64,000 nt of DNA from a methanotrophic endosymbiont of Bathymodiolus puteoserpentis (Logatchev). GTDB taxonomy: Bacteria > Pseudomonadota > Gammaproteobacteria > Methylococcales > Methylomonadaceae. Below the pieces are notes generated by a model. That model was not told the origin of the DNA. It was given only the letters and a program-made list of their open reading frames with translations, and made no database searches. The position numbers were made by a program, and so were the translations under genes. The stretch is from the NCBI RefSeq assembly GCF_900128525.1, contig NZ_FQTQ01000063.1, positions 1-64,000 on the forward strand. The letters run 5' to 3'. The stretch's first letter is position 1; each line of letters opens with the position of its first letter. Shown one piece after another: positions 1 to 64,000 of the stretch.

Positions 1-381
1 TATTTGTCGTGGCATATCTTGCTCATTTTTGACTAAAAACAAGCAAAATATGAGGGCAAGCCATTAAAATTCAAGGGGAAACCACGAAACGGCAACAGCC
101 CCTAGTATAGACTTAAAATTTTTTAGTTTAACTTGAGATTCTGGCGCGCCATCCTCTCTCATGAAATATTTGGGGTTCCTGGCGTCAAATATTTATTCAT
201 ATACGGAGCGATTGGATAAGCCTCAGTACGCCCTGCGTCCGCTTCATAAAAGCACAAAAGCCGCTACGTTAAAACTCCACAAATGGCTTGACGGCTGTCT
301 GGATAACCACTAGCCTCCCTCGTGCACTACTATCGTAGTACACTTCGGATTGGTGAAGGTGTTTTTTGAAGGTAATTAATT
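1..381. other. Intergenic stretch, no gene recognised
   Basis: I see no convincing gene here. A small hairpin with one mismatch lies at 321-342 (arms GTGCACTAC and GTAGTACAC), downstream of the minus-strand ThiF-like gene, and could help end its transcript, though no clear T-run follows. A short minus-strand open stretch upstream of position 260 has coding-like composition but no start codon and may be a gene remnant. Confidence 0.3.
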
Positions 382-1239
382 TTAAATACTTAGCATTCTA
401 CGTGCGATAAAAAACTTTATTTTTTGTATTGGATTGCGGTTTCCCATCCACAAATAGCCTTTTTTTAGTTTATTTAGCCTAGCATCGTAACAAGTGTAAT
501 GGGGCAGGGGTTTTAGTTCGCTGGGGTGTAAGATTGCCAATAAGGTCTGTGTGATAACCATGCCTGTTGCTAGTTTGCAACCGCTAGCAATACTCGGCGC
601 TTTACGGTTAGCCAAATCGACTGTTGTTGAATCAACATATTTAAGGTGAAACCCAGCAGGCGCACAGCCTAAGGACATTTTTAGAACCTGCAGCTCTGTA
701 GAGGCATTGTAATCAAGGTCAAAATATTCATCAAATGACATTCCTTCTGGTGTGTACACCAGCATGCCTACACCAAAACCTAACGGGACTCCAAATATCG
801 CGGGTATCCCTTGTTCCATACAGGCGTTTATAATCATGCGGTGCACACTGATTTCAAAAAATTCTACTGCATCTACAAATACATCCACATTAGCTAAAAA
901 ATCATCAACATTATCTTCGTTAATGCCTTCTCCGTAGGTTTTTATATTTGCCTCAGGATTTATATCTAAAGCAAGCTCATGCATAACATCCATTTTTTTT
1001 CGATTGACAGTCGATATGGTCGCGCCATATTGTCGATTAAAGTTACCTATTTCAAACTCATCGAAGTCTGATATTTTAAAATTACCTACTCCAGCACGTA
1101 GTAATGTAATCAAGTAATCGCCACCTACGCCCCCCATGCCTGCAATGGCAATAGTGGAATTTTTCAAGCGTTGTTGCTCTTCAGTACTTGTAATGCCATG
1201 ATTTCGAGAAAATGCTAAGTTATAATCAAAATTTTCCAT
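382..1239 (-). CDS. ThiF/MoeB/HesA-family E1-like adenylyltransferase
   Basis: A 285-residue protein with the E1-like fold. The glycine-rich nucleotide loop GMGGVGG lies near residue 35, followed by the family signature DFDEFEIGNFNRQYGA near residue 58. Family members adenylate the C-terminal glycine of a ubiquitin-like carrier (ThiS, MoaD) or, as in TcdA, modify a substrate directly. No ubiquitin-like partner, sulfurtransferase, or thi or moe gene is adjacent, so the substrate is unknown. The start is supported by AAGG eight bases before the ATG. Conserved cysteines are few and I cannot identify a catalytic one with certainty. It stands alone, with non-coding DNA on both sides. The family call is firm; the pathway is not. 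Confidence 0.85.
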   Translation of the reverse strand: MENFDYNLAFSRNHGITSTEEQQRLKNSTIAIAGMGGVGGDYLITLLRAGVGNFKISDFDEFEIGNFNRQYGATISTVNRKKMDVMHELALDINPEANIKTYGEGINEDNVDDFLANVDVFVDAVEFFEISVHRMIINACMEQGIPAIFGVPLGFGVGMLVYTPEGMSFDEYFDLDYNASTELQVLKMSLGCAPAGFHLKYVDSTTVDLANRKAPSIASGCKLATGMVITQTLLAILHPSELKPLPHYTCYDARLNKLKKGYLWMGNRNPIQKIKFFIARRMLSI

Positions 1240-1447
1240 CGTATTACCTTAATCTATATTATTGGAAGAGTTTCTTGTCATTGTGTTCATATATCCAGAG
1301 CAGGCTACAAATCACATAGAGCCGAAAAGTTATGGCATCTGATATTAAGTCTAAGACCTCCCTTACATTGAGAAGCTACAGTGTAAACTGAAAATCAAAA
1401 ATGCCGATATATACTTCGCGTTATTATGACTACAAGTGACCTAATGC

Positions 1448-3121
1448 CTAATTTTCTTCCAATTTTTTCAAAAGAGCTATTGCGGCATTTTTTTCTGAAA
1501 AAATTTGATCAGCGTTTACTATTTGATTCAGAATGTCGATGGCCTGTTTTTTGTCGCCGTTAGTAGCGTATGCTTCGGCTAGATGATACTTAATATCATA
1601 AGCCATGGGGGGCAGTTTACTTGCTTTTTCAAGAATATCAATGCCTTGCTGTAAGTTGCCAACTTTAGTTAGGACTACACCGTAAGTATCTGCAATAGCG
1701 GCAGAATTCGGTGCTAATTTATAAGCTTGTTCGGCAAGCTTTAAAGCCTTAGGGTTGTTTTGTTGATGATAAGCCCATGCTAGGTTATTGAGTACGAGAG
1801 CATTGTCAGGCATGACAGCAAGTATACTTTTATAATGCTTTTCAGCTTCGATTAAGTTGTTTTGTTGCTGATAAAGAGTCGCTAGTTTGAAATGGGCGGC
1901 TAGGTTTTTATTATTCTTTTTTAACTCTTTATTAAGGAAATTGACGGCCTCAGATTGCTTTCCTTTTGAGACCATTATATCTGTAATAATATTGAGTATT
2001 TTCTCCGTAGGTTTTATTTGGTAAGCTTGTTGAAAAGCCGATAGTGCTAGATCTGGATTTTTTTTAGATAGGTAAATTTCACCTTCGACTAGATGTAAAA
2101 ATCCAGATTTTGGAGCCAGTCTATTAACCTTAGCTGCTACTTCTTTTGCTTCTCGATAATGCTTAAGTTTAATTAAATAAACAGTCTTTTGAGATAGGAC
2201 TTGTAAATTGTCAGGAGCGATTGATGATATTTCGTCAAGTAACTTAAGTATATTTTTTTCTTTTTCGGGTTGACCTACTAGTAACTTAATGAGGAGCAGG
2301 CGATCAGGGATATTTTGTTTATCTTGATTAATCAGTTTTTTTAAAGTTTTCTCAGCTTCTTTTTTTTGATGATTGATAAGTTGTGCATTGGCTAGTAGTG
2401 AAAGGGCAGAGCTTTCTTTTGGGTAGCGAGTAATAATATCTTTTGCTAATGGGAGTAGTTTCTGGGGTTGCTTCTGAGTGATATAGAATTTTCCAAGATT
2501 ATTTGCAAGCGCTACTTCTATTTTAATATTTCCTTGATTTCGTTGTTTGGCCGTTAATAATGCTTTTTCTGCTGCTAATGGTTGATTTTGTTTGAGCGCA
2601 ATATCAGCTAATATATAAAAAGCATAAGGTGTTTTATTATTAATACTTAGAGTTTTATAGGCATATTCTTTGGCACGTTTGAGATTCCCTGTATCAAGTG
2701 AAATCTTGGCGATAGTAAGATGTGCTTTTAGATTCTTTGGATCTAGATCAATGGCTTTTTGGTAGCTTTTAAGCGCATGTTCTGGTTGTTTATTGGTGGA
2801 TTCTAATAGTCCTTGTAAATTATAAAACTCTGCTTCTTTAGGATTATTTTTTAATAAGGTATTTATTTTTTTTTCTGCTTCTTGAAATTTTTGATTTTTA
2901 ATGAGTTCGAGTGCTTCAAGATAGTCTCTTTTCTGATCGTTGATTGCTTGCTGTGGTGTAGGGTCAAGGGTAAAGAAAGAATTGCCGAGTTGGGTGTTTG
3001 GGAGAAGAAGTTGATCAGTTTTTTGCTCCTCTAATAAATCATAAGTAGCGCTTTCGACTGTGAAGCTTAAAAGCAGTAGGCTGACGGTTGTAAGACTTTT
3101 CTTGATGATGTTCTTAATCAT
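1448..3121 (-). CDS. Exported TPR-repeat protein (PrsT-like)
   Basis: A 557-residue protein with an N-terminal signal peptide (residues 1-24, basic start then SLLLLSFTVESA). From about residue 65 to the C-terminus it consists of tandem tetratricopeptide repeats, with typical spacing of Ala/Gly/Tyr and Pro (for example YQKAIDLDPKNLKAHLTIAK). The C-terminal NNLAWAYHQQNNPKALKLAE and ADTYGVVLTKVG motifs resemble the PEP-CTERM/exopolysaccharide-associated TPR protein PrsT, but no lipobox cysteine is visible and no polysaccharide genes are nearby. It probably acts as a periplasmic scaffold for protein-protein contacts. The gene is Lys-rich and AT-rich, and is flanked by long non-coding stretches. 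Confidence 0.8.
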   Translation of the reverse strand: MIKNIIKKSLTTVSLLLLSFTVESATYDLLEEQKTDQLLLPNTQLGNSFFTLDPTPQQAINDQKRDYLEALELIKNQKFQEAEKKINTLLKNNPKEAEFYNLQGLLESTNKQPEHALKSYQKAIDLDPKNLKAHLTIAKISLDTGNLKRAKEYAYKTLSINNKTPYAFYILADIALKQNQPLAAEKALLTAKQRNQGNIKIEVALANNLGKFYITQKQPQKLLPLAKDIITRYPKESSALSLLANAQLINHQKKEAEKTLKKLINQDKQNIPDRLLLIKLLVGQPEKEKNILKLLDEISSIAPDNLQVLSQKTVYLIKLKHYREAKEVAAKVNRLAPKSGFLHLVEGEIYLSKKNPDLALSAFQQAYQIKPTEKILNIITDIMVSKGKQSEAVNFLNKELKKNNKNLAAHFKLATLYQQQNNLIEAEKHYKSILAVMPDNALVLNNLAWAYHQQNNPKALKLAEQAYKLAPNSAAIADTYGVVLTKVGNLQQGIDILEKASKLPPMAYDIKYHLAEAYATNGDKKQAIDILNQIVNADQIFSEKNAAIALLKKLEEN

Positions 3122-3975
3122 TAGAGTACCTTTATATTGAGGTTTGAATTTTTATATTCTTCGTATTATCTTGTTTAGTCTAGCAGTAGCTTATAAAAAC
3201 AATAAACTGTATATTCAATTTTTATCGTTCCCTATTTTTATTAAACCATTAAATTGAATACTGAATTCAGTATTTGTTTTAGATTATACAGAATACTGAC
3301 TAGGCGATAAAACCTTCTCTGGGGCAAGGTTGGATTTAATCGTGCATGGTATCAACTTATTTAGATTTTGGTAGCTAATCTACTGACTGCAGCCCAAGGC
3401 GATAAGGGGTTAGTCAGGGTGTGTCAGTTTTTTTAACAGTTTGTCATGACGGGCTTTGTCACGTCTTCTCTGCCTGCTATCCAACCATTTTAAATAGGTA
3501 GTACCTAAACGAACAAGTCTTTTTATCGTGCGGTATTTTTTTTCCAGAATGACGCGACGGTTAATTTAATCAATTTGTCGTTTAGCATGCTGAGTTAATA
3601 AGGGAGACTCAAGTAGTTGTTAGTTAAAGGCATAATGCGTTATTTTTAACATAACTTATAGGCGTTTTGAAAATTCTATTAATACTGGACTGGGCGAATA
3701 TTGAAGCCCGTACTATATCATAAGTATTTGTTTTATCTGATATTAGTTGGTTTATTTTCCTGAGATAAGTACAGGTTTTGCGTGTGTAAATAATTAAACT
3801 ATGTTATTTAACGAATGAAATTAGCTATCTACCATAGTTTTTTATATACTGCCAGACAGTCGCAGCGGCATAATATAATATTTTCATTACTTTAGTTTAC
3901 ATAGATTAATCGGTATTGATAAGTAAAATGAAAGTATAGGTCGCGTGAATATTTTTTGTGTTCTGGAGTCAGGTT
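3122..3975. other. Long AT-rich intergenic region with a possible gene remnant
   Basis: Over 850 bases separate the TPR gene from the small ORF at 3976. The only coding-like part is a minus-strand open stretch at 3410-3565 (about 51 codons). Its translation is strongly basic and ends in KARHDKLLKKLTHPD before a stop. It has no ATG, GTG or TTG at its head and is closed upstream by a stop, so it looks like the C-terminal remnant of a lost gene. Nothing else is recognised. Confidence 0.35.
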
Positions 3976-4230
3976 ATGAGCTTATCATTACAGATTTTTC
4001 CTCAAATTAAACACAGTGGTAATTTAGGGTCTGCTCTATTGAGTGGACATGATGAAGAAAGTAAGCAAGAAGCGCTAGAGGCTATTGATATATTAGTAAA
4101 ATATAAAACAATCGTCCATGAATTTACAGATGAGATTGTTAGTTTCTGGCCATTGCCTCGAAGAGTAATGGATCGTTATCAATTTAGTGATGTTGAACAG
4201 TTTAATGATTGGTTAGATGACCAACGCTAA
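3976..4230 (+). CDS. Small hypothetical protein
   Basis: An 84-residue acidic protein of unknown function. I place the start at the ATG at 3976 rather than the in-frame GTG at 3958, because GGAG sits about seven bases upstream of the ATG. The sequence has no membrane segment or signal peptide. The C-terminal half (RRVMDRYQFSDVEQFNDWLDDQR) looks like a small helical domain. It is isolated between non-coding DNA and the convergent cysteine synthase gene. I do not recognise a family. Confidence 0.6.
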   Translation: MSLSLQIFPQIKHSGNLGSALLSGHDEESKQEALEAIDILVKYKTIVHEFTDEIVSFWPLPRRVMDRYQFSDVEQFNDWLDDQR

Positions 4231-4416
4231 GATGGCTATTTTCTTTGTGTAAACTTAAGGTCTTCATTTTTAGCTGAGCTTATTTATTTGGGATGAGCAG
4301 ATTCCTTGCTTTGAAAAGTCAATAGGCACAATGATAGATAAGGTAAGCTGAGATTAATCATGCAGTATCCTAGCTTACGACTTATGTCTTTAATTTGAGT
4401 ATTCATGGCTTAAGCA

Positions 4417-5325
4417 TTAGTCCATACTTAAATAGCGCTCTCCTGTATCATGCATCATCGTGACGACTGTTTTGCCTGCACCGAGCTTTTGGGCAATACG
4501 CAGTGCAGCACAAACACTTGCTCCTGTTGAAATTCCCGCTAAAATGCCTTCTTCTTGAACAAGGCGCAGGCGCATAGCAAACGCTTCTTCGGTGCTGACT
4601 AACTCAATACCATCGATTAAATCGACATCTAGATTTTTAGGGATAAATCCAGCGCCTATGCCTTGTATTTTATGTGGGCTATGCTGCCCGCCAGAGATGA
4701 TTGGTGATTCTGTAGGTTCAACCGCAATCGCTATAAAATCATCTTTCCTTGACTTAATAATCTCGGAAACACCTGAGATAGTTCCCCCTGTACCGACACC
4801 ACAAACAAAAGCATCAATATTGCCATCAGTTGCTGACCAAATTTCTTGAGCTGTTGTTTTGCGGTGTATATCTGGATTAATCGGGTTTTCAAATTGTTGT
4901 GGCATAAAGGCATTATCGGTTTGCGCTATAAGTTCCTTAGCTTTTTTAATTGCGCCTGTCATGCCTTCCGGGCCTGGTGTTAATACAAGTTTTGCACCGT
5001 ACAGAGCTAATAATTGACGGCGCTCTATAGACATGGTTTCTGGCATGGTTAAAATACACTTATAACCACGCGCTGCGGCAACCATAGCTAAAGCAATCCC
5101 CGTGTTACCAGAGGTAGGTTCAATAATAGTCCCACCTTCTAATAATTCCCCTGATTTTTCTGCTGCGATAATCATCGCTAAGCCGATACGATCTTTTACT
5201 GAACCGCCAGGGTTATTGGATTCAATCTTTAAAAAAACAGTGGCTGACCCTGGAAGAACAAGGCGATTTAATTTGACTAAGGGGGTATTGCCGATGAGTT
5301 GTGTGATGTCATGTACTGATGTCAT
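4417..5325 (-). CDS. cysK: Cysteine synthase (O-acetylserine sulfhydrylase)
   Basis: A 302-residue PLP enzyme that makes L-cysteine from O-acetylserine and sulfide in the cytoplasm. The PLP lysine lies in NNPGGSVKDR (near residue 43). The substrate loop TSGNTG is near residue 70 and the phosphate-binding GVGTGGTISG near residue 177. The motif QQFENPINPDIHRKTTAQEIW is CysK-like rather than CysM-like. Length is normal for the family. Start ATG at 5325 begins MTSVHDITQLIGNTPLVKL, with the usual N-terminal IGNTPL motif. It is a single-gene unit, with no serine acetyltransferase nearby. Confidence 0.93.
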   Translation of the reverse strand: MTSVHDITQLIGNTPLVKLNRLVLPGSATVFLKIESNNPGGSVKDRIGLAMIIAAEKSGELLEGGTIIEPTSGNTGIALAMVAAARGYKCILTMPETMSIERRQLLALYGAKLVLTPGPEGMTGAIKKAKELIAQTDNAFMPQQFENPINPDIHRKTTAQEIWSATDGNIDAFVCGVGTGGTISGVSEIIKSRKDDFIAIAVEPTESPIISGGQHSPHKIQGIGAGFIPKNLDVDLIDGIELVSTEEAFAMRLRLVQEEGILAGISTGASVCAALRIAQKLGAGKTVVTMMHDTGERYLSMD

Positions 5326-5767
5326 ATTTTACCTTTATATTACTGATAGTTAATATGTGATTACTTACTATACAATTTTATACGCTATAATGCTCGATTA
5401 GTCATTTTTTTCATTGGCAATTGCTGTATGGATTGCTAATATAGATAAATTATTTGATCGATCGTTTAGTGACAATGCTGTTAACTATCAATTACACCCA
5501 TTCAGGTATAAGTACACTGTGAGCGGGATCAAGTTAAATTAATTCTATATTTTATGCAGGAACTAAGGTATGCCAAGGAAAGCTACGTAGAAATACGAGC
5601 TTTTTTTTTGTCTGAAATCTTAATTTATAAAAATATAGGCTGCGAGTTGAAAGCAAGGCACTGATTGTTACCGCTATATTTCCATGTAAACATGGACATG
5701 AGCAGCTCTTGGGTGTCCGGTTATGAGTCGCTAATATATTACTAACCTTTTTTTGAGGAACGAGCTT
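5326..5767. other. Divergent intergenic region
   Basis: About 440 bases between the divergently transcribed cysK and the coiled-coil gene at 5768. It must hold both promoters. A TATAAT box is visible near 5394 on the plus strand, but I cannot pair it with a good -35 element. I see no RNA gene or repeat in it. Confidence 0.3.
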
Positions 5768-7060
5768 ATGCAAGACTATTTACCTAAAATTCAAGCCCTG
5801 CTTTCTGACTGGTATTTACTGACGATAAACAATCCCTTGTATGCTGGGGCATTAGTGTTAACTGTTTGGTTGTGCTTAGTCTTTTTTTATAATATCAAAA
5901 TTCTTTTTTTAAAAAAGAAACAAAAGCTAAGTGAGCAGGGACGTATTGATTTACAAAGTCAGTTAGAAACGACTCAGCAAGCATTAAAGCAAAGTGAAGA
6001 GAAGTTAGCTGATAGCACCCAACAAGCAGAGCAAAATACACAGGCTGCCGCTGACTTTGTTGAACAAGTGAAGGAGAGAAATCTTGCGATTGTTGCTGCA
6101 ATTAGATCATTAGCAGCGAAATTTGATTTAAATGAGCAGTTAGTTGGTTCTGATAGCGATATGAAAGCTGAATTTATTTGGCAACAACAAGATAATATTG
6201 TGGCTCAGCTGGCTGAGCGTTTAGAAGCAGCACAACAAACGAATAATGAGCGTGAAACGATTCATCAGCAAGAAATTGACCAATTGCAGGAAAAGGAAGC
6301 TTTAATTAATTCCTTGCATGCAACATTAGATGCGCAAACTAAGCAATTTGCACAATTAGAGCAAGCCTTAGAAGTGCAAAAGTTAAGACAACAAGAGCAA
6401 CAAAATGAAGCGCAGCAGTTACTAGCGAATACTTTGGAGAAACACCAATTAGATTTCACTCGACTTCTGAATGACTTAAAAAATCAAAAAAGTGTACAAA
6501 CTCAATCTGTTAAAGAGGTACCGGTTGCCGAGTCTACAAAACCAGAACCTGTCGTTGTCGAGGAGCTAGAACTTGTAAGCGAGCCTGAGGCACCTATTTC
6601 AGAGCCTATTATTCAGCCAGTTAGTCCTATAAGCACTGATATTCAGGTTGACACGGTGACTCCTGAAGTTATTGAGCCTTTAGTTAATGAAGCGCCAGAA
6701 GTAGATATTCCTGCTGCAAGCCCCACCCCAGATAAAATAGACGACCAAGCAGCAAAGATTGAACCAGTCGTTCCACCTAAGCCTGTAAGCGCGCCAGACA
6801 TTGTTCAGCCAGACATTGTTAATATTATACGAAAAGAAACGCCTGTTGTTGATAAAATGGAGCCTGAAGAGATAAATTATAATGCTTCTAGCCTACATTT
6901 AGGGGGGGCTTTTAAAGGGCTATTAGGGAAAATAACAGCTAAGAAAAAATCGAAAGATAAGCCAGCAGTAGAGCTAAGTGAGCAAGTCGAAAAGAAAGCT
7001 AAAAAATCTCCACTTAAATTAAAAGGGCTTTATAATAAACTAGCTTCTAAAGGTAAATAG
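5768..7060 (+). CDS. Membrane-anchored coiled-coil protein
   Basis: A 430-residue protein of unknown function. One N-terminal membrane segment (about residues 21-48, rich in Leu/Val/Phe) is followed by a basic stop-transfer KKKQK. Residues 55-240 form a Gln/Glu/Ala-rich coiled coil. Then comes a Pro/Glu/Val-rich linker (about 245-365, with PEP, PVV and PEVIEP patches) and a basic C-terminal tail ending in repeated GLLGK/GLYNK lysine-rich helices. The start is the ATG at 5768, preceded by GAGGA at 5755-5759. The layout (anchor, rod, spacer, basic tip) resembles TolA-like or envelope-spanning tethers only in architecture. It sits upstream of greB with a hairpin between them. Confidence 0.7.
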   Translation: MQDYLPKIQALLSDWYLLTINNPLYAGALVLTVWLCLVFFYNIKILFLKKKQKLSEQGRIDLQSQLETTQQALKQSEEKLADSTQQAEQNTQAAADFVEQVKERNLAIVAAIRSLAAKFDLNEQLVGSDSDMKAEFIWQQQDNIVAQLAERLEAAQQTNNERETIHQQEIDQLQEKEALINSLHATLDAQTKQFAQLEQALEVQKLRQQEQQNEAQQLLANTLEKHQLDFTRLLNDLKNQKSVQTQSVKEVPVAESTKPEPVVVEELELVSEPEAPISEPIIQPVSPISTDIQVDTVTPEVIEPLVNEAPEVDIPAASPTPDKIDDQAAKIEPVVPPKPVSAPDIVQPDIVNIIRKETPVVDKMEPEEINYNASSLHLGGAFKGLLGKITAKKKSKDKPAVELSEQVEKKAKKSPLKLKGLYNKLASKGK

Positions 7061-7075
7061 TCGCCTTATTTTCTC

Positions 7076-7110
7076 TTGATGATCTATTGGAATAGAATAG
7101 ATCATCAATA
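7076..7110 (+). terminator. Hairpin, probable transcription terminator
   Basis: A perfect 13-bp inverted repeat (TTGATGATCTATT at 7076-7088 and AATAGATCATCAA at 7096-7108) with a 7-base loop lies just after the stop of the coiled-coil gene and before greB. The T-run after it is weak, so it may only attenuate. Confidence 0.55.
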
Positions 7111-7141
7111 TATTTCACAACGTTCGTTTTTAAAGTGAACT

Positions 7142-7654
7142 ATGTCACGCTGGAAAGCCCCTCTCCCGAAATCCTCTCCTTATATAACGCCTGCAGGCTA
7201 TCAACGTTTAGAACTGGAATTAAAAAACCTCTGGATTAAACGCAAAGAAGTCGTTGAGGCTTTATCAGCTGCAGCTGCGGAAGGTGATCGTTCAGAAAAT
7301 GCGGAGTATATCTATCGAAAAAAAGAATTACGTGGCCTTGATCGGCGTATACATTTTTTACAAAGGCGTATGCCGCTATTGAATATTATTGCTGATAGCC
7401 CCGCTGATCAAGATAAGGTGTTTTTTGCTGCTTGGGTATTGTTGGAAAATGATAAAGGGGATGAGCTACTTTATCGAATTGTTGGAGCAGATGAATTTGA
7501 GGTGGATAAGCGTTATATCAGTTTAGACTCGCCATTAGCACAAGCTTTATTAAAGAAAACCTTTGATGATGAAGTGCTGATTCGTAATGAGCATCAGGCA
7601 GTGCGTTATTCAGTATTGGATATTCAATATGGGAATGAGTTTGTTGTGGATTAA
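7142..7654 (+). CDS. greB: Transcription elongation factor GreB
   Basis: A 170-residue Gre factor that rescues backtracked RNA polymerase by stimulating cleavage of the nascent transcript. The N-terminal coiled coil carries the tip motif AAAEGDRSENAEYIYRKKEL, with the catalytic acidic pair DRSEN. The C-terminal FKBP-like domain includes YRIVGADEFE and SPLAQALL. Basic patches and the LRGLDRRIHFLQRR segment favour GreB over GreA. The length fits, and the gene is complete. Confidence 0.93.
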   Translation: MSRWKAPLPKSSPYITPAGYQRLELELKNLWIKRKEVVEALSAAAAEGDRSENAEYIYRKKELRGLDRRIHFLQRRMPLLNIIADSPADQDKVFFAAWVLLENDKGDELLYRIVGADEFEVDKRYISLDSPLAQALLKKTFDDEVLIRNEHQAVRYSVLDIQYGNEFVVD

Positions 7655-7739
7655 TTTTTTGGGTAGTTGGGAGTGAGAATTCAATAATACCCTCGTTCCT
7701 TATCAGTTTTTTTGAATCATTTTTTATAAACGTAATGAA

Positions 7740-7815
7740 TAAGGAATGTGCATGAAATAACTTAGGCAACTTATAAAGTTGTTGCGTCAGGAATGGCAGT
7801 ATAATTCCATTGCCT
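7740..7815. repeat. 76-bp direct repeat, copy 1
   Basis: A 76-bp sequence starting TAAGGAATGTGCATG and ending ATTCCATTGCCT is repeated without a mismatch at 9040-9115. It contains small inverted segments (GCAACTT/AAGTTGTTGC and GGAAT/ATTCC). This copy lies between greB and the DUF445 gene and touches no coding sequence. The two copies are 1,300 bp apart. It has no obvious terminal inverted repeats and no target duplication here. Confidence 0.9.
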
Positions 7816-7850
7816 TATAATTCTTAAATTGAACTTGCCTAAATTAATTT

Positions 7851-8579
7851 GTGCTCATTCCTAAGATATTTAATAAGAGTTTTATCACTAATTTTTTGGC
7901 AGCACTCTTAATTGCAGCAGGCTATTTTTCACCGGTTTATCCAGAATTAATTAAAGCCATTGGTTTTTTTGCTTTATCAGGTGCTTTGACTAATTGGATA
8001 GCCATTCATATGCTATTTGAAAAAGTGCCTTTACTTTATGGTTCCGGTATTATCCCTAACCGTTTTGAAGAATTTAAAGAGTCTATCAAGCATTTGATGA
8101 TGCATCAGTTTTTTACCTTAGAAAATGTTGAGCAGTTTATAGAAAGTGAAGAGCAAGAAGGAGAAAAGATCTTGAATCTTGACCCTTTATTGGCGGCCGT
8201 TGATTATGATCGTATCTTTGAAGGTTTGATTTCTTCCATTATGGAATCATCTTTTGGTGGTATGTTACAAATGATGGGAGGGCAGGAAGCACTTATCCCT
8301 TTAAAAGAGCCGTTTACTGAAAAGATGAAGGTGACTTTAACAGAAATGGTCGAGTCAGATAAATTTAAGGCAGCCTTAAAACAAGGATTAAATGCGCATC
8401 AAATTGGTGAAGATATTTTAACTAAAATTGAAACAGTGATTGATAAGCGTCTAGCAGAATTAACGCCTCAGTTAGTTAAAGAAATGGTACAAGCTATTAT
8501 CCGCGAACATTTAGGATGGCTAGTCGTTTGGGGCGGTTTTTTTGGTGGTGCGATGGGAGCTGGTTTTTACTTTGTTTAA
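7851..8579 (+). CDS. DUF445-family membrane protein
   Basis: A 242-residue protein with membrane segments at both ends (about residues 12-50 and 222-242). The conserved DUF445 core near residue 44 reads ALTNWIAIHMLFE, followed by GSGIIPNRFEEFK. The molecular function of the family is unknown. The start is GTG at 7851; an in-frame TAA six bases upstream forbids an earlier start, and no good ribosome-binding site is visible. Its leader contains the 76-bp repeat copy 1 about 35 bases upstream, so that repeat may supply promoter or leader sequence. Confidence 0.8.
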   Translation: MLIPKIFNKSFITNFLAALLIAAGYFSPVYPELIKAIGFFALSGALTNWIAIHMLFEKVPLLYGSGIIPNRFEEFKESIKHLMMHQFFTLENVEQFIESEEQEGEKILNLDPLLAAVDYDRIFEGLISSIMESSFGGMLQMMGGQEALIPLKEPFTEKMKVTLTEMVESDKFKAALKQGLNAHQIGEDILTKIETVIDKRLAELTPQLVKEMVQAIIREHLGWLVVWGGFFGGAMGAGFYFV

Positions 8580-8926
8580 AGCGGAGAGTAGGAGAGAGAT
8601 GCTGTTGAATTTAAGCCCTCTTGCTGGATAAATCCGTCAGGAATCAGTTTAACTTTATTGAGTTTAGTCTCTCTCAATAAGCTCTTAGGCATAAATATGG
8701 AGCATTGTTACCTGAAATCTTCGTTCAAAGGATGTTGAGAAATTAGTAGTTTACTATTTCAATGCGAATTAAGAGCTGAAATTTATAGATATTTGATATC
8801 AAAAGGTGAGACACCTGCGCTTGCTCTTCAATCGTTTGCTATATTCTAAGTATTTGATTTTACAATTCCGGTTTAGCTCTTAATTTATATTTAAAATAGG
8901 TTCAGAATGTATAGAAATAAACGATA
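8580..8926. other. Intergenic region upstream of dusA
   Basis: About 350 bases of AT-rich DNA with no recognised gene, RNA or repeat. It should hold the original dusA promoter. No clear ribosome-binding site precedes the ATG at 8927. Confidence 0.3.
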
Positions 8927-9055
8927 ATGTTACAAAGTAAATCAAGCAATACCAAGGATGTACCCTGTCGAGCTGTATGTATTGCTCCTATGCTCGACTG
9001 GTCTGACCGACACTGTCGCTATTTTCATCGTTTACTGTCTAAGGAATGTGCATGA
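8927..9055 (+). pseudogene. dusA: Displaced N-terminal fragment of dusA
   Basis: A 42-codon ORF beginning MLQSKSSNTKDVPCRAVCIA and continuing into PMLDWSDRHCRYFHRLLS, the conserved N-terminus of tRNA-dihydrouridine synthase A. It then runs into the inserted 76-bp repeat and stops after KECA. The same PMLDWSDRHCRYFHRLLS coding segment recurs 129 bp downstream as the start of the main dusA ORF. So this fragment is the original 5' end of dusA, cut off by an insertion with duplication of 59 bp. Confidence 0.8.
8985..9043 (+). repeat. 59-bp direct repeat within dusA, copy 1
   Basis: An exact 59-bp repeat of the dusA 5' coding region (CTCCTATGCTCGACTGG... to ...CTGTCTAAG). The second copy is at 9114-9172, with 70 bp between them. 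It encodes the dusA segment around MLDWSDRHCRYF, which is a known insertion target of DusA-type integrases in other bacteria. Confidence 0.9.
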
Positions 9056-9115
9056 AATAACTTAGGCAACTTATAAAGTTGTTGCGTCAGGAATGGCAGT
9101 ATAATTCCATTGCCT
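9040..9115. repeat. 76-bp direct repeat, copy 2 (inserted in dusA)
   Basis: Second perfect copy of the repeat at 7740-7815. Here it sits between the two 59-bp dusA repeats, overlapping them by 4 bp (TAAG) on the left and 2 bp (CT) on the right. It breaks the dusA reading frame and supplies the TTG from which the downstream ORF could start. Confidence 0.9.
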
Positions 9116-10054
9116 CCTATGCTCGACTGGTCTGACCGACACTGTCGCTATTTTCATCGTTTACTGTCTAAGCACATTGTTTTATATACTGAAATGGTGA
9201 CTACCGGCGCTTTAATAAATGGCGATGTGCAGCGACACTTAGATTATTCTCCACAAGAACATCCACTTGCTTTGCAATTAGGTGGTAGTTCTGTACATGA
9301 TTTGGCCTTATGCAGCAAAATGGCAGAAGATTATGGTTATGATGAAGTAAATTTAAATGTTGGCTGTCCGAGTGATCGTGTACAAAATGGGCGTTTTGGT
9401 GCCTGTTTAATGGCAGAGCCTGAGTTAGTAGCGGAATGTGTTGCTGCAATGCAGCAGGTGGTTAATATCCCGGTCACGGTAAAAACACGTATAGGTATTG
9501 ATGATAAAGATTCTTATGCAGAGCTAGTCAATTTTATTAGTAAAGTGGCTGATGGTGGTTGTGGTACTTTTATTCTGCATGCACGTAAGGCTTGGTTGTC
9601 GGGCTTATCACCTAAGCAGAATAGGGATATTCCTCCTTTACGCTATGATATTGTGCAGCAAATTAAACAAGATTTTCCACGTTTAGAAATTATTATTAAT
9701 GGCGGCATTAACTCCTTAGAACAAAGTGCCTTGCTAATGCAGGGCGTAGATGGTGTCATGATTGGTCGAGAGGCTTATCATAACCCTTACTTGTTAGCGC
9801 AAGTAGATAAACTGGTTTACCAGCAAAATACCCTTGTTAAAACACGGGAAGAGGTAGTCTTTGCTTTATTGCCTTATATACAAGAGCAATTGGCGGCTGG
9901 AGTGCGCTTGCATAGTATAACGCGGCATATATTAGGTTTATTTCATAGTGTTCAAGGAGCAAGAGCATGGCGTAGACACCTAAGTACCTTTGGACCAAAG
10001 GCGGGTGCAGATGAGAATGTTGTCTTACAGGCATTAGAATTAGTGCAGGGATGA
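9110..10054 (+). CDS. dusA: tRNA-dihydrouridine synthase A, 5' end rearranged
   Basis: A 314-residue FMN enzyme that reduces uridines in the tRNA D-loop. Recognised by MLDWSDRHCRYF, LQLGGSS, NLNVGCPSDRVQNGRFGACLM (the catalytic Cys lies in VGCPS), KTRIGIDD, HARKAWLSGLSPK and GVMIGREAY. About 21 residues of the native N-terminus, including the first beta-strand (CIA), are separated by the inserted 76-bp repeat. The remaining ORF can start at TTG 9110 (MPPMLDW, keeping the FMN-loop Pro-Met) or ATG 9119. Neither has a good ribosome-binding site. Whether the product is active is uncertain. It is followed closely by folE. Confidence 0.85.
   Translation: MPPMLDWSDRHCRYFHRLLSKHIVLYTEMVTTGALINGDVQRHLDYSPQEHPLALQLGGSSVHDLALCSKMAEDYGYDEVNLNVGCPSDRVQNGRFGACLMAEPELVAECVAAMQQVVNIPVTVKTRIGIDDKDSYAELVNFISKVADGGCGTFILHARKAWLSGLSPKQNRDIPPLRYDIVQQIKQDFPRLEIIINGGINSLEQSALLMQGVDGVMIGREAYHNPYLLAQVDKLVYQQNTLVKTREEVVFALLPYIQEQLAAGVRLHSITRHILGLFHSVQGARAWRRHLSTFGPKAGADENVVLQALELVQG
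9114..9172 (+). repeat. 59-bp direct repeat within dusA, copy 2
   Basis: Second copy of the dusA segment, identical to 8985-9043. It forms the beginning of the present dusA ORF and continues in frame into the rest of the gene. Confidence 0.9.
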
Positions 10055-10091
10055 TGTATACTTAATAATTATTTTATTTTAGAGACGAATA

Positions 10092-10634
10092 ATGGAAGAA
10101 CATTTCAGCAAAATTATTGAAGCAATTGGCGAAGATGTCACACGAGAAGGTTTAGTTGATACACCTAAAAGAGCTGCCAAAGCTTTTGAATTCTTAAATA
10201 ATGGCTATAACAAAACCTTAGAAGAAGTTTTGAATGGGGCTATTTTTGAAGCCGACACGGAAGATATGGTGATCATAAAAGATATTGAGCTTTATTCTTT
10301 ATGTGAGCATCATTTATTACCTTTTGTTGGTAAATGTCATATTGCGTATTTACCACAAGGTAAAGTATTAGGTTTATCTAAGCTAGCTAGAATAGTTGAT
10401 ATGTATGCACGTCGTTTGCAAATTCAAGAAAAGTTGACTAAGCAAATTGCGGATGCGGTTGATACAGCTGTGGGGGCTAAAGGTGTAGCTGTTGTGATTG
10501 AAGCAAAGCATATGTGTATGATGATGCGGGGTGTTGAAAAGCAGAATTCAGTCATGACAACATCCGTAATGACGGGTATTTTCCGTAAAGAAATGAGTAC
10601 CAGAGCAGAATTTTTAAGTTTAATTAATCGCTAA
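10092..10634 (+). CDS. folE: GTP cyclohydrolase I
   Basis: A 180-residue enzyme converting GTP to 7,8-dihydroneopterin triphosphate, the first step of folate synthesis. The zinc ligands are visible in LCEHHLLPF (near residue 75) and in [15 protein letters not shown] (near residue 140). The N-terminal [13 protein letters not shown] motif and length are typical of type I FolE. The start ATG at 10092 follows a GAGAC sequence. It lies 13 bases upstream of hemH, so the two are probably cotranscribed. Confidence 0.95.
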
Positions 10635-10647
10635 AGGAATCGCTGTT

Positions 10648-11622
10648 GTGGCTCAAAAAAAGCGTGGTATTTTAATTGTTAATTTAGGCTCTCCTAAGCA
10701 CTTAACAGTGCGCTCTGTTAGGCGATTTTTACGTAAATTTTTAAGTGACCCCCGAGTCGTTAATTTACCGCGCTCGCTTTGGTGGGTAATTTTAAACTTT
10801 TTTATATTACCTTTTCGACCTTTTAAGTCTAAAGCTGCTTATGCTGAGGTTTGGACGGATAGAGGCTCGCCACTCACTTTTTTGACGCAAGATTTAACCG
10901 ATAAAGTTTCTGCACATTATCAGAGAAATCCACATGTCACTGTTGCCATGGCGATGAGTTATGGGGCGCCGTCACTAACAGCTCAATTGCATAAATTACA
11001 AAAAGCGGAGTGTGAGCAGGTCACTATTGTGCCTTTGTACCCACAATATTCTTCAACCACGACTGCCAGTGTGTTCGATGCCGTTGCAACAGAATTAATG
11101 CAGTGGCGCTATATTCCTGAATTACATTTTATTAGTGATTATCATCAACACCCTTTATATATAAGTTCAATTGCTGGTTCTATTCAGCAAGTGTGGGAAA
11201 AACAACCTGCTAACGAGCTTTTATTAATGTCATTTCATGGTCTACCGGATGTTTTAACTAAAAAAGGCGATCCTTATTATTATCAATGTATTAAGACAGC
11301 GGAATTAATTGCTCAACAGCTGAACTTGGAAGAGGATAAATGGCGCGTGGTATTTCAATCGCGTTTTGGTAAGGCAAAATGGTTACAGCCTTATTGTATT
11401 GAAACCTTAATGGCTTTGCCTGAGGAAGGCTTTAAATATATTGATATTATTTGCCCTGGCTTTGCGATTGATTGCTTAGAAACTTTAGAGGAAATTAATA
11501 TGACTAATAAAGAAATTTTTCTTGAAGCAGGAGGGGAGCAGTATCGTTATATTCCCTGTTTAAATGATTCAGAAGAAAATGTGCAACTTATGGTCGATTT
11601 AATAGAAAATAAGGCGAATTAA
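10648..11622 (+). CDS. hemH: Ferrochelatase
   Basis: A 324-residue enzyme inserting Fe(II) into protoporphyrin IX, the last step of protoheme synthesis. Recognised by GILIVNLGSP at the N-terminus, TDRGSPLTFLTQ, the iron/porphyrin site histidine in MSFHGLPD (near residue 195), FQSRFGKAKWLQPY and CPGFAIDCLETLEEI. The start is GTG at 10648 with AAAGGA upstream. There is no C-terminal membrane extension. It is followed after two bases by a small membrane protein gene. Confidence 0.95.
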   Translation: MAQKKRGILIVNLGSPKHLTVRSVRRFLRKFLSDPRVVNLPRSLWWVILNFFILPFRPFKSKAAYAEVWTDRGSPLTFLTQDLTDKVSAHYQRNPHVTVAMAMSYGAPSLTAQLHKLQKAECEQVTIVPLYPQYSSTTTASVFDAVATELMQWRYIPELHFISDYHQHPLYISSIAGSIQQVWEKQPANELLLMSFHGLPDVLTKKGDPYYYQCIKTAELIAQQLNLEEDKWRVVFQSRFGKAKWLQPYCIETLMALPEEGFKYIDIICPGFAIDCLETLEEINMTNKEIFLEAGGEQYRYIPCLNDSEENVQLMVDLIENKAN

Positions 11623-11624
11623 TT

Positions 11625-11822
11625 ATGCGTGCTTATGATCCAGATAATTGCGCTTTCTGTCGTTTAATGCGCAGCCTAGCTTTTACCGGTGTAGGTATGG
11701 GAATTGGCAGTGGCACAGCCTATCTATTAGGTGCTACGCAGGAAAATATTATGATGTCGGGAATAGTGGTCTCTGCCATTATTGTTTTTGGTCTATTAGA
11801 TAAAAATAAGAAGAAAAAATAA
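11625..11822 (+). CDS. Small membrane protein
   Basis: A 65-residue protein with a CAFCRLMR dicysteine motif near residue 9, two hydrophobic segments (about 18-34 and 42-58) and a lysine tail (KNKKKK). I do not recognise a family. It is packed tightly between hemH (2 bases) and the MutS-like gene (1 base), so it is certainly within the operon. Confidence 0.65.
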   Translation: MRAYDPDNCAFCRLMRSLAFTGVGMGIGSGTAYLLGATQENIMMSGIVVSAIIVFGLLDKNKKKK

Positions 11823-11823
11823 T

Positions 11824-13395
11824 ATGACTATTTTAAAAGCGTGGAATGGGCAGTGGCCTGAAGTTCGAATTAGCCAACCAGCAAAAACAGGTGCAGGCGT
11901 ACTAGATGCCGGCGCATTTAAAAGTATTGAGGTTGATCATGTTTTCAATACCATTAATTATGCGCAAACGACGATTGGGCAAGCGGTATTGTATCGCTCT
12001 TTAGCGCAACCCTTGGATAGTTTACAAGCGATTGTAGATAAGCAAGAAGCACTTAAAGAAATACAAGAAAATTCTGAGTTAAAAGCGACTTTCCAGCGTT
12101 TAGTGGCAAATGCTAAAAAAGATGAAAAGTCTTTTTATCAGCTGTTATTTGCTAAATTTTTAGGTACAGGTGGAACAGCGAGAGATGATGTAGAGATTGA
12201 GGGTTATGGTTATACGCAATATAGGCGCGGAACTCGTTTTATATTAGGTTTTGTCGCTGGCTTATTGGCACTTGAGAAACCGAAAAGTACTTATCTTGAT
12301 ACGCTGCTGAACGAGGTTAAAGCATTTACTAAAACACGTGCTTATTCATTAATGTCAGGTCCTGCTTATATTACTGAAAAAGGAATACAAAGCAAATTAG
12401 ATAGAAAACGCTTAAGTCCAGCTATTATTTTTAAACCGCGTATTTTTAAGCCATTATTAATTGGCTTGATATTTGCCTCTTTAATTGTCGTTAATTTATT
12501 CGTGCCGATTGGTTTACTAAGCTTTTCGCCGATGTTCGCTATTTTTCTTGTGCCGCTCGCTTTAGTTTATTTTCCTGTTATTGGCGGCTTTGATCGGGAC
12601 AGTTGCATTAAACCTTTGCGTGAAGAATATCGGCAATCGGATGACGTAGCTAAGGTGTTAGATGCTCTAGGTAAGGTTGATGAGCTATTATCCTTAGTGC
12701 AATATGCGGAGTCTAATATTAAGTCTATGGTTTTGCCCGAGTTGATTGCTGCAGAGCATCATAAAATCAATTTGAAAAATGCTAAAAACCCAGTCTTAAG
12801 CAAAGTTGACCCTACTTATGTGGCTAATGATTTTTCTATTGATACTGAAAAATTAGTGTTCATTACCGGCCCGAATAGTGGTGGTAAAACGGCATTTTGT
12901 AAAACCTTAACGCAAATTCAGGTGCTGGCACAGATTGGTAGTTATGTCCCCGCGACGCAAGCAACACTAACGGTTGCAGACAGGATTTTTTATCAAGTCC
13001 CTGAAATTAGTCAGTTAGATGATGGTGAGGGGCGTTTTGGTACAGAATTAAAACGTACTAAAGATATATTTTTAGCAAGTACAGCGAAAAGTTTAGTCGT
13101 TTTAGATGAGCTATCTGAAGGGACAACTTTTGAAGAAAAAATGGAAACTTCAGCGAATATATTGAATGGTTTCTATCAAAAAGGTAACAATACGATTCTC
13201 ATTACCCATAATCATCAGTTAGTTGATTACTTTCTTGCAGAGCATAAGGGGGTCGCTTTACAGGTTGAGTTTGTTGGTGAAAATCCAACTCATAAGCTAA
13301 TTCCAGGAATCTCACGCGTTAGTCATGCGCATCGAGTGGCAAAGAAAATTGGTTTCTCCAAGGAAGATATTGCGGGTTATTTGGCGGATAACTAA
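11824..13395 (+). CDS. Membrane-bound MutS-like ATPase
   Basis: A 523-residue protein with the MutS-family C-terminal ATPase. Walker A is GPNSGGKTAFCK near residue 350. The signature region GEGRFGTELKR is near residue 403, Walker B LVVLDELSEGTTFEE near residue 427, and the H-loop ITHNHQLVDYF near residue 460. It also has the MutS core/lever region but no mismatch-reading domain I. Two membrane segments (about residues 210-257, ending in a Phe/Val/Leu-rich run) split the core, so it should sit in the inner membrane. It is therefore not classical mismatch repair; the role of these membrane-linked MutS paralogues is unknown. Its 3' end is followed at four bases by the transglycosylase gene. Confidence 0.8.
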   Translation: MTILKAWNGQWPEVRISQPAKTGAGVLDAGAFKSIEVDHVFNTINYAQTTIGQAVLYRSLAQPLDSLQAIVDKQEALKEIQENSELKATFQRLVANAKKDEKSFYQLLFAKFLGTGGTARDDVEIEGYGYTQYRRGTRFILGFVAGLLALEKPKSTYLDTLLNEVKAFTKTRAYSLMSGPAYITEKGIQSKLDRKRLSPAIIFKPRIFKPLLIGLIFASLIVVNLFVPIGLLSFSPMFAIFLVPLALVYFPVIGGFDRDSCIKPLREEYRQSDDVAKVLDALGKVDELLSLVQYAESNIKSMVLPELIAAEHHKINLKNAKNPVLSKVDPTYVANDFSIDTEKLVFITGPNSGGKTAFCKTLTQIQVLAQIGSYVPATQATLTVADRIFYQVPEISQLDDGEGRFGTELKRTKDIFLASTAKSLVVLDELSEGTTFEEKMETSANILNGFYQKGNNTILITHNHQLVDYFLAEHKGVALQVEFVGENPTHKLIPGISRVSHAHRVAKKIGFSKEDIAGYLADN

Positions 13396-13399
13396 GCAA

Positions 13400-13978
13400 A
13401 TGCGAGCGTTGTTAATTTTTATTAGTTTGTTGGTGGTTGCATCTGCTGTTTCGGCTGATGTCTATAAATATACTGCTGCTGATGGTAGTGTTTATTATAC
13501 TGATGAACCTAAGCATAAAAAATATAAACTGATTATTCGTAGTAAACCTAAGGGTTATGCGGGTGCATTTAAACATTTACAAAAAAACAAAAAGAAATAT
13601 ACGCCTATCATTGCGGCCGCAGCTAAAAAGCATGGTTTAGATCCAAAATTAGTACATGCAGTTATTCATGCAGAATCGGCTTATGATGCAAAAGCTATTT
13701 CTAGTGCTGGGGCAGTGGGTTTAATGCAGCTAATGCCAGCGACGGCACGTCAATATGGTGCCACAAACCGTAAAGATCCGAAGCAAAATATTTTTGCTGG
13801 CACTCGATATTTAAAGTATTTGTTGGGTTTATTTGATAATAATTTAAAGCTTTCTATTGCTGCCTATAATGCGGGGGAAAATACGGTCAAAAAATATCAT
13901 AATCAAGTCCCACCGTATCCCGAAACTCAGAAATATGTAAAGCATGTTCTAAGTCTGTATAAGAAAAGTCATGGTTGA
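13400..13978 (+). CDS. Soluble lytic transglycosylase with DUF4124 N-terminus
   Basis: A 192-residue exported protein. Residues 1-20 are a signal peptide (LLIFISLLVVASAVSA). The next ~30 residues match the DUF4124 motif VYKYTAADGSVYYTDEP. The rest is an SLT lysozyme-like domain with the catalytic Glu in HAESAYDAKAIS, then GAVGLMQLMPATA and AYNAGE. It cleaves peptidoglycan to anhydromuropeptides in the periplasm. The start is the ATG at 13400, just after the MutS-like stop, because it begins a proper signal peptide. A longer upstream reading would overlap the MutS-like gene and bury that peptide. It overlaps the HDOD gene by 8 bases. Confidence 0.88.
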   Translation: MRALLIFISLLVVASAVSADVYKYTAADGSVYYTDEPKHKKYKLIIRSKPKGYAGAFKHLQKNKKKYTPIIAAAAKKHGLDPKLVHAVIHAESAYDAKAISSAGAVGLMQLMPATARQYGATNRKDPKQNIFAGTRYLKYLLGLFDNNLKLSIAAYNAGENTVKKYHNQVPPYPETQKYVKHVLSLYKKSHG

Positions 13979-14849
13979 TGCTAATGTCACTTTGACAGCT
14001 GAATCTTTAGTGCAGGGCAGTATTACTTTGTTCTCTTTGCCTGATATCTATCATCAAATAGAAAAAATGGTCAATGACCCAAGGTTTACTGCACTTGAGA
14101 TAGGTCAGGTTATTGCTAAAGATCCTGCGCTTAGTATGCGTTTACTTAAATTGGTTAATAGTTCTTTTTATGGTTTTCAATCGCGTATTGATACGATTAG
14201 TCGGGCGGTTACGATAATTGGTATTAAGGACTTACAAAGCTTGGTCTTAGCCACTTCTGTGGTAGATGTGTTTAATGATATACCTAGCGATTTGGTAGAT
14301 ATGACTGATTTTTGGTTGCAAAGTGTTCAGTGTGGGGTAGTCGCTAAATTGTTAGCGAAAGAAAGTTCGGTTTTGCATGCAGAGCGTTTATTTTTAGCTG
14401 GTTTATTGCATAAAATTGGTACCCTAGTTCTCTATCAGAAGCTTCCTGAGTTGTCGTCAAAAGTGCTTAAATTGGCTGATTATAATGCCGAGCTAGTGCC
14501 TGTTATTGAGCAAGAAATGATCGGCTTTACTTTTGCTGATGTTGGGGGTGAATTAGCTAAGTCTTGGGCTTTGCCTGATTCTTTGCATGAGGCGATTGCT
14601 TATCAATTAACGCCTGAAGTAGCTTTAGCACACCGCTTAGATGCTCAAATACTGCATATAGCGACTATTTTTTGTACGGCGCTGGTGTATGACCAAGATT
14701 TGGTTAGTGAGTTGTGGGAAGCCATTCCTTTTGAGCGTAAGTCGCTAATTAGCTTAGATCAGAAGCAGTTTTTCACTCTGTTATTGCAAGCACAAGAAGA
14801 TGTCAGGCAATTCTTTGAGTTATTGGCGTCAGGAAAGAAGTTTTATTAA
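13971..14849 (+). CDS. HDOD domain protein
   Basis: A 292-residue protein, almost wholly an HDOD domain (a metal-free relative of HD hydrolases used in signal transduction). Seen motifs are DPALSMRLLKLVNSSFYGF, SRAVTIIGIKDLQSLVLA and LFLAGLLHKIGTLVL. It has no attached receiver, GGDEF or EAL domain. The start overlaps the transglycosylase stop by 8 bases. A clear paralogue lies at 60557-61411. The signalling input is unknown. Confidence 0.85.
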   Translation: MVDANVTLTAESLVQGSITLFSLPDIYHQIEKMVNDPRFTALEIGQVIAKDPALSMRLLKLVNSSFYGFQSRIDTISRAVTIIGIKDLQSLVLATSVVDVFNDIPSDLVDMTDFWLQSVQCGVVAKLLAKESSVLHAERLFLAGLLHKIGTLVLYQKLPELSSKVLKLADYNAELVPVIEQEMIGFTFADVGGELAKSWALPDSLHEAIAYQLTPEVALAHRLDAQILHIATIFCTALVYDQDLVSELWEAIPFERKSLISLDQKQFFTLLLQAQEDVRQFFELLASGKKFY

Positions 14850-14979
14850 TTTTAAGCGTCTAAACTTGCTATAATAAGCGGCTGCTGCAATTCATGTTGA
14901 TCTGGTTATAAAAGGCTAGATTATTTAAGAAACACTTGCCGATAAATCGAATTATTAGCTTTTTTATATAGATGGACCC

Positions 14980-17604
14980 ATGTCAGAATTTGCCAAAGAA
15001 ATTACCGTAGTTAATCTCGAAGACGAGATGCAGAAGTCATATCTTGATTATGCAATGAGCGTTATTATAGGACGTGCACTTCCTGATGTCAGGGATGGTC
15101 TGAAGCCAGTTCATCGACGCGTTTTATATGCGATGAGTGTATTAGGTAATGATTGGAATAAGCCTTATAAAAAATCTGCCCGTGTCGTTGGGGACGTGAT
15201 CGGTAAATATCATCCTCATGGTGATACGGCGGTTTACGATACGATTGTACGTATGGCACAACCGTTTTCTTTACGCTATATGTTGATTGATGGTCAAGGA
15301 AACTTTGGCTCGGTTGATGGTGATTCGCCTGCTGCAATGCGATATACCGAAGTGCGTATGGCAAAAATTGCGCATGAAATGTTAGCAGATTTAGATAAAG
15401 AAACGGCAAACTTTGCCTCTAACTATGATGACTCGGAATCAGAGCCTGTCGTTTTACCTGCAAAAGTTCCCGCTTTATTAGTGAATGGTTCTTCTGGTAT
15501 TGCTGTAGGTATGGCAACCAATATTCCCCCCCATAATTTGGCTGAAGTTATTAGTGCCTGTTTGGCACTTATTGATAATCCTGATGTTAGTATTAAAGAT
15601 TTAATGGAATATATTCCAGGGCCTGATTTCCCAACGGCTGGGATTATTAATGGTATTTCTGGGATTTATGATGCCTATACGACGGGGCGAGGGCGAGCAC
15701 ATATCCGTGCGCGCAGTCATTTCGAAGATTTCAAAGACGGCAGTAGGCAAGCGATTATTGTTACCGAGCTACCCTATCAAGTTAATAAAGCCCGTTTATT
15801 AGAAAAAATTGCTGAATTAGTTAAAGAAGCTAAAATCGAAGGCATTTCAGGTCTGCGTGATGAGTCTGATAAAGATGGTATGCGTATGGTTATTGAGCTA
15901 CGTCGTGGTGAGGTACCTGAAGTTGTGTTGAATAATTTATATAAACAAACACAGCTGAAAACTGTATTTGGTATTAATATGGTTGCCATTTTAGATGGTC
16001 GGCCAAAGTGCATGAATTTAAAAGAAATTCTGCATGCGTTTGTGGATCATCGTCGTGAAGTGGTGACACGTCGTACCATTTACTTATTACGCAAGGCGCG
16101 TGAACGTGCGCATGTATTGGAAGGCTTGGCTGTCGCTATGTCCAATATCGATGAGATGATTGCTTTAATTAAAGCGGCTGCAAATCCTGCAGAAGCTAAA
16201 GCCGGGCTTTTATCTAGAAATTGGGATGCTGGTTTAGTTGCTATTTTATTAGAAAATGCTGATGAAAGTCGTTCGAGACCGGATGGTTTAGAGTTAATCT
16301 TTGGTATACATGGGGCTGAATATCGTCTTTCTGAGGCGCAAGCTTCGGCTATTTTAGATTTACGTTTACATCGCTTGACAGGTTTAGAACAAGAGAAAAT
16401 CGTCAACGAATATAAGCAATTATTAGAATTAATTGATGGCTATCTGGAAATTATAGGCAGTGCAACTCGTTTAATGGAAGTGATTCGTGAAGAATTAGAA
16501 AATATTAAGGAAGAATATGCTGATGAGCGTCGTACTGAGATTGTCAGAGATGTTTTAAGCTTGTCTGAAGAGGACTTTATTACTGAAGAAGATGTGGTTG
16601 TTACTATGTCACATGAAGGTTATGTGAAAACCCAGCGACTTGAGGATTATCAGGCACAACGTCGTGGTGGTCGTGGTAAATCTGCAACAGCGACTAAAGA
16701 AGAAGACTTCGTTGAAAAATTAGTAGTTGCTAATACACATGATACGATTATGTGCTTTTCTTCTGCTGGTAAAGTTTACTGGCTAAAAGTGTACCAGCTG
16801 CCGATTGCAAGTCGTGCCTCGCGCGGTAAGCCGTTTATTAATTTATTGCCTTTAGAAAAAGATGAGCAAATCAGTGCCATGTTGACGGTGCGTGAGTTTA
16901 GTGAAAACCAGTTTGTATTTATGGCAACAGCAGCCGGAACCGTTAAGAAGACACCTCTAAAAGAATTTGAGCGTCAAAGATCTAACGGTAAAATTGCCAT
17001 TGATTTACGTGAGGGTGATAGCTTAGTCGGCGTTGCTGTGACTGATGGCGAACAGAATATTCTGTTATTTAGTAGTAATGGTAAAGCAAACTGCTTCAGC
17101 GAAACGGATGTTCGCTCTATGGGGCGTACGGCAACGGGTGTTCGTGGTATGCGTCTTGGTGAGGGGCAGAAGATTATTTCTATGATTACATCTTCGGAAG
17201 GTACAGTACTCAATGTTACTGAAAATGGTTATGGTAAGCGTACTAAATTAGAAGAATTTACGCGTCATAAGCGTGGCGGTCAGGGCATGATTGCAATGCA
17301 AACGTCTGAACGAAATGGCAACGTAGTTGGGGCTGTTTTAGTTTCAGATAATGATGAAATTATGCTAATTACGAGTGGTGGTGTATTAGTGCGTACCAGA
17401 GTTAATGAGATTTCAATTGTAGGTCGTAATACCCAAGGTGTTAAAGTTATTCGTTTAGATGCGACGGAAAAATTAGTAGGTGTTGATAAAATTGATGGTT
17501 TAGTTGAAGAACTAGATGAGTCAGTTGATACTGAGGCTCAGGAAATAATAGATGAGCCACTAGATACTCTAGACCCTCATAAGGGTGAGCCTGAAAATGA
17601 GTAA
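14980..17604 (+). CDS. gyrA: DNA gyrase subunit A
   Basis: An 874-residue type II topoisomerase subunit that cleaves and rejoins DNA. The active tyrosine is in [10 protein letters not shown] (near residue 122). The quinolone-determining segment reads [10 protein letters not shown], with Thr at the position of E. coli Ser83 and Asp conserved at 87. The C-terminal beta-pinwheel carries the GyrA-box QRRGGRGK and further KRGGQG-type repeats, and ends in an acidic tail (about 40 residues) typical of gammaproteobacterial GyrA. It heads the serC-pheA-hisC-tyrA-aroA-cmk-rpsA run and overlaps serC by eight bases. Confidence 0.97.
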
Positions 17605-18676
17605 AACCTATAATTTCAGTGCTGGGCCCTCTATGCTGCCTGAATCTGTTTTACAGCAGGCTCAAGCTGAAATGCTTGACTGGCAAGGCTCGGGTATGTC
17701 GGTGATGGAGATGAGTCATCGTGGCCCTGAATTTATGGGTGTTGCTGAGGTTTTACATCGTGATTTAAGAGAGTTAATGGCAATCCCTGATAATTACAAA
17801 ATATTGTTTTTACAAGGTGGTGCTACTGCACAGTTTTCATTTATTCCGACTAATATTTTAGGCGACAAAAATAAAGCTTGCTATGTTAACACAGGCGCAT
17901 GGTCGGGAAAGGCGCTAAAAGCAGCTAAAAATTATTGTGATGTTGTTGTTTCCGCTAGTGCTGAAACGAAGAATTTTACTGCTATACCTGATCCATCAAC
18001 ATGGAATATAGATCAGCAAGCAGCTTATTTGCATTACACATCGAATGAAACCATTCATGGTCTTGAGTTTGCCAATATTCCTAATGTGGGTAGTTTGCCC
18101 TTAGTTGCGGATATGTCGTCTAATATTTTATCGCGTCAGATTGATGTCAGTAAATTTGGCCTGATTTACGCGGGTTCTCAGAAAAATATGGGGCCTGCCG
18201 GGGTAACGGTTGTCATTGTTCGAGAGGATTTACTGGGTAAGGCGCAATCAACGCTGCCTAATGTGTTTAATTATCAACAGCAAGTGAAGTATGAGTCCAT
18301 GCTTAATACGCCAGTAACGTATAGTTGGTATTTAGTCGGTTTAGTTTTGCAGTGGTTAAAGGCGCAAGGTGGAATTGCCAGTATCGAACAGGTCAATCAA
18401 CGCAAAGCACAAAGTTTATATGCGGCTATCGATTGCTCTAGCTTGTATAACAACGCTGTTGCTATTGCTGACAGGTCGCGTATGAATGTCCCTTTTATTC
18501 TTGCTGACAAGGGGCTAGAGTCTGTTTTTCTTAAGGCCGCTCAAGAACAGGGATTTTTGGCATTAAAAGGACACCGCTTATTAGGCGGGATGCGTGCAAG
18601 TATTTATAATGCCATGCCTGAATCAGGCGTGGAGGCTTTAGTTCAGTTTATGGCTGAATTTGAACGAACTCACTAA
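17597..18676 (+). CDS. serC: Phosphoserine aminotransferase
   Basis: A 359-residue PLP enzyme making 3-phosphoserine in serine synthesis; it also serves pyridoxine synthesis. Recognised by [12 protein letters not shown] at the N-terminus, [22 protein letters not shown] and the PLP lysine in [12 protein letters not shown]. The start is ATG 17597, which gives [11 protein letters not shown]; it overlaps the gyrA stop, so translation is probably coupled. The gene order gyrA-serC-pheA matches Pseudomonas and relatives. Confidence 0.96.
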
Positions 18677-18695
18677 ATTACTTTATATTGACGCT

Positions 18696-19781
18696 ATGAG
18701 TAACGTAACTCCCCTTTCTGAGTTAAGAGATCAGATTGATGCTATTGACCAGGAAATATTGCAGTTAATTAATCAGCGCGCTGCGTTGGCCGAAGAGGTT
18801 GCAAAAACAAAGATAGCTAACGGTGAAGAAACTTGTTTTTATCGTCCTGATCGAGAAGCCTTAGTGCTTAGGCGTATTCAAGAGTTAAACCCAGGGCCTT
18901 TAAGCGATGATACAGCAGCCCGGTTTTTTCGTGAGTTAATGTCTGCCTGTTTAGCCTTGGAAAAGCCTTTACACGTAGCTTATTTAGGACCGGAAGGTAC
19001 ATTTACTCAGCAAGCTGCGTTTAAACATTTTGGTCAAGCAGTAAAAGCTGAGCCAGTATCTACAATTGAAGCAATTTTTGAGTCGGTAGAAAGTGATCAT
19101 TGTCAATTTGGCGTAGTACCTATTGAAAACTCCACTGAAGGGATGGTAACGCATACTTTAGACCGCTTTGTCACATCGCCATTACAAGTTTGTGGTGAAG
19201 TTGCACTTAGAATTAATCATAATCTATTGTCTAATGTTGAAAATTTAAGTGAAATTACTGAGGTTTTTTCGCATAGACAATCATTAGCACAGTGCCGTAA
19301 ATGGTTAGAAGAAAACTTACCCAATGTTCGTTGTACGGAAGTCAGTAGTAATGCAGAAGCTGCTAGAATTGCATCATCACAACAAGGTGCAGCAGCCATT
19401 GCAGGGGAATTGTCGGCAGAAATTTACAGTGTTAATTTGCTAGAGTGCAATATTGAGGATGAGTTAAATAATACTACCCGTTTCGTTATTGTCGGTAATT
19501 TAACAGCTAGCTCTACAGGGCAAGATAAAACCTCATTATTGATTTCTACAAAAAATAATCCTGGGGCTTTATATAGTATTTTAGAGCCGTTTGCTAAACA
19601 TAATATTGGTCTCACTAAGATTGAGTCTCGCCCGTCGCGCCAAGGATTGTGGGATTATCTGTTTTTTATAGATATTGATGGACATAAAACGAATCAGAAT
19701 GTTGTTCTAGCATTAGATGAATTGCAGCCTCGCGTTACTATGATTAAGGTTTTAGGGTCTTACCCTAAGGCAGTTTTATAG
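18696..19781 (+). CDS. pheA: Bifunctional chorismate mutase/prephenate dehydratase
   Basis: A 361-residue enzyme leading chorismate to phenylpyruvate. Residues 1-90 are an AroQ chorismate mutase (LRDQIDAIDQEILQLINQR). The middle is prephenate dehydratase (YLGPEGTFTQQAA, PIENSTEG, with the catalytic Thr in NNTTRFVIVG). The C-terminus is an ACT domain with the ESRPSRQGLWDYLFFID motif that binds phenylalanine for feedback inhibition. I prefer ATG 18696; an in-frame TTG at 18660 overlaps serC. It is the P-protein of the aromatic supraoperon. Confidence 0.95.
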   Translation: MSNVTPLSELRDQIDAIDQEILQLINQRAALAEEVAKTKIANGEETCFYRPDREALVLRRIQELNPGPLSDDTAARFFRELMSACLALEKPLHVAYLGPEGTFTQQAAFKHFGQAVKAEPVSTIEAIFESVESDHCQFGVVPIENSTEGMVTHTLDRFVTSPLQVCGEVALRINHNLLSNVENLSEITEVFSHRQSLAQCRKWLEENLPNVRCTEVSSNAEAARIASSQQGAAAIAGELSAEIYSVNLLECNIEDELNNTTRFVIVGNLTASSTGQDKTSLLISTKNNPGALYSILEPFAKHNIGLTKIESRPSRQGLWDYLFFIDIDGHKTNQNVVLALDELQPRVTMIKVLGSYPKAVL

Positions 19782-19844
19782 CTAATAGTTAATCTATAGG
19801 ACGGATTTTTATCCGCCTTTCCCCCAAACAATATCAATAAATAT

Positions 19845-20948
19845 ATGCAAAGCATCAGTGCATTAGCCACTTCTGGCGTACAAAAATTAGTTCCTTATCA
19901 AGGCGGAAAGCCTGTTTCTGAGTTACAACGTGAATTAGGGCTAAGTGAAATTGTTAAACTGGCTTCTAATGAAAACCCTTTAGGCCCGAGTACAAAAGTG
20001 CTGGCCGCGATACAGGCAGGTTTTTCGGAATTATCGCGCTATCCTGATGGCAATGCTTTTGCATTAAAAGCGGCCTTGTCAGAAAAATATAAGCTAACAA
20101 GCGAGCAGATTACTTTAGGTAATGGCTCTAATGAAATTTTAGAAATTTTAGCGCGAGCTTTTTTAACCACAGATTCAGAAGTAGTTTTTTCGCAACATGC
20201 GTTCGCTGTTTACCCTATAGTAACGCAATCGGCTGGCGCAACGGCTAAAGTAATTCCTGCGATTAATTATGGCCATGACTTGTCGGGTATGCTTACGGCA
20301 ATGACTGATAAAACGCGCTTAATTTTTATTGCCAATCCGAATAACCCTACTGGAACTTACCTGACCGAGCAGGCTTTAAGTAAGTTTTTGGCGGCAGTGC
20401 CTGAGCAGGTTATTGTCGTTTTAGATGAAGCCTATTTTGAGTATATTTCTAAAGAAGATTATCCCAACTCAATTGCGTGGTTAGCGCAATATCCCAACCT
20501 AGTGATTACGCGTACCTTTTCTAAAGCCTATGGTTTAGCAGGCTTACGCATAGGCTATAGTTTATCGAGTCCTGAAATGGCAGATATTCTTAACCGCGTA
20601 CGACAGCCATTTAATAATAACGCTTTAGCCTTAGTGGCAGCAGAAGTTGCATTAAGTGATACTGATTATTTGCAACAAACAGTAGCGCTTAATAATGCTG
20701 GAATGAAGCAATTAACAAAGGCCTTTGTCGATCTAGGATTGTCTTGGGTTGCATCAGTAGGTAACTTTGTCTCGGTTGATTTAAAGCGTGATGCGAGTGC
20801 AATAAATACCGCACTATTGCATAAAGGTGTGATTGTTCGCCCTGTCGCTAATTATGAAATGCCTCATCATTTGCGTATTAGTATTGGTACTCAAGCTGAA
20901 AATGAATTTTTTATTCGGGCTTTAAAAGCTGTTTTAGCCGATGTTTAA
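19845..20948 (+). CDS. hisC: Histidinol-phosphate/aromatic aminotransferase
   Basis: A 367-residue class I/II PLP aminotransferase. Motifs are LASNENPLGPS, RYPDGNAFALK, FIANPNNPTGTY, VVLDEAYFEY and the PLP lysine in TFSKAYGLAGLRIGY. Placed between pheA and tyrA rather than in a his operon, it probably works on both imidazole-acetol phosphate and aromatic keto acids, as known for this supraoperon position (inference for this organism). It overlaps tyrA by eight bases. Confidence 0.93.
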   Translation: MQSISALATSGVQKLVPYQGGKPVSELQRELGLSEIVKLASNENPLGPSTKVLAAIQAGFSELSRYPDGNAFALKAALSEKYKLTSEQITLGNGSNEILEILARAFLTTDSEVVFSQHAFAVYPIVTQSAGATAKVIPAINYGHDLSGMLTAMTDKTRLIFIANPNNPTGTYLTEQALSKFLAAVPEQVIVVLDEAYFEYISKEDYPNSIAWLAQYPNLVITRTFSKAYGLAGLRIGYSLSSPEMADILNRVRQPFNNNALALVAAEVALSDTDYLQQTVALNNAGMKQLTKAFVDLGLSWVASVGNFVSVDLKRDASAINTALLHKGVIVRPVANYEMPHHLRISIGTQAENEFFIRALKAVLADV

Positions 20949-21819
20949 TAAACTCTGCATTATTGGTGTAGGGCTGATTGGTGGCTCTATTGCGCGAGCA
21001 GCAAGAAAGCATAAACTATGCAAAGAGATTAGTGCTTATGGTCGTGAGCAAGACAGTGCTAACTTATTACGCGCGCAAGAATTAAAAGTTATTGATAGCT
21101 ATAGCTTTGATTTGGCTGAGGCTGTCACAGGTGCGGATTGCATTATGATTGCTACGCCTGTGGGAGCGATGCCTGTTATTTTTAAGCAATTAGCGCCTTG
21201 CTGGTCTGATGAGGCATTATATATGGATGCCGGCAGTACTAAAGGTAATGTCGTTGCAGCACTACAAGACGTATTTGGCTTTATTCCCACTAATTTTATT
21301 CCGGCGCATCCGATTGCAGGTGCGGAAAACAGTGGTGTAGAAGCCGCTTTAGATGATCTATTCCAAAATAGACGCTTGATTTTAACGCCTGCTGAGCAAG
21401 CTGATCCTGATTTTTTATGTGTAGCACAAAACTTTTGGCAAGCCATTGGCAGTGATGTTTCACTGATGAGTGTAGAGCAGCATGATGCCGTATTAGCCGC
21501 GACTAGCCATTTACCGCATATTTTGGCTTTTTCTTTAGTTGATTTATTGGGTAAAAAAGATGAAACGGTGGATATTTTTAAGTATGCTGCCGGTGGATTT
21601 AAAGATTTTACCCGTATAGCATCAAGTGACCCAACCATGTGGCTGGATATTTGTATGGCCAATAAAGCACACATAATGCCTTTGATTCAAGAGCTATGCA
21701 TGGAGTTGCAAGGCATAAAGCAAATGCTTGAGCAAAACCAAACCAAAGAATTGTACGATACTTTTACATACGCCAGAAATGCGCGCCAACGTTTTTTAGA
21801 TCAATACCAAAAATTATGA
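20941..21819 (+). CDS. tyrA: Prephenate/arogenate dehydrogenase
   Basis: A 292-residue NAD(P) enzyme of tyrosine synthesis. The Rossmann loop IGVGLIGGSIARA starts the protein. IATPVGAMPVIF, DAGSTKGNVV and the catalytic HPIAGAENSGVEAA with EQHDAVLAATSHLPH follow. There is no chorismate mutase or ACT extension. Its stop overlaps the aroA start (ATGA), whereas tyrA and aroA are fused in some pseudomonads; here they remain separate but coupled. Confidence 0.94.
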   Translation: MFNKLCIIGVGLIGGSIARAARKHKLCKEISAYGREQDSANLLRAQELKVIDSYSFDLAEAVTGADCIMIATPVGAMPVIFKQLAPCWSDEALYMDAGSTKGNVVAALQDVFGFIPTNFIPAHPIAGAENSGVEAALDDLFQNRRLILTPAEQADPDFLCVAQNFWQAIGSDVSLMSVEQHDAVLAATSHLPHILAFSLVDLLGKKDETVDIFKYAAGGFKDFTRIASSDPTMWLDICMANKAHIMPLIQELCMELQGIKQMLEQNQTKELYDTFTYARNARQRFLDQYQKL

Positions 21820-23135
21820 CTCAATCGATTACTTTTACCGTTCAACCAGGCGGTCATTTGCGCGGTGAAGCGCGTGTGCCTGGTGATAAATCAATTTCCC
21901 ATCGCTCTATTATGTTAGGCTCATTGGCTGAAGGCATCACTCATGTATCTGGCTTTTTAGAGGGTGAAGATGCCTTGGCAACTTTGCGCTCTTTTCAAGC
22001 AATGGGAGTTGAAATTGAAGGGCCTATTAATGGTAATGTGACAATTCATGGTGTCGGACTAGATGGTTTGACAGCACCTAAAGACCCTCTATATTTGGGT
22101 AATTCAGGTACTTCAATGCGTTTGTTATGTGGTTTGTTAGCCGGTCAAAAATTTGATGCGGTATTAACGGGTGATGAGTCATTGTCAGGCCGCCCTATGA
22201 AACGTGTTATTGACCCTTTAAGTCAAATGGGTGCAGTGATTGAGAGTGCCGATCAAGGTAGGGCACCATTAACAATACGAGGACAAGCTGGTTTACATGG
22301 CATTCATTACGATATGCCTATTGCAAGTGCTCAGGTTAAATCTTGTTTATTATTGGCCGGTTTATATGCAGAGGGCGTTACCTCGGTTGTGGAGCCGGCG
22401 CCAACGCGTGATCATACGGAAAGAATGCTTGTGGGCTTTAGCTATCCAGTTAAGAAAGAAGGCAGTCAAGTATCAATATCAAGACAAGTTAAATTAACGG
22501 CAACTGATATTGATGTGCCTAGCGATATTTCTTCGGCGGCTTTCTTTTTAGTGGGTGCTTCTATTGCTCCGGACTCAGACTTAACCTTAAAGCATGTGGG
22601 TGTAAACCCAACTAGGACTGGGATAATTGATATTTTAAAGCTCATGGGGGCGGATATCGAATTAAGTAACCAACGTACAGTTGGCGGTGAACCGGTGGCT
22701 GATATTCGGGTACAAAGTGCACAACTAAAAGGTATTGCCATTCCAGAAAACTTAGTAGCATTGGCAATTGATGAGTTCCCCGTGATATTTGTTGCGGCAG
22801 CTTGTGCAGAAGGCGAAACAGTTTTAACAGGTGCAAAAGAATTACGAGTCAAAGAAAGTGATCGTATTCAGGTAATGGCAGATGGGTTAAAAACACTCGG
22901 TGTTAATGCGAAACCTACAGAAGATGGCATGATTATTCAAGGTGGAGTGATAGGTGGAGGAAAAGTCATTTCTCATCATGACCACCGTATTGCTATGGCA
23001 TTTGCAATTGCGGGTTTGCGTGCAAACGATGCTATTCTTATTGATGACTGTGCTAATGTAAATACTTCTTTTCCAGGCTTTGTTACCTTAGCAAGTCAGC
23101 TCGGGCTAGATATAAGCAGTGAGGAAAAAGTATGA
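21816..23135 (+). CDS. aroA: 3-phosphoshikimate 1-carboxyvinyltransferase (EPSP synthase)
   Basis: A 439-residue enzyme that joins shikimate-3-phosphate and PEP. Motifs are VPGDKSISHRSIMLGSLAEG (substrate lysine), LGNSGTSMRLLCGLLAG (PEP-binding glycine loop), SLSGRPMKRV, ASAQVKSCLLLAGL, RDHTERML and KESDRIQVMADGL. It is complete and of usual length. It overlaps tyrA by four bases at its 5' end and cmk by four bases at its 3' end. Confidence 0.96.
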   Translation: MTQSITFTVQPGGHLRGEARVPGDKSISHRSIMLGSLAEGITHVSGFLEGEDALATLRSFQAMGVEIEGPINGNVTIHGVGLDGLTAPKDPLYLGNSGTSMRLLCGLLAGQKFDAVLTGDESLSGRPMKRVIDPLSQMGAVIESADQGRAPLTIRGQAGLHGIHYDMPIASAQVKSCLLLAGLYAEGVTSVVEPAPTRDHTERMLVGFSYPVKKEGSQVSISRQVKLTATDIDVPSDISSAAFFLVGASIAPDSDLTLKHVGVNPTRTGIIDILKLMGADIELSNQRTVGGEPVADIRVQSAQLKGIAIPENLVALAIDEFPVIFVAAACAEGETVLTGAKELRVKESDRIQVMADGLKTLGVNAKPTEDGMIIQGGVIGGGKVISHHDHRIAMAFAIAGLRANDAILIDDCANVNTSFPGFVTLASQLGLDISSEEKV

Positions 23136-23791
23136 CGATTCCTGTTTTAACCATTGATGGGCCTAGTGGTGCTGGTAAGGGGACGGTAAGTCGTGCAGTT
23201 GCCAAAAAACTAGGCTGGAATTATTTAGATAGCGGTTCAATTTATCGCTCACTCGCTATTTCGGCTATGGATAAGCAAGCTGATTTAGCTGATAAGGCAG
23301 CCATTGCGCAAATCGCACAAGAAATGCAACTAGCATTTGAGTGCAATGATTCGCTCACTGTGAAGTTGGATGGTGTCGATATTACCCATAGATTACCTAG
23401 TGAAGAAACGGGGGCAGTAGCTTCCACTATTGCAGCGTATCCTGAGGTGCGAGCAGTTTTATTGCAAAAACAAAAAGATTTTCGTCGGTTACCGGGCTTG
23501 GTCGCTGACGGCAGAGATATGGGGACTGTGGTTTTTTCTGAGGCTCCTTTTAAAGTGTTTTTAACGGCGAGTGCTGAAGAAAGAGGCAAAAGACGATTTA
23601 AACAGTTGAAAGAAAAAGGAATTGATGCTAATCTTGATCAAATTACTCGAGAGATAGAGTTGCGTGATCGTCGTGATAGCGAACGAAAAGCAGCTCCGTT
23701 ATCCATCGCTGAGGATGCTTTATATTTGGACTCATCTGCTTTAAGTATCGATGAGGTTATAAATAAAGTCCTGGCTTTGATTATTAAGTAA
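23132..23791 (+). CDS. cmk: Cytidylate kinase
   Basis: A 219-residue kinase phosphorylating CMP and dCMP. The P-loop is DGPSGAGKGTVSRAVAKKLGW. The substrate region includes LDSGSIYRS, DGRDMGTVVF and the lid RRFKQLKEKG. The start overlaps the aroA stop by four bases. The cmk-rpsA neighbourhood is conserved in gammaproteobacteria. Confidence 0.95.
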   Translation: MTIPVLTIDGPSGAGKGTVSRAVAKKLGWNYLDSGSIYRSLAISAMDKQADLADKAAIAQIAQEMQLAFECNDSLTVKLDGVDITHRLPSEETGAVASTIAAYPEVRAVLLQKQKDFRRLPGLVADGRDMGTVVFSEAPFKVFLTASAEERGKRRFKQLKEKGIDANLDQITREIELRDRRDSERKAAPLSIAEDALYLDSSALSIDEVINKVLALIIK

Positions 23792-23884
23792 TACTTTTGG
23801 TGGTTGTGTGATGATATACAGCTATTTTTTTAACTACAGAGATAGAGATCAGGATTACATATACTGGTCTGGGACATAAATACA

Positions 23885-25546
23885 ATGAGCGAGAGCTTTG
23901 CTGAATTATTTGAAGAAAGTGTAAAACAAACGGAAATGCGCGCAGGCGCAATGCTAAAAGGTACAGTCGTCGATATCGATAACGATAAAGTTATCGTTAG
24001 TGCGGGGTTAAAATCTGAAGGTGTCATTCCAAGGTGGCAGTTTTTAAATGCTGAAGGTGATCTTGAAGTTGCTATTGGTGATGAGGTTGAAGTCGCTTTA
24101 GATTTAATCGAAGATGGATTAGGTGCAACTTTACTTTCACGTGATAAAGCGAAGAAACACCAAGCTTGGGGTGATCTTGAAAAAGCCTTTGAAGGCGAAG
24201 AAACTATTGTTGGTCGTATTAATGGTAAAGTTCGTGGTGGTTTCACGGTTGCTGTTGGTGCACTACGTGCTTTCTTACCAGGCTCATTAGTTGATGTTCG
24301 TCCTATTCGAGATACTACGTTCCTTGAAGGACGCGATCTTGAATTTAAAGTTATCAAAATCGATCAAAAACGTAATAATGTTGTCTTGTCTCGTCGAGCT
24401 GTTGTAGAAAAAGAATACAGCGCAGAAAGAGATGAGTTACTGAAAACACTGGAAGACGGTGCGGTCATCAAAGGTATTGTTAAGAATTTAACAGACTACG
24501 GTGCATTTATCGACTTAGGTGGTATTGATGGTTTATTGCATATTACTGATATGGCATGGCGTCGTGTTCGTCATCCTTCTGAGTGTGTTGAGATTGGTCA
24601 AGAAATCGAAGTTAAAGTTCTTAAGTTTGACAAAGAAAAAACACGTGTTTCATTAGGTATGAAACAAATGGCAGAAGATCCATGGCATGATATTGCTACT
24701 CGCTACCCAGCAGGTACACGTGTAACGGGTAAAGTTAACAACTTAACTGATTACGGTTGTTTTATTGAAATTGAGGAAGGTGTTGAAGGTTTAGTGCATG
24801 TTTCTGAAATGGATTGGACTAACAAAAATGTTAACCCATCTAAAGTCGTTGCTTTAGGTGACTCTGTTGAAGTTATGATCCTTGAAATCGATGAAGAAAG
24901 ACGTCGTATTTCTTTGGGTATGAAGCAGTGCCGTACTAATCCTTGGGATGAGTTTGCTGCTACACATAACAAAGGTGATAAAATTTCAGGTAAAATTAAA
25001 TCAATTACTGATTTCGGTATTTTCATCGGTTTAGATGGCAATATTGATGGGTTGGTTCATATGTCTGATATTTCTTGGTCAGATACACCTGAAGATTCTA
25101 TTCGTAATTACCAAAAAGGTGATGAAGTAGAAACCGTTATTTTAGCAGTTGATGCTGAACGTGAGCGTATTTCTCTAGGTATCAAACAACTAGAGCAGGA
25201 TCCTTTCCAGAATTACATTGCTATTAATGAAAAAGGTAGTATGGTAAAAGGTGTTGTTAAAGAAGTTGATGCTAAAGGTGCTGTTATTACTCTAGCGGAA
25301 GGTATTGAAGGTTACTTACGTGCTTCTGAAATTCAACGTGATCGTGTTGAAGATGCGACTAAATTGCTTTCTGTAGGCGACGAAGTTGAAGCTAAATTTA
25401 TCGGCGTTGATAAGAAAAATAAATCTATTTCTTTGTCTATCAAAGCAAAAGATTCTGATGAAGAAGCAACAGTTATGAAAGAGTACTCAGAAGCTGCAGC
25501 TGGTACACCAACTATGGGTGATTTATTCAAGCAATTGGATAAATAA
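23885..25546 (+). CDS. rpsA: 30S ribosomal protein S1
   Basis: A 553-residue protein with six S1/OB RNA-binding repeats (for example [60 protein letters not shown]). It binds mRNA leaders and helps the 30S subunit load structured messages. Codon and amino-acid use is that of a highly expressed gene. A leader of about 90 bases precedes it, and an intrinsic terminator follows. Confidence 0.97.
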
Positions 25547-25558
25547 TACCTAAAGGGA

Positions 25559-25594
25559 GGGGCTTAGTTATAAAAGATTAAGTCCCTTTTTTTT
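25559..25594 (+). terminator. Intrinsic terminator after rpsA
   Basis: Stem GGGGCTTA (25559-25566) with TAAGTCCC (25579-25586), containing one G-T pair, followed by eight T residues. It closes the gyrA-to-rpsA run. Confidence 0.85.
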
Positions 25595-25678
25595 GCCTGA
25601 GTTTTAAGGCAATAGTAAACCTGACATAGGGTTTATTGAATTGGTTTTAAAAGTCAATTGAATATTTTAGGACATAGC

Positions 25679-25984
25679 GTGACAAAATCTGAATTAATTG
25701 AGCAATTATCTAAAAAACAACCCCACCTTGCCTTGCAGGATGTTGAGCTGGCAGTAAAATGTATCTTAGAACAAATGAGTCAATCATTAGCCACTAATGA
25801 GCGTATAGAAGTGCGTGGTTTTGGTAGTTTCTCTCTGCATCATCGTAAACCAAGAATGGGGCGTAACCCTAAAACGGGCGATGCGGTTTCTTTAACGGAA
25901 AAATATGTGCCACATTTTAAGCCGGGTAAGGAATTGCGAGATAGAGTTGATGAAACTCGGCATAAATATAAAATAACTGACTAA
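25679..25984 (+). CDS. ihfB: Integration host factor subunit beta
   Basis: A 101-residue HU/IHF-family DNA-bending protein. The beta-arm region reads [23 protein letters not shown], with the intercalating Pro in the PRMGRNP motif. I choose GTG at 25679 ([11 protein letters not shown]), because TTTAGGA lies seven bases upstream and IHF-beta usually begins MTKSEL. The in-frame TTG at 25658 would add a non-homologous tail. The position after rpsA is the usual one. Confidence 0.93.
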
Positions 25985-26006
25985 TACTGAGTTTGAGAGA
26001 GATGTT

Positions 26007-26264
26007 ATGATGCGGATTATAGTGCTAGCTTTTTTTTTATTAATTGCGGTTATCGCACTTGCCTTCTCATTACTTAATTTTCATTTAGTAGAAATTAATC
26101 TTTATATTACAAGTATTAAAATCCCTTTAGCGGTAGCTTTAACGATAGAGTTATTTGCCGGTATTTTTATTGGGTTTTTAGCTGCATTTATTCATATTTT
26201 GAAGTTAAAATCTCAATATAGAGTATTAAGTAAAAAAATCACCAAAACGAAAACAGGCAAATAA
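26007..26264 (+). CDS. lapA: LapA-type (DUF1049) inner-membrane protein
   Basis: An 85-residue protein with two membrane segments (about 3-22 and 42-64), a short loop with the NFHLVEINLYI motif, and a basic cytoplasmic tail. It resembles LapA, which in E. coli works with LapB to control LpxC and lipopolysaccharide assembly. GAGAGA precedes the ATG. Normally lapB follows, but here a terminator and the oppositely oriented pyrF come next, so lapB must be elsewhere or absent. Confidence 0.85.
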   Translation: MMRIIVLAFFLLIAVIALAFSLLNFHLVEINLYITSIKIPLAVALTIELFAGIFIGFLAAFIHILKLKSQYRVLSKKITKTKTGK

Positions 26265-26270
26265 AATAAT

Positions 26271-26308
26271 ATAAATCACCCACGTTCCTAATTTTGTGGG
26301 TGATTTAT
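26271..26308. terminator. Bidirectional terminator between lapA and pyrF
   Basis: A perfect 13-bp stem (ATAAATCACCCAC at 26271-26283, GTGGGTGATTTAT at 26296-26308) with a 12-base loop lies between two convergent genes. A/T-rich arms serve both directions. Confidence 0.85.
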
Positions 26309-26321
26309 AATGTATTTTAAA

Positions 26322-27044
26322 TTAAAATTGAGCGGCAATTGTCGCTTGGATTTTATCAGCCATTACTTTACTGTTTTCGGCATCACGAATAGGCCGGCCA
26401 ACGACAATATAATCTGCGCCATTCTGAAAGGCTTGTTCGACACTGACCACGCGTTTTTGATCATCATCAATACGGTTATCAACAGGACGTACACCTGGAG
26501 TAATTACAAGTAATTTGTGATCTAAATTTTCGCGCAATAAAGGTACTTCTAGCCCAGAAGAAACAATGCCATCGCAGCCTATGCTTAATGCACGTTTAGC
26601 ACGTGATAAAACTAACTGTTGAACATCGCACTGAAAGCCTAAATCATCTAAATCACCACGATCCAAGCTAGTTAACGCAGTGACTGCTAATACTTTCAAA
26701 TTACCTTTTTCCTTTGCCGCTGCTTCCATAATCGAGTCATTACCATGAATCGTCGCCATATCAACACCTTTACTGCTGAGAGCTTTAATTGCGCGAGCTA
26801 CAGTTTCTGGAATATCAAAAAATTTTAAATCGACAAATATTTTCTTATTTTTAGATTTTAGCCATTCAATAAACGCAAAATAGTCACCGGACATGAAAAT
26901 TTCCATACCGACTTTATAAAAAACCACTGAGTCTCCTAGCTTTTCAACCATCGCTTGCGCTTCAGGGATGCTGGGAAAATCAAGCGCCATAATCAGTCTT
27001 TCGTTAGTTGGAATGGGTTTAGTTGAAATAAATTCTTGAGTCAT
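26322..27044 (-). CDS. pyrF: Orotidine 5'-phosphate decarboxylase
   Basis: A 240-residue TIM-barrel enzyme converting OMP to UMP. The catalytic motif is FVDLKFFDIPETVARA (near residue 72), the N-terminal strand is LIMALDFPSIPEAQ, and the phosphate-binding end is GADYIVVGRPIRDAENS. It is complete. In E. coli it follows lapB; here it is inverted relative to lapA. Confidence 0.95.
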   Translation of the reverse strand: MTQEFISTKPIPTNERLIMALDFPSIPEAQAMVEKLGDSVVFYKVGMEIFMSGDYFAFIEWLKSKNKKIFVDLKFFDIPETVARAIKALSSKGVDMATIHGNDSIMEAAAKEKGNLKVLAVTALTSLDRGDLDDLGFQCDVQQLVLSRAKRALSIGCDGIVSSGLEVPLLRENLDHKLLVITPGVRPVDNRIDDDQKRVVSVEQAFQNGADYIVVGRPIRDAENSKVMADKIQATIAAQF

Positions 27045-27093
27045 AATTACTGTTCTAATAGGGGGGTTATAAAAGTATATAATGCAGGTTTTT

Positions 27094-28215
27094 TTACGCG
27101 TAGGGAATCAATGCTAGCGCTCTATCTAAGTTATCTTTGGTGTTGTAAAAATGCGCAGAGAAACGAATACCACCGCCTCGTATAGCGCAAATAACATGGT
27201 TAGCTTGTAAATGGCTATATAGGGTTTCGTTGGCTATCGTTTTATGTTTGAATACAACGATACCGGATTGTAATTGTGCATTTTTCTGGGTCAACAGCTC
27301 TAAGTCAGCACGGCTTTGAATAGCACTCATTAGGTGTTGTGCATTAGCTAATATTTTTCGCTCAACTTCGGACATACCTATTTCGAGTAATAAGGATAAG
27401 CTAGCAGATAATGCGTGTATGCCAAGCATATTAGGACTACCACATTCAAAACGCTGTGCTGTCGGGTGAATTTTCCAAGGTTTATTTTCATAGTTATGGA
27501 TATTTTCCATCATATGCCAGCCGTATTGAGTGAGCTTTAGTTTTTCTCTTGCTGTGGCTGAACTATAAAAAACACCTAAACCTTCTGGGCCAAGCATCCA
27601 TTTATGACCGTCAGCCATAACAAAGTCAGCCTGGCACGTTTGTACATCAAATTGCACCGCACCTAAGCTTTGAATAGCATCTATACAGAATAAAATATTA
27701 TGGTCTTTGCAAAATTGACCAATTTTAGCTATATCTAAACGCAGACCGCTGGCGAATTGTATGGAACTAATGGTAATTAAACGTGTATTCTGATCAACTA
27801 AAGCAAACAATGCATCTTCGGGTGATTTTTCACTGCTTAAATTAGCCTCACGGAATTCGACACCTTGATTAGCTAAAGATTGCCAAACAATACGGTTAGA
27901 AGGGAACTCCTCATTACTGGAAACAATATTATCACTGACTTGCCAATCTAAGCCATAAGCTACGAAAGACAAAGCTTCAGAGGTATTTTTGACTAAAGCA
28001 ATATCATTTTGACTGGGAGCGTTCAGTAAAATCTGTAATTGCCTGCGTAATTTGGTTTCTTTTTTTAGCCAGTCTAGGTAAAAAGAAGATCCATATTGGG
28101 CGTTTTGTTCTGCAAAATTTTTGACTGCTATACTAGTTCGTTTTGGCCAAGGTGCAACAGCAGCATGATTTAAGTGTATAAGTTCAGGTGATAGTGGGAA
28201 TTCAGGATGATTCAT
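27094..28215 (-). CDS. Class V aminotransferase (NifS/isopenicillin-N-epimerase-like)
   Basis: A 373-residue PLP-fold type I protein. The PLP lysine is in ADGHKWMLGPEGLGVFY (near residue 205), preceded by CIDAIQSLGAVQFDV. The N-terminus (HLNHAAVAPWPKRT) and NTSEALSFVAYGLDW fit the cysteine desulfurase/epimerase subgroup. No scaffold protein or iron-sulfur assembly gene is adjacent, so the substrate is unknown. It is a lone gene read towards pyrF. Confidence 0.82.
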   Translation of the reverse strand: MNHPEFPLSPELIHLNHAAVAPWPKRTSIAVKNFAEQNAQYGSSFYLDWLKKETKLRRQLQILLNAPSQNDIALVKNTSEALSFVAYGLDWQVSDNIVSSNEEFPSNRIVWQSLANQGVEFREANLSSEKSPEDALFALVDQNTRLITISSIQFASGLRLDIAKIGQFCKDHNILFCIDAIQSLGAVQFDVQTCQADFVMADGHKWMLGPEGLGVFYSSATAREKLKLTQYGWHMMENIHNYENKPWKIHPTAQRFECGSPNMLGIHALSASLSLLLEIGMSEVERKILANAQHLMSAIQSRADLELLTQKNAQLQSGIVVFKHKTIANETLYSHLQANHVICAIRGGGIRFSAHFYNTKDNLDRALALIPYA

Positions 28216-28368
28216 AGGGGTTAGATTTTAGGTGAACGCGGTAAGTATCATATAGCGAATCTGGTAGGCATTCAAAAAATCCTAACTAGAAATTTTAGAG
28301 CTAGATACCATTTGTTATTCTAGCATGTGATATAACACGCATATTTTACCAATAAACTAAAATTATAC

Positions 28369-28397
28369 TCAATTTGAGCTACACTTTATCAAATTGA
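28369..28397. promoter_or_regulatory. Inverted repeat upstream of the GTPase operon
   Basis: TCAATTTGA (28369-28377) and TCAAATTGA (28389-28397) form a perfect 9-bp inverted repeat with an 11-bp spacer, ending 13 bases before the ATG at 28411. It could be an operator or a leader hairpin close to the ribosome-binding site (GAGGAA at 28400). Confidence 0.45.
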
Positions 28398-28410
28398 ACG
28401 AGGAATACAG

Positions 28411-29127
28411 ATGCAAGAAATTAATTCGTTGGTCGTAAGTGGTAAGGTTCTCACCTTGAACTTTTCGGATGATATTTTTAATGAGCCGAGTTTTTTATTG
28501 GAAAATAATAAGCAACTTTATTTTTATGGTGCTAATGATGATATATTAAAGCATTTGGTTTATACCATTATAAAGCAACCTCGAAATTTACTTGTCCATC
28601 TGCAACGAATCATATTGTGTTATGAGAACAATAGTGAAACGCAATTGTCGGCAGCTTTAATGGATTTCTTTATTGTTTTAGAGGGAAGGGGGAGTGCTAT
28701 TAAACAGAGAATGTTAGCTGGGGCAAGAAAACATTTATCCCCTTTACTGTTTGGGCAATTACAGACTTATCTCAATACAGCTCAATTAATTCAAGGTAAT
28801 ATGTATAGCGTTTTAACTCCAGGCCGAGAATCTAACAATAAATTGATTTTGGTACAAGGGAATGAAGGCGATAAAAATGAAAACCATGACCCCTTACAAG
28901 TTGCACGTGATTTTGTTGAATATAGTCAGTTAGGGGAGGCAGTTAAAGTGTTAGAGTCGGCGATAATAGAAACACCACAGCGTAGCGAACTACATGCCGA
29001 CCTGATTGAGTTATACCAGTCCACTGATGACCTAGAAGGTTGTAACAAAATGCAACTTGCTTTGGCAAAAATTAATCATCCTATGCAGATACAATGGGAT
29101 GCTCTAAATTCTTACTTTAATCAATAA
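28411..29127 (+). CDS. FimV-like C-terminal/TPR domain protein, first gene of GTPase operon
   Basis: A 238-residue protein. The N-terminal ~150 residues match no family I know. The C-terminal ~80 residues (DPLQVARDFVEYSQLGEAVKVLESAI, then ADLIELYQSTDDLEG) resemble the TPR-like tail of FimV, a polar hub protein for type IV pili. There is no LysM or membrane segment, so it is likely cytoplasmic. GAGGAA precedes the ATG. It is separated from the next gene by one base, so it belongs to the operon with the MglA-like GTPase. Confidence 0.65.
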   Translation: MQEINSLVVSGKVLTLNFSDDIFNEPSFLLENNKQLYFYGANDDILKHLVYTIIKQPRNLLVHLQRIILCYENNSETQLSAALMDFFIVLEGRGSAIKQRMLAGARKHLSPLLFGQLQTYLNTAQLIQGNMYSVLTPGRESNNKLILVQGNEGDKNENHDPLQVARDFVEYSQLGEAVKVLESAIIETPQRSELHADLIELYQSTDDLEGCNKMQLALAKINHPMQIQWDALNSYFNQ

Positions 29128-29128
29128 A

Positions 29129-30379
29129 ATGAAAAGTAAACCGATTGATCGCTTAGCTGTTGCACTTTATGGGATGGATGGTAGAACTCATAAAACAATG
29201 GCTCTGTTTATTCAGGGGCCATGTAAAAGTATCGCTCAAATTGTTGATGAGCCTGAAGCTAATGTTGATATTATTGATGCAGATGCAATGGATGCGAGAG
29301 TGACTTTAGATCATTGTTTAGCGCGCAAGCCTTTAAGGCCTATTATTATTTTATCCCTAGAAAAATTAAAGATAGAACATACAATTTTTGTCGAAAAGCC
29401 TGCTAAAACTGAAACTATGCTCGCGGCTTTTAAAGAGGCTAATGATTGGCTAAAAAAGGAAAAGAAAAAAACCACAAAATTAAACCAAACAGAAGAATCT
29501 ACCTATCCAGAAGTAAAGCTTGAACAAGCTAAAGTTAGTAAGGTTAAACCTCCTACAGAAAAACAAGCCCCTTTTGAATTAGCCACTGAGAAAAAAATTT
29601 TTACTAATCCTATAGAGCAGCAGAAAACGGCAAAACATAAAGCTGCCATGATGATTGATGAGCAGAATTTTTCCAGTTTTATCGGTATAATAAGAGGGGT
29701 TGACTTTAATGATTCTGAACAGTGGCGTAACGCAAGGTACAACCCCAAGCGGTACTATCAAGGCTATGTGCAATCCTCTATTCAAGTGGCTTATGAAAAA
29801 AAGCAGGTTATTAAACTTAACTCTGGCTGGAAGCCGCTTATTATTTTTCCATATAGTCATGAACTTTGGTTGAATGCGGATGACCAACAATTGCGTGCTT
29901 TTGCGGCTGTAGAGGTTAATCCGACGCCTGTATCGGGTGCTAAGGTTATGACTTTGTCGAAAGTTAATCCAAAAAAAGAAGATTGTTCCAGTGAATTAGA
30001 TAAATTTCAGGAAATGAATTCCTTTATCTGGAAGTTGGCATGCTGGACATCTAAAGGCCGTTATCCGCAGGCACTAAATTTAACTGAGCCTGTTTACCTT
30101 AAACAGTGGCCTAATTTTACGCGCCTTTTGATTACGCCACATGCAATGCGTATAGCTGCCTTATTAACTACGGGGCCTAGGTCAGTGCTAGAGATTATTC
30201 ATGGCCTTAAAATTAAGCCGCAATATGTTTTTATCTTTATAAGTGCAGCTTATGCTATTGGTATTTTAGATCAATCTAAGAGACTGGCAGATGAAATTAT
30301 TACAGCTGAAGTGCCAACAAAAAAATCAGTAAAAAAGAAAAGTATTTTCAGTCGTATTTTAAATAAGCTTAGAGGATAG
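29129..30379 (+). CDS. Hypothetical protein in GTPase operon
   Basis: A 416-residue cytoplasmic protein of no recognised family. Residues 1-110 look like a compact alpha/beta domain (VDIIDADAMDARVTLDHCL, then RPIIILSLEKL), reminiscent of a receiver-type fold. A Lys/Glu-rich linker follows (about 110-175). The C-terminal domain contains a winged-helix-like stretch (RIAALLTTGPRSVLEIIHGLKI) and a basic tail. It starts one base after the upstream stop and lies nine bases before the GTPase gene. It may be an effector or regulator of the GTPase (inference). Confidence 0.6.
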   Translation: MKSKPIDRLAVALYGMDGRTHKTMALFIQGPCKSIAQIVDEPEANVDIIDADAMDARVTLDHCLARKPLRPIIILSLEKLKIEHTIFVEKPAKTETMLAAFKEANDWLKKEKKKTTKLNQTEESTYPEVKLEQAKVSKVKPPTEKQAPFELATEKKIFTNPIEQQKTAKHKAAMMIDEQNFSSFIGIIRGVDFNDSEQWRNARYNPKRYYQGYVQSSIQVAYEKKQVIKLNSGWKPLIIFPYSHELWLNADDQQLRAFAAVEVNPTPVSGAKVMTLSKVNPKKEDCSSELDKFQEMNSFIWKLACWTSKGRYPQALNLTEPVYLKQWPNFTRLLITPHAMRIAALLTTGPRSVLEIIHGLKIKPQYVFIFISAAYAIGILDQSKRLADEIITAEVPTKKSVKKKSIFSRILNKLRG

Positions 30380-30388
30380 TAAGTAAGC

Positions 30389-30925
30389 ATGAGTCAATAT
30401 AAAATAATTTTTACTGGTCCCGTTGGTGCAGGAAAAACTACAGCCATTAGTTCTCTCAGTGATGTGCCACTGGTGAAAACCGATGAGGCGGCTAGTGATA
30501 TGACCAAGGAACGAAAGGCTGAAACTACAGTTGCTATGGACTATGGCATTATGCATATAAACGAAGGTGAAAAAATTCATTTATACGGCACACCGGGTCA
30601 AGAACGTTTTGATTTCATGTGGGATATTTTAACGGCCGGAGGCATTGGCTTAGTTTTATTATTAGATAATTCACGCACTGATCCTTTTAAAGATATGCAG
30701 TTTTTTTTAAAGTCTTTTGCGGGCTTTATTCAGAAAACAGGCGTTGCCATTGGCGTAACTCAAATGGATATCAGTACACAGCCAACGATTGATAATTATC
30801 ATCAGCAATTAAAGGAACTTGATATGAGCATTCCTGTCTTTTCTGTAGATGCACGAGAGAAAAAGGATGTATCTATTTTAGTGCAAGCTTTAATGTTTTC
30901 TTTAGATCCTGGCATAGAGGAGTAG
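30389..30925 (+). CDS. MglA-like small Ras-family GTPase
   Basis: A 178-residue GTPase. The P-loop is FTGPVGAGKTTAISSL (near residue 8). The G2 Thr lies in ETTVAMDYG, the G3 motif is LYGTPGQERFDFMW, G4 is TQMD near residue 127 and G5 is SVDAR. The prokaryotic Ras-like group (COG2229, including MglA) sets polarity and motility in other bacteria and works with roadblock proteins as activators. Two roadblock-like genes follow immediately, which supports this pairing. Start ATG 30389, nine bases after the upstream gene. Confidence 0.85.
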   Translation: MSQYKIIFTGPVGAGKTTAISSLSDVPLVKTDEAASDMTKERKAETTVAMDYGIMHINEGEKIHLYGTPGQERFDFMWDILTAGGIGLVLLLDNSRTDPFKDMQFFLKSFAGFIQKTGVAIGVTQMDISTQPTIDNYHQQLKELDMSIPVFSVDAREKKDVSILVQALMFSLDPGIEE

Positions 30926-30929
30926 CTTA

Positions 30930-31571
30930 ATGAGTGATACTAAACTGGCAGAGGATTTATATATCTATTTGACGCCTGCAGGCTGTTATTATGCAGTCTC
31001 TGCAGTAGAAGAGGATTCAGTTAGAAAGTTTTTGCGCAATTTATTAGTACAATCTAAAACGCCAAAATTAGATATGTCGAGTTTACAAGGATTAATGAAT
31101 AATGATAATTCTGAAAAATGTATTGCATTATTGCAGCGCTGTCAGCAATTAGGTTGGGTACAAGGTATTAAAGAAGAACGTGAAGTTCCCACAGGCGCAT
31201 TAGAAGATTTATTACCTGAGTTATTGAGTAAAATTTCAGAAGAAGGAAAAGTGTTATTAGCGGATGACCAAGGCTTTTATTTGGCTTGTAATGGCTATGC
31301 ACATGAGGTTGCAGAAGAGATTTCAGCTCTAAGTGCCGAAATCTCTATGGTCCATGCACGACGTACTGGACTATTAATAAAAAATTTAGGTTTAAATAGT
31401 CAAGCTTGGGGGGTTATTAATGCATCAGGTCATAGCCAATTAGGTTTGTGGCCTTTATTTATTGGTGATACCCGTTTTGTTATTGCTATTTCAGGTGTAC
31501 CACATTTTAATCAACCTGAGTTTATCAGTTTGGTTTGGTTTTTAAGTGTTCGTTATGTCAAAAATAAATAA
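30930..31571 (+). CDS. Roadblock-like domain protein
   Basis: A 213-residue protein, four bases after the GTPase. The N-terminal ~90 residues are helical. The C-terminal half (VLLADDQGFYLACNGYAHEVAEEIS, then GLLIKNLGLNSQAWGVINAS, then FVIAISG) has the strand-helix order of a divergent roadblock/LC7 domain. It is likely a partner of the GTPase. The domain call is by pattern, not by a close match. Confidence 0.55.
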   Translation: MSDTKLAEDLYIYLTPAGCYYAVSAVEEDSVRKFLRNLLVQSKTPKLDMSSLQGLMNNDNSEKCIALLQRCQQLGWVQGIKEEREVPTGALEDLLPELLSKISEEGKVLLADDQGFYLACNGYAHEVAEEISALSAEISMVHARRTGLLIKNLGLNSQAWGVINASGHSQLGLWPLFIGDTRFVIAISGVPHFNQPEFISLVWFLSVRYVKNK

Positions 31572-31603
31572 TTTATTATTTAAGAAAAGGAAAGGAAAAA
31601 ATT

Positions 31604-31969
31604 ATGCGTGAAGAAATGTTAACTTCTACATTAAGTGAGTTAAATGGTACTTCTGCTGATATTGAAGCATCGGGTATTATTTCTACCGATGGTTTAATGA
31701 TGGCTTCGGTATTGCCCGCTAATTTAGATGAAGATAGAGTCGGGGCAATGAGTGCGGCTATGCTATCTTTAGGGGATAGAACGGCACAAGAATTAGCCCG
31801 CGGGACTTTAGAGCAAGTATTAATTAAAGGTGATAAAGGCTATGTTTTAATGACCTATGCGGGTGATGAAGCAGTACTAACGGTACTTGCTAAATCTAAT
31901 GCAAAATTAGGTTTAATTTTTCTGGATGTTAAACGTGCAGCGGAAAATATTGCTGAATTATTAAGTTAA
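31604..31969 (+). CDS. Roadblock/LC7 domain protein
   Basis: A 121-residue single-domain protein. ASGIISTDGLMMASVLP, then AMSAAMLSLGDRTAQELARG and VLIKGDKGYVLMTYAGDEAVLTVL, is the classical roadblock/LC7 pattern found in MglB, the GTPase-activating partner of MglA. A good AAGGAAAGG ribosome-binding site precedes the ATG. It has its own short leader, suggesting it is made in higher amounts than its neighbours. Confidence 0.85.
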   Translation: MREEMLTSTLSELNGTSADIEASGIISTDGLMMASVLPANLDEDRVGAMSAAMLSLGDRTAQELARGTLEQVLIKGDKGYVLMTYAGDEAVLTVLAKSNAKLGLIFLDVKRAAENIAELLS

Positions 31970-32030
31970 AAGGTGGGCAGGCTATTTCACTGCAGCACTC
32001 TTTTTATCAATAATAAAATAAGGCATAACT

Positions 32031-32507
32031 ATGTTGCATGATATGAAAGCAGAAGATATTACTGGCGACTTTACCGAAGTAGTACTCGAGCTATATGGTG
32101 GCTTAAGTAGGAAAATTTTATATACTGAAATTGAAACACCTTATCCTGACGGTAAACTGATCGTTTCTACTACGGATACAAAAGGACATATTATCCATGT
32201 TAATCGTTCATTTGTAGAGATGTCTGGCTATGAAGAAAATGAGTTAATTGGTGCGCCCCACTCAATTTTAAGGCACCCTGAGATGCCACCAGCGGCTTTT
32301 AAAGATTTATGGGATACGGTAAATAAAGGCGTGAAGTGGCAAGGGTTTGTTAAAAACTTACGCAAAGATGGTGGCTATTATTGGGTTAAGGCAACTGTTA
32401 TTCCAAATGTAAGAAATGGTGCAGTGGTAGGCTACACATCCGTGCGTCGAAAACCATCCAAAACCAAAGTAGAAGAGTGTATTAAGCTCTATCCTACTTT
32501 ATTTTAA
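32031..32507 (+). CDS. PAS domain sensor protein (Aer-like)
   Basis: A 158-residue protein consisting of one PAS domain: TDTKGHIIHVNRSFVEMSGYEENELIGAPHSILRHPEMPPAAFKDLW, with the PAC motif NLRKDGGYYWVKATVIPN. This resembles the FAD-binding PAS of Aer redox sensors (NRSFVEMSGY, HSILRHPDMP). No output domain is attached, so it probably signals by protein contact within the GTPase system. It lies 14 bases before the PhnD-like gene. Confidence 0.82.
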   Translation: MLHDMKAEDITGDFTEVVLELYGGLSRKILYTEIETPYPDGKLIVSTTDTKGHIIHVNRSFVEMSGYEENELIGAPHSILRHPEMPPAAFKDLWDTVNKGVKWQGFVKNLRKDGGYYWVKATVIPNVRNGAVVGYTSVRRKPSKTKVEECIKLYPTLF

Positions 32508-32521
32508 AGGCGGAGAGGCTT

Positions 32522-33268
32522 ATGTCTTATCAATTTACGGTTAGTCCTGATTTTACGCCAGACCACCTTTCTGGCTGGTATATTTTTAATACTTGGTTAC
32601 AAAAACAAACAGACAATGCGATTCATTTGGAAATGTACAATGATTTCCATGATCAACGTGCAGCCATTCAACAAAATAATGTCGATTTGATTTATGCCAA
32701 TCCTTTTGATGCAGCTATGCTGGTGCGAGAAAAAGGATTTAAGCCTCTAGTTAGACCTGTAGGTGTGTCAGATGAAGCGATTATTGCCGTGAATGCTGAT
32801 AATCACGTTGAAGATGTTGCACATTTAAGTGCTGGTACTAAAGTTGCAGTGACAGAAGACCCTGATGTACATATGATAGGTATGATAATGTTAGAGCCGG
32901 GCGATTTAGATACAAGTAATGTCGAAATGGTACCTTGCGATACCTATGTCTTAGTTGCTAAGCATTTATTGCAAAAAAATGCCGATGTAGGGATCTTTTT
33001 GGCTGAGGCATACGATGACTTATCTAATATGATTAAAAAACAACTACGAATATTAGTGCGCAGTCAAATCAGTGTTATTCATCATTCTATAATGATTGGT
33101 CCTAGGTTATTAGATCAGCATGAAAACATACAAAAAACTTTAGTACAAATGGCTGCTGATGAAAAAGGTAAAAATGTGTTAGATAGCTTAGGTTTTACAG
33201 AATGGCAGGTGGTTGATGATGAAGAAATGGAATTTATGATTGATCTTATGGATACATTGACAATGTAA
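32522..33268 (+). CDS. Cytosolic PhnD-like binding protein
   Basis: A 248-residue protein of the PhnD/phosphonate-type solute-binding fold (VSPDFTPDHLSGWYIFNTWLQ, then NVDLIYANPFDAAMLVREKGFKPLVRP). It has no signal peptide: the first 20 residues begin directly with the domain. So it should act in the cytoplasm as a sensor rather than feed a transporter, and no ABC transporter genes are near. Its stop shares a base with the start of the 5'-nucleotidase gene (TAATGG). Confidence 0.75.
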   Translation: MSYQFTVSPDFTPDHLSGWYIFNTWLQKQTDNAIHLEMYNDFHDQRAAIQQNNVDLIYANPFDAAMLVREKGFKPLVRPVGVSDEAIIAVNADNHVEDVAHLSAGTKVAVTEDPDVHMIGMIMLEPGDLDTSNVEMVPCDTYVLVAKHLLQKNADVGIFLAEAYDDLSNMIKKQLRILVRSQISVIHHSIMIGPRLLDQHENIQKTLVQMAADEKGKNVLDSLGFTEWQVVDDEEMEFMIDLMDTLTM

Positions 33269-34188
33269 TGGAATTTAAAGACAAATTAGTCGTAGCGGTT
33301 TCTTCAAGAGCTTTATTTAATCTTGATGAATCCCATCATATTTTTGAAGCAGAAGGTAAAGAAGCTTATTGTGCTTATCAAGTCGCACATGAGGACGATA
33401 TTTTAGAGCCAGGTTTTGGTTATGATTTAGTTAAAAAGCTTTTGGCAATTAATGCTTTGACGGATAGAAAAAAACCTCTAGTAGAGGTTATTTTATTATC
33501 TCAAAATTCAGCAGATACAGGGTTACGTATTTTTAATTCGATTAATCATTATGAGTTAGATATTACCCGTGCAGCATTTACCAGTGGTGCTACGCCTTTT
33601 GGTTATATTCCGGCCTTTGGTGCGCATTTATTCTTATCTGCCAATGCCCAAGATGTCACTAATGCATTAGCGGCTGGTTATGCTGCGGCGACAATTTTAT
33701 CTGGTGTACAGCATCCATCTACTTGTGAGCAGTTACGTATTGCATTTGATGGTGATGCAGTGCTTTTTTCTGATCAATCTGAGCGCATTTATCAGCAGCA
33801 AGGGTTAGCAGCCTTTGCTGAAAATGAAAAAAATTCGGCACATATTCCGTTAACGGATGGACCTTTTAAAGGTTTTTTAGCGGCATTACATTGCATACAG
33901 GCTCAATTTCCAGCAGATTTATCACCGATTCGTACAGCATTAGTTACAGCGCGTTCAGCACCGGCTCATGAGCGAGTGGTGCGTACTTTACGGCAATGGA
34001 ATATTCGTATTGATGAGGCTTTATTCTTGGGGGGAATGACAAAGCAGGCATTTTTAACGGCCTTTGGTGCAGATATATTCTTTGATGACCAAAAAAGTCA
34101 TTGTGAAGCCGCAGCACAGCATATTTCTACCGCACATGTGCCGCACGGCATCTCTAATCCGGTTGTCCCTGAATCTGGTACATCATAA
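33268..34188 (+). CDS. 5'-nucleotidase (NT5C1-like)
   Basis: A 306-residue protein of the cytosolic 5'-nucleotidase family. Seen motifs are KLVVAVSSRALFNLDESH, VEVILLSQNSADTGLRIFNSI and RAAFTSG near the N-terminus, then RIAFDGDAVLFSDQSE and a late FFDDQKSHCEAA typical of HAD-like catalysis. It dephosphorylates nucleoside monophosphates in relatives. It is the last gene of the GTPase operon, and its 3' end overlaps the convergent gene at 34154 by 35 bases. Confidence 0.8.
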   Translation: MEFKDKLVVAVSSRALFNLDESHHIFEAEGKEAYCAYQVAHEDDILEPGFGYDLVKKLLAINALTDRKKPLVEVILLSQNSADTGLRIFNSINHYELDITRAAFTSGATPFGYIPAFGAHLFLSANAQDVTNALAAGYAAATILSGVQHPSTCEQLRIAFDGDAVLFSDQSERIYQQQGLAAFAENEKNSAHIPLTDGPFKGFLAALHCIQAQFPADLSPIRTALVTARSAPAHERVVRTLRQWNIRIDEALFLGGMTKQAFLTAFGADIFFDDQKSHCEAAAQHISTAHVPHGISNPVVPESGTS

Positions 34189-35623
34189 AATTCTCAGTGC
34201 TTTCATAAAGCCTAGCTAGGATAAAAGTTTGCTGATTTAGCTTGATTGTCGATGCTGTAGAGTACTTGTTTGGCATGACGAATAGTAAAGTCTCATCGTT
34301 AGGGGTTTTACACGTGATCGCTTTTTGTGTTTTATTTTGATTTATTATGGTCGCTATTTTAAGTTCTGAACCGATTTTTTCGACCAGTATTTGGTAGCTT
34401 TGTTTTTCATTTTTGAGTTGCGAGATAAGTCTAATAATACCTAATTGCAACTTATGATCACCATCAATAATAATGATATCTTCTGCCGTGCCTGAGAAAG
34501 AATTAAGCTCAACTAACAGAAAGTCTGAATCTAAACCTTCTTTTATTAAGGCGATCGGCTTAGTATTTATCAGTGCTTTATTATTTTTCCAGATACCTGT
34601 TGAAGATACTTTTTCTAGTTTTTTTTCGTAGTCAAAAGGTTGTAGTTCTAATTTATCTGCAAGTGATAAAAGTTGTTCCGATGTTTGCTGTATTTTGCTA
34701 GTACGCTTGTGCTGTTCAATTAACTCATAGACTGCGTTAATGCCATAGGCTATTTGTTTGCGGATAGCTTTTTCTTTACTGAGCTGAGGAAGTAACCTCT
34801 TTTGTGCAATCAGTTTTGCAATAACTGAAAAACTTTTTTCTTCCAGAATTGGGTGTAACAATTGATTATCTAAGTATAGCGTACTAAATTCAGCATCAAT
34901 ACCAGGGTTAGTAATTTTTGCTAGACCTGGCAGACTATAGTTCCAGCTATGTGTACAAGTCTCTGTGTATTGATGTTTGATTATAAGCTGGTCGCTGTAT
35001 TGATCAAGCAAGGTATGTAGGCGTAATATTTCATTTTGTTTTAAGTAATAGGGTTTACATAGGTTAAATAATAGAATAGTTCTAATATTTTTACTAACGG
35101 TGTCTTGTTGGTTGAAAAAGGCCGTAGAATCATTATTTAGCGCTTCAAGTAAGGCTTTATCACTTGCAAGTTGGTATATTTGTCCAACGATTTTCCATAT
35201 TTCTTGCGATGGGCGTTCATAAATTAAAGTGCTTTGTGTTAAGCATAAATCACAAATTTTTATACATCGGTTTATGTGTAAAGCAAGTTCTGTCTCTAGA
35301 CTCAGCTGGTAATGCAAGAAAGCTAAATAGCGTAATGAATTGATGCTGAGGCGTGCTATTTTGCGTTTTGTTGCATCTAAACGGTCATCCGTAGTGCAAA
35401 ATAGGGTCTGCAAATCAGTGCATAACTGAACTGTGATAGGTGTTAGTGCATCTAACAGTGTTGCCAAGTGTTGTTGATATTGAGCAGGGGATTTATTCAG
35501 GTTTTTAAGAACAGTATAAATTTTATTTACTGTTTGCACTGTTTGTTTTAAATTAAGCGAATCTAGCCATTGAGTAATAGAAGCTGTATCTATTGAAAAT
35601 GGAAGAGTATGTGTGTTTCCCAT
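34154..35623 (-). CDS. Hypothetical protein, convergent with the GTPase operon
   Basis: A 489-residue protein I do not recognise. The first ~330 residues are helical and Leu/Gln-rich with no membrane segment. The C-terminal ~110 residues are strand-rich (IIIDGDHKLQLGIIRLISQ, LVEKIGSELKIATI) and could be a PilZ-like beta-barrel, though RxxxR is not evident. Its 3' end overlaps the 5'-nucleotidase gene tail-to-tail by 35 bases. Confidence 0.6.
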   Translation of the reverse strand: MGNTHTLPFSIDTASITQWLDSLNLKQTVQTVNKIYTVLKNLNKSPAQYQQHLATLLDALTPITVQLCTDLQTLFCTTDDRLDATKRKIARLSINSLRYLAFLHYQLSLETELALHINRCIKICDLCLTQSTLIYERPSQEIWKIVGQIYQLASDKALLEALNNDSTAFFNQQDTVSKNIRTILLFNLCKPYYLKQNEILRLHTLLDQYSDQLIIKHQYTETCTHSWNYSLPGLAKITNPGIDAEFSTLYLDNQLLHPILEEKSFSVIAKLIAQKRLLPQLSKEKAIRKQIAYGINAVYELIEQHKRTSKIQQTSEQLLSLADKLELQPFDYEKKLEKVSSTGIWKNNKALINTKPIALIKEGLDSDFLLVELNSFSGTAEDIIIIDGDHKLQLGIIRLISQLKNEKQSYQILVEKIGSELKIATIINQNKTQKAITCKTPNDETLLFVMPNKYSTASTIKLNQQTFILARLYESTENFMMYQIQGQPD

Positions 35624-35757
35624 ATATTTTATCAGCTTAATTTGTGATGCTTTTTGGTGTTTTCTATATTTTTAATAGATTGATTGTAACGTGTAAAAAT
35701 TGCAAATAATGTGTATTATTCCACAATAAAATATAGACTTAAAAAATAAAGGCTTAA

Positions 35758-35775
35758 CGCGCCACCACTGGCGCG
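35758..35775 (-). terminator. Hairpin downstream of formate dehydrogenase operon
   Basis: A perfect stem CGCGCCA/TGGCGCG with a 4-base loop. Read on the minus strand it is followed within a few bases by a T-rich run, which fits a terminator for the fds genes. Confidence 0.55.
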
Positions 35776-35786
35776 ATAAAGGTCAT

Positions 35787-35850
35787 GTAGGGTGTGCCGA
35801 CGATAGGAAGCGCATCATGTAAATAATGCGCTTCATTCCGGAGTATCTAC
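35787..35850. repeat. REP-like hairpin element with GTAG head
   Basis: Begins GTAGGGTGTGCCGACGATAG and contains the perfect stem GAAGCGCAT (35807-35815)/ATGCGCTTC (35826-35834), ending CTAC at 35847-35850. The GTAG head and palindrome resemble REP elements spread by RAYT transposases. Only one copy of this exact type is in the window. Confidence 0.45.
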
Positions 35851-35919
35851 AACACTCTTTGTACCCGGTAACAATGAGAAGTTACCTTTTAGAGATTAAA
35901 AAATTTAAGAGGTACAGTG

Positions 35920-38694
35920 CTAGTTAAGGCGTACTGCTATCTCACCACCTTTAGTCATTTTAACGGCACAGAATTTAAATTCTGGAATTTTAGCCGATGG
36001 ATCTAGTGCTTCATTGGTAATTAAGTTAGCACTTGCTTCGTTGTAGCAGAAAGCCATAAAAATAGTACCTTTTTGTATATCTATATCGGCACGCGCATAA
36101 GCAGAAATTTTACCGCGTCTGGACTTAATGGTAATGATTTCTCCAGGTTCTACGCCCAATTTTTGTAAGTCTTCTGGGTGTATCATGACCACTGGATCTG
36201 GCTCAATCGCATTTAAAGTTGGAGAATGGCGTGTCATACTGCCAGTATGCCAATGTTCAAGTTGACGACCTGTGATAAAGATAGTCGGATACTCTGCATC
36301 AGGCATTTCATCGGCATGAATATACGAAGCAGGGACAAATTTACCGCGCCCTGACTCTCTAGGGAAGCCATCGGTAAAAATGACTTGCTCGCCCGGATCA
36401 CCAACATTTTCTAGTGGGTAGGTTAAAGAGTCTTCATTTTCTAATCTATCCCAAGTCATCCCAGCAATACTTGGCATGGCTAGACGCATTTCATTAAAGA
36501 CATCTTCAGGTCCCTTATAATTCCAGTCACAGCCCAAGCGGTTAGCAATTTCTTGTAAAATCCATAGGTCTTGCTTGGCATCGCCTGGTGGATTAACCGC
36601 CTGCCTACCCATTTGTACGCGACGATCCGTATTGGAGAAGGTGCCAGTTTTTTCATAGAAAGCAGAGGCAGGTAAGATGACATCTGCAAAACCAGCTGTT
36701 TCTGTCAAGAAAATATCCTGGACAACAAAATGCTCTAGTTTTGAGAGGGCTTCACGCACATGATTTTGATTTGGGTCAGACATGGCAGGGTTTTCACCTT
36801 CGACAAACATACCAAAAATTTCCCCATCTAAAATCGCATGGATCATTTCTACCGTCGTTAATCCACGTTTAGAATCTAATGCCACGCCCCATAATTTTTC
36901 AAATTTTGCTTGATTTTCAAAGTGCTCAACAGGCGCATAATCAGGGTAAACCATAGGTATTAAACCTACATCCGATGCACCCTGTACGTTGTTTTGGCCA
37001 CGTAGAGGGTGTAAGCCCGTCCCCCGTCGACCAATTTGCCCTGTCATTAAGGCTAAGGCAATTAAACAGCGCGCATTATCTGTGCCATGAATATGTTGAG
37101 AAACCCCCATACCCCATAAAATCATCGAGGCTTTTGAGCTTGCATATAACCTTGCTACTTCACGTAAGGTATCGGCATCAATTCCACAGATAGGAGCTAC
37201 TTTTTCAGGGCTGTAGTCTTTTAAATGCTTTTTCATAAACTCAAAATCTTCGGTGTACTGAGCGATGTAATCATCGTTTTGTAAACCTTCTTCTAAGATT
37301 ATGTGCATAAGGCTGTTTAGCATAGCCACATCGGTATCAGGACGGAACGCTAAATGATGTGAGGCATATTTAGCAATTGCCGTACGATTTGGATCCATTA
37401 AGATAATCTTGGTACCCGTTGTGGTCGCATTCTTCATAAAGGTTGCGCCAACTGGGTGGTTTACCGTTGGGTTAGAACCAATAATAATAACTACTTCCGC
37501 TAATTTTACATCTTCAACAGGGTTAGATACCGCACCTGAACCTAAGCATTCTAATAAGGCAACCACCGAAGAGGCATGGCATAAGCGCGTGCAATGATCG
37601 ACATTATTAGAACCAAATCCTGTACGGACTAATTTTTGGAATAAGTAGGCTTCTTCATTACTGCCTTTTGCAGAGCCTAAACCGGCTAATGCTTTTTTAC
37701 CTTTTTCTTGACGAATTTTTTTCAAACCGCCTGCGGCAAAGTCTAAAGCTTCATCCCACGTCGCTTCACGGAATACACTGTCCAAGTCATTTGGGTCTAG
37801 TAATTCAGTCGTTTTCGCTACACCTTCACGCCTAATTAATGGCTTAGTTAAACGTAGAGGGTTGTGGATATAGTTAAAGCCATAACGCCCTTTAACACAG
37901 AGTCGGTATTTATTCGTATCACCATCACGGCCTTCGGTATAAAGAATTTTATCGTCTTTTACATGATATTTAATTAAGCAACCCACGCCGCAATAAGGGC
38001 AAGTTGAATTAACAGTTTTATCAGGTGTTTCAAGGCCAACATTGTTCGCTGGCATTAATGCGCCCGTTGGACAAACTTGTACACATTCACCACAAGCTAC
38101 ACAGCTACTAGCTGCCATAGGATCAGCAATATCAAATACGATTTCAGCGTGAGCGCCACGGTTAGCAAAACCGATAACATCGTTCATTTGCTCTTCACGG
38201 CAAGCACGTAAACAGCGTGTACATTGAATACAAGCGTCCATATTCACAGCAATTGCTGGGTGTGATAAATCCGCGGCTGGTTGTGCACGTGATTCAAAGC
38301 GTGGTTCGCCTACCTTGAGTTTTTGTACCCACTGGTCTAATTCAGAATCAAGCTTGTAAGGTGAGCCAATTTGTTCAGGCTGGTCTGATTTTAGTAGCTC
38401 AAGTACCATTTTTTGTGATTTAAGCGCACGTTCGCTGTTCGCTTGTACGTTCATGCCTTCGGTAGGCATGCGACAACAAGAGGGGGCTAAGACACGTTCG
38501 CCGTCAATTTCTACCACACAGGCACGGCAATTACCGTCTGAGCGTAAGCCTTCTGTGTAACATAGGTGAGGGATTTCTTTATTGTGTCGTTTTGCTGTCT
38601 GCAGGATGGTTTCATCCGCAAACGCAGAAATAGCTTCACCATCGAGAGTGAAGTTGATCATAGGGTTGTTTAAAGTATCTGGATTTGCAGCCAT
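35920..38694 (-). CDS. fdsA: NAD-dependent formate dehydrogenase, alpha subunit
   Basis: A 924-residue molybdenum enzyme subunit that oxidises formate to CO2, the last step of C1 oxidation. N-terminal [2Fe-2S] cysteines lie in HLCYTEGLRSDGNCRACVVE. Then come ferredoxin-type clusters CIQCTRCLRACREE and CVACGECVQVCPTGA, the CPYCGVGC [4Fe-4S] site and the molybdopterin domains. The active-site residue is cysteine (DHCTRLCHASSV), not selenocysteine. The C-terminal motif GRQLEHWHTGSMTR binds the cofactor. It is transcribed after fdsB with a 13-base gap. Confidence 0.94.
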   Translation of the reverse strand: MAANPDTLNNPMINFTLDGEAISAFADETILQTAKRHNKEIPHLCYTEGLRSDGNCRACVVEIDGERVLAPSCCRMPTEGMNVQANSERALKSQKMVLELLKSDQPEQIGSPYKLDSELDQWVQKLKVGEPRFESRAQPAADLSHPAIAVNMDACIQCTRCLRACREEQMNDVIGFANRGAHAEIVFDIADPMAASSCVACGECVQVCPTGALMPANNVGLETPDKTVNSTCPYCGVGCLIKYHVKDDKILYTEGRDGDTNKYRLCVKGRYGFNYIHNPLRLTKPLIRREGVAKTTELLDPNDLDSVFREATWDEALDFAAGGLKKIRQEKGKKALAGLGSAKGSNEEAYLFQKLVRTGFGSNNVDHCTRLCHASSVVALLECLGSGAVSNPVEDVKLAEVVIIIGSNPTVNHPVGATFMKNATTTGTKIILMDPNRTAIAKYASHHLAFRPDTDVAMLNSLMHIILEEGLQNDDYIAQYTEDFEFMKKHLKDYSPEKVAPICGIDADTLREVARLYASSKASMILWGMGVSQHIHGTDNARCLIALALMTGQIGRRGTGLHPLRGQNNVQGASDVGLIPMVYPDYAPVEHFENQAKFEKLWGVALDSKRGLTTVEMIHAILDGEIFGMFVEGENPAMSDPNQNHVREALSKLEHFVVQDIFLTETAGFADVILPASAFYEKTGTFSNTDRRVQMGRQAVNPPGDAKQDLWILQEIANRLGCDWNYKGPEDVFNEMRLAMPSIAGMTWDRLENEDSLTYPLENVGDPGEQVIFTDGFPRESGRGKFVPASYIHADEMPDAEYPTIFITGRQLEHWHTGSMTRHSPTLNAIEPDPVVMIHPEDLQKLGVEPGEIITIKSRRGKISAYARADIDIQKGTIFMAFCYNEASANLITNEALDPSAKIPEFKFCAVKMTKGGEIAVRLN

Positions 38695-38707
38695 GTCTAT
38701 TTACCTA

Positions 38708-40393
38708 TTATTTAATCTCTTCAGGGAAGTACTTAATCGCACAGCGTAATGGATTTGGAGCCGCTTGGCCTAAGCCACAAATTGAGGCATCGACCATCAC
38801 TGAAGATAACTCTTCTAGTAAGTCCGTATCCCAGTTTTCTTGTTCCATGAGTTTCGCTGCTTTTGCAGTACCTACGCGACAAGGTGTACATTGACCGCAG
38901 GATTCTTCTTCAAAGAATTTCATGGCATTGATTGCTAATTCTTTAGCGCTATCTTGTTTAGAGAAAACAACGACAGCTGCAGAGCCGATAAAACAGCCAT
39001 GTTCATTAAGTGTATCAAAATCCATAGGAATATCAGCCATTGATTCAGGCAAAATACCTCCTGATGCACCACCTGGGAAATAACCGTAAAATTCATGCCC
39101 GTCTTGCATGCCACCACAGAATTCTGCAATTAATTCACGCATCGTTGTGCCTGCTGGTGCCAAATGCACGCCTGGCTTATTAACACGACCTGAAATAGAG
39201 AAGGAACGTAAACCTTTACGTTCATGACGACCGTGTGAAGTAAACCACTCTGGACCTTTTTCTACAATGTCACGTACCCAATACACAGATTCCATATTGT
39301 GCTCCAGAGTAGGGCGACCAAATAAACCAACTTCAGCTAAGAATGGCGGGCGTAAGCGAGGCATACCCCGCTTACCTTCGATAGACTCAACCATCGCTGA
39401 TTCTTCACCACAAATATAAGCACCGGCACCACGACGTAAGTGAATCGGAGGTAAACCAGAAATGCTATTTTCTAAATTAGCAATTTCTTGCGTTAGAATT
39501 TCACGACAACCTGCATATTCATCACGTAAATAAATATAAATTTCATCACAACCAACACACAAAGCGGCAATTAACATACCCTCTAAAAAGCGATGAGGAT
39601 CTGACTCTAAATAATGACGATCTTTAAAGGTACCTGGCTCGCCTTCATCAATATTGACTGCCATTAAGCGTGGGCCATCAAAGCTACTAACAATACGCCA
39701 TTTTCGACCAGCAGGAAATCCAGCTCCACCTAAACCACGTAGACCAGAATCTTCCATTTTTTTGATGATACTTTCGGCCTCAATAGAGCCGTCTAAAACG
39801 CCTTTAAGTGTTTGATAGCCATTACCTGCAATATAATTATCATGACTAATATAGTCACTGACTGGTGCTGCAATTTCTTTTTTCTCAACTGCAGTAAGCA
39901 CATTAATCGGTGTTGCTTCATCAATTGGATTTTGACCAACAACAGCGACTGGGGCGTGTTGACAGCGACCTACACAAGGCACTTTTTGAACGCGTACATT
40001 ATCTGGGTTTAAACCATTTTCTAGCGCAGTAATCAGGTCATTTGAACCAGCCATCGCGCAAGAAAGGGATTCACATACACGAACAGTTAAAGGGGGAGGG
40101 GGCGTTTGACCTTCTTTGACGATATCAAAATGATGATAGAAAGAAGCCACTTCATAAATTTCCGCGGGAGAAAGCTTCATTTCATGCGCGAGAGCGACGA
40201 GGTGTTTAGATGAGATATGTTGATATTGATCTTGAATTTTATGTAAATGTTCAATCAATAAATCGCGCTGACGGGATTCACCTGCCAACAGTGCCTGAAC
40301 TTCTTCTAGTGCCTTTAGATCAATCGCATGGCCTTTAGGGCCTTTGCGTTTCTTTTTGGTGATTTGATCTGGGCTTATTGTAATAACTGCCAC
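38708..40393 (-). CDS. fdsB: NAD-dependent formate dehydrogenase, beta subunit (NuoE-NuoF fusion)
   Basis: A 561-residue diaphorase subunit passing electrons from FdsA to NAD+. Residues 20-175 are NuoE-like, with [2Fe-2S] cysteines in CESLSCAMAG and CVGRCQHAP. From ~200 on it is NuoF-like: FMN/NADH site SGLRGLGGAGFPAGRKW, GEPGTFKDRHYLE, GAGAYICGEESA and a [4Fe-4S] ESCGQCTPCRVG. In many bacteria the first part is a separate FdsG; here they are fused. Start GTG 40393 with GGAGGA upstream. It is the promoter-proximal gene, divergent from the LysR regulator. Confidence 0.93.
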   Translation of the reverse strand: MAVITISPDQITKKKRKGPKGHAIDLKALEEVQALLAGESRQRDLLIEHLHKIQDQYQHISSKHLVALAHEMKLSPAEIYEVASFYHHFDIVKEGQTPPPPLTVRVCESLSCAMAGSNDLITALENGLNPDNVRVQKVPCVGRCQHAPVAVVGQNPIDEATPINVLTAVEKKEIAAPVSDYISHDNYIAGNGYQTLKGVLDGSIEAESIIKKMEDSGLRGLGGAGFPAGRKWRIVSSFDGPRLMAVNIDEGEPGTFKDRHYLESDPHRFLEGMLIAALCVGCDEIYIYLRDEYAGCREILTQEIANLENSISGLPPIHLRRGAGAYICGEESAMVESIEGKRGMPRLRPPFLAEVGLFGRPTLEHNMESVYWVRDIVEKGPEWFTSHGRHERKGLRSFSISGRVNKPGVHLAPAGTTMRELIAEFCGGMQDGHEFYGYFPGGASGGILPESMADIPMDFDTLNEHGCFIGSAAVVVFSKQDSAKELAINAMKFFEEESCGQCTPCRVGTAKAAKLMEQENWDTDLLEELSSVMVDASICGLGQAAPNPLRCAIKYFPEEIK

Positions 40394-40548
40394 TCGTATT
40401 TCCTCCAGCTCTTTCCGTTTATTGAAGATTGCTCATAAATGTGTGCCAAAACTTTAATCATTATTATATTTCGGCAAATTTTATCCACTTTAACAAATCT
40501 GTCATATTAAGTTCAAGTAATCTTTTCTTTAGATGAATATCAAAAAAA

Positions 40549-40573
40549 ATGATATTATCCATTTTAATATCAT
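40549..40573. promoter_or_regulatory. Probable LysR operator in the fds-lysR intergenic region
   Basis: A perfect 9-bp inverted repeat (ATGATATTA 40549-40557, TAATATCAT 40565-40573) with a 7-bp spacer, fitting the T-N11-A style of LysR sites. A further half-site AATATC lies at 40536-40541, so three half-sites are stacked between the divergent genes. Confidence 0.65.
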
Positions 40574-40595
40574 TTAATACATAGATACACTGATA

Positions 40596-41495
40596 ATGAC
40601 CTTGAACCCTCAACATTTATTGACTTTCTCAGTGGTTGCGCGATTAAAAAGTATTACCTTAACTGCACAGCATTTACATATCGGTCAGCCTGCTGTTTCG
40701 GGCCAGTTAAAACTTTTGCAAGCATTTGTAGGCGAGCCTTTGTATGAGCGTAAAGGACACCAAATTGAATTAACAGTCGCTGGCGAAGGACTGTTAAAGT
40801 ATGCAAATCAAATGGATACTTGCTATATGCAAGCGCATGAATATGTACGTAGTTTGCAACAAATCAGTACAGGCACCTTGCGCATAGGTGCAACCATGAC
40901 GATTGCTAGCTTTTATTTGCCTAAGTACGTCGTTGAATTGCAATCTCAGTACGAAGGTGTACAGGTTTTTATAAAAACCTTGGATACTAGTGAAACTTTA
41001 GATAATTTATATAATTTAGACTTAGGCTTTATTGAAGGGTCATTGCAGGGTGTGGAATTGCCGAGTAATTATCAGGTTATTGCTTGGCAGCAAGATGAAA
41101 TTGTCATTGTTATACCAGATAATCACATATTATCATTAGAGTATCCTGATTATGTGCCCTTAGATGTATTTACTGAACACCAAGTCATTTGGCGTGAGTT
41201 AGGCTCAGGGGCTAGGCAAGTTGTAGAAGAAGCCTTAATCAAAGCTGATATTAATGCCCCCGTCAATATTGAAGTAACCGGCGTTTCTGCCGTTAAAGAG
41301 TCCGTGCGTGCAGGTTTAGGTATTGGCTTTTCTTCTGCGATGGCGCTAAAAAATGAGGCAGCAGGGCTAACGTCTCGCAGGATAGGGAGCGCAAAAGGAC
41401 TGACTTGGCAATTAAATATTATTGCACCTAAGTTGGCATTGCAGTCGCGTGCTATTCGAGCTTTTTTATCTTTGTGCATGAAAGATAAGGGCTGA
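40596..41495 (+). CDS. LysR-family regulator of formate dehydrogenase
   Basis: A 299-residue LysR-type regulator. The N-terminal winged helix (LLTFSVVARLKSITLTAQHLHIGQPAVSGQLKLLQ) is followed by an effector-binding domain (TGTLRIGATMTIASFYLP, then GARQVVEEAL, then VKESVRAGLGIGFSS). It lies divergent from fdsB with a palindrome between them, which strongly suggests it controls the formate dehydrogenase genes, perhaps in answer to formate (inference). The CbbR/FdsR style of organisation is typical. Confidence 0.88.
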   Translation: MTLNPQHLLTFSVVARLKSITLTAQHLHIGQPAVSGQLKLLQAFVGEPLYERKGHQIELTVAGEGLLKYANQMDTCYMQAHEYVRSLQQISTGTLRIGATMTIASFYLPKYVVELQSQYEGVQVFIKTLDTSETLDNLYNLDLGFIEGSLQGVELPSNYQVIAWQQDEIVIVIPDNHILSLEYPDYVPLDVFTEHQVIWRELGSGARQVVEEALIKADINAPVNIEVTGVSAVKESVRAGLGIGFSSAMALKNEAAGLTSRRIGSAKGLTWQLNIIAPKLALQSRAIRAFLSLCMKDKG

Positions 41496-41532
41496 CTTGA
41501 CATCCACTTATCATTATAAGGAACAAATTGTT

Positions 41533-42444
41533 GTGCGTTATTTATTTCTCCTACTATTTGTTATCACAAGCAATGCTGCCATAGCAGCATTTAGCATAAA
41601 GCAAGTTGCCCAAGGCATCTATGTTCACCAAGGGCCGATAGAATTACCTGATGTACGTAATCATGATGCCATTGCTAATATAGGTTTTATAGTGGGTAAA
41701 AAGTGTGTTGCGGTCATTGATAGTGGTGGTAATCCAGCGCAAGGGCGTTTGTTAAAATCGACTATTCAGAAAATAACAGCCACCCCTATTTGTTATGTAA
41801 TTAATACTCATGTACATCCTGATCATATTTTTGGAAATAGTGCCTTTCAAGATATTGCTAATATAAAGTTCATTGGTCATGAAAAACTCAGTAGAGCGAT
41901 GGCGGCAAGAGGGGCATTTTATATTGCACGTTCTATGGAACAAATAGCGGTTAATTTGACTGAAAAAGACATTATTCCACCGAGTATTTTGGTTAAAGAT
42001 TTTTTAAAACTTGATTTAGGTGGGCGGGTACTAGAATTAAAAGCCTATCCTACAGCACATACTGATAATGATTTAACGGTGTTTGATAAAAAAACCAACA
42101 CCTTATGGATGTCTGATCTGTTATTTGTCGGGCACTTACCTGTATTAGATGGCAGTTTAAAAGGCTGGTTAAACGTGATTGCTGAATTAGAAAAGCAGTC
42201 TTTTGATGTCGTTATCCCAGGGCATGGACCTATTGATCGTGATTGGCCGAAAAGTGTACAAGCAGAAAAACACTACTTACAAAAATTAGCGACCAATGTG
42301 AGAGCTAAAATCAAGCAAGGCAAATATTTAGAAGATGTTTTGCAAGATGATGATTCGATATTTAAAGCTCAGTGGCAATTATTTAATGAATTCCATAAAA
42401 AGAATTTAAGTAGTGCGTTTGCTGAATTAGAATGGGAAGATTAG
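41533..42444 (+). CDS. Exported metallo-beta-lactamase-fold hydrolase (quinoprotein-associated type)
   Basis: A 303-residue protein with a signal peptide (YLFLLLFVITSNAAIA) and an MBL fold. The zinc motif is NTHVHPDHIFGN near residue 95, with later ligands in AHTDNDLTVF and VIPGHGPIDRD. It matches the SoxH-like group that accompanies PQQ dehydrogenases and SoxYZ-like carriers. The start is GTG 41533 (AAGGA upstream, good signal peptide) rather than TTG 41497. The SoxYZ-like gene follows. Confidence 0.82.
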   Translation: MRYLFLLLFVITSNAAIAAFSIKQVAQGIYVHQGPIELPDVRNHDAIANIGFIVGKKCVAVIDSGGNPAQGRLLKSTIQKITATPICYVINTHVHPDHIFGNSAFQDIANIKFIGHEKLSRAMAARGAFYIARSMEQIAVNLTEKDIIPPSILVKDFLKLDLGGRVLELKAYPTAHTDNDLTVFDKKTNTLWMSDLLFVGHLPVLDGSLKGWLNVIAELEKQSFDVVIPGHGPIDRDWPKSVQAEKHYLQKLATNVRAKIKQGKYLEDVLQDDDSIFKAQWQLFNEFHKKNLSSAFAELEWED

Positions 42445-42455
42445 CATTTTAGATT

Positions 42456-42473
42456 AACGGCGCAAGCGCCGTT
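42456..42473. other. Short perfect hairpin between the MBL and SoxYZ-like genes
   Basis: AACGGCG/CGCCGTT with loop CAAG, in the gap after the metallohydrolase stop. It could attenuate transcription or stabilise the upstream message. Only two T-rich bases follow. Confidence 0.5.
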
Positions 42474-42503
42474 TATTGTTATATCAGGAAATAGGAACCT
42501 TTT

Positions 42504-43334
42504 ATGAAATTACGAAAATTACTCTGCCTAGTTTTAGTATTTTTACTACCGGCTATGGCATATGCTGCAAAAGATGAAAATCTTTGGAATCAAGTTTTGA
42601 AGCAGCAATTCTTTGCTGGGAAACAGCTATTAAAAGGTGATGATATTATTCAGCTAAGCACGCCAGTACGTGCCGAAGATCCTGCTTTAGTTCCGATAAA
42701 AGTAACAGCGAGCTTCTTACAGACTAAAGAAAAGTATATTAAGCGTATTTTATTAGTGATTGATAAAAATCCATTTCCTTTTGTCGGTGAGTTTGAATTT
42801 ACCCCCGATAGCGGCAAGGCGGATATTGCTATGCGAGTTCGAGTGAATACGTACAGCTATATACGTGCGATTGCTGAAATGAATACCGGCGAACATTATA
42901 TGGTTAAAAAGTTTGTTAAAGCGAGTGGAGGCTGTTCCGCGCCGATTGGTGCAGATTATGATGCGGCTATGGCACGTTTAGGGAAAATGAAATTTAGACT
43001 TGATAAAAAAATCCAAGATGGCAAGCCAACTATGGCGCAATTACTCATTAGCCATCCTAATATTACTGGTATGCAAATGGATCAGGTGACACGATTTAAG
43101 CGTCGCGCACATTTTATTAAACAGATAAAAGTCACGTTTAATGAGAAGCCGATTCTAACGGCTAAAACGGATATTGCGATTAGCTCTGACCCTAATTTTC
43201 GGTTTTACTTTGTACCTACAGAGGCAGGGGAATTAAAAGCAGAATTTACCGATACGTCTTGTGAAAGTCCAGTTAGTCGAGATGTTTGTGAACCAGGGAA
43301 GTCTTATACTCAAACATATAGAATTATCCCTTAA
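42504..43334 (+). CDS. SoxYZ-like sulfur carrier fusion, quinoprotein-associated
   Basis: A 276-residue exported protein: signal peptide LLCLVLVFLLPAMAYA, then a SoxY-like domain (about 30-140) with the carrier cysteine in GGCSAP, then a SoxZ-like immunoglobulin domain (RRAHFIKQIKVTFNEKPI, ending TDTSCE). This fused SoxYZ is known to sit beside PQQ-dependent dehydrogenases. Here the dehydrogenase is not in the window. The periplasmic location and the neighbouring metallohydrolase make them a functional pair. The substrate is unknown. Confidence 0.82.
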   Translation: MKLRKLLCLVLVFLLPAMAYAAKDENLWNQVLKQQFFAGKQLLKGDDIIQLSTPVRAEDPALVPIKVTASFLQTKEKYIKRILLVIDKNPFPFVGEFEFTPDSGKADIAMRVRVNTYSYIRAIAEMNTGEHYMVKKFVKASGGCSAPIGADYDAAMARLGKMKFRLDKKIQDGKPTMAQLLISHPNITGMQMDQVTRFKRRAHFIKQIKVTFNEKPILTAKTDIAISSDPNFRFYFVPTEAGELKAEFTDTSCESPVSRDVCEPGKSYTQTYRIIP

Positions 43335-43433
43335 CTGCCTTTCGGAGAAGTAGCCACTCCTATCTTGTTAAAGCTATATTTGAGGAAGAGGGTGTTAAAA
43401 TAGGTGGGGATCTGAACGGCTATTAAAAAAAGC

Positions 43434-43703
43434 TTAACGCTCCACCTTTATTGTTTTATTTTTTAATTCATCATTCTCTAATTGCCAGCTGACTTTGATA
43501 TTAAAACGCTGTTCATTGCCATCTTGGGCGGCACTTAACTTGAGTTTCATCAAACCTTCAGGTTGAAAGATAATCTCATCTTCTTCATCGCTAAATTTTA
43601 GTTTACCTTTACCTAAGCTCTCACTAATAGCGGCGAGAATTTTTTCGATGCTTTTGGCATCTTGTAAGGATTCATGTCGAAAACTTTTCTTTTCTTGTTT
43701 CAT
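43434..43703 (-). CDS. Amphi-Trp domain protein
   Basis: An 89-residue protein. The start (KKSFRHESLQDAKSIEKILAAISESLGKGKLKFSDEEDEIIFQP) and closing KVSWQLEN are typical of the amphi-Trp domain, the A component of GAK-type gene sets. The name comes from a Trp near the end of an amphipathic strand. Function is unknown. It overlaps the metallophosphoesterase gene by four bases and is the last gene of the ten-gene minus-strand cluster. Confidence 0.82.
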   Translation of the reverse strand: MKQEKKSFRHESLQDAKSIEKILAAISESLGKGKLKFSDEEDEIIFQPEGLMKLKLSAAQDGNEQRFNIKVSWQLENDELKNKTIKVER

Positions 43704-45031
43704 GACTGAGTGAGGGGAGGTTGAAAAAGTTTAATATAGGGATAATCGGTACTAATACCTAGTACGCGGCCTTGTGGTTGGAAAATGGTAACGGCAGCTC
43801 CGTGACCTTGCTGTGTACCGATATGCTCTTTCTTGCGTGTATTTCGGTCAACCGAGGCATCACATTCAAAATTGACCATGCCTTTGCGCAGCATAATACG
43901 TTGACCGTAACGTAAGTTTTTATGCCCGTGAACAATGGCATAAATGCCTTTTTCACGTAACATTTTATTGCCTTGTTTGGTCATTGGCATATCAATATCA
44001 CGATATTTGGTACGTATAGTATTGGCTAAAGGGCCATAGTAAAAATCAAAGATTTCATCATGTAGGTGTTTTTTGAATTGCTGGTTTAGGTATTTAACCC
44101 CTTTTTCACAAACCATATGGGCAATATGATCATCTATACCTGCATGGACATATAAAAAAGAGCCTTTATGTAGCGCTAAGCGCATTTTCTTAAAATACCA
44201 GTGAAATTCACCGTCTTTATCTAGAAATAATTCCTGCCATTTGATTGCTGCAGCATAAGCAATACGTAAGTCTAGGTCGGCTTTATGCAGGTCTTGTTCA
44301 AATTCATTGATTTTTTCACGTAAACGTTTAATTTCCTTGTTAATGATTTTTTCTGACAAAATACCTTTTGCAGCTTTAGGGAAAGTATCAAACCAGTCCT
44401 CTGAAGGGTATAAGCGTTTACGACACTCCTGTTCATTAGGCACATGTTTTAGTGCATGTTTACCTTGTAAATATTCCTGCTGAATTTCTTTTAAAAAGGG
44501 AATCGCTTTAGCACCCATACGAATGAAGAAGTGCTCGCTTCTTGGGTCTTTATTTAAATTAACGGCATGTATTCCTAATTTAACGCGAATATCATGATTA
44601 CCTGCAAGAATATGTACTTTGGCACCGCTCTTAATTAATAAACGAATGCAGCGTAGCAGCCTTAAATTACTCGGGCCTTTATCAAAGCAATCACCCCCAA
44701 TAACAAAATGCGCTTTGCGACCTGCAGACGTTAACTTAAATTGCTGGTCATAAGCTCCCGTTTTTTTGATGCCACCAGAGGCAACGAGTGAGGCAATAAA
44801 GGCATCAGTATCGGCATGTAGATCAGAAAAGAAAAAAATTGGGGATTTGGGCCATATCCAAGGATTTTCGTGTAAGGTTTGTTGCAATTGCTCAACGAGT
44901 CCAACGGGGCTACTGAAATCTTTACCGGAAGAATGAATTTTTCCTAATGGCCAGTTTTGCACTTTTTTAGGTAGCAGGGTACGAATCCATTTTTGGCCTT
45001 TATAGATAGGTAATTTAAGTGTATTAAGCAT
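43700..45031 (-). CDS. Metallophosphoesterase
   Basis: A 443-residue calcineurin-like phosphoesterase. Metal motifs are FFSDLHADTDAF (near residue 68), GGDCFDKGPSN (near 112), LAGNHDIRVKLG (near 142), YVHAGIDDH (near 296) and AIVHGHKNLRYG (near 370). An inserted helical region (about 215-275) is unusual in small phosphatases. It probably acts on a phosphate ester or polyphosphate in the cytoplasm. It is spaced five bases from the upstream histidine phosphatase gene. Confidence 0.85.
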   Translation of the reverse strand: MLNTLKLPIYKGQKWIRTLLPKKVQNWPLGKIHSSGKDFSSPVGLVEQLQQTLHENPWIWPKSPIFFFSDLHADTDAFIASLVASGGIKKTGAYDQQFKLTSAGRKAHFVIGGDCFDKGPSNLRLLRCIRLLIKSGAKVHILAGNHDIRVKLGIHAVNLNKDPRSEHFFIRMGAKAIPFLKEIQQEYLQGKHALKHVPNEQECRKRLYPSEDWFDTFPKAAKGILSEKIINKEIKRLREKINEFEQDLHKADLDLRIAYAAAIKWQELFLDKDGEFHWYFKKMRLALHKGSFLYVHAGIDDHIAHMVCEKGVKYLNQQFKKHLHDEIFDFYYGPLANTIRTKYRDIDMPMTKQGNKMLREKGIYAIVHGHKNLRYGQRIMLRKGMVNFECDASVDRNTRKKEHIGTQQGHGAAVTIFQPQGRVLGISTDYPYIKLFQPPLTQS

Positions 45032-45036
45032 AAGTT

Positions 45037-45732
45037 TTAATCCGTAAATTGACTGTGTGCTTTTCTAATTTTCCATGCGCCGGCGATATGCTGCCAGTTA
45101 TTTCCCGCTTGATATTCAATGAAAATAGGCTGGCAATGGAACATACTTAATTGAGCAATTTGCTCATATTGTAATAAGCCTAAATGATAGGCGGCATGAC
45201 GAAAAGCGGCACCATGGCCAACAAATATTTTGATTTGATCCACTTGGCTTTGCTGGTACAGTGCCTGCATTTCTACTGTTAATAAATTAGCCACGCGTTG
45301 ACCTGCATCGAGTAAAGACTCGGCTCCTTGAAACGGTAAGCAAAAATGACTATCAGATTTCCAGCCTTTCGGTAAATTTGCATAGCGGGGGTCTTGTTGG
45401 ACTATATCAGTAATTTGTTGCATTGATAAATTAGCCGCACTACCCACGCCACGTTCTGCTAATTCAGTGTACTCTTGTATGGAGTATATCGAGCCATTTA
45501 AGCCTTGAGTTAAGGTGTTTGCTGTCTGCCAAGCACGTAATAATCTTGATGACGCAATCACAGGGTTAATCTGACACTTAAACTGGGTGCATCGCTCTTC
45601 TATTAAGTCAGCAAGCGTATTAGCTTGGAAAAATCCTTTTTCTGTTAAAGGAAAAGGTTGATGCGCACTGGGTGTATCAGTTAGTTGCTGATAATCACCA
45701 TGCCTAATCAAAGCGGCAATAACTTTTGCCAT
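45037..45732 (-). CDS. Histidine phosphatase family protein
   Basis: A 231-residue phosphoglycerate-mutase-like phosphatase. The catalytic RHG is in ALIRHGDYQQL (residue 9), a second Arg in ASSRLLRAWQTA, and the second catalytic His in IFVGHGAAFRHAAYHLG (near residue 180). Its ATG overlaps the stop of the SixA-Nudix gene, so translation is coupled. It is the second histidine phosphatase in a row. Confidence 0.85.
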   Translation of the reverse strand: MAKVIAALIRHGDYQQLTDTPSAHQPFPLTEKGFFQANTLADLIEERCTQFKCQINPVIASSRLLRAWQTANTLTQGLNGSIYSIQEYTELAERGVGSAANLSMQQITDIVQQDPRYANLPKGWKSDSHFCLPFQGAESLLDAGQRVANLLTVEMQALYQQSQVDQIKIFVGHGAAFRHAAYHLGLLQYEQIAQLSMFHCQPIFIEYQAGNNWQHIAGAWKIRKAHSQFTD

Positions 45733-46706
45733 TATGCTTTCTTGCTGCTTAGGTTCGCGGCTAGTGTTGCAAACATCGTTTGTAGCGACTTTTGTTTAAC
45801 CACTGAGCTTGCTTTTTTTAGAGATAACCATTGCCGTCTGCGATGATTTTCTTGCCACTCATGGTCATCTACCATGTCTGTTACTGCCATTGGGTAAACT
45901 TGTACTGTACAAGTGCCACCCCATTTTTTATGTGGATAGTGACCAATCATGTGCTCACTGATAATACCGCGTACACCTGCCTCTTCCCAGGCTTCAATTG
46001 CCGCTGATGCGGGTGCTGTATAACCTGGTTCAATAATGCCTTTGGGAATGCCCCAATGATGATTGCCGCTAGAGGAAATAATTAAAATTTGTAATTTACC
46101 TTTTTCTATGCGGTAAGGAATCGCGGCTGACTGAGAATAGTAATAAGTGGGCCTTTTACGTTTCTCTAGCCCACTCAAGCCATTAAAAATAAATCTTTTC
46201 GGTAGTGTCGCAGGGCGAGTGATGGATTCGACGGTGGCACAGCCTTTATGTAGTAAGCCCCAATGATCTGGCATGCTTAAAATAGCTAAGGTAGCCGTAG
46301 GTAAAAGCTTTCCATCTTCAGGTCTTTGTAGCTTACCGTTATGCAGGTTCTCGATTAAGTTTTCTAAACTGGGATTATGGCCAATTAATAACACGCGTGC
46401 TGAGGATTCTGGACAATCGTTGAGTACATTCTTCAAATCGGTTAATCCTGCTGCATAAATACGCTCGTCAAAGTGAACGTGTTTAGCCGTTAACCCCATC
46501 GCTTTGGCAAGTTTTTCGGCGGTATTCTTTGCACGTTTTGCGGGGGAACTGATAATAAAATCAGGAATTAGGCCTTGTTGCTGTAACCAAGCGCCCATAC
46601 GCTGGGCATCTCGCTTACCGCGATTTTTAAGCGGCCTCTCAAAGTCACTGGCATCAATATTCCAATCAGATTTACCATGCCGTAATACCAGTAATTGCCT
46701 ACTCAT
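45732..46706 (-). CDS. SixA-like histidine phosphatase fused to a Nudix domain
   Basis: A 324-residue two-domain protein. Residues 1-165 are SixA-like: LRHGKSDWNIDASDFERPL, SSPAKRAKNTAEKLA and LIGHNPSLENL. Residues 180-320 are a Nudix fold (WGIPKGIIEPGYTAPASAA, then IEAWEEAGV). The Nudix box departs from consensus: the first Glu after G-x5 is Tyr and the Arg before the Glu is Ile, but the EExG metal pair remains. Similar fusions act on inositol pyrophosphates or diadenosine polyphosphates in other organisms; the substrate here is inferred, not shown. It overlaps the HprK-related kinase gene by one base. Confidence 0.82.
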   Translation of the reverse strand: MSRQLLVLRHGKSDWNIDASDFERPLKNRGKRDAQRMGAWLQQQGLIPDFIISSPAKRAKNTAEKLAKAMGLTAKHVHFDERIYAAGLTDLKNVLNDCPESSARVLLIGHNPSLENLIENLHNGKLQRPEDGKLLPTATLAILSMPDHWGLLHKGCATVESITRPATLPKRFIFNGLSGLEKRKRPTYYYSQSAAIPYRIEKGKLQILIISSSGNHHWGIPKGIIEPGYTAPASAAIEAWEEAGVRGIISEHMIGHYPHKKWGGTCTVQVYPMAVTDMVDDHEWQENHRRRQWLSLKKASSVVKQKSLQTMFATLAANLSSKKA

Positions 46707-47809
46707 TATTCTGCCTCTATGCTAATGTTTTGCTGGAAATAAGATTGTAGTGCTGCAAAATCAACTTTACCACTGACTTCATAAACTCTGACTTTAGATA
46801 AAATATCCAGGTAATTTTGTTCGTTTAATTTAGCATTTTCAGTTAAGAAATGACCGGCCTTATTTTGATAAAAAGGTCCGGGTGACTTCATAATCGGAGC
46901 TAATAAATCGCGTCGGTTATTGAGGTCAACCTGAGTGACTTGGCAAGTTTGTTTGCTGTTATGTTGCCAGTTTAATACGATAAAGGCTTGTAAAGGCTTG
47001 GCAGTCGCAATGCGATCTTTGCCGTAAATACTGACAATATCAACATCGTATTTTTGCTCTAAATCCCAAAGTTGTTGCTGCGGTAATTTAAGTAATTGTT
47101 CACGGCTCTTTTCAGGTATTAATCCTTGTAGGCGTGGGTTGGTTACAATAGTGCCAGGATTAATGCGAGGTAATTTGGCAATACCTTCGGCTTCTACGCC
47201 ATTTTCATCGCGAATAAATAAACGGTCATTGCTTAAGAAATTGATGTTTTCATTATCCATTAAGCGCAGCATAAAAGTAGATTTTCCGCCGCCTGAAAAA
47301 GCAGCAATAGCGTAGGCCTTATTGTTATACACAACCCCAGCAGCATGACAAATCAACCAATGATGTTGTTGCAACCAATTCATGTGCTGGTTATTAATAA
47401 AATTAATCACTTGATTTGTGTTTTCTAGGCAAGGGCCAGCTGCAATTCTCTGAGTTTCACTTTGTAAAAATACCATGCCGGTACGAAATTTACGAATGAG
47501 TCGACCCCCTTCAATATTGTAAAAAACATCTTTTCTACCTTTTTTTCCCGCTTCTCTTGGCCAATTTTGAAAGGGGTATTTTAAGTTTGGCTCAGGGCAA
47601 TCAATCGTGATAACGGTCATATCTACTGCGGTAGGAGCAATAGTAATATGTCGAAAATAGTGAGCGAGTTCGTCAAGCAGGGGCGAAGAATTGCTTTGTA
47701 ATTGAATAACAGACTTCCCGCATTGGAGATATAATGTGCGCTCCAATAGAGTATAGTTTTGTATTAATTCAGCACTTACAGTTTGTAATGAGGTGTTCGA
47801 TGTAATCAC
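46706..47809 (-). CDS. HprK-related kinase B (GAK system)
   Basis: A 367-residue protein with a P-loop like HPr kinase: AIAAFSGGGKSTFMLRL near residue 170, followed by INFLSNDRLFIRD (Walker B-like). It lacks an HPr partner nearby. The neighbouring ATP-grasp and amphi-Trp genes identify it as the kinase member of the GAK set (ATP-grasp, amphi-Trp, kinase). The phosphorylated target is unknown. Start GTG 47809; a REP-like hairpin lies in the 136-base leader. Confidence 0.82.
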   Translation of the reverse strand: MITSNTSLQTVSAELIQNYTLLERTLYLQCGKSVIQLQSNSSPLLDELAHYFRHITIAPTAVDMTVITIDCPEPNLKYPFQNWPREAGKKGRKDVFYNIEGGRLIRKFRTGMVFLQSETQRIAAGPCLENTNQVINFINNQHMNWLQQHHWLICHAAGVVYNNKAYAIAAFSGGGKSTFMLRLMDNENINFLSNDRLFIRDENGVEAEGIAKLPRINPGTIVTNPRLQGLIPEKSREQLLKLPQQQLWDLEQKYDVDIVSIYGKDRIATAKPLQAFIVLNWQHNSKQTCQVTQVDLNNRRDLLAPIMKSPGPFYQNKAGHFLTENAKLNEQNYLDILSKVRVYEVSGKVDFAALQSYFQQNISIEAE

Positions 47810-47910
47810 GTATTTATTGGTTTTGTTAAGTAATCGTGCAAAATTATGTGCACAAAAAGTAGATTCGAATTTACAAACCCTGTGAGATTTTAATGCGCTT
47901 TTTTAGCAAT

Positions 47911-47932
47911 GGCGGACTAAAGTCCGCCCTAC
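47911..47932 (-). repeat. REP-like hairpin with GTAG head
   Basis: Read on the minus strand it begins GTAG then GGCGGACT, two bases, and AGTCCGCC: a perfect 8-bp palindrome. This is the classical REP layout. It lies between the ATP-grasp and kinase genes of the GAK cluster, where it may shape mRNA decay or polarity. Confidence 0.6.
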
Positions 47933-47945
47933 CGTTTTTAGGTAT

Positions 47946-48893
47946 CTATGCATTCATTAGTCTGTTTTGGGCTAGTATTGTTGGTTCTACTAACGTCGGC
48001 TTAGGGCTCTTTAATGCTGTTAGGACATGCTCGACATAAAGTGTAGCAACATCTAGGTTTAAACCTTCTTTTCCACCGCGAAAGCCACCAAAAGCAGAGA
48101 CTTCAAAAACAATGGCAGAGTTTTCCGTTTCAGCGACATCTACGGTGGTGTAAGTCATGCCAAATAAATTTTGCGCTTTGGTCGCCATGGCAATAATTTC
48201 ATCTGATGGCTCGGCTGCTGCATAGCTGCCGCCACTATTAATCGTAGTATTCCATGCATCTTTTTTACCGACTCGAGCATAAGCACCTAAATAGCGCCCG
48301 CCGAGAAACATTAAGCCCATATCACGGCCACCTAAAGCAACTTTTTGCTGGATATACATCATTTTGTTATCCGTTTTAAAGGCTTCGACTGCTTTGCGTA
48401 TTTTTGCTTTGCCATCTTTTTTACTAATGACGCACATGCCGCGAGCTTTAGTTGAATAGAGCGGTTTGAAAATAGCTTCACCGTATAATTCAACGGTTTC
48501 AATGGCAGTTGTGATATCTTCGGTAATCATGGTTTTAGGCATGGGAATATTTGCATTACGCAAAGTGACTGTACAGCTTAGGCGGTTAATTAAGCGTAAT
48601 ATTCTTCCCGGGTTGCTACAAACTTTAACGCCTGAATTTTCTGCAATACGTAATAACTCTAAGCGATCTAAACTATTGGGTGAATAATGATGGCCTATTT
48701 TTTTAATAATAATGGCGTCTAAATCGCACAAATTATGCTGTTGATAATTAAGTGAATTAGTTGCTAAGTCTAAAGAAACATCATCCATATCAATGACTAA
48801 ACGAAACCCTGTTTTTGTCTCAATTGCATCGGCTAGTGTTTCAGTGGACCACTTTCCGGGCAAGCCGACAACGCCTATTCTTAATTTATCCAA
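47946..48893 (-). CDS. GAK system ATP-grasp enzyme
   Basis: A 315-residue ATP-grasp fold protein. Seen motifs are GEAIFKPLYSTKARGM (ATP-lysine strand), MYIQQKVALGGRDMGLMFLGG and TYTTVDVAETENSAIVFEVSAFGGF (metal-binding strand). It belongs with RimK-type ligases that join carboxylates to amines. The start is TTG 48893 (MDKLRIGVVGLPGKWS), because AAGGAGA sits six bases upstream; a GTG at 48917 would lack one. It overlaps the PhoU-APH gene by eight bases. The substrate is unknown. Confidence 0.85.
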   Translation of the reverse strand: MDKLRIGVVGLPGKWSTETLADAIETKTGFRLVIDMDDVSLDLATNSLNYQQHNLCDLDAIIIKKIGHHYSPNSLDRLELLRIAENSGVKVCSNPGRILRLINRLSCTVTLRNANIPMPKTMITEDITTAIETVELYGEAIFKPLYSTKARGMCVISKKDGKAKIRKAVEAFKTDNKMMYIQQKVALGGRDMGLMFLGGRYLGAYARVGKKDAWNTTINSGGSYAAAEPSDEIIAMATKAQNLFGMTYTTVDVAETENSAIVFEVSAFGGFRGGKEGLNLDVATLYVEHVLTALKSPKPTLVEPTILAQNRLMNA

Positions 48894-50526
48894 TAAAAAT
48901 CTCCTTAATGGGGGCACGGTAAGCCTCTCTATGTTTGGTATTCAAGTTGAGTACCTGTTCTAGTAATAGTCGGGAACGGTAAAACATGGCTTTAGCCAAA
49001 GTTTTATCCAAGGTGAAACGAGTGGAGCTGGCTAAAGAACGTGCTAGGCCTAAAGCTAGCCGAAGTTCAAAAGTATCATCTTTATGTTGTCGTGCAAATT
49101 CGGCAGCAAATTGATAGATTGCTAGGTTAACTTGTAAGACGCGCTCTTTATGCGTTTGATTAAGTGCTTTTAAGCGATAATTCGAGACCATAAAGACGGA
49201 AATATCTTGGACATAATCCATAAAACAAGAGCGGTGTAAGTCGATAAAGTTAATTTTATTATATTGTGGGTCATAAATAATATTATCAGTATTAAAATCA
49301 CCATGTATATAGACAGAAAAAGGAGCAGCAAGTGTTTTCTCTAGTTTATGTGCTTGTTGCAATAATTCAGAAAATGAAGGAATACTGATGCCTGCAATGT
49401 ACGTATGTTGTTGCTGAAAGCTGGGGTGAATCGCATAAACATCCGATATACGTTTTTGTAATTGCTCTATATATTGTGCATTGACAGGGCTTTTTCGTTG
49501 AGTCTTTTGCCAAATATCAGAGAGTGTAAGGCAGAGCTGTTTTAGTGATGTCTTTTGTAATTTGTCAGAGCCTTGTAATAATATATTTTCAAAAGTACTC
49601 CCCGCTAAATGTTCAATTAATAAGGCAGCAGACTGCCCTTTTTTTTGATAAGACAGTATTGCAGGCGCAATGCCAGGGTATATCTTATGCCAGCGTTCCA
49701 CGCATTGATATTCTTCTTTAAGTTTTTGTTTTTTGCCTTCTTTAAAGATAGCAATAATATCTTCTTTATTAGCTTCACTAACCCCTGATATAGCACTGCC
49801 TGAGCGAGTTTCAGCTAGGGTATCCAAGACTAGGTTTTTGCTGGCACCCTTTTTATGTAAATGATCTACACAGCGGGATAATGAGTCATAGCGGTCTACG
49901 CTAATCGTTTGGCCTAAGTTGTTCGATAATGTCGCATCGCAAATTTTCAGTAGGGCATCGCCCATAGATTTAATACTTTTTAGGACAAATAGAGCGGCAA
50001 TAAGCTCATCAGTATGTTTTTTTGTTTTAAGTGCTTTACTATATTTATTAATGAGTTGCTCACAATGATGACTTAATTTTTGTTGAATTTCTGCTATTTT
50101 AAGTGCTTGTTGTGTGTCACGATCTTGATTGGCGCGTGCAATGAGGCTAATACCTAAAGCAACACGATCAAGTAGTTGCTCATATTCATCACCAAAGTCA
50201 TAATCGTTATTCTGAAATCCAGTAATGTGGTGTGTGCAGTCTAAACATAACTCAGCAATGCGCTCTAAGTTATTGGCGATATTATTAATCGAGCGGAAGG
50301 TAACAGCATTGCTTTCATTATCACCGGCTTTAAGGCGTTCTTGGTAGCTGTCATTATGTAAACGTATTTTTAGGTTATGAATATAGCCGATGCGATCAAA
50401 ACTAGTGCTAATAGTACTGGTTTCCGTATTGGCAATATAATTTTGCAAATTGGCTATTTGTGTACCGACCTCAACAATAAGAAAACATAGGTTGCTACGC
50501 TGATTTTTTTGTAGTTGAGTGGACAA
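48886..50526 (-). CDS. PhoU-like/APH-kinase fusion protein
   Basis: A 546-residue two-part protein. Residues 1-225 are helical and PhoU-like: AVTFRSINNIANNLERIAELCLD resembles the conserved PhoU helix with its metal-cluster acidic positions. Residues 255-520 are an aminoglycoside-phosphotransferase-like kinase, with the catalytic loop VYIHGDFNTDNIIYD near residue 400 and the metal motif INFIDLHRS. Such a pairing of a phosphate-signalling domain with a small-molecule kinase is unusual. It sits next to the ATP-grasp gene and below a membrane protein gene. Confidence 0.78.
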   Translation of the reverse strand: MSTQLQKNQRSNLCFLIVEVGTQIANLQNYIANTETSTISTSFDRIGYIHNLKIRLHNDSYQERLKAGDNESNAVTFRSINNIANNLERIAELCLDCTHHITGFQNNDYDFGDEYEQLLDRVALGISLIARANQDRDTQQALKIAEIQQKLSHHCEQLINKYSKALKTKKHTDELIAALFVLKSIKSMGDALLKICDATLSNNLGQTISVDRYDSLSRCVDHLHKKGASKNLVLDTLAETRSGSAISGVSEANKEDIIAIFKEGKKQKLKEEYQCVERWHKIYPGIAPAILSYQKKGQSAALLIEHLAGSTFENILLQGSDKLQKTSLKQLCLTLSDIWQKTQRKSPVNAQYIEQLQKRISDVYAIHPSFQQQHTYIAGISIPSFSELLQQAHKLEKTLAAPFSVYIHGDFNTDNIIYDPQYNKINFIDLHRSCFMDYVQDISVFMVSNYRLKALNQTHKERVLQVNLAIYQFAAEFARQHKDDTFELRLALGLARSLASSTRFTLDKTLAKAMFYRSRLLLEQVLNLNTKHREAYRAPIKEIFIG

Positions 50527-50611
50527 TTGGTTTTTCCTAGGTATAGTTTTTGTGATATTTCGGTTGGTTTAAATAATCGCCCAGGGGCAATCGTAACAGA
50601 GGGTATCGGTG

Positions 50612-51223
50612 TTATTGAGACGTTGTATAATTAAATTTAACTATTGCTTGGTTTGCATTGGATAATATGCGTGAGTTAAGTTGATCTGGGTCAATATGAT
50701 TTTCACGATCATTCTGGCCGATTAAGTCTTCACGTATATGTATAGTAAGACGAGCCAGTGCACGAGAAATAATATCTGACTCTATTGAATTCAATGTCAT
50801 GTCTGATACCGTTGAGGAAATCTCTGATACGAAACGGCCATATTCCTCCAGAACCGAAGGAGAAGCTGCAATCGCAAGACGGTGACTAAAAAACTCTAGG
50901 TGTAATAAATCCATCTGGCTTAATTCAGCCTTGCCTAGGACTTTCTCAATGTCATCGATAATAGAGAGATAAAGCTGCGATTTCAACTCCATATAGCGTA
51001 CACTTTGTTCCTTTTTAAGCTCGACTTCAGTTTGTTTGTTAAGCAGTAAGGCGGTGATCAGTACCGTCATTAACGTCCCCATGACGATTAATACAACTTC
51101 CTGCGCGAAAGGCATTTCATCTGTAATTTTATATTCGTAACGTAATAACAGATAACCACCAATAATAATGATGGCGGTTAATAACAACAATACAATCTTA
51201 TAAATAGTATGACTCAATTTCAT
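50612..51223 (-). CDS. Two-helix membrane protein
   Basis: A 203-residue protein with two N-terminal membrane segments (about residues 8-28 and 40-62) and a cytoplasmic helical domain of about 135 residues. No family is recognised. The cytoplasmic part is acidic, with the pattern LYLSIIDDIEKVLGKAELSQMDLL. It might anchor the ParA or CHAD proteins at the membrane (inference from position). It is separated from ParA by about 190 bases. Confidence 0.6.
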   Translation of the reverse strand: MKLSHTIYKIVLLLLTAIIIIGGYLLLRYEYKITDEMPFAQEVVLIVMGTLMTVLITALLLNKQTEVELKKEQSVRYMELKSQLYLSIIDDIEKVLGKAELSQMDLLHLEFFSHRLAIAASPSVLEEYGRFVSEISSTVSDMTLNSIESDIISRALARLTIHIREDLIGQNDRENHIDPDQLNSRILSNANQAIVKFNYTTSQ

Positions 51224-51411
51224 TATGATTAATTTTATTTGGGTTATGCACTTATGATTTGAATTCAGGTGAAGGTAATAGGTAACTTAAATTCTTAATA
51301 GCAGATTATATGAAAATCTGTACCAAGCAATAAACCAATGAAATAGGAAGAACTATAAAATTATTTATTGTCAAGACCGTTTTTTGTGTAAATAAAGTGA
51401 AATTTCTATTT

Positions 51412-52155
51412 TCAATTGATCGTCGCCAAAATTTCTTGCCATAAAGCCTGGTAAGCTTCTGTAGATCGACTTTTATTGGTGTAGCCACCTAAAGGCATGC
51501 GTTCCAAGCCCATACGCTCAATATCACTCGCATAAGGGATGGCTGTTTGTAGTATATCAGGGTGCTTTTCTGACAATGTTTCCATAATTTCTCTATGCAT
51601 TTTTTTGCGACGATCAGCCATAGAGAAAAAGGGGATAAGCTTTAAGTCTTTCAGCTTATTTTCTTTTATAAATGTTTTTAGTTGCTCTAAAGTGCGTAGT
51701 GATAAAGTTGTCGGAATAATCGGTGATAACAAAATATCTGATGTTTCAAAAATAGCTTCCGATAAAAGGGAAATATTAGGTGGGCAATCAAGAAAAATAA
51801 AATCGTAAGAATCGCTGAGCGGTTGTAGTAATTTCTTAAGTCGCTGAGTAGGTTTTTTACGTGTATCAAGAACTAAATCTAAATTTCTAAATGAAAAATC
51901 TGCAGGTAGTAAATCAAGGTTTTCAAAATCAGTGGCCTTAATTAGTCCATCTAATTCACGTTCGCCTGCAATAAGCTCTTTGCTGCCACCTTTTATTTTA
52001 GGTTTTACTCTAAAATAATAACTACTGGCACCTTGTGGGTCTAAATCCCAAACTAAAGTTCGATAGCCACTTTGCGCGGCAAGATAAGCTAAGTTGACTG
52101 CGGTGGAAGTTTTGCCTACACCGCCTTTGATACTGTATGCTGCAATGACTTTCAT
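51412..52155 (-). CDS. ParA-family ATPase
   Basis: A 247-residue ParA/MinD-like ATPase. The deviant Walker A is YSIKGGVGKTSTAVNLA at residue 8, switch I is DLDPQGASSYYF and Walker B is FIFLDCPPN. No ParB or parS-like repeat is near, so it is not a plasmid-type partition pair. Orphan ParA proteins often place cellular cargo such as carboxysomes or chemoreceptor arrays. Its start overlaps the CHAD gene stop by four bases, so it probably positions CHAD-bound material (inference). Confidence 0.85.
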   Translation of the reverse strand: MKVIAAYSIKGGVGKTSTAVNLAYLAAQSGYRTLVWDLDPQGASSYYFRVKPKIKGGSKELIAGERELDGLIKATDFENLDLLPADFSFRNLDLVLDTRKKPTQRLKKLLQPLSDSYDFIFLDCPPNISLLSEAIFETSDILLSPIIPTTLSLRTLEQLKTFIKENKLKDLKLIPFFSMADRRKKMHREIMETLSEKHPDILQTAIPYASDIERMGLERMPLGGYTNKSRSTEAYQALWQEILATIN

Positions 52156-53699
52156 GATTTTTTTACCTCAATTTGAGGTGCGAATAAAGATTTAAAGACA
52201 ATTCTATTTTCTTCCTGCTTAAAAAGTTTATATTGCTTGGCAAAGTCATGACGCGCTGCATTACGCATGCTATCTAAATATTGAACTAAAACACCCATAG
52301 CTAAAAAGGTATTAGATTCAACTTTATTGGCCATCATTTCTGCGCTAAATTTCTTTAAGCTATTTTCTTGTACTTCATAATCCTGGAAATCGCCCAATAC
52401 TGATTGAAAGCCTTTTAAGGCTTTAATAAGTGCTTTAATTTCATCGGCCGGGTAAAGGCTTTGGAAAAATTCCATTAAATAACGTAGCTTTTTACACGTT
52501 TTTCTTAAGTCATGCAATGATTCTGCTGGAGAATCTTCAGTGATTTCATTTGCCTCTTTAATTAGACGTTTATACACTTTCCAAATACGTTGGTCAGCTA
52601 ACTCTTTGATCGTTAGGTTTGCTGCATTGCTACAACCTTTTTCAGGTAAAGGCTCTTTTAAGAACTGTTCCCATGCAAGCAGTTGTTTAATGTAATTTGG
52701 ATTTTTTAAGTGAGTGGCTAATTCAGTTTGTGCTTGTTTTTGCTTTTGTTTCAGAAAAGTATAGAGCGGGGTTATATCCTCTTGTAAAGATTTGGGTAAG
52801 GCAGCTTTATATTGTTGATAGTTAAGCAGGTAAACATCTAAATCGCGTGTGGCGCTGGTGATTTGTCCAAGCCAAGCAAAAAAACTAGCGTACTGGGTGA
52901 CTATTGAATCAGGAAATACATTTTTAATTTGGCTTAAGCCAGCACGCGTACGTCTGATAGCAACACGATAATCATGTAAAAATTCGGTATCAATATCAGC
53001 GATAGTGCCCGCTTCATTGATTTTTATAGATTTAAGTAAAGCACGATAAATAACTTTGCTGGCTCGGTCTGCACGTAGCTCTGGATCAAGTTTTATCACT
53101 AATTTAGAGCTATAGTCTTGTGCTTTTCGCCCTTGTAGTTTTAATGCGCTGTTTAATATGGAGCTTTGTGTCGGTACTAATGCTAGAGATTTTTCTAATA
53201 GTTGGCTGACTCGAGCCACAGCTTTTTCATAACCTTTTAACGGTTGTAAGCTAATGCGACTGCCTAGATTTTCATAGGCTTCAAGCTTAATACGTACTGT
53301 GGTTTTTTGATCTTTATTTAAAACATTTATATGGAAGATCTGATACGGTAATTGACAGAGTGGTAATAAAGCACGCATTTCTAATATTGGGTCTAGCTGG
53401 GTTTTTAATCGTCCATCTTGGAATTGATTACTAAAGCTAGGGACTTCTTGTTGATTTTCTAAGGCAAGACATTTGCCAGTATTTCTGTCTATTAAGCTAA
53501 TATGTGATGCTGATTTAGACTGGTTTAATTCACAAAGTATACCCGCACTATAAAGACGCCAGTCAAAGCTATCGTAAAAGGTTTTGGTTGCGTATTGTTC
53601 TGAGGCTATTTGAAAGTCAATCTTTTTACCTAACTTACTTAAAAATTTTTCCGCTGCCATATGTTCAGGCAACTCAAAGTGTAGAGGTAGTGCTGTCAT
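52152..53699 (-). CDS. CYTH-like/CHAD domain protein
   Basis: A 515-residue protein. Residues 1-190 resemble a CYTH (triphosphate tunnel) domain: YYDSFDWRLYSAGILCEL-like strand, but the ExExK motif is missing, so it may be inactive. Residues 205-500 are a CHAD domain with its histidine/arginine-rich helices: FLHDYRVAIRRTRAGLSQI and LHDLRKTCKKLRYLMEFF. CHAD domains bind polyphosphate and target granules in characterised cases. It is the first gene of the ten-gene minus-strand cluster. Confidence 0.85.
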   Translation of the reverse strand: MTALPLHFELPEHMAAEKFLSKLGKKIDFQIASEQYATKTFYDSFDWRLYSAGILCELNQSKSASHISLIDRNTGKCLALENQQEVPSFSNQFQDGRLKTQLDPILEMRALLPLCQLPYQIFHINVLNKDQKTTVRIKLEAYENLGSRISLQPLKGYEKAVARVSQLLEKSLALVPTQSSILNSALKLQGRKAQDYSSKLVIKLDPELRADRASKVIYRALLKSIKINEAGTIADIDTEFLHDYRVAIRRTRAGLSQIKNVFPDSIVTQYASFFAWLGQITSATRDLDVYLLNYQQYKAALPKSLQEDITPLYTFLKQKQKQAQTELATHLKNPNYIKQLLAWEQFLKEPLPEKGCSNAANLTIKELADQRIWKVYKRLIKEANEITEDSPAESLHDLRKTCKKLRYLMEFFQSLYPADEIKALIKALKGFQSVLGDFQDYEVQENSLKKFSAEMMANKVESNTFLAMGVLVQYLDSMRNAARHDFAKQYKLFKQEENRIVFKSLFAPQIEVKKS

Positions 53700-53891
53700 T
53701 TGAATTTATGTGGGTTAAGTTGAAAAATAAGGTCCATTACTTACCTATAAATTAACGTCATATTGTAGATAGACCTTATAAAGGCTAAAAGCTGTACTTG
53801 TTTATACGTCGTGTAACGTTAACGTTTCTTTGTAATCATATCAGACTTAAAAGATATTTTAGCATGCTATATTGCTAAGGATTATGACAGT

Positions 53892-53932
53892 AATAAATAA
53901 ATGCACCTGACAGTGTAGTGCATTTATTTATT
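53892..53932 (-). terminator. Strong hairpin downstream of the small basic protein gene
   Basis: A perfect 15-bp inverted repeat (AATAAATAAATGCAC 53892-53906, GTGCATTTATTTATT 53918-53932) with an 11-base loop. It lies between the small basic gene and the start of the CHAD cluster, so it likely ends the former transcript. Confidence 0.65.
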
Positions 53933-53959
53933 GAATTATGTCATTTAAGAAATTAAGCG

Positions 53960-54187
53960 TTAGGCTTTTTCGCTAAAGGAAGCTTTGCGCCTATCTGAGG
54001 ATACGCGGCGGTTGACGATCTGTTTCATACGTTTTGATGAGGTACGGCGTGTAGGTCGTTTTCGCCTTTCTGTTTTGACTTCCGGCGGTTGCTCTTCTTC
54101 ATCAATAATAGTGGCATAGCGTATTACTTTTTTGGGCTTAGTGATGGGGTTGACTGCGGGGACATGAATATAGGGGATTTTAATCAT
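53960..54187 (-). CDS. Small basic hypothetical protein
   Basis: A 75-residue protein with an Arg/Lys-rich C-terminal half (KTERRKRPTRRTSSKRMKQIVNRR) and an acidic middle (IIDEEEQPPE). I choose ATG 54187 (MIKIPYIHVPAVNP), as an AAGG lies nine bases upstream; an earlier in-frame ATG at 54217 has none. It may bind nucleic acid or an anion such as polyphosphate (inference from charge). It sits just upstream of the CHAD cluster. Confidence 0.55.
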   Translation of the reverse strand: MIKIPYIHVPAVNPITKPKKVIRYATIIDEEEQPPEVKTERRKRPTRRTSSKRMKQIVNRRVSSDRRKASFSEKA

Positions 54188-54496
54188 AGCTTTAAACCTT
54201 ATTATGTATATAAACAAGTTATCGGCATGGAAGGAAAAAAATTAATACTAAAATAGTAAGTTATTGAGTAAAAATAGAAAGAGCTTTACAAAATAATATA
54301 AGTATATTATAAAAGACTTAATCTTTTTGCCCCCAAGCGCTAGTTAAAAACTATACACTTTTAGGACAAGGTTTTAGTATTCAAAAAGCATTTCGGAGCG
54401 ATATATTGCATTATTTTATAATGACTTTTAGTCGTTATGAAAATAACCTATGGGTTTTTAGTCCATAGTTTTGAGTTACCTTACTAGGAGACTACT

Positions 54497-56095
54497 ATGA
54501 AGAATAACGTAAATATTCAGCGCCGCAAACTTTTAAAGCTTGCAGGTATTAGTGCAGCAGCATTAGCCACATTTCCTAGTCTACTTAATGCTAAAACAAT
54601 GCGAGTGGGACGGCATGCATCTCCTGATTTTAACCCAGATATAGAAATTAAACTGACAGGCAAAGTGAAGTACGTGCCGATTTTTAATGGTCCACAAACT
54701 CGTGTCTGGAAAGTTATAGGTGAAGTTTTAAAAGGGCCTGCAAAGACCATTACCAATGAAAAGAGCTATCTTGCTCCAACGATTCGTTTACATAAAGGTC
54801 AGAAAGTTCGTATCTACTTAAATAATGAATTACCTTCTGCGACAATATTACACTGGCATGGACTACATGTACCTTCTGAAATGGATGGTAATCCTATGTA
54901 TGCTATTGACCATGGTGAGACTTTTGTTTATGAATTTGAAATACTCAATAGAGCGGGAACTTATTGGTATCATGCCCATACCCATAGTTTAACAGCTAAA
55001 CATGTCTATTCAGGGCTTGCAGGTTTTTTTCTTGTCAGTGATAACGAAGAGCAATCGCTTAAATTACCAAGTGGTGAATTTGATGTACCTTTAGTTATTC
55101 AAGATCGTAATTTTGATCAACAAAATCAGCTTAAATATGCTGGCGGCATGATGATGAAGATGCATGGTTTTTTAGGCGATCAGATTTTGGTGAATGGTAC
55201 ACCGGATTTTGAATTACCTGTGGCAACACGTGCTTATCGAATGCGTTTACTAAATGGCTCTAACTCACGCATCTATAAATTAGCTTGGGATGATGGCACA
55301 CCAATAAAAGTTATCGCTACAGATGGTGGTTTATTAGAGCATGTTGAAACGCTTCCTTATTTAACACTAGCTCCTGCGGAGCGACGAGAAATCTGGGTTG
55401 ACTTTAGCCATAAAAAAGTTGGCACGGAATTGACCTTGCGTAGTTTAGAATTTTCTTCTAGTGGCATGGGAGGAGGCATGGGTATGATGGGTGGCGGTCG
55501 TCGTGGCGGCATGATGGGGGGAATGGGTGGCGGCGGAGCACATGCAGGAGAAGATTTTTCTGTACTTAAAGTGCGGGTTAGTAAGAAAGTATCCAGCCAT
55601 GATGTCTTACCGAAACGATTGAGCAAAATAACGCCTTTACGTTTAGCCGATGCTGAAAATCCTCATTCACCACGCCGTATCACTTTATCCATGCGTCATA
55701 TGTCTGCCTTGTTAAATGGTCGCTCTTATAAAATGAATGATATTAGGGCAGATGAAATTTTTCATGTCAATACTTTGCAATTAATGGAGTTTGACAATGG
55801 TTTTCATCACGGCATGGGTGGAATGGGTGGAATGGGAATGCCGCATCCTATGCATTTACATGGAGAACAATTTCAGGTGGTTAAACGGGAAGTTAGAAAT
55901 AAATCCGGTAAAGGGTACGCCTCAATTTCTGCAGGGTTTTTAGATAAAGGCTGGAAAGATACTGTATTAGTTATGCCGGGTGAAAAGGTAACTATCTTAA
56001 AGCCATTTAATGACTTTACTGGACCATTTATGTATCACTGCCATAATTTAGAGCATGAAGATATGGGGATGATGCGTGACTTATTAGTGAAGTAA
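54497..56095 (+). CDS. Tat-exported multicopper oxidase
   Basis: A 532-residue multicopper oxidase. A twin-arginine signal is present (RRKLLKLAGISAAALATFP). Copper-site motifs are HWHGLHVPSEMDGNPM, WYHAHTHS, HPMHLHGEQFQV and YHCHNLEHEDMGMM, giving the type 1 site and the trinuclear cluster. A Met/Gly-rich loop near residues 320-350 and a second one near 440 resemble CueO copper-binding inserts. It probably oxidises Cu(I) or another substrate in the periplasm. The HMA/TauE-SafE gene downstream supports a copper role. Confidence 0.88.
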   Translation: MKNNVNIQRRKLLKLAGISAAALATFPSLLNAKTMRVGRHASPDFNPDIEIKLTGKVKYVPIFNGPQTRVWKVIGEVLKGPAKTITNEKSYLAPTIRLHKGQKVRIYLNNELPSATILHWHGLHVPSEMDGNPMYAIDHGETFVYEFEILNRAGTYWYHAHTHSLTAKHVYSGLAGFFLVSDNEEQSLKLPSGEFDVPLVIQDRNFDQQNQLKYAGGMMMKMHGFLGDQILVNGTPDFELPVATRAYRMRLLNGSNSRIYKLAWDDGTPIKVIATDGGLLEHVETLPYLTLAPAERREIWVDFSHKKVGTELTLRSLEFSSSGMGGGMGMMGGGRRGGMMGGMGGGGAHAGEDFSVLKVRVSKKVSSHDVLPKRLSKITPLRLADAENPHSPRRITLSMRHMSALLNGRSYKMNDIRADEIFHVNTLQLMEFDNGFHHGMGGMGGMGMPHPMHLHGEQFQVVKREVRNKSGKGYASISAGFLDKGWKDTVLVMPGEKVTILKPFNDFTGPFMYHCHNLEHEDMGMMRDLLVK

Positions 56096-56183
56096 CCATA
56101 AAGTATTAGTTAATAATGTTTTGTCGATCGCCTATCTTTGATAAGCGCGATCAACATAGTCAATGCCAAATCAAGGAGTGAAT

Positions 56184-57227
56184 ATGTCAAAAAGCACACA
56201 GATTAATATTAAAGGGATGCACTGTAGTGGCTGTGAGTCAGTTATCGAAGATGCGTTAATGGAAGTTTCTGGTGTTATCGAGGTCAAGGCTGATTATTCA
56301 GCAGCCAAATGTTCTGTAGACTATGATGAGAGCAAGGTCAGCCTCGATGATATTTATCAAGTTATTGAAGGCAGTGGCTATCAAGTCGAGCTAACGCCAG
56401 ATGATAAAGGTTCATTTTTTGTAAAATTGAGTTTGTCCTTATTAGCTTTAGTCGCTATCGTTTTATTAATGGTTTTTTCGCGAAAATTATGGCATCAGTT
56501 TAGTGTGCCTGAGATTAGCTCGCAACTAAGCTATGGAATGATTTTTGTGGTTGGCTTAATTACCGGCTTACATTGTATTGGTATGTGTGGCAGTTTTGTC
56601 ATTAGTTATACTGTGAAAGATGCACAACAAGGTCAAGCACCTTATTTATCGCATATCTTATATGGTGTAGGTAAGACTTTATCTTATGCTATGTTTGGCG
56701 CGATATTTGGCTTTATAGGCTCCGTGATTAGCATTACTCCCTTTATTAGCGGTATGAGTATTTTATTGGCTGGTACATTTTTAATTTTATTCGGCCTGAA
56801 TATGCTAAATGTGTTTGCTGTGTTAAGGCGGATACGATTTAAACAGCCAGAAGCGATGACGCGCTATGCTATGAAAAAAAGGCGTAATGCACGTAGTCCT
56901 TTTTTTATTGGTTTTTTTTCCGGTTTTCTTTTAGGCTGTGGCCCCTTACAAGCAATGTATATTATGGCTGCTGGTAATGCTGACCCTATTGAAGGGGCTA
57001 AATTTCTAGCTTTATTTGGCTTAGGAACGTTACCTGCGTTATTGAGTTTTGGCATGGCAGCGCATTTGCTTTCTGAGAAAATGACACATCGTTTTTTACA
57101 AGCATCGGGCATTATCCTGATTGTTATGGGAACAATGATGCTCAATAAAGGCTTAATGAAAACTAAATCAGGTTATGATTTTCAGTCAATTAGCACGAGA
57201 CTAAGTCAAAAAATGATCAATGAATAA
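56184..57227 (+). CDS. HMA-domain/TauE-SafE-like copper membrane protein
   Basis: A 347-residue protein. Residues 5-70 are a heavy-metal-associated domain with the CxxC motif GMHCSGCESV. About seven membrane segments follow, with conserved cysteines in GLITGLHCIGMCGSF and LLGCGPLQAMY. This is the DsbD/SafE-like group used in copper handling and cytochrome oxidase maturation. The start is ATG 56184 with AAGGAG seven bases upstream; the earlier in-frame ATG at 56163 lacks a site. It follows the multicopper oxidase with an 88-base gap. Confidence 0.85.
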   Translation: MSKSTQINIKGMHCSGCESVIEDALMEVSGVIEVKADYSAAKCSVDYDESKVSLDDIYQVIEGSGYQVELTPDDKGSFFVKLSLSLLALVAIVLLMVFSRKLWHQFSVPEISSQLSYGMIFVVGLITGLHCIGMCGSFVISYTVKDAQQGQAPYLSHILYGVGKTLSYAMFGAIFGFIGSVISITPFISGMSILLAGTFLILFGLNMLNVFAVLRRIRFKQPEAMTRYAMKKRRNARSPFFIGFFSGFLLGCGPLQAMYIMAAGNADPIEGAKFLALFGLGTLPALLSFGMAAHLLSEKMTHRFLQASGIILIVMGTMMLNKGLMKTKSGYDFQSISTRLSQKMINE

Positions 57228-57281
57228 TTACACAATTCTGCGTATTTCTATGGTTAGCATTTTAATTTCTGGGAAACTTTT

Positions 57282-57288
57282 GTTAGGT
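57282..57288 (+). promoter_or_regulatory. Cassette insertion point, R'-type core GTTAGGT
   Basis: GTTAGGT fits the GTTRRRY core site and lies five bases before the cassette gene's ATG. It is the perfect complement of the cassette's own R'' site ACCTAAC at 57964, exactly as required for a circular integron cassette. Confidence 0.75.
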
Positions 57289-57292
57289 TTTT

Positions 57293-57976
57293 ATGGCTAA
57301 AAAAACTTCAAACCAAGAACGTGTGTTTCGGGCATTAGAATTTATAAATCTTGGCTATAAAGACTATATTGGTGCAAGAACTTTGTTGTTAAATAAACTT
57401 CCTTTACAAGGTGCAACTCTTGGTAGTTCAGCTGTTGAAAAATATATTAAAGCTCTTTTAGCTGTTCGTGGTGAAAATACTCAAGGACATTTAAAAAAAG
57501 CACATATTTCTTCACTGAAAAATTATATTCCTGATTTAACAAAAAAACTAAATTCTGAGTTTTTAGATTTTTTAAGGAAGTGTTATTCATTACGATATAC
57601 AGATGGCTTACCACAAAATTTCAATATTTCTGTATATGCAAGAGAAACTTTAGCTGAGTTAGATTACACTATATTTAATATGGAGTTTCAGCTGAATTTT
57701 CAGCACGCCGAAGGGCATGAAATTTATTCTATGTATCGTAGTGCATATAAAGCAGGGGATACAAGGTTGTTTTCAGATAATTATTTGCTATTAAAGCAAG
57801 ATAAACAGATGTTTTTATCAAATCCAGATGTAGCATATGGAATGAGAAATAGACCAAATAAAGGAATACTGGAAGTGGAATTTAAAGTATTTGAAAGTAT
57901 TAAGGATGGTAAGTTTTGTCGTGAAGCCGTAGTACCTGTACAAACAGAGCAACATGAGAATAAACCTAACGAATAA
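57293..57976 (+). CDS. HEPN-like protein carried by an integron cassette
   Basis: A 227-residue protein. Residues 10-130 have the HEPN helical pattern: YIGARTLLLNKLPLQGATLG, then SSAVEKYIKALLAVRGE, and FLRKCYSLRYTDG. The R-x4-6-H toxin motif is not evident. The C-terminal ~90 residues are strand-rich and unplaced. It is the only gene in a typical cassette and its last codons (K-P-N-E-stop) run into the attC site. No nucleotidyltransferase antitoxin is next to it. The function is unknown; defence or toxin roles are only suggestions from the HEPN fold. Confidence 0.65.
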   Translation: MAKKTSNQERVFRALEFINLGYKDYIGARTLLLNKLPLQGATLGSSAVEKYIKALLAVRGENTQGHLKKAHISSLKNYIPDLTKKLNSEFLDFLRKCYSLRYTDGLPQNFNISVYARETLAELDYTIFNMEFQLNFQHAEGHEIYSMYRSAYKAGDTRLFSDNYLLLKQDKQMFLSNPDVAYGMRNRPNKGILEVEFKVFESIKDGKFCREAVVPVQTEQHENKPNE

Positions 57977-58026
57977 GGTTAGATTGTGATCGCGAAGCGA
58001 GCCACAATCTGAACCGTTTGTTGGAC
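57964..58026 (+). repeat. attC recombination site of cassette 1
   Basis: A 63-bp site: R'' ACCTAAC (57964-57970), R' GTTGGAC (58020-58026). The inner arms GGTTAGATTGTG and CACAATCTGAACC pair with one unpaired C, the extrahelical base typical of attC. The central TCGC-GAA-GCGA makes a small hairpin. Length and structure match known attC sites (57 to about 140 bp). Confidence 0.85.
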
Positions 58027-58297
58027 AAGCCCGGTTTACCCTTTGAGATGAATTCCGCTATTGCAAATAGCTTTTTGCTGAACAGCCCGAATAATGCATT
58101 GAGCTTCTATTTTTTAACCCTTTTACCGAAAACGGATGGATTTTCATTGCGATCATCCATAAAGCCCCTTTTTTTACTCATTTTCACCTATTATCCCTGT
58201 TTTTAGAGCAGACAATTGCCTTGGCTCAAGATAGGCCACTTTTCCCCTTTACCGGTGAGTGATTGAAGATTACATAATCAATAAATGCCTCCAGTGC
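58027..58297. other. Non-coding end of the mobile cassette
   Basis: About 270 bases between attC 1 and the end of the transposase gene. It should include the 3' terminus (origin end) of the IS91-like element, which I cannot fix without alignment. GAAC and CAAG tetranucleotides, the known IS91 target types, occur at 58011 and 58025. Confidence 0.4.
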
Positions 58298-59398
58298 TTA
58301 AGTCGGCACCAAGACTTGTCCGTTCATTTTTACCCTGAATACTTCGGCAATGGGAATCCGAGTTCGGCCCACCTGCATCTTTCCACCACAGCAAGTACAG
58401 GTCATCTGGGGACGCTGTCGCAGGCCTATTTTTTCCAGCATCTTTTTGGGGGTCAGTTTACCTAAGGTAAGTAGAATGTTGATCATTTTCTTGCTATTAG
58501 GGTGCAAAAAGCCATAGTTTCTGGCACGGCGAAATCCCGTTGGCAGAACATGCTGTAATACCCGCCATAAGAATTTTGCGCCTGTTTCTGTTCGGGTTTC
58601 CCAACGCTTGGTCTCACTGTTCTGATAGCGGAAGGTGACCTTGCCATCCTGGACAGACAGAATATCCTGCTCGCGGATGACACCACGATAAAGATAGCGC
58701 CCCAGATAGACCAGCGCTTTGCCGCCTGAACCGACTTTTTTACAATTAACAATCCATTTTTGGGGCACGGATTGAGGCAAAACTAAGTTTTCCTTGGCCA
58801 GTTTTGACAATAGTTTACCGCGAAAAACTTTGGCGAGCGCTTTATGGTTAAACAAATATTTCCCGTGTTTGGTACGCACAAGCTTATTGAGCTTATCAAC
58901 CGCAATAGCAGGCATGACGGTATGGATATGCGGGTGATAGTCCAGATTCCTAGCATGGGTATGTAAAACGGCAATCAACCCCGGATCTCCCCTTAATTTT
59001 TTGTCATTGCGACTGAAGGATTGCAAGGTCTCCCAAACACAGTCAAACATGAATTGATAAACACGTTTCTGGTGGTTTTTAGCCAAAGGCCTCAGCTGTG
59101 CAGGTAAGGTAAACGTGATCATAAAGTAGTCGCCCGCCACCTGTTTCTTCAGCTGATTCTCAATCCACAACTGAGATTCATGATGTTGGCAATGCGGACA
59201 GTTGCGATGACCGCAGGAATGCGGAACAAAAGATTGATGGTCACAGTCGATACAGCTGACCTGCATAACAGGGCTGAATTTTGTTCGGCAGATTTTAAGC
59301 GCATTCAACGCTTTTCGCTGAACTGGCAGAACCTGCCCTTGATAGCTGTTAAGGAAATCCGCCTCAAACTGATCAATGATAGAGGAAAGTAAAATCAT
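58298..59398 (-). CDS. IS91-family HUH transposase
   Basis: A 366-residue rolling-circle transposase. The N-terminal zinc-binding region is [19 protein letters not shown] with PHCQHH. The HUH motif is in [13 protein letters not shown] (near residue 160). The catalytic tyrosines lie in [12 protein letters not shown] (near residue 240). A C-terminal CTCCGGKM zinc pair is also present. The gene is complete and its ATG overlaps the end of the recombinase frame by four bases (ATGA). It is slightly shorter than IS91 TnpA but has the same layout. Confidence 0.9.
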
Positions 59399-60302
59399 CT
59401 AATCGCCCCCCACGACACGTTAAAACCACCGATCAGCTGATTGATACGCTGTTCAGAATGATCGCAGCTCACATCGGTCAGATGCGCATAGCGTGCCGTT
59501 GTCAACAGAGAACTATGCCCCAAGAACTGCTGGAGTTCCAGTAATCCAACGCCGGATTCTAAAAGATGTGTGGCATAGCTGTGACGTAGCGAGTGACAGG
59601 AAATCTTTTTTTTAGTCCCATTTCCTTAGTCACAAGTCCAATTGTCTTCTGCACACCTCCACGATCAAGCGGTGATTCAGCCAGATGCGCACCTTTTAGC
59701 CCCCGCGTCCGATTGGGGAACATCAATATGGGGTGCCGATGCAGCGCCCAAAATTGACGTAGCACCTGCAAGGTAGCGAGGGGCAAAGGGACAAGACGAT
59801 CCTTGTTGCCTTTTGCATTGCGGATATGCACCCGCATTCGCGTGGCATCAATATCCCCTACCTTCAGGTTTAAGCCCTCGCCCAGACGCAAGCCCATACT
59901 GTAAACCGTAAAATAGAATACGCGGTAGCTTAACTGACGTGTCGACATAAACAGCTGCTGTGCCTCTGCAACCGTCACGATATCGGGAATACGCGTACAG
60001 CGTGGTGGTTTTATCATCGGAATATCGACCCAAGGCTTAGCAAGGACATGAGTGTAGAAAAACTTCAATCCATAGAGGTCTAGCTTAACGGCACTCCAGG
60101 AAAGGCGGCCAAGCAGATCATGAAAGTAATCCAGCAGCTGATCTTGAGACAGATTATCCAGATGCCCGTTAAAATAGGTTGCAATACGACGAATAGCCCG
60201 TGAATACGCCTCAATCGTTTTAGGTTGTAAGCCCTGAAGTTTTAAATGCTTGCAGTGGAGAGAATAATAATGGTTGTATTTTGATTCAAGAGATGGTTTC
60301 AT
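59395..60302 (-). pseudogene. Tyrosine recombinase, split by a frameshift in an A8 run
   Basis: A phage-integrase-type recombinase. The first frame (60302 down to about 59559, 247 codons) holds the SAM-like N-domain and the catalytic Arg in MGLRLGEGLNL. After the run of eight A residues (minus strand, near 59608-59615) the frame is wrong and stops at 59559. One more A restores a frame with [25 protein letters not shown] and the tyrosine in ARYAHL, ending at 59395 (about 302 residues). It is therefore either a pseudogene or made by slippage on the A-run. It overlaps the transposase start. Confidence 0.8.
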
Positions 60303-60308
60303 AACGAC

Positions 60309-60377
60309 GTAACCTCATTGTTAGTTTAATGAGCTTGCAGGTTACCTTCCTATGCGAATAGAAGGAAGTGAGGTTAC
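60309..60377. repeat. Cluster of GTAACCTC repeats upstream of the recombinase gene
   Basis: GTAACCTC (60309-60316) and its exact inverse GAGGTTAC (60370-60377) flank a third copy, AGGTTACC (60339-60346), just upstream of the recombinase start. Such repeats suit recombinase-binding sites or the 5' terminus of the IS91-like element. Confidence 0.5.
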
Positions 60378-60425
60378 AACTTTAATTACCGGCGTGGTGG
60401 TTCTTTTCTCCGCGTTAGCGGCTTC

Positions 60426-60482
60426 GTCCAACAAGGCAAATCCAGCGGATAGTTTAAAGGGGCGATGATTTGGTCGTTAGAA
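60426..60482 (+). repeat. Probable attC site of cassette 2
   Basis: A 57-bp site: R'' GTCCAAC (60426-60432) and GTTAGAA (60476-60482). Inner boxes CAAATC (60437-60442) and GATTTG (60467-60472) pair, with unequal spacers, as in attC. R'' is the exact complement of GTTGGAC at 58020. The final core departs from GTTRRRY at its last base, but only the G comes from the cassette. Confidence 0.65.
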
Positions 60483-60496
60483 TCTTTTGCCATTTT

Positions 60497-60538
60497 AAAA
60501 GCATAAGTCACGATAAGTTTCGGGGCTTATGCTTTTTT
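60497..60538. terminator. Intrinsic terminator between cassette 2 and the HDOD gene
   Basis: Perfect 11-bp stem AAAAGCATAAG (60497-60507) and CTTATGCTTTT (60526-60536), with T/A tails on both strands, so it can work in either direction and ends the minus-strand HDOD gene. Confidence 0.75.
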
Positions 60539-60556
60539 ATACTGAGATTGCTAACT

Positions 60557-61411
60557 TTATCCGTGATAAAAAACTTTAAAAATTTGTTCAAATTTTTCAT
60601 GTGTTGTATCAAGGATCATACTTATTTCATCAATCGACATACCTAGGTTGTTTTGCCCTAAGTTACTCCAGTCTAAGTCTATTCGGCTATAAGTGTCTGC
60701 GACACGAATGATAGAGGCTAGCTTATGGTAAATACCTGTATTATCTGGATATGCGTGTAATCTTATAGAATCCGTAATTAGGTCTGGAAGGTTCCATAGT
60801 TTGGTCAGTGCCGCCCCCGTTTGAAAGTGGTCGAAGCCAATTAAGCTTTTTTCAATATCTATCTCAGTGAGGGCTGATTGTTGTCCCTCTTGTGCCTGAA
60901 ACGCTAAAAAAGACTTTCTTGCTAGCTCAGGAATACGTAGAAGAAACACCAATTGACCAATGTTATGCACGAGTCCACAAAGAAAAGCGGAGTCAGAGAA
61001 TTCATTACTCAAGTGCTTGTCCAGCTCTTGAGCGATAAGTGCGCAGCGTAAGCTTCGTGCCCAGAAATCATGCATATTTATCATGTCTCCTGGCAAATTA
61101 GAGAATTTATCTATAATCACAGTACTAAGAACGATACTACGTAGTTCTTTAATGCCAATCATAGTTATTGCTCTGCTAATTGAAGTGATTTGTGCAGGAA
61201 ACCCATAAAATGCACTGTTCACTATCTTAAGCAGTTTTAGCGATAAGGCTGCATCTTGTTCAATAATAAAAGCTGCATCCGCTAATGACTTATTAGGGTC
61301 TTCAGATACTTTTTGTAGTTCAAAGTAAATGTTAGGAGGTGAGGCTAGTTGTACGTCACCTTGTAATAAGTCGGCAATGGTTAAGCCGCTATGTAGTAAA
61401 GTGCTAGGCAT
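60557..61411 (-). CDS. HDOD domain protein (paralogue of the one at 13971)
   Basis: A 284-residue HDOD protein. Motifs DAALSLKLLKIVNSAFYGF, SRAITMIGIKELRSIVLST and FLCGLVHNIGQLVF match the other HDOD protein in the window almost segment by segment, so the two are paralogues. It has no other domain. The start is ATG 61411. It stands upstream of the RIO kinase gene in map order and is read in the same direction. Confidence 0.85.
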   Translation of the reverse strand: MPSTLLHSGLTIADLLQGDVQLASPPNIYFELQKVSEDPNKSLADAAFIIEQDAALSLKLLKIVNSAFYGFPAQITSISRAITMIGIKELRSIVLSTVIIDKFSNLPGDMINMHDFWARSLRCALIAQELDKHLSNEFSDSAFLCGLVHNIGQLVFLLRIPELARKSFLAFQAQEGQQSALTEIDIEKSLIGFDHFQTGAALTKLWNLPDLITDSIRLHAYPDNTGIYHKLASIIRVADTYSRIDLDWSNLGQNNLGMSIDEISMILDTTHEKFEQIFKVFYHG

Positions 61412-61507
61412 AGGTTATTAATCAATTAAGGGGCAGAAGACAACTTAGTATAAGGTGAATTTTTCTGTATGGATGAGGCAACTGTCATTTATTTTGTATA
61501 AATAGTG

Positions 61508-62356
61508 CTAATTATTTTGTTCATATTTACGTCTAATGGCCTCATCTCGGGCATCATCGATTTCACGCATAATACTTTTGACATTAGCTTTTTTATTGCT
61601 TGTTTGAAAAATTCCCGTCAACTTTGTATCAGGGCTTAGCTTGCCAGTTTGATAAATTTTCCAGATTTCTTTGGCATATTGAGTGTTTAATAGCTCTGGG
61701 GCAAATCGACCAAAATAGCTTGCTAGATTATTAACATCTCGTTCTAGCATTTTAGCGGCATTATTATTCGCAGCAGCATCAACAGCTTGAGGTAAATCAA
61801 TAATAACGGGGCCGAGTTCATCAATTAATATATTGAATTCAGATAAATCACCGTGAACGAGCCCAGCACATAGCATTCTGACCACTTCGGTTATTAATAA
61901 GCCATGATATTCAAGTGCTTGTTCTTGATTCAAAACAAGATCATTCAGTCTAGGCGCGGCAGCTCCATGTCCATCGGTCACAAGCTCCATAAGTAATACG
62001 CCTTCGACAAAGTTATAAGGCTGCGGTACGCGTACGCCAGCTGCTGCAAGTCTATATAAAGCATCTACTTCGGCATTTTGCCAAACTTCTTCTTGTTGTT
62101 TACGCCCAAACTGGGATTTTTTTTGCATTGCACGTGCTTGTCGGCTATTGCGTACCTTGCGGCCTTCTTGATACAAAGCTTGCTTATGAAAACCGCGTTT
62201 ATTGGCGGCTTTATATACTTTGGCGCAGCGAATTTCACCTTCAGAAAGCACCACATAAACAGCTGCTTCTTTGCCGCTTTTTAGTGGGTGAATGACTTCC
62301 TCAATAAAGCCATCGGCTATCAGTGACTCAAGACTTTTTGGGGGTTTCATTGCCAT
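61508..62356 (-). CDS. RIO1-type serine protein kinase
   Basis: A 282-residue RIO kinase. The ATP lysine is in CAKVYKAANKRGFHK (RIO flexible loop after it), the catalytic loop is LVHGDLSEFNILID (near residue 172) and the metal motif is VIIDLPQAVD. Bacterial RIO kinases of this type are known in pseudomonads (PA4780 type). Substrates are unknown. The gene is complete and its C-terminal basic tail (DEAIRRKYEQNN) is typical. Confidence 0.88.
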   Translation of the reverse strand: MAMKPPKSLESLIADGFIEEVIHPLKSGKEAAVYVVLSEGEIRCAKVYKAANKRGFHKQALYQEGRKVRNSRQARAMQKKSQFGRKQQEEVWQNAEVDALYRLAAAGVRVPQPYNFVEGVLLMELVTDGHGAAAPRLNDLVLNQEQALEYHGLLITEVVRMLCAGLVHGDLSEFNILIDELGPVIIDLPQAVDAAANNNAAKMLERDVNNLASYFGRFAPELLNTQYAKEIWKIYQTGKLSPDTKLTGIFQTSNKKANVKSIMREIDDARDEAIRRKYEQNN

Positions 62357-62590
62357 TTTTTATTACCTATCTTAAAAATTTGGAGGTAGAGCTTTTAGTT
62401 TACTCGCTTCAGTCAAGAAAAAACAAATCATAGAGAGTATAAAGAAATGACGTTTAGATATTTCTTTTCCATATCTAAATTATTTATCTTTATGGGGCAT
62501 TCCCTAGCTCTTTTATCAAGAGTTTTCTTTTCTACAGGAGGTTTCTGTTAGAGCGTGCAGAGAAATGAGGATATATAGTATTGAGCTATA

Positions 62591-63160
62591 TTACGACGCA
62601 CGCGACATATATTTCCCCGTCGTCGTATTGATTTTTATAATTTCACCAGTTTCTAGATACTCAGGTACTTGAACTTCCAATCCTGTAGGTAAAATTGCAA
62701 CTTTAGTTCTTGCGGTTGCTGAGGAGCCTTTAATACCAGGCGCTGTTTCTATGATTTCTAAATCAACAGAAGCTGGAAGTTCAATACCTAGAATATTATC
62801 CTCCATAATAAGAGCAGTAATCCCCTCTAAGCCTTCAGTAATATATTCTTTTTGGCCTTCAAGGTCATCATCATTTAAGTTGTACTGGCTGTAATCATTC
62901 ATATTCATAAACACATAGCTTTCGCCATCATTGTAAGAATATTGCACCTTTACTTGAATACAGTCTGCTTCTTTTAGAAAATCGTCTCCCTTGTAGACTT
63001 CGTCTAATTTTTGGCCAGTTTTTAAATTGGTATAACGTACTTTGTAGGCTGTTCCTGCTCCACGTGAAGAAGGGCTACGGGCTTCAAGTTGTTTTATGGC
63101 ATGAGGGACATCATTAATATCAATGATCATTCCGCGTTTTAAGTCTGTCGCTTTAGGCAT
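62591..63160 (-). CDS. efpL: Elongation factor P-like protein EfpL (YeiP)
   Basis: A 189-residue EF-P paralogue that relieves ribosome stalling at proline stretches. The loop reads ARSPSSRGAGTAYKVRY, with Arg at the tip as in EfpL/YeiP, rather than the modified Lys of EF-P. The KOW/OB domains end in VDLEIIETAPGIKGSSATARTK, then GLEVQVPEYLETGE. It lies 55 bases downstream of proS in the same direction. Confidence 0.88.
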   Translation of the reverse strand: MPKATDLKRGMIIDINDVPHAIKQLEARSPSSRGAGTAYKVRYTNLKTGQKLDEVYKGDDFLKEADCIQVKVQYSYNDGESYVFMNMNDYSQYNLNDDDLEGQKEYITEGLEGITALIMEDNILGIELPASVDLEIIETAPGIKGSSATARTKVAILPTGLEVQVPEYLETGEIIKINTTTGKYMSRAS

Positions 63161-63215
63161 GGTTATTCCTGGTTATGTAAAATGCCGATTTTGTCACCGG
63201 CATCTCATGTGGTAT

Positions 63216-64000
63216 TTATTCAGCTGTTTTTTCTCTTATAAAAGCAACAATCTCATCTAATGAAATATCACGGTTTTCACTATCAGTACGCGCACGATAT
63301 TCAACGCTATTATTATCTAAACCACGATCACCTAAAACAATTCGATGCGGAATACCGATCAGCTCCATATCAGAAAACATGAAACCTGCGCGTACTTTAC
63401 GATCATCAAATAAGACATCAACCCCCGCCTCTAATAAATCCTGATACAGTTGATTAGCTGCAACACGTAAGCGTTCTGATTTGTGCATATTCATTGGACA
63501 TAGAGCGACGGTAAAGGGCGCGAGTTTAGCAGGCCAAATAATGCCGTTATCGTCATGGCTTTGCTCTACTGCCGCAGCAACAATACGAGAAATTCCGATA
63601 CCATAGCATCCCATCGTCATCACTTCGCTTTTACCGCCTTCGTTAATCACAGTCGCATTCATCGCAGAGCTGTATTTAGTACCTAATTGAAATATATGTC
63701 CGACTTCGATACCGCGCACTATATTTAGTACGCCTTTGCCATCTGGACTAGGGTCACCAGCAACAACCGAACGTAAGTCAGCAATTTCAGCAGGGGGAGC
63801 TAAATCCCTTTCCCAATTAACGCCGGTATAATGTTTACCTTCTTGATTTGCACCACATATAAAATCAGACAAAACCGTCACGCTACGATCAGCGATAGTA
63901 CGAATACTTAGACCAATAGGGCCTATTGAGCCAGGCTTACATTGACAAGCAGCTGCCACTTCTTCATCACTAGCAAATGCTAATGGCGTTAGAATGCCGT
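63216..64000 (-). CDS. proS: Prolyl-tRNA synthetase, C-terminal part (runs off the window)
   Basis: A partial gene; the frame stays open through the window edge. Seen are part of the insertion domain end ([13 protein letters not shown]), the motif 3 region [31 protein letters not shown] and the anticodon-binding domain ([30 protein letters not shown]). This is the bacterial-type ProS with the editing insertion. The first ~300 residues lie outside. Upstream of the EfpL-like gene, it fits a proline-translation pair. Confidence 0.93.

Follow-up and report, generated by a model that had tools for sequence, protein, structure and literature searches.

Positions 43434-53699 of the window (the whole stretch of 64,000 nucleotides that was analysed) hold ten genes in which members of the GAK system stand beside a CHAD protein, a ParA-family ATPase and a membrane protein. 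This locus, from a bacterium that is probably a methane oxidiser, raises the question whether the ten genes constitute a single system, as a sequence-only reading had proposed. All ten minus-strand open reading frames were confirmed where that reading had placed them. They are given here together with a small upstream ORF:

53960..54217, minus strand: small basic ORF, 85 aa, upstream of CHAD; doubtful member
52152..53699, minus strand: CHAD protein, 515 aa; Pfam CHAD 196 bits, residues 219-447
51412..52155, minus strand: ParA-family ATPase, 247 aa; AAA_31 127.9 bits; 4-nt overlap with CHAD
50612..51223, minus strand: orphan membrane protein, 203 aa; N-terminal hydrophobic region read from the sequence
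48886..50526, minus strand: PhoU-APH fusion kinase, 546 aa; profiles, AF2 model and conserved kinase residues
47946..48917, minus strand: GAK ATP-grasp ligase, RimK/MptN type, 323 aa; TIGR04356 431.5 bits (cut-off 300)
46706..47809, minus strand: HprK-related kinase B (HprK-B), 367 aa; TIGR04355 344 bits (cut-off 200)
45732..46706, minus strand: SixA-like histidine phosphatase-Nudix fusion, 324 aa; Pfam His_Phos_1 and NUDIX
45037..45732, minus strand: histidine phosphatase, CobC/PGM-like, 231 aa; His_Phos_1 62.4 bits
43700..45031, minus strand: calcineurin-like metallophosphoesterase, 443 aa; Metallophos 36.8 bits
43434..43703, minus strand: amphi-Trp protein, 89 aa; TIGR04354 61.3 bits (cut-off 31)

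The ten genes are two units and one insertion

The genes had been described as separated by short gaps or overlaps. This is correct for six junctions of -32 to 5 nt, namely CHAD/ParA (-4 nt), PhoU-APH/ATP-grasp (-32 nt), HprK-B/SixA-Nudix and SixA-Nudix/histidine phosphatase (-1 nt each), histidine phosphatase/metallophosphoesterase (5 nt) and metallophosphoesterase/amphi-Trp (-4 nt), but not for ParA/membrane gene (188 nt), membrane gene/PhoU-APH (85 nt) and ATP-grasp/HprK-B (136 nt). Since the 136 nt gap lies inside the GAK core, gap lengths alone cannot split the cluster, and we therefore divided it according to gene arrangement in other genomes. A pattern scan for promoters and terminators, compared with shuffled sequence, returned 25 promoter-like sites against a shuffle mean of 35.0 and 17 terminator-like sites against 9.9, and was unusable for defining transcripts.

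The ten genes are two units plus one insertion and not a single ten-gene system. The first unit is the GAK core, consisting of PhoU-APH, ATP-grasp, HprK-B, SixA-Nudix, histidine phosphatase, metallophosphoesterase and amphi-Trp; the second is the CHAD-ParA pair. The single-unit proposal fails on several counts: CHAD-ParA is frequent in GAK-negative genomes, CHAD was found at just 8/42 GAK loci, and the plasmid-borne cores lack CHAD, ParA and PPK1 in the stretches read. Furthermore, the orphan membrane gene that stands between the two units was seen only in the window. Its product matched neither Pfam nor NCBIfam, and homologues were sought in vain in 43 GAK loci and in 85 CHAD loci apart from L110, which is the window itself. 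For the loci read we therefore rejected it as a fixed partner.

Proteins of the GAK core

A search of the open-licence PMC literature for the GAK names found no paper. We take the GAK system to be NCBIfam TIGR04354-TIGR04357, with the XXXCH-domain protein TIGR04358 presumably GAK-associated; the latter had no match among the ten proteins of the window. ATP-grasp, HprK_rel_B and amphi-Trp all exceed the NCBIfam curated cut-offs, which bears out their assignment to GAK. For four other frequent core members, namely PhoU-APH, SixA-Nudix, histidine phosphatase and metallophosphoesterase, the NCBIfam profile search revealed no GAK model. Their Pfam matches are APH/PhoU, His_Phos_1, NUDIX and Metallophos, and the phosphate-chemistry theme noted earlier is upheld.

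In Pfam the PhoU-APH protein matched APH and, weakly, PhoU (24.8 bits, cut-off 23.5), and profile searches recovered PhoU 4q25 (E 4.5e-11) and APH 4feu (E 1.9e-6). Its AF2 model (pLDDT 88) gave APH(3')-Ia as top Foldseek matches, and K262, E272, H408-G409-D410, N415 and D429 are invariant in 30/30 aligned sequences. The ATP-grasp protein is RimK-like in Pfam, and its second-best model after TIGR04356 is MptN (167.7 bits). Catalytic residues are likewise intact in HprK-B (H155, G173, G175-K176-S177-T178 and N194-D195-R196 invariant in 29/29) and in the metallophosphoesterase (D70, H72, G113-D114, D117, G144-N145-H146-D147, H296 and G369-H370 invariant in 30/30), while 93% or more of the 36 aligned histidine phosphatases keep R10-H11-G12, R66, E93 and H173. 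The SixA-Nudix protein scored 69.3 bits with SixA TIGR00249, below the cut-off of 74.5; its catalytic H10 is replaced by Gln in 5/23 aligned, and the Nudix residues E238/E241/E242 are present in 23/23. The amphi-Trp protein is modelled by AF2 as a helix and four strands (pLDDT 86) without a PDB fold match at E<=0.001, and conserves F8, H10, S12, L13 and D15. A role as RiPP-like precursor was unsupported, as its C-terminal tail is variable.

The GAK core is rare, ordered and movable

HprK_rel_B exceeded its cut-off in 8/301 genomes of the window's order, and the GAK core is thus rare. Its gene order, for the genes held, is kept in 35/42 distinct GAK loci (manual count; L033 and L037 were dropped as repeats of L040 and L041). 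Free variation of the neighbours, which the sequence-only reading had named as grounds against a joint system, was found in part: the seven-gene core is constant apart from 7/42 rearranged or reduced loci, whereas the three genes upstream of it do vary. All three plasmid-borne loci read, out of five matches, are in core order. The core is movable. Cultured carriers include Marinobacterium lutimaris DSM 22012 (locus L043) and Tritonibacter mobilis with a plasmid.

HprK_rel_B and the metallophosphoesterase occur together in 7/301 genomes of the order, with G253, where the contig ends, as the sole genome holding only the former and G229 the sole one holding only the latter (Fisher p ~1.5e-12, counting the 301 genomes as independent and ignoring kinship). 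The recurrence of core order and this co-occurrence exceed chance. Strict all-or-none inheritance is contradicted by G229, G245, G140 and G184. In G229 no HprK-B was seen, and the ATP-grasp and SixA-Nudix ORFs lie ~200 bp apart; G245 has one contig where HprK-B is the sole core gene and another with metallophosphoesterase-amphi-Trp. In G140 and G184 PhoU-APH and ATP-grasp were the only core genes found at the locus.

PhoU-APH is present at 37/42 GAK loci and is thus as constant a member as ATP-grasp (37/42), though it has no GAK model in NCBIfam. Amphi-Trp was found at 34/42, several of the remaining loci reaching contig ends. We propose as the best explanation that PhoU-APH and ATP-grasp are the innermost pair of the core, a two-gene kernel open to assay.

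CHAD and ParA form a recurrent pair

The CHAD protein aligns with PDB CtCHAD 6qv7/6qva (E 5e-36). By alignment spacing its H242, R245, R249, R285, R406 and Y407 correspond to H253, R256, R260, R296, R418 and Y419 of CtCHAD. These six central polyphosphate-contact residues are invariant in 8/8 aligned, and their mutation in CtCHAD lowered polyphosphate binding according to excerpts of PMC6537752. Judged from these residues, the CHAD protein may bind polyphosphate. It differs from CtCHAD-type phosins by an extra ~200-residue N-terminal extension and by the adjoining ParA. A CYTH-like domain had been suggested for the N-terminus, but no CYTH model in NCBIfam or Pfam matched it and an ExExK/R string within the first 80 residues was found in 1/75 relatives. 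We rejected this identity; profiles left the function of the domain unassigned.

ParA is also matched by Pfam CbiA, and the deviant Walker A motif KGGVGKT is kept in all eight aligned. That ParA beside CHAD is a recurrent pair is confirmed by same-strand adjacency at 49/85 sampled CHAD loci, 30 of which are in genomes without GAK. CHAD matches were obtained in 200/301 genomes of the order, against 8/301 with HprK_rel_B over cut-off, and CHAD therefore does not need GAK. Conversely, 11/26 GAK genomes had no CHAD at E<=1e-20. As regards a cargo adaptor stimulating ParA, CHAD is a frequent ParA neighbour. Among 75 of the 85 CHADs (those <450 bits were left out), no basic adaptor-like tail was visible by eye in the ParA-linked proteins.

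Excerpts of PMC10892726 and PMC6416229 describe a ppk-parA-CHAD gene group in Acidithiobacillus, in which ParA and CHAD adjoin as in the window and a polyphosphate kinase accompanies them. In these excerpts ParA is a plasmid/chromosome partition protein, not a granule-positioning ATPase, and GAK, unlike in the window, is absent. The carboxysome positioning system McdA/McdB, as covered in part of a 2025 review (PMC13052382), pairs a ParA-type ATPase with a cargo-binding protein, as the putative CHAD-ParA system would, except that in the latter the cargo would be polyphosphate. A table in that part lists AlgP for polyphosphate granules and marks ATP dependence as unknown. The CHAD-ParA pair offers a testable candidate for granule positioning driven by ATP.

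Links to phosphate genes and a proposed mechanism

CHAD-ParA stands near GAK in three families (f1 genus g1, f160 and f232) in different arrangements. In G229 the gene directly after ParA is PhoU-APH, and in G588 CHAD-ParA adjoins CNNM, Nudix and CofD_rel_GAK. PPK1 lies ~8-14 kb from HprK-B in three GAK genomes, and PPK1, Pi transporter and/or PhoU-like genes occur near GAK in f160, f50 and f213. PPK1 was present in 20/22 GAK genomes tested and unmatched in 2/22, and with 7/14 control genomes it is common anyway. The phosphate/polyphosphate link gains support because CHAD-ParA joins GAK in three families and PPK1 or Pi transporters lie nearby. A link to polyphosphate, as proposed earlier, is thus supported in some lineages, in which these genes are near GAK and the central residues of CHAD are kept. 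But counting matches >60 bits, PPK1, PHO4, Na/Pi transporter, DUF47 and CHAD were all missing from the DNA read at 32/42 GAK loci (no random-locus control) and at 3/3 plasmid loci.

We propose, with a probability of roughly 0.45, that the GAK core is a compact movable system of PhoU-gated phosphorylation and ligation which serves phosphate homeostasis and, in the window, is coupled with CHAD-ParA granule positioning. Observed are the genes, their order, the intact catalytic residues, the distribution and the polyphosphate genes nearby in some families; from these we infer substrates, product, PhoU gating, granule positioning and co-transcription. The PhoU-controlled APH-type kinase would phosphorylate a hydroxyl on a substrate common with ATP-grasp, and the latter, being of RimK/MptN type, would ligate an amino acid (probably glutamate) at a carboxylate of that substrate. 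HprK-B and amphi-Trp would add a second phosphorylation layer at the protein level, and Nudix, histidine phosphatase and metallophosphoesterase would remove or recycle phosphorylated products. The PhoU domain would render the core responsive to phosphate status. In the second module CHAD would bind polyphosphate, and ATPase cycling of ParA would spread the granules over the nucleoid. The head-to-tail modules in the window's genus would allow joint expression of phosphate state and granule handling. A bolder version, in which GAK is an unrecognised phosphate-status system whose PhoU-gated APH kinase and MptN-like ligase make an undescribed phosphorylated amino-acid conjugate, CHAD-ParA is an ATP-driven polyphosphate-granule positioner, and both form one operon in the window's genus by which the inheritance of granules is tied to phosphate sensing, appears quite doubtful.

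The units might also be adjacent by chance, as separate transcription units without joint function. CHAD-ParA is common without GAK, and the 188 and 85 nt gaps with the orphan gene part the units in the window. We consider this somewhat unlikely, since the adjacency recurs in three families in differing arrangements (binomial ~1e-4 for three of ~15 GAK families and a span of 20 kb out of 3.3 Mb, a rough value assuming independence) and PhoU-APH directly follows ParA in G229. In the window's order CHAD-ParA pairing was seen at 9/9 GAK-positive against 30/60 other CHAD loci (p ~0.004, kinship ignored); this is not our main evidence because the 69 loci comprise the 30 top-scoring (window included) and 39 picked by genus, kinship is uncorrected, and G229 was scored as GAK-positive and G140 and G184 as negative.

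Alternatively, the product of GAK could be a small cofactor-like molecule, either a phosphodiester or a phospho-amino acid, assembled after the model of the F420 tail by a CofD-like transferase and the MptN/RimK-like glutamyl ligase and tuned by kinases and phosphatases, the polyphosphate neighbours being incidental. The ATP-grasp protein is indeed closest, after its own family, to the tetrahydromethanopterin glutamate ligase MptN, and a Nudix gene precedes PhoU-APH at 11 loci. CofD-like genes occur at ten GAK loci (four scanned, three over the CofD_rel_GAK cut-off), and in G588, G647, G791 and G806 they lie apart from the core. Yet CofD_rel_GAK (TIGR04357) matched in just 10/33 GAK genomes, eight over cut-off, and we therefore did not treat it as defining; the 23/33 without a match, some of them incomplete, include the window's genome, which is 99.99% complete. 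A PhoU domain and an HprK-like kinase are also ill-suited to plain cofactor synthesis, and we regard this alternative as unlikely.

Least probable is a protein phospho-switch in which HprK-B phosphorylates an HPr-like amphi-Trp at FxHESLxD, ATP-grasp tails it and phosphatases reset it: the invariant kinase active site, the conserved amphi-Trp residues and the presence of amphi-Trp at most loci would suit it, but Ala replaces S12 at L099 and L100, and H10 is exchanged for Tyr at L100 and for Phe at L048, while the kinases there keep their active site, the amphi-Trp model lacks a PDB match at E<=0.001, and G140 and G184 hold PhoU-APH and ATP-grasp without adjoining HprK or amphi-Trp. Accordingly, Ser12 as obligatory phosphosite was unsupported.

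GAK is carried by plasmids and, in several lineages, is tied to phosphate or polyphosphate genes, and the GAK core and CHAD-ParA side by side suggest concrete tests of both. An anti-phage defence system was also considered and rejected, since PADLOC models matched the cassette only at ParA residues 3-39 (one model). The small basic ORF upstream of CHAD was assigned to no family by profile search; its homologues lie upstream of CHAD in L111 and L112 of the same genus, and ORFs of the same cluster also occur in L039 and L047.

Gene content of the cluster and its flanks

The sequence-only reading had treated ten minus-strand ORFs as one phosphate/polyphosphate system. All ten ORFs were found, and GAK membership was borne out: ATP-grasp, HprK-related kinase B (HprK-B) and amphi-Trp each scored above the curated NCBIfam GAK cut-off. 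Pfam recognized a CHAD protein, an ATPase of the ParA type, an APH kinase whose PhoU match is weak, a His_Phos plus NUDIX protein, a second His_Phos protein and a calcineurin-like phosphoesterase. Between CHAD–ParA and the GAK core, a protein of 203 aa is encoded whose N-terminus is hydrophobic; it had no match in Pfam or NCBIfam. A CYTH-like N-terminus of the CHAD protein, also proposed, had to be dropped, as no CYTH model matches and an ExExK/R string near the N-terminus occurs in 1 of 75 relatives.

41497-43334, plus strand: quinoprotein relay zinc metallohydrolase 2 and SoxYZ-like carrier, above the NCBIfam cut-off; convergent with the GAK core
43434-53699, minus strand: ten-gene cluster
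51412-53699, minus strand: CHAD–ParA pair
53960-54217, minus strand: small basic 85-aa ORF upstream of CHAD, without a family match
54497-56095, plus strand: multicopper oxidase-like protein with Met/Gly-rich stretches, best NCBIfam match below cut-off; divergent from the CHAD side

The 85-aa ORF is kept in two genomes of the window's genus, to which G294 also belongs, and in two other loci. Elsewhere in the window's genome, a distant HprK-like stretch (G000:C206:18780-18941, locus L002; 27.3 bits, below cut-off) is possibly an ordinary PTS kinase.

A rare core with a conserved gene order

Counting the window's genome each time, HprK-B scores above cut-off in 8 of 301 genomes in the order, 12 of 369 in the class and 14 of 398 in the phylum. 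The window was compared with 43 HprK-B-bearing loci (L032-L050, L077-L100), two of which are repeats, leaving 42 distinct loci including the window. The genomes are a sample, many loci come from drafts, and in related loci genes were called from ORFs.

Table. Genes at the 42 distinct loci (counts lowered by hand for the two repeats; HprK-B is 42 by locus choice; several absences are contig ends)
HprK-B: 42
PhoU–APH: 37
ATP-grasp: 37
Histidine phosphatase: 36
Metallophosphoesterase: 36
Amphi-Trp: 34
SixA–Nudix: 26
CHAD: 8
ParA: 8
Membrane gene (203 aa): 1

By hand count, 35 loci arrange whichever core genes they have in a single order: PhoU–APH, ATP-grasp, HprK-B, (SixA–Nudix), histidine phosphatase, metallophosphoesterase, amphi-Trp. 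The genes of the six usual neighbouring pairs lie at median distances of -8 to 12 nt, based on script-estimated start codons. This order is widely kept, but CHAD, ParA and the membrane gene seldom accompany it and CHAD–ParA is common without GAK, so that a single ten-gene system is not upheld. Five loci carry a rearranged or reduced core (L048, L079, L083, L086, L088); in L048, a Nitrospirae MAG, and in L088 amphi-Trp, PhoU–APH, ATP-grasp and HprK-B are the only core genes recognized. HprK-B stands without other core genes in two loci (L036, L082). The L082 copy (1724-2863), a second one in genome G452, has no ATP-grasp or PhoU–APH beside it and adjoins CNNM, CHAD and ParA; another core of G452 lies on a different contig (L084).

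HprK-B also matched five Rhodobacterales plasmid records. The three plasmid loci read, from Qingshengfaniella, Pseudooceanicola and Tritonibacter, hold a compact six-gene core without SixA–Nudix; CofD lies beside it in two of them, one of these also with Nudix, and the stretches read showed neither CHAD nor ParA. The presence of the core on such plasmids suggests that it spreads as a unit.

NZ_CP042262.1: large alphaproteobacterial plasmid with GAK core
NZ_CP060438.1: large alphaproteobacterial plasmid with GAK core
NZ_CP015232.1: large alphaproteobacterial plasmid with GAK core

CHAD–ParA is a unit of its own

At E<=1e-20 the CHAD profile matched at least 200 of the order's 301 genomes, the best matches being full length. 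At that threshold, 11 of 26 GAK genomes gave no CHAD match. ParA stands next to CHAD in 18 of the 30 best-scoring order loci. With 39 order loci hand-picked for spread and 16 from GAK genomes outside the order added, 49 of the 85 CHAD loci (L110-L155, L163-L165, L167-L202) have ParA as a same-strand neighbour, and 30 of these 49 pairs belong, by hand grouping, to order genomes without GAK. CHAD–ParA is thus a recurrent adjacent pair. Within the order, the pair occurs in 9/9 GAK-positive vs 30/60 GAK-negative loci, a figure biased by locus choice.

The pair is a candidate polyphosphate-granule positioning system. In the central cavity of CtCHAD, mutating H253, R256, R260, R296 and R418/Y419 lowered polyP binding, and further residues are reported to have milder effects (PMC6537752). 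By alignment spacing, these six residues map to H242, R245, R249, R285, R406 and Y407 of the window CHAD, all invariant in an eight-row alignment. Two papers on Acidithiobacillus describe ParA beside CHAD and ppk and assign it there to the partition of plasmids or chromosomes (PMC10892726, PMC6416229). A review lists AlgP as organizing polyP granules in P. aeruginosa and gives the ATP dependence of that positioning as unknown (PMC13052382). No paper joining CHAD and ParA to polyP granules was found in the open-licence PMC literature.

Phosphate genes near GAK in some lineages

CHAD–ParA lies near GAK in the window's genus (the window, L032 and G229, where PhoU–APH directly follows ParA), in the unclassified MAG L039 (HprK-B 87% identical), and on the opposite strand in family f160 (L080-L082). 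In family f232 it sits between metallophosphoesterase and amphi-Trp (L097) or upstream of PhoU–APH (L098). In G588 (family f50), CHAD–ParA, CNNM, Nudix and CofD_rel_GAK are grouped on a contig separate from the core. CNNM/CorC-type transporter genes recur between CHAD–ParA and GAK components (L162:3902-5188, L080, L081, L082), and two more lie beside PPK1 (L156, L157).

PPK1 was present in 20 of 22 GAK genomes vs 7 of 14 controls, the 22 being those searched among 33 GAK genomes (including G690 and G832, both with HprK-B below cut-off). In G562, G657 and G588, about 8 to 14 kb separate the PPK1 match from HprK-B. Beyond amphi-Trp, the genes of G657 include Nudix, histidine phosphatase, DUF47/PhoU_div, a PHO4 phosphate transporter, Usp and PPK1; those of G562 include histidine phosphatase, an Na/Pi cotransporter with PhoU, and PPK1. 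In L083 (f50) the core has PHO4 and DUF47 nearby, and in L094 (f213) an Na/Pi transporter. Against such a link, single queries, leaving out pst genes and without a random-locus control, found no PPK1, PHO4, Na/Pi, DUF47 or CHAD in 32 of 42 GAK loci and in all three plasmid loci. In the draft contig of G562, PPK1 (L160:5842-8108) runs across two overlapping reading frames, so that either the gene is broken or the assembly is wrong there.

The sequence-only reading's phosphate theme holds, with added evidence from outside the window. We tentatively favour, at a probability of roughly 0.45, a reading in which GAK is a PhoU-gated phosphorylation/ligation cassette that serves phosphate homeostasis and that a few lineages have coupled to a granule module made up of CHAD–ParA. 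Chance could account for the joint placement of CHAD–ParA and GAK, and for that only; we consider it somewhat unlikely. The figures for the readings do not sum, because chance overlaps with the others. Searches of the open-licence PMC literature found no paper under the GAK names and, for HprK-related or HprK-like kinases, a single RiPP paper.

CofD-like and stand-alone Nudix genes

It is unlikely, in our view, that GAK makes a cofactor-like small molecule, a reading on which the CofD-like genes bear. These occur at 10 loci, in seven of them upstream of PhoU–APH and divergent from the core. CofD_rel_GAK matched in 10 of 33 GAK genomes (8 above cut-off) and gave no match in the window's genome. 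In G588, G647, G791 and G806 it is kept though distant from the core, which supports a functional tie to GAK. Three of four CofD-like proteins scanned exceed the CofD_rel_GAK cut-off; that of L079 falls below (255.3 vs 340). The L079 protein (10866-12665) has an additional, hydrophobic-looking N-terminal region of about 200 residues. A second, stand-alone Nudix gene directly precedes PhoU–APH at 11 loci.

A possible kernel and the catalytic residues

The PhoU–APH profile matched 5 of 201 genomes of the order: G000 (the window's genome), G174, G156, G140 and G184, the last two from another genus. Genome searches of G140 and G184 gave no HprK-B match at E<=0.001 and no metallophosphoesterase match; PhoU–APH followed by ATP-grasp are the sole core genes recognized within 20 kb and 10.3 kb around the matches.

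L209:8937-11496: PhoU–APH and ATP-grasp pair without other nearby core gene
L210:1568-4166: the same pair, in the second genome of this genus

We read PhoU–APH plus ATP-grasp as the chemical kernel of GAK. All 30 PhoU–APH sequences compared share the kinase residues K262, E272, HGD 408-410, N415 and D429. A PhoU-like helical domain (profile match to PhoU 4q25, E 4.5e-11) precedes the APH domain, and the predicted structure (pLDDT 88) resembles APH kinases.

In 29 of 29 HprK-B sequences, H155, N194-D195-R196 and both the lysine and the serine of Walker A are intact. We consider it improbable that GAK is a protein phospho-switch with amphi-Trp as its target. The metal ligands expected for the family are kept in 30 of 30 metallophosphoesterases, and R10-H11-G12, R66, E93 and H173 in at least 93% of 36 histidine phosphatases. 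In SixA–Nudix, the catalytic His of the SixA half is replaced by Gln in 5 of 23 sequences whereas all 23 retain the glutamates of the Nudix half; judged from these residues, the Nudix half is therefore probably the working part.
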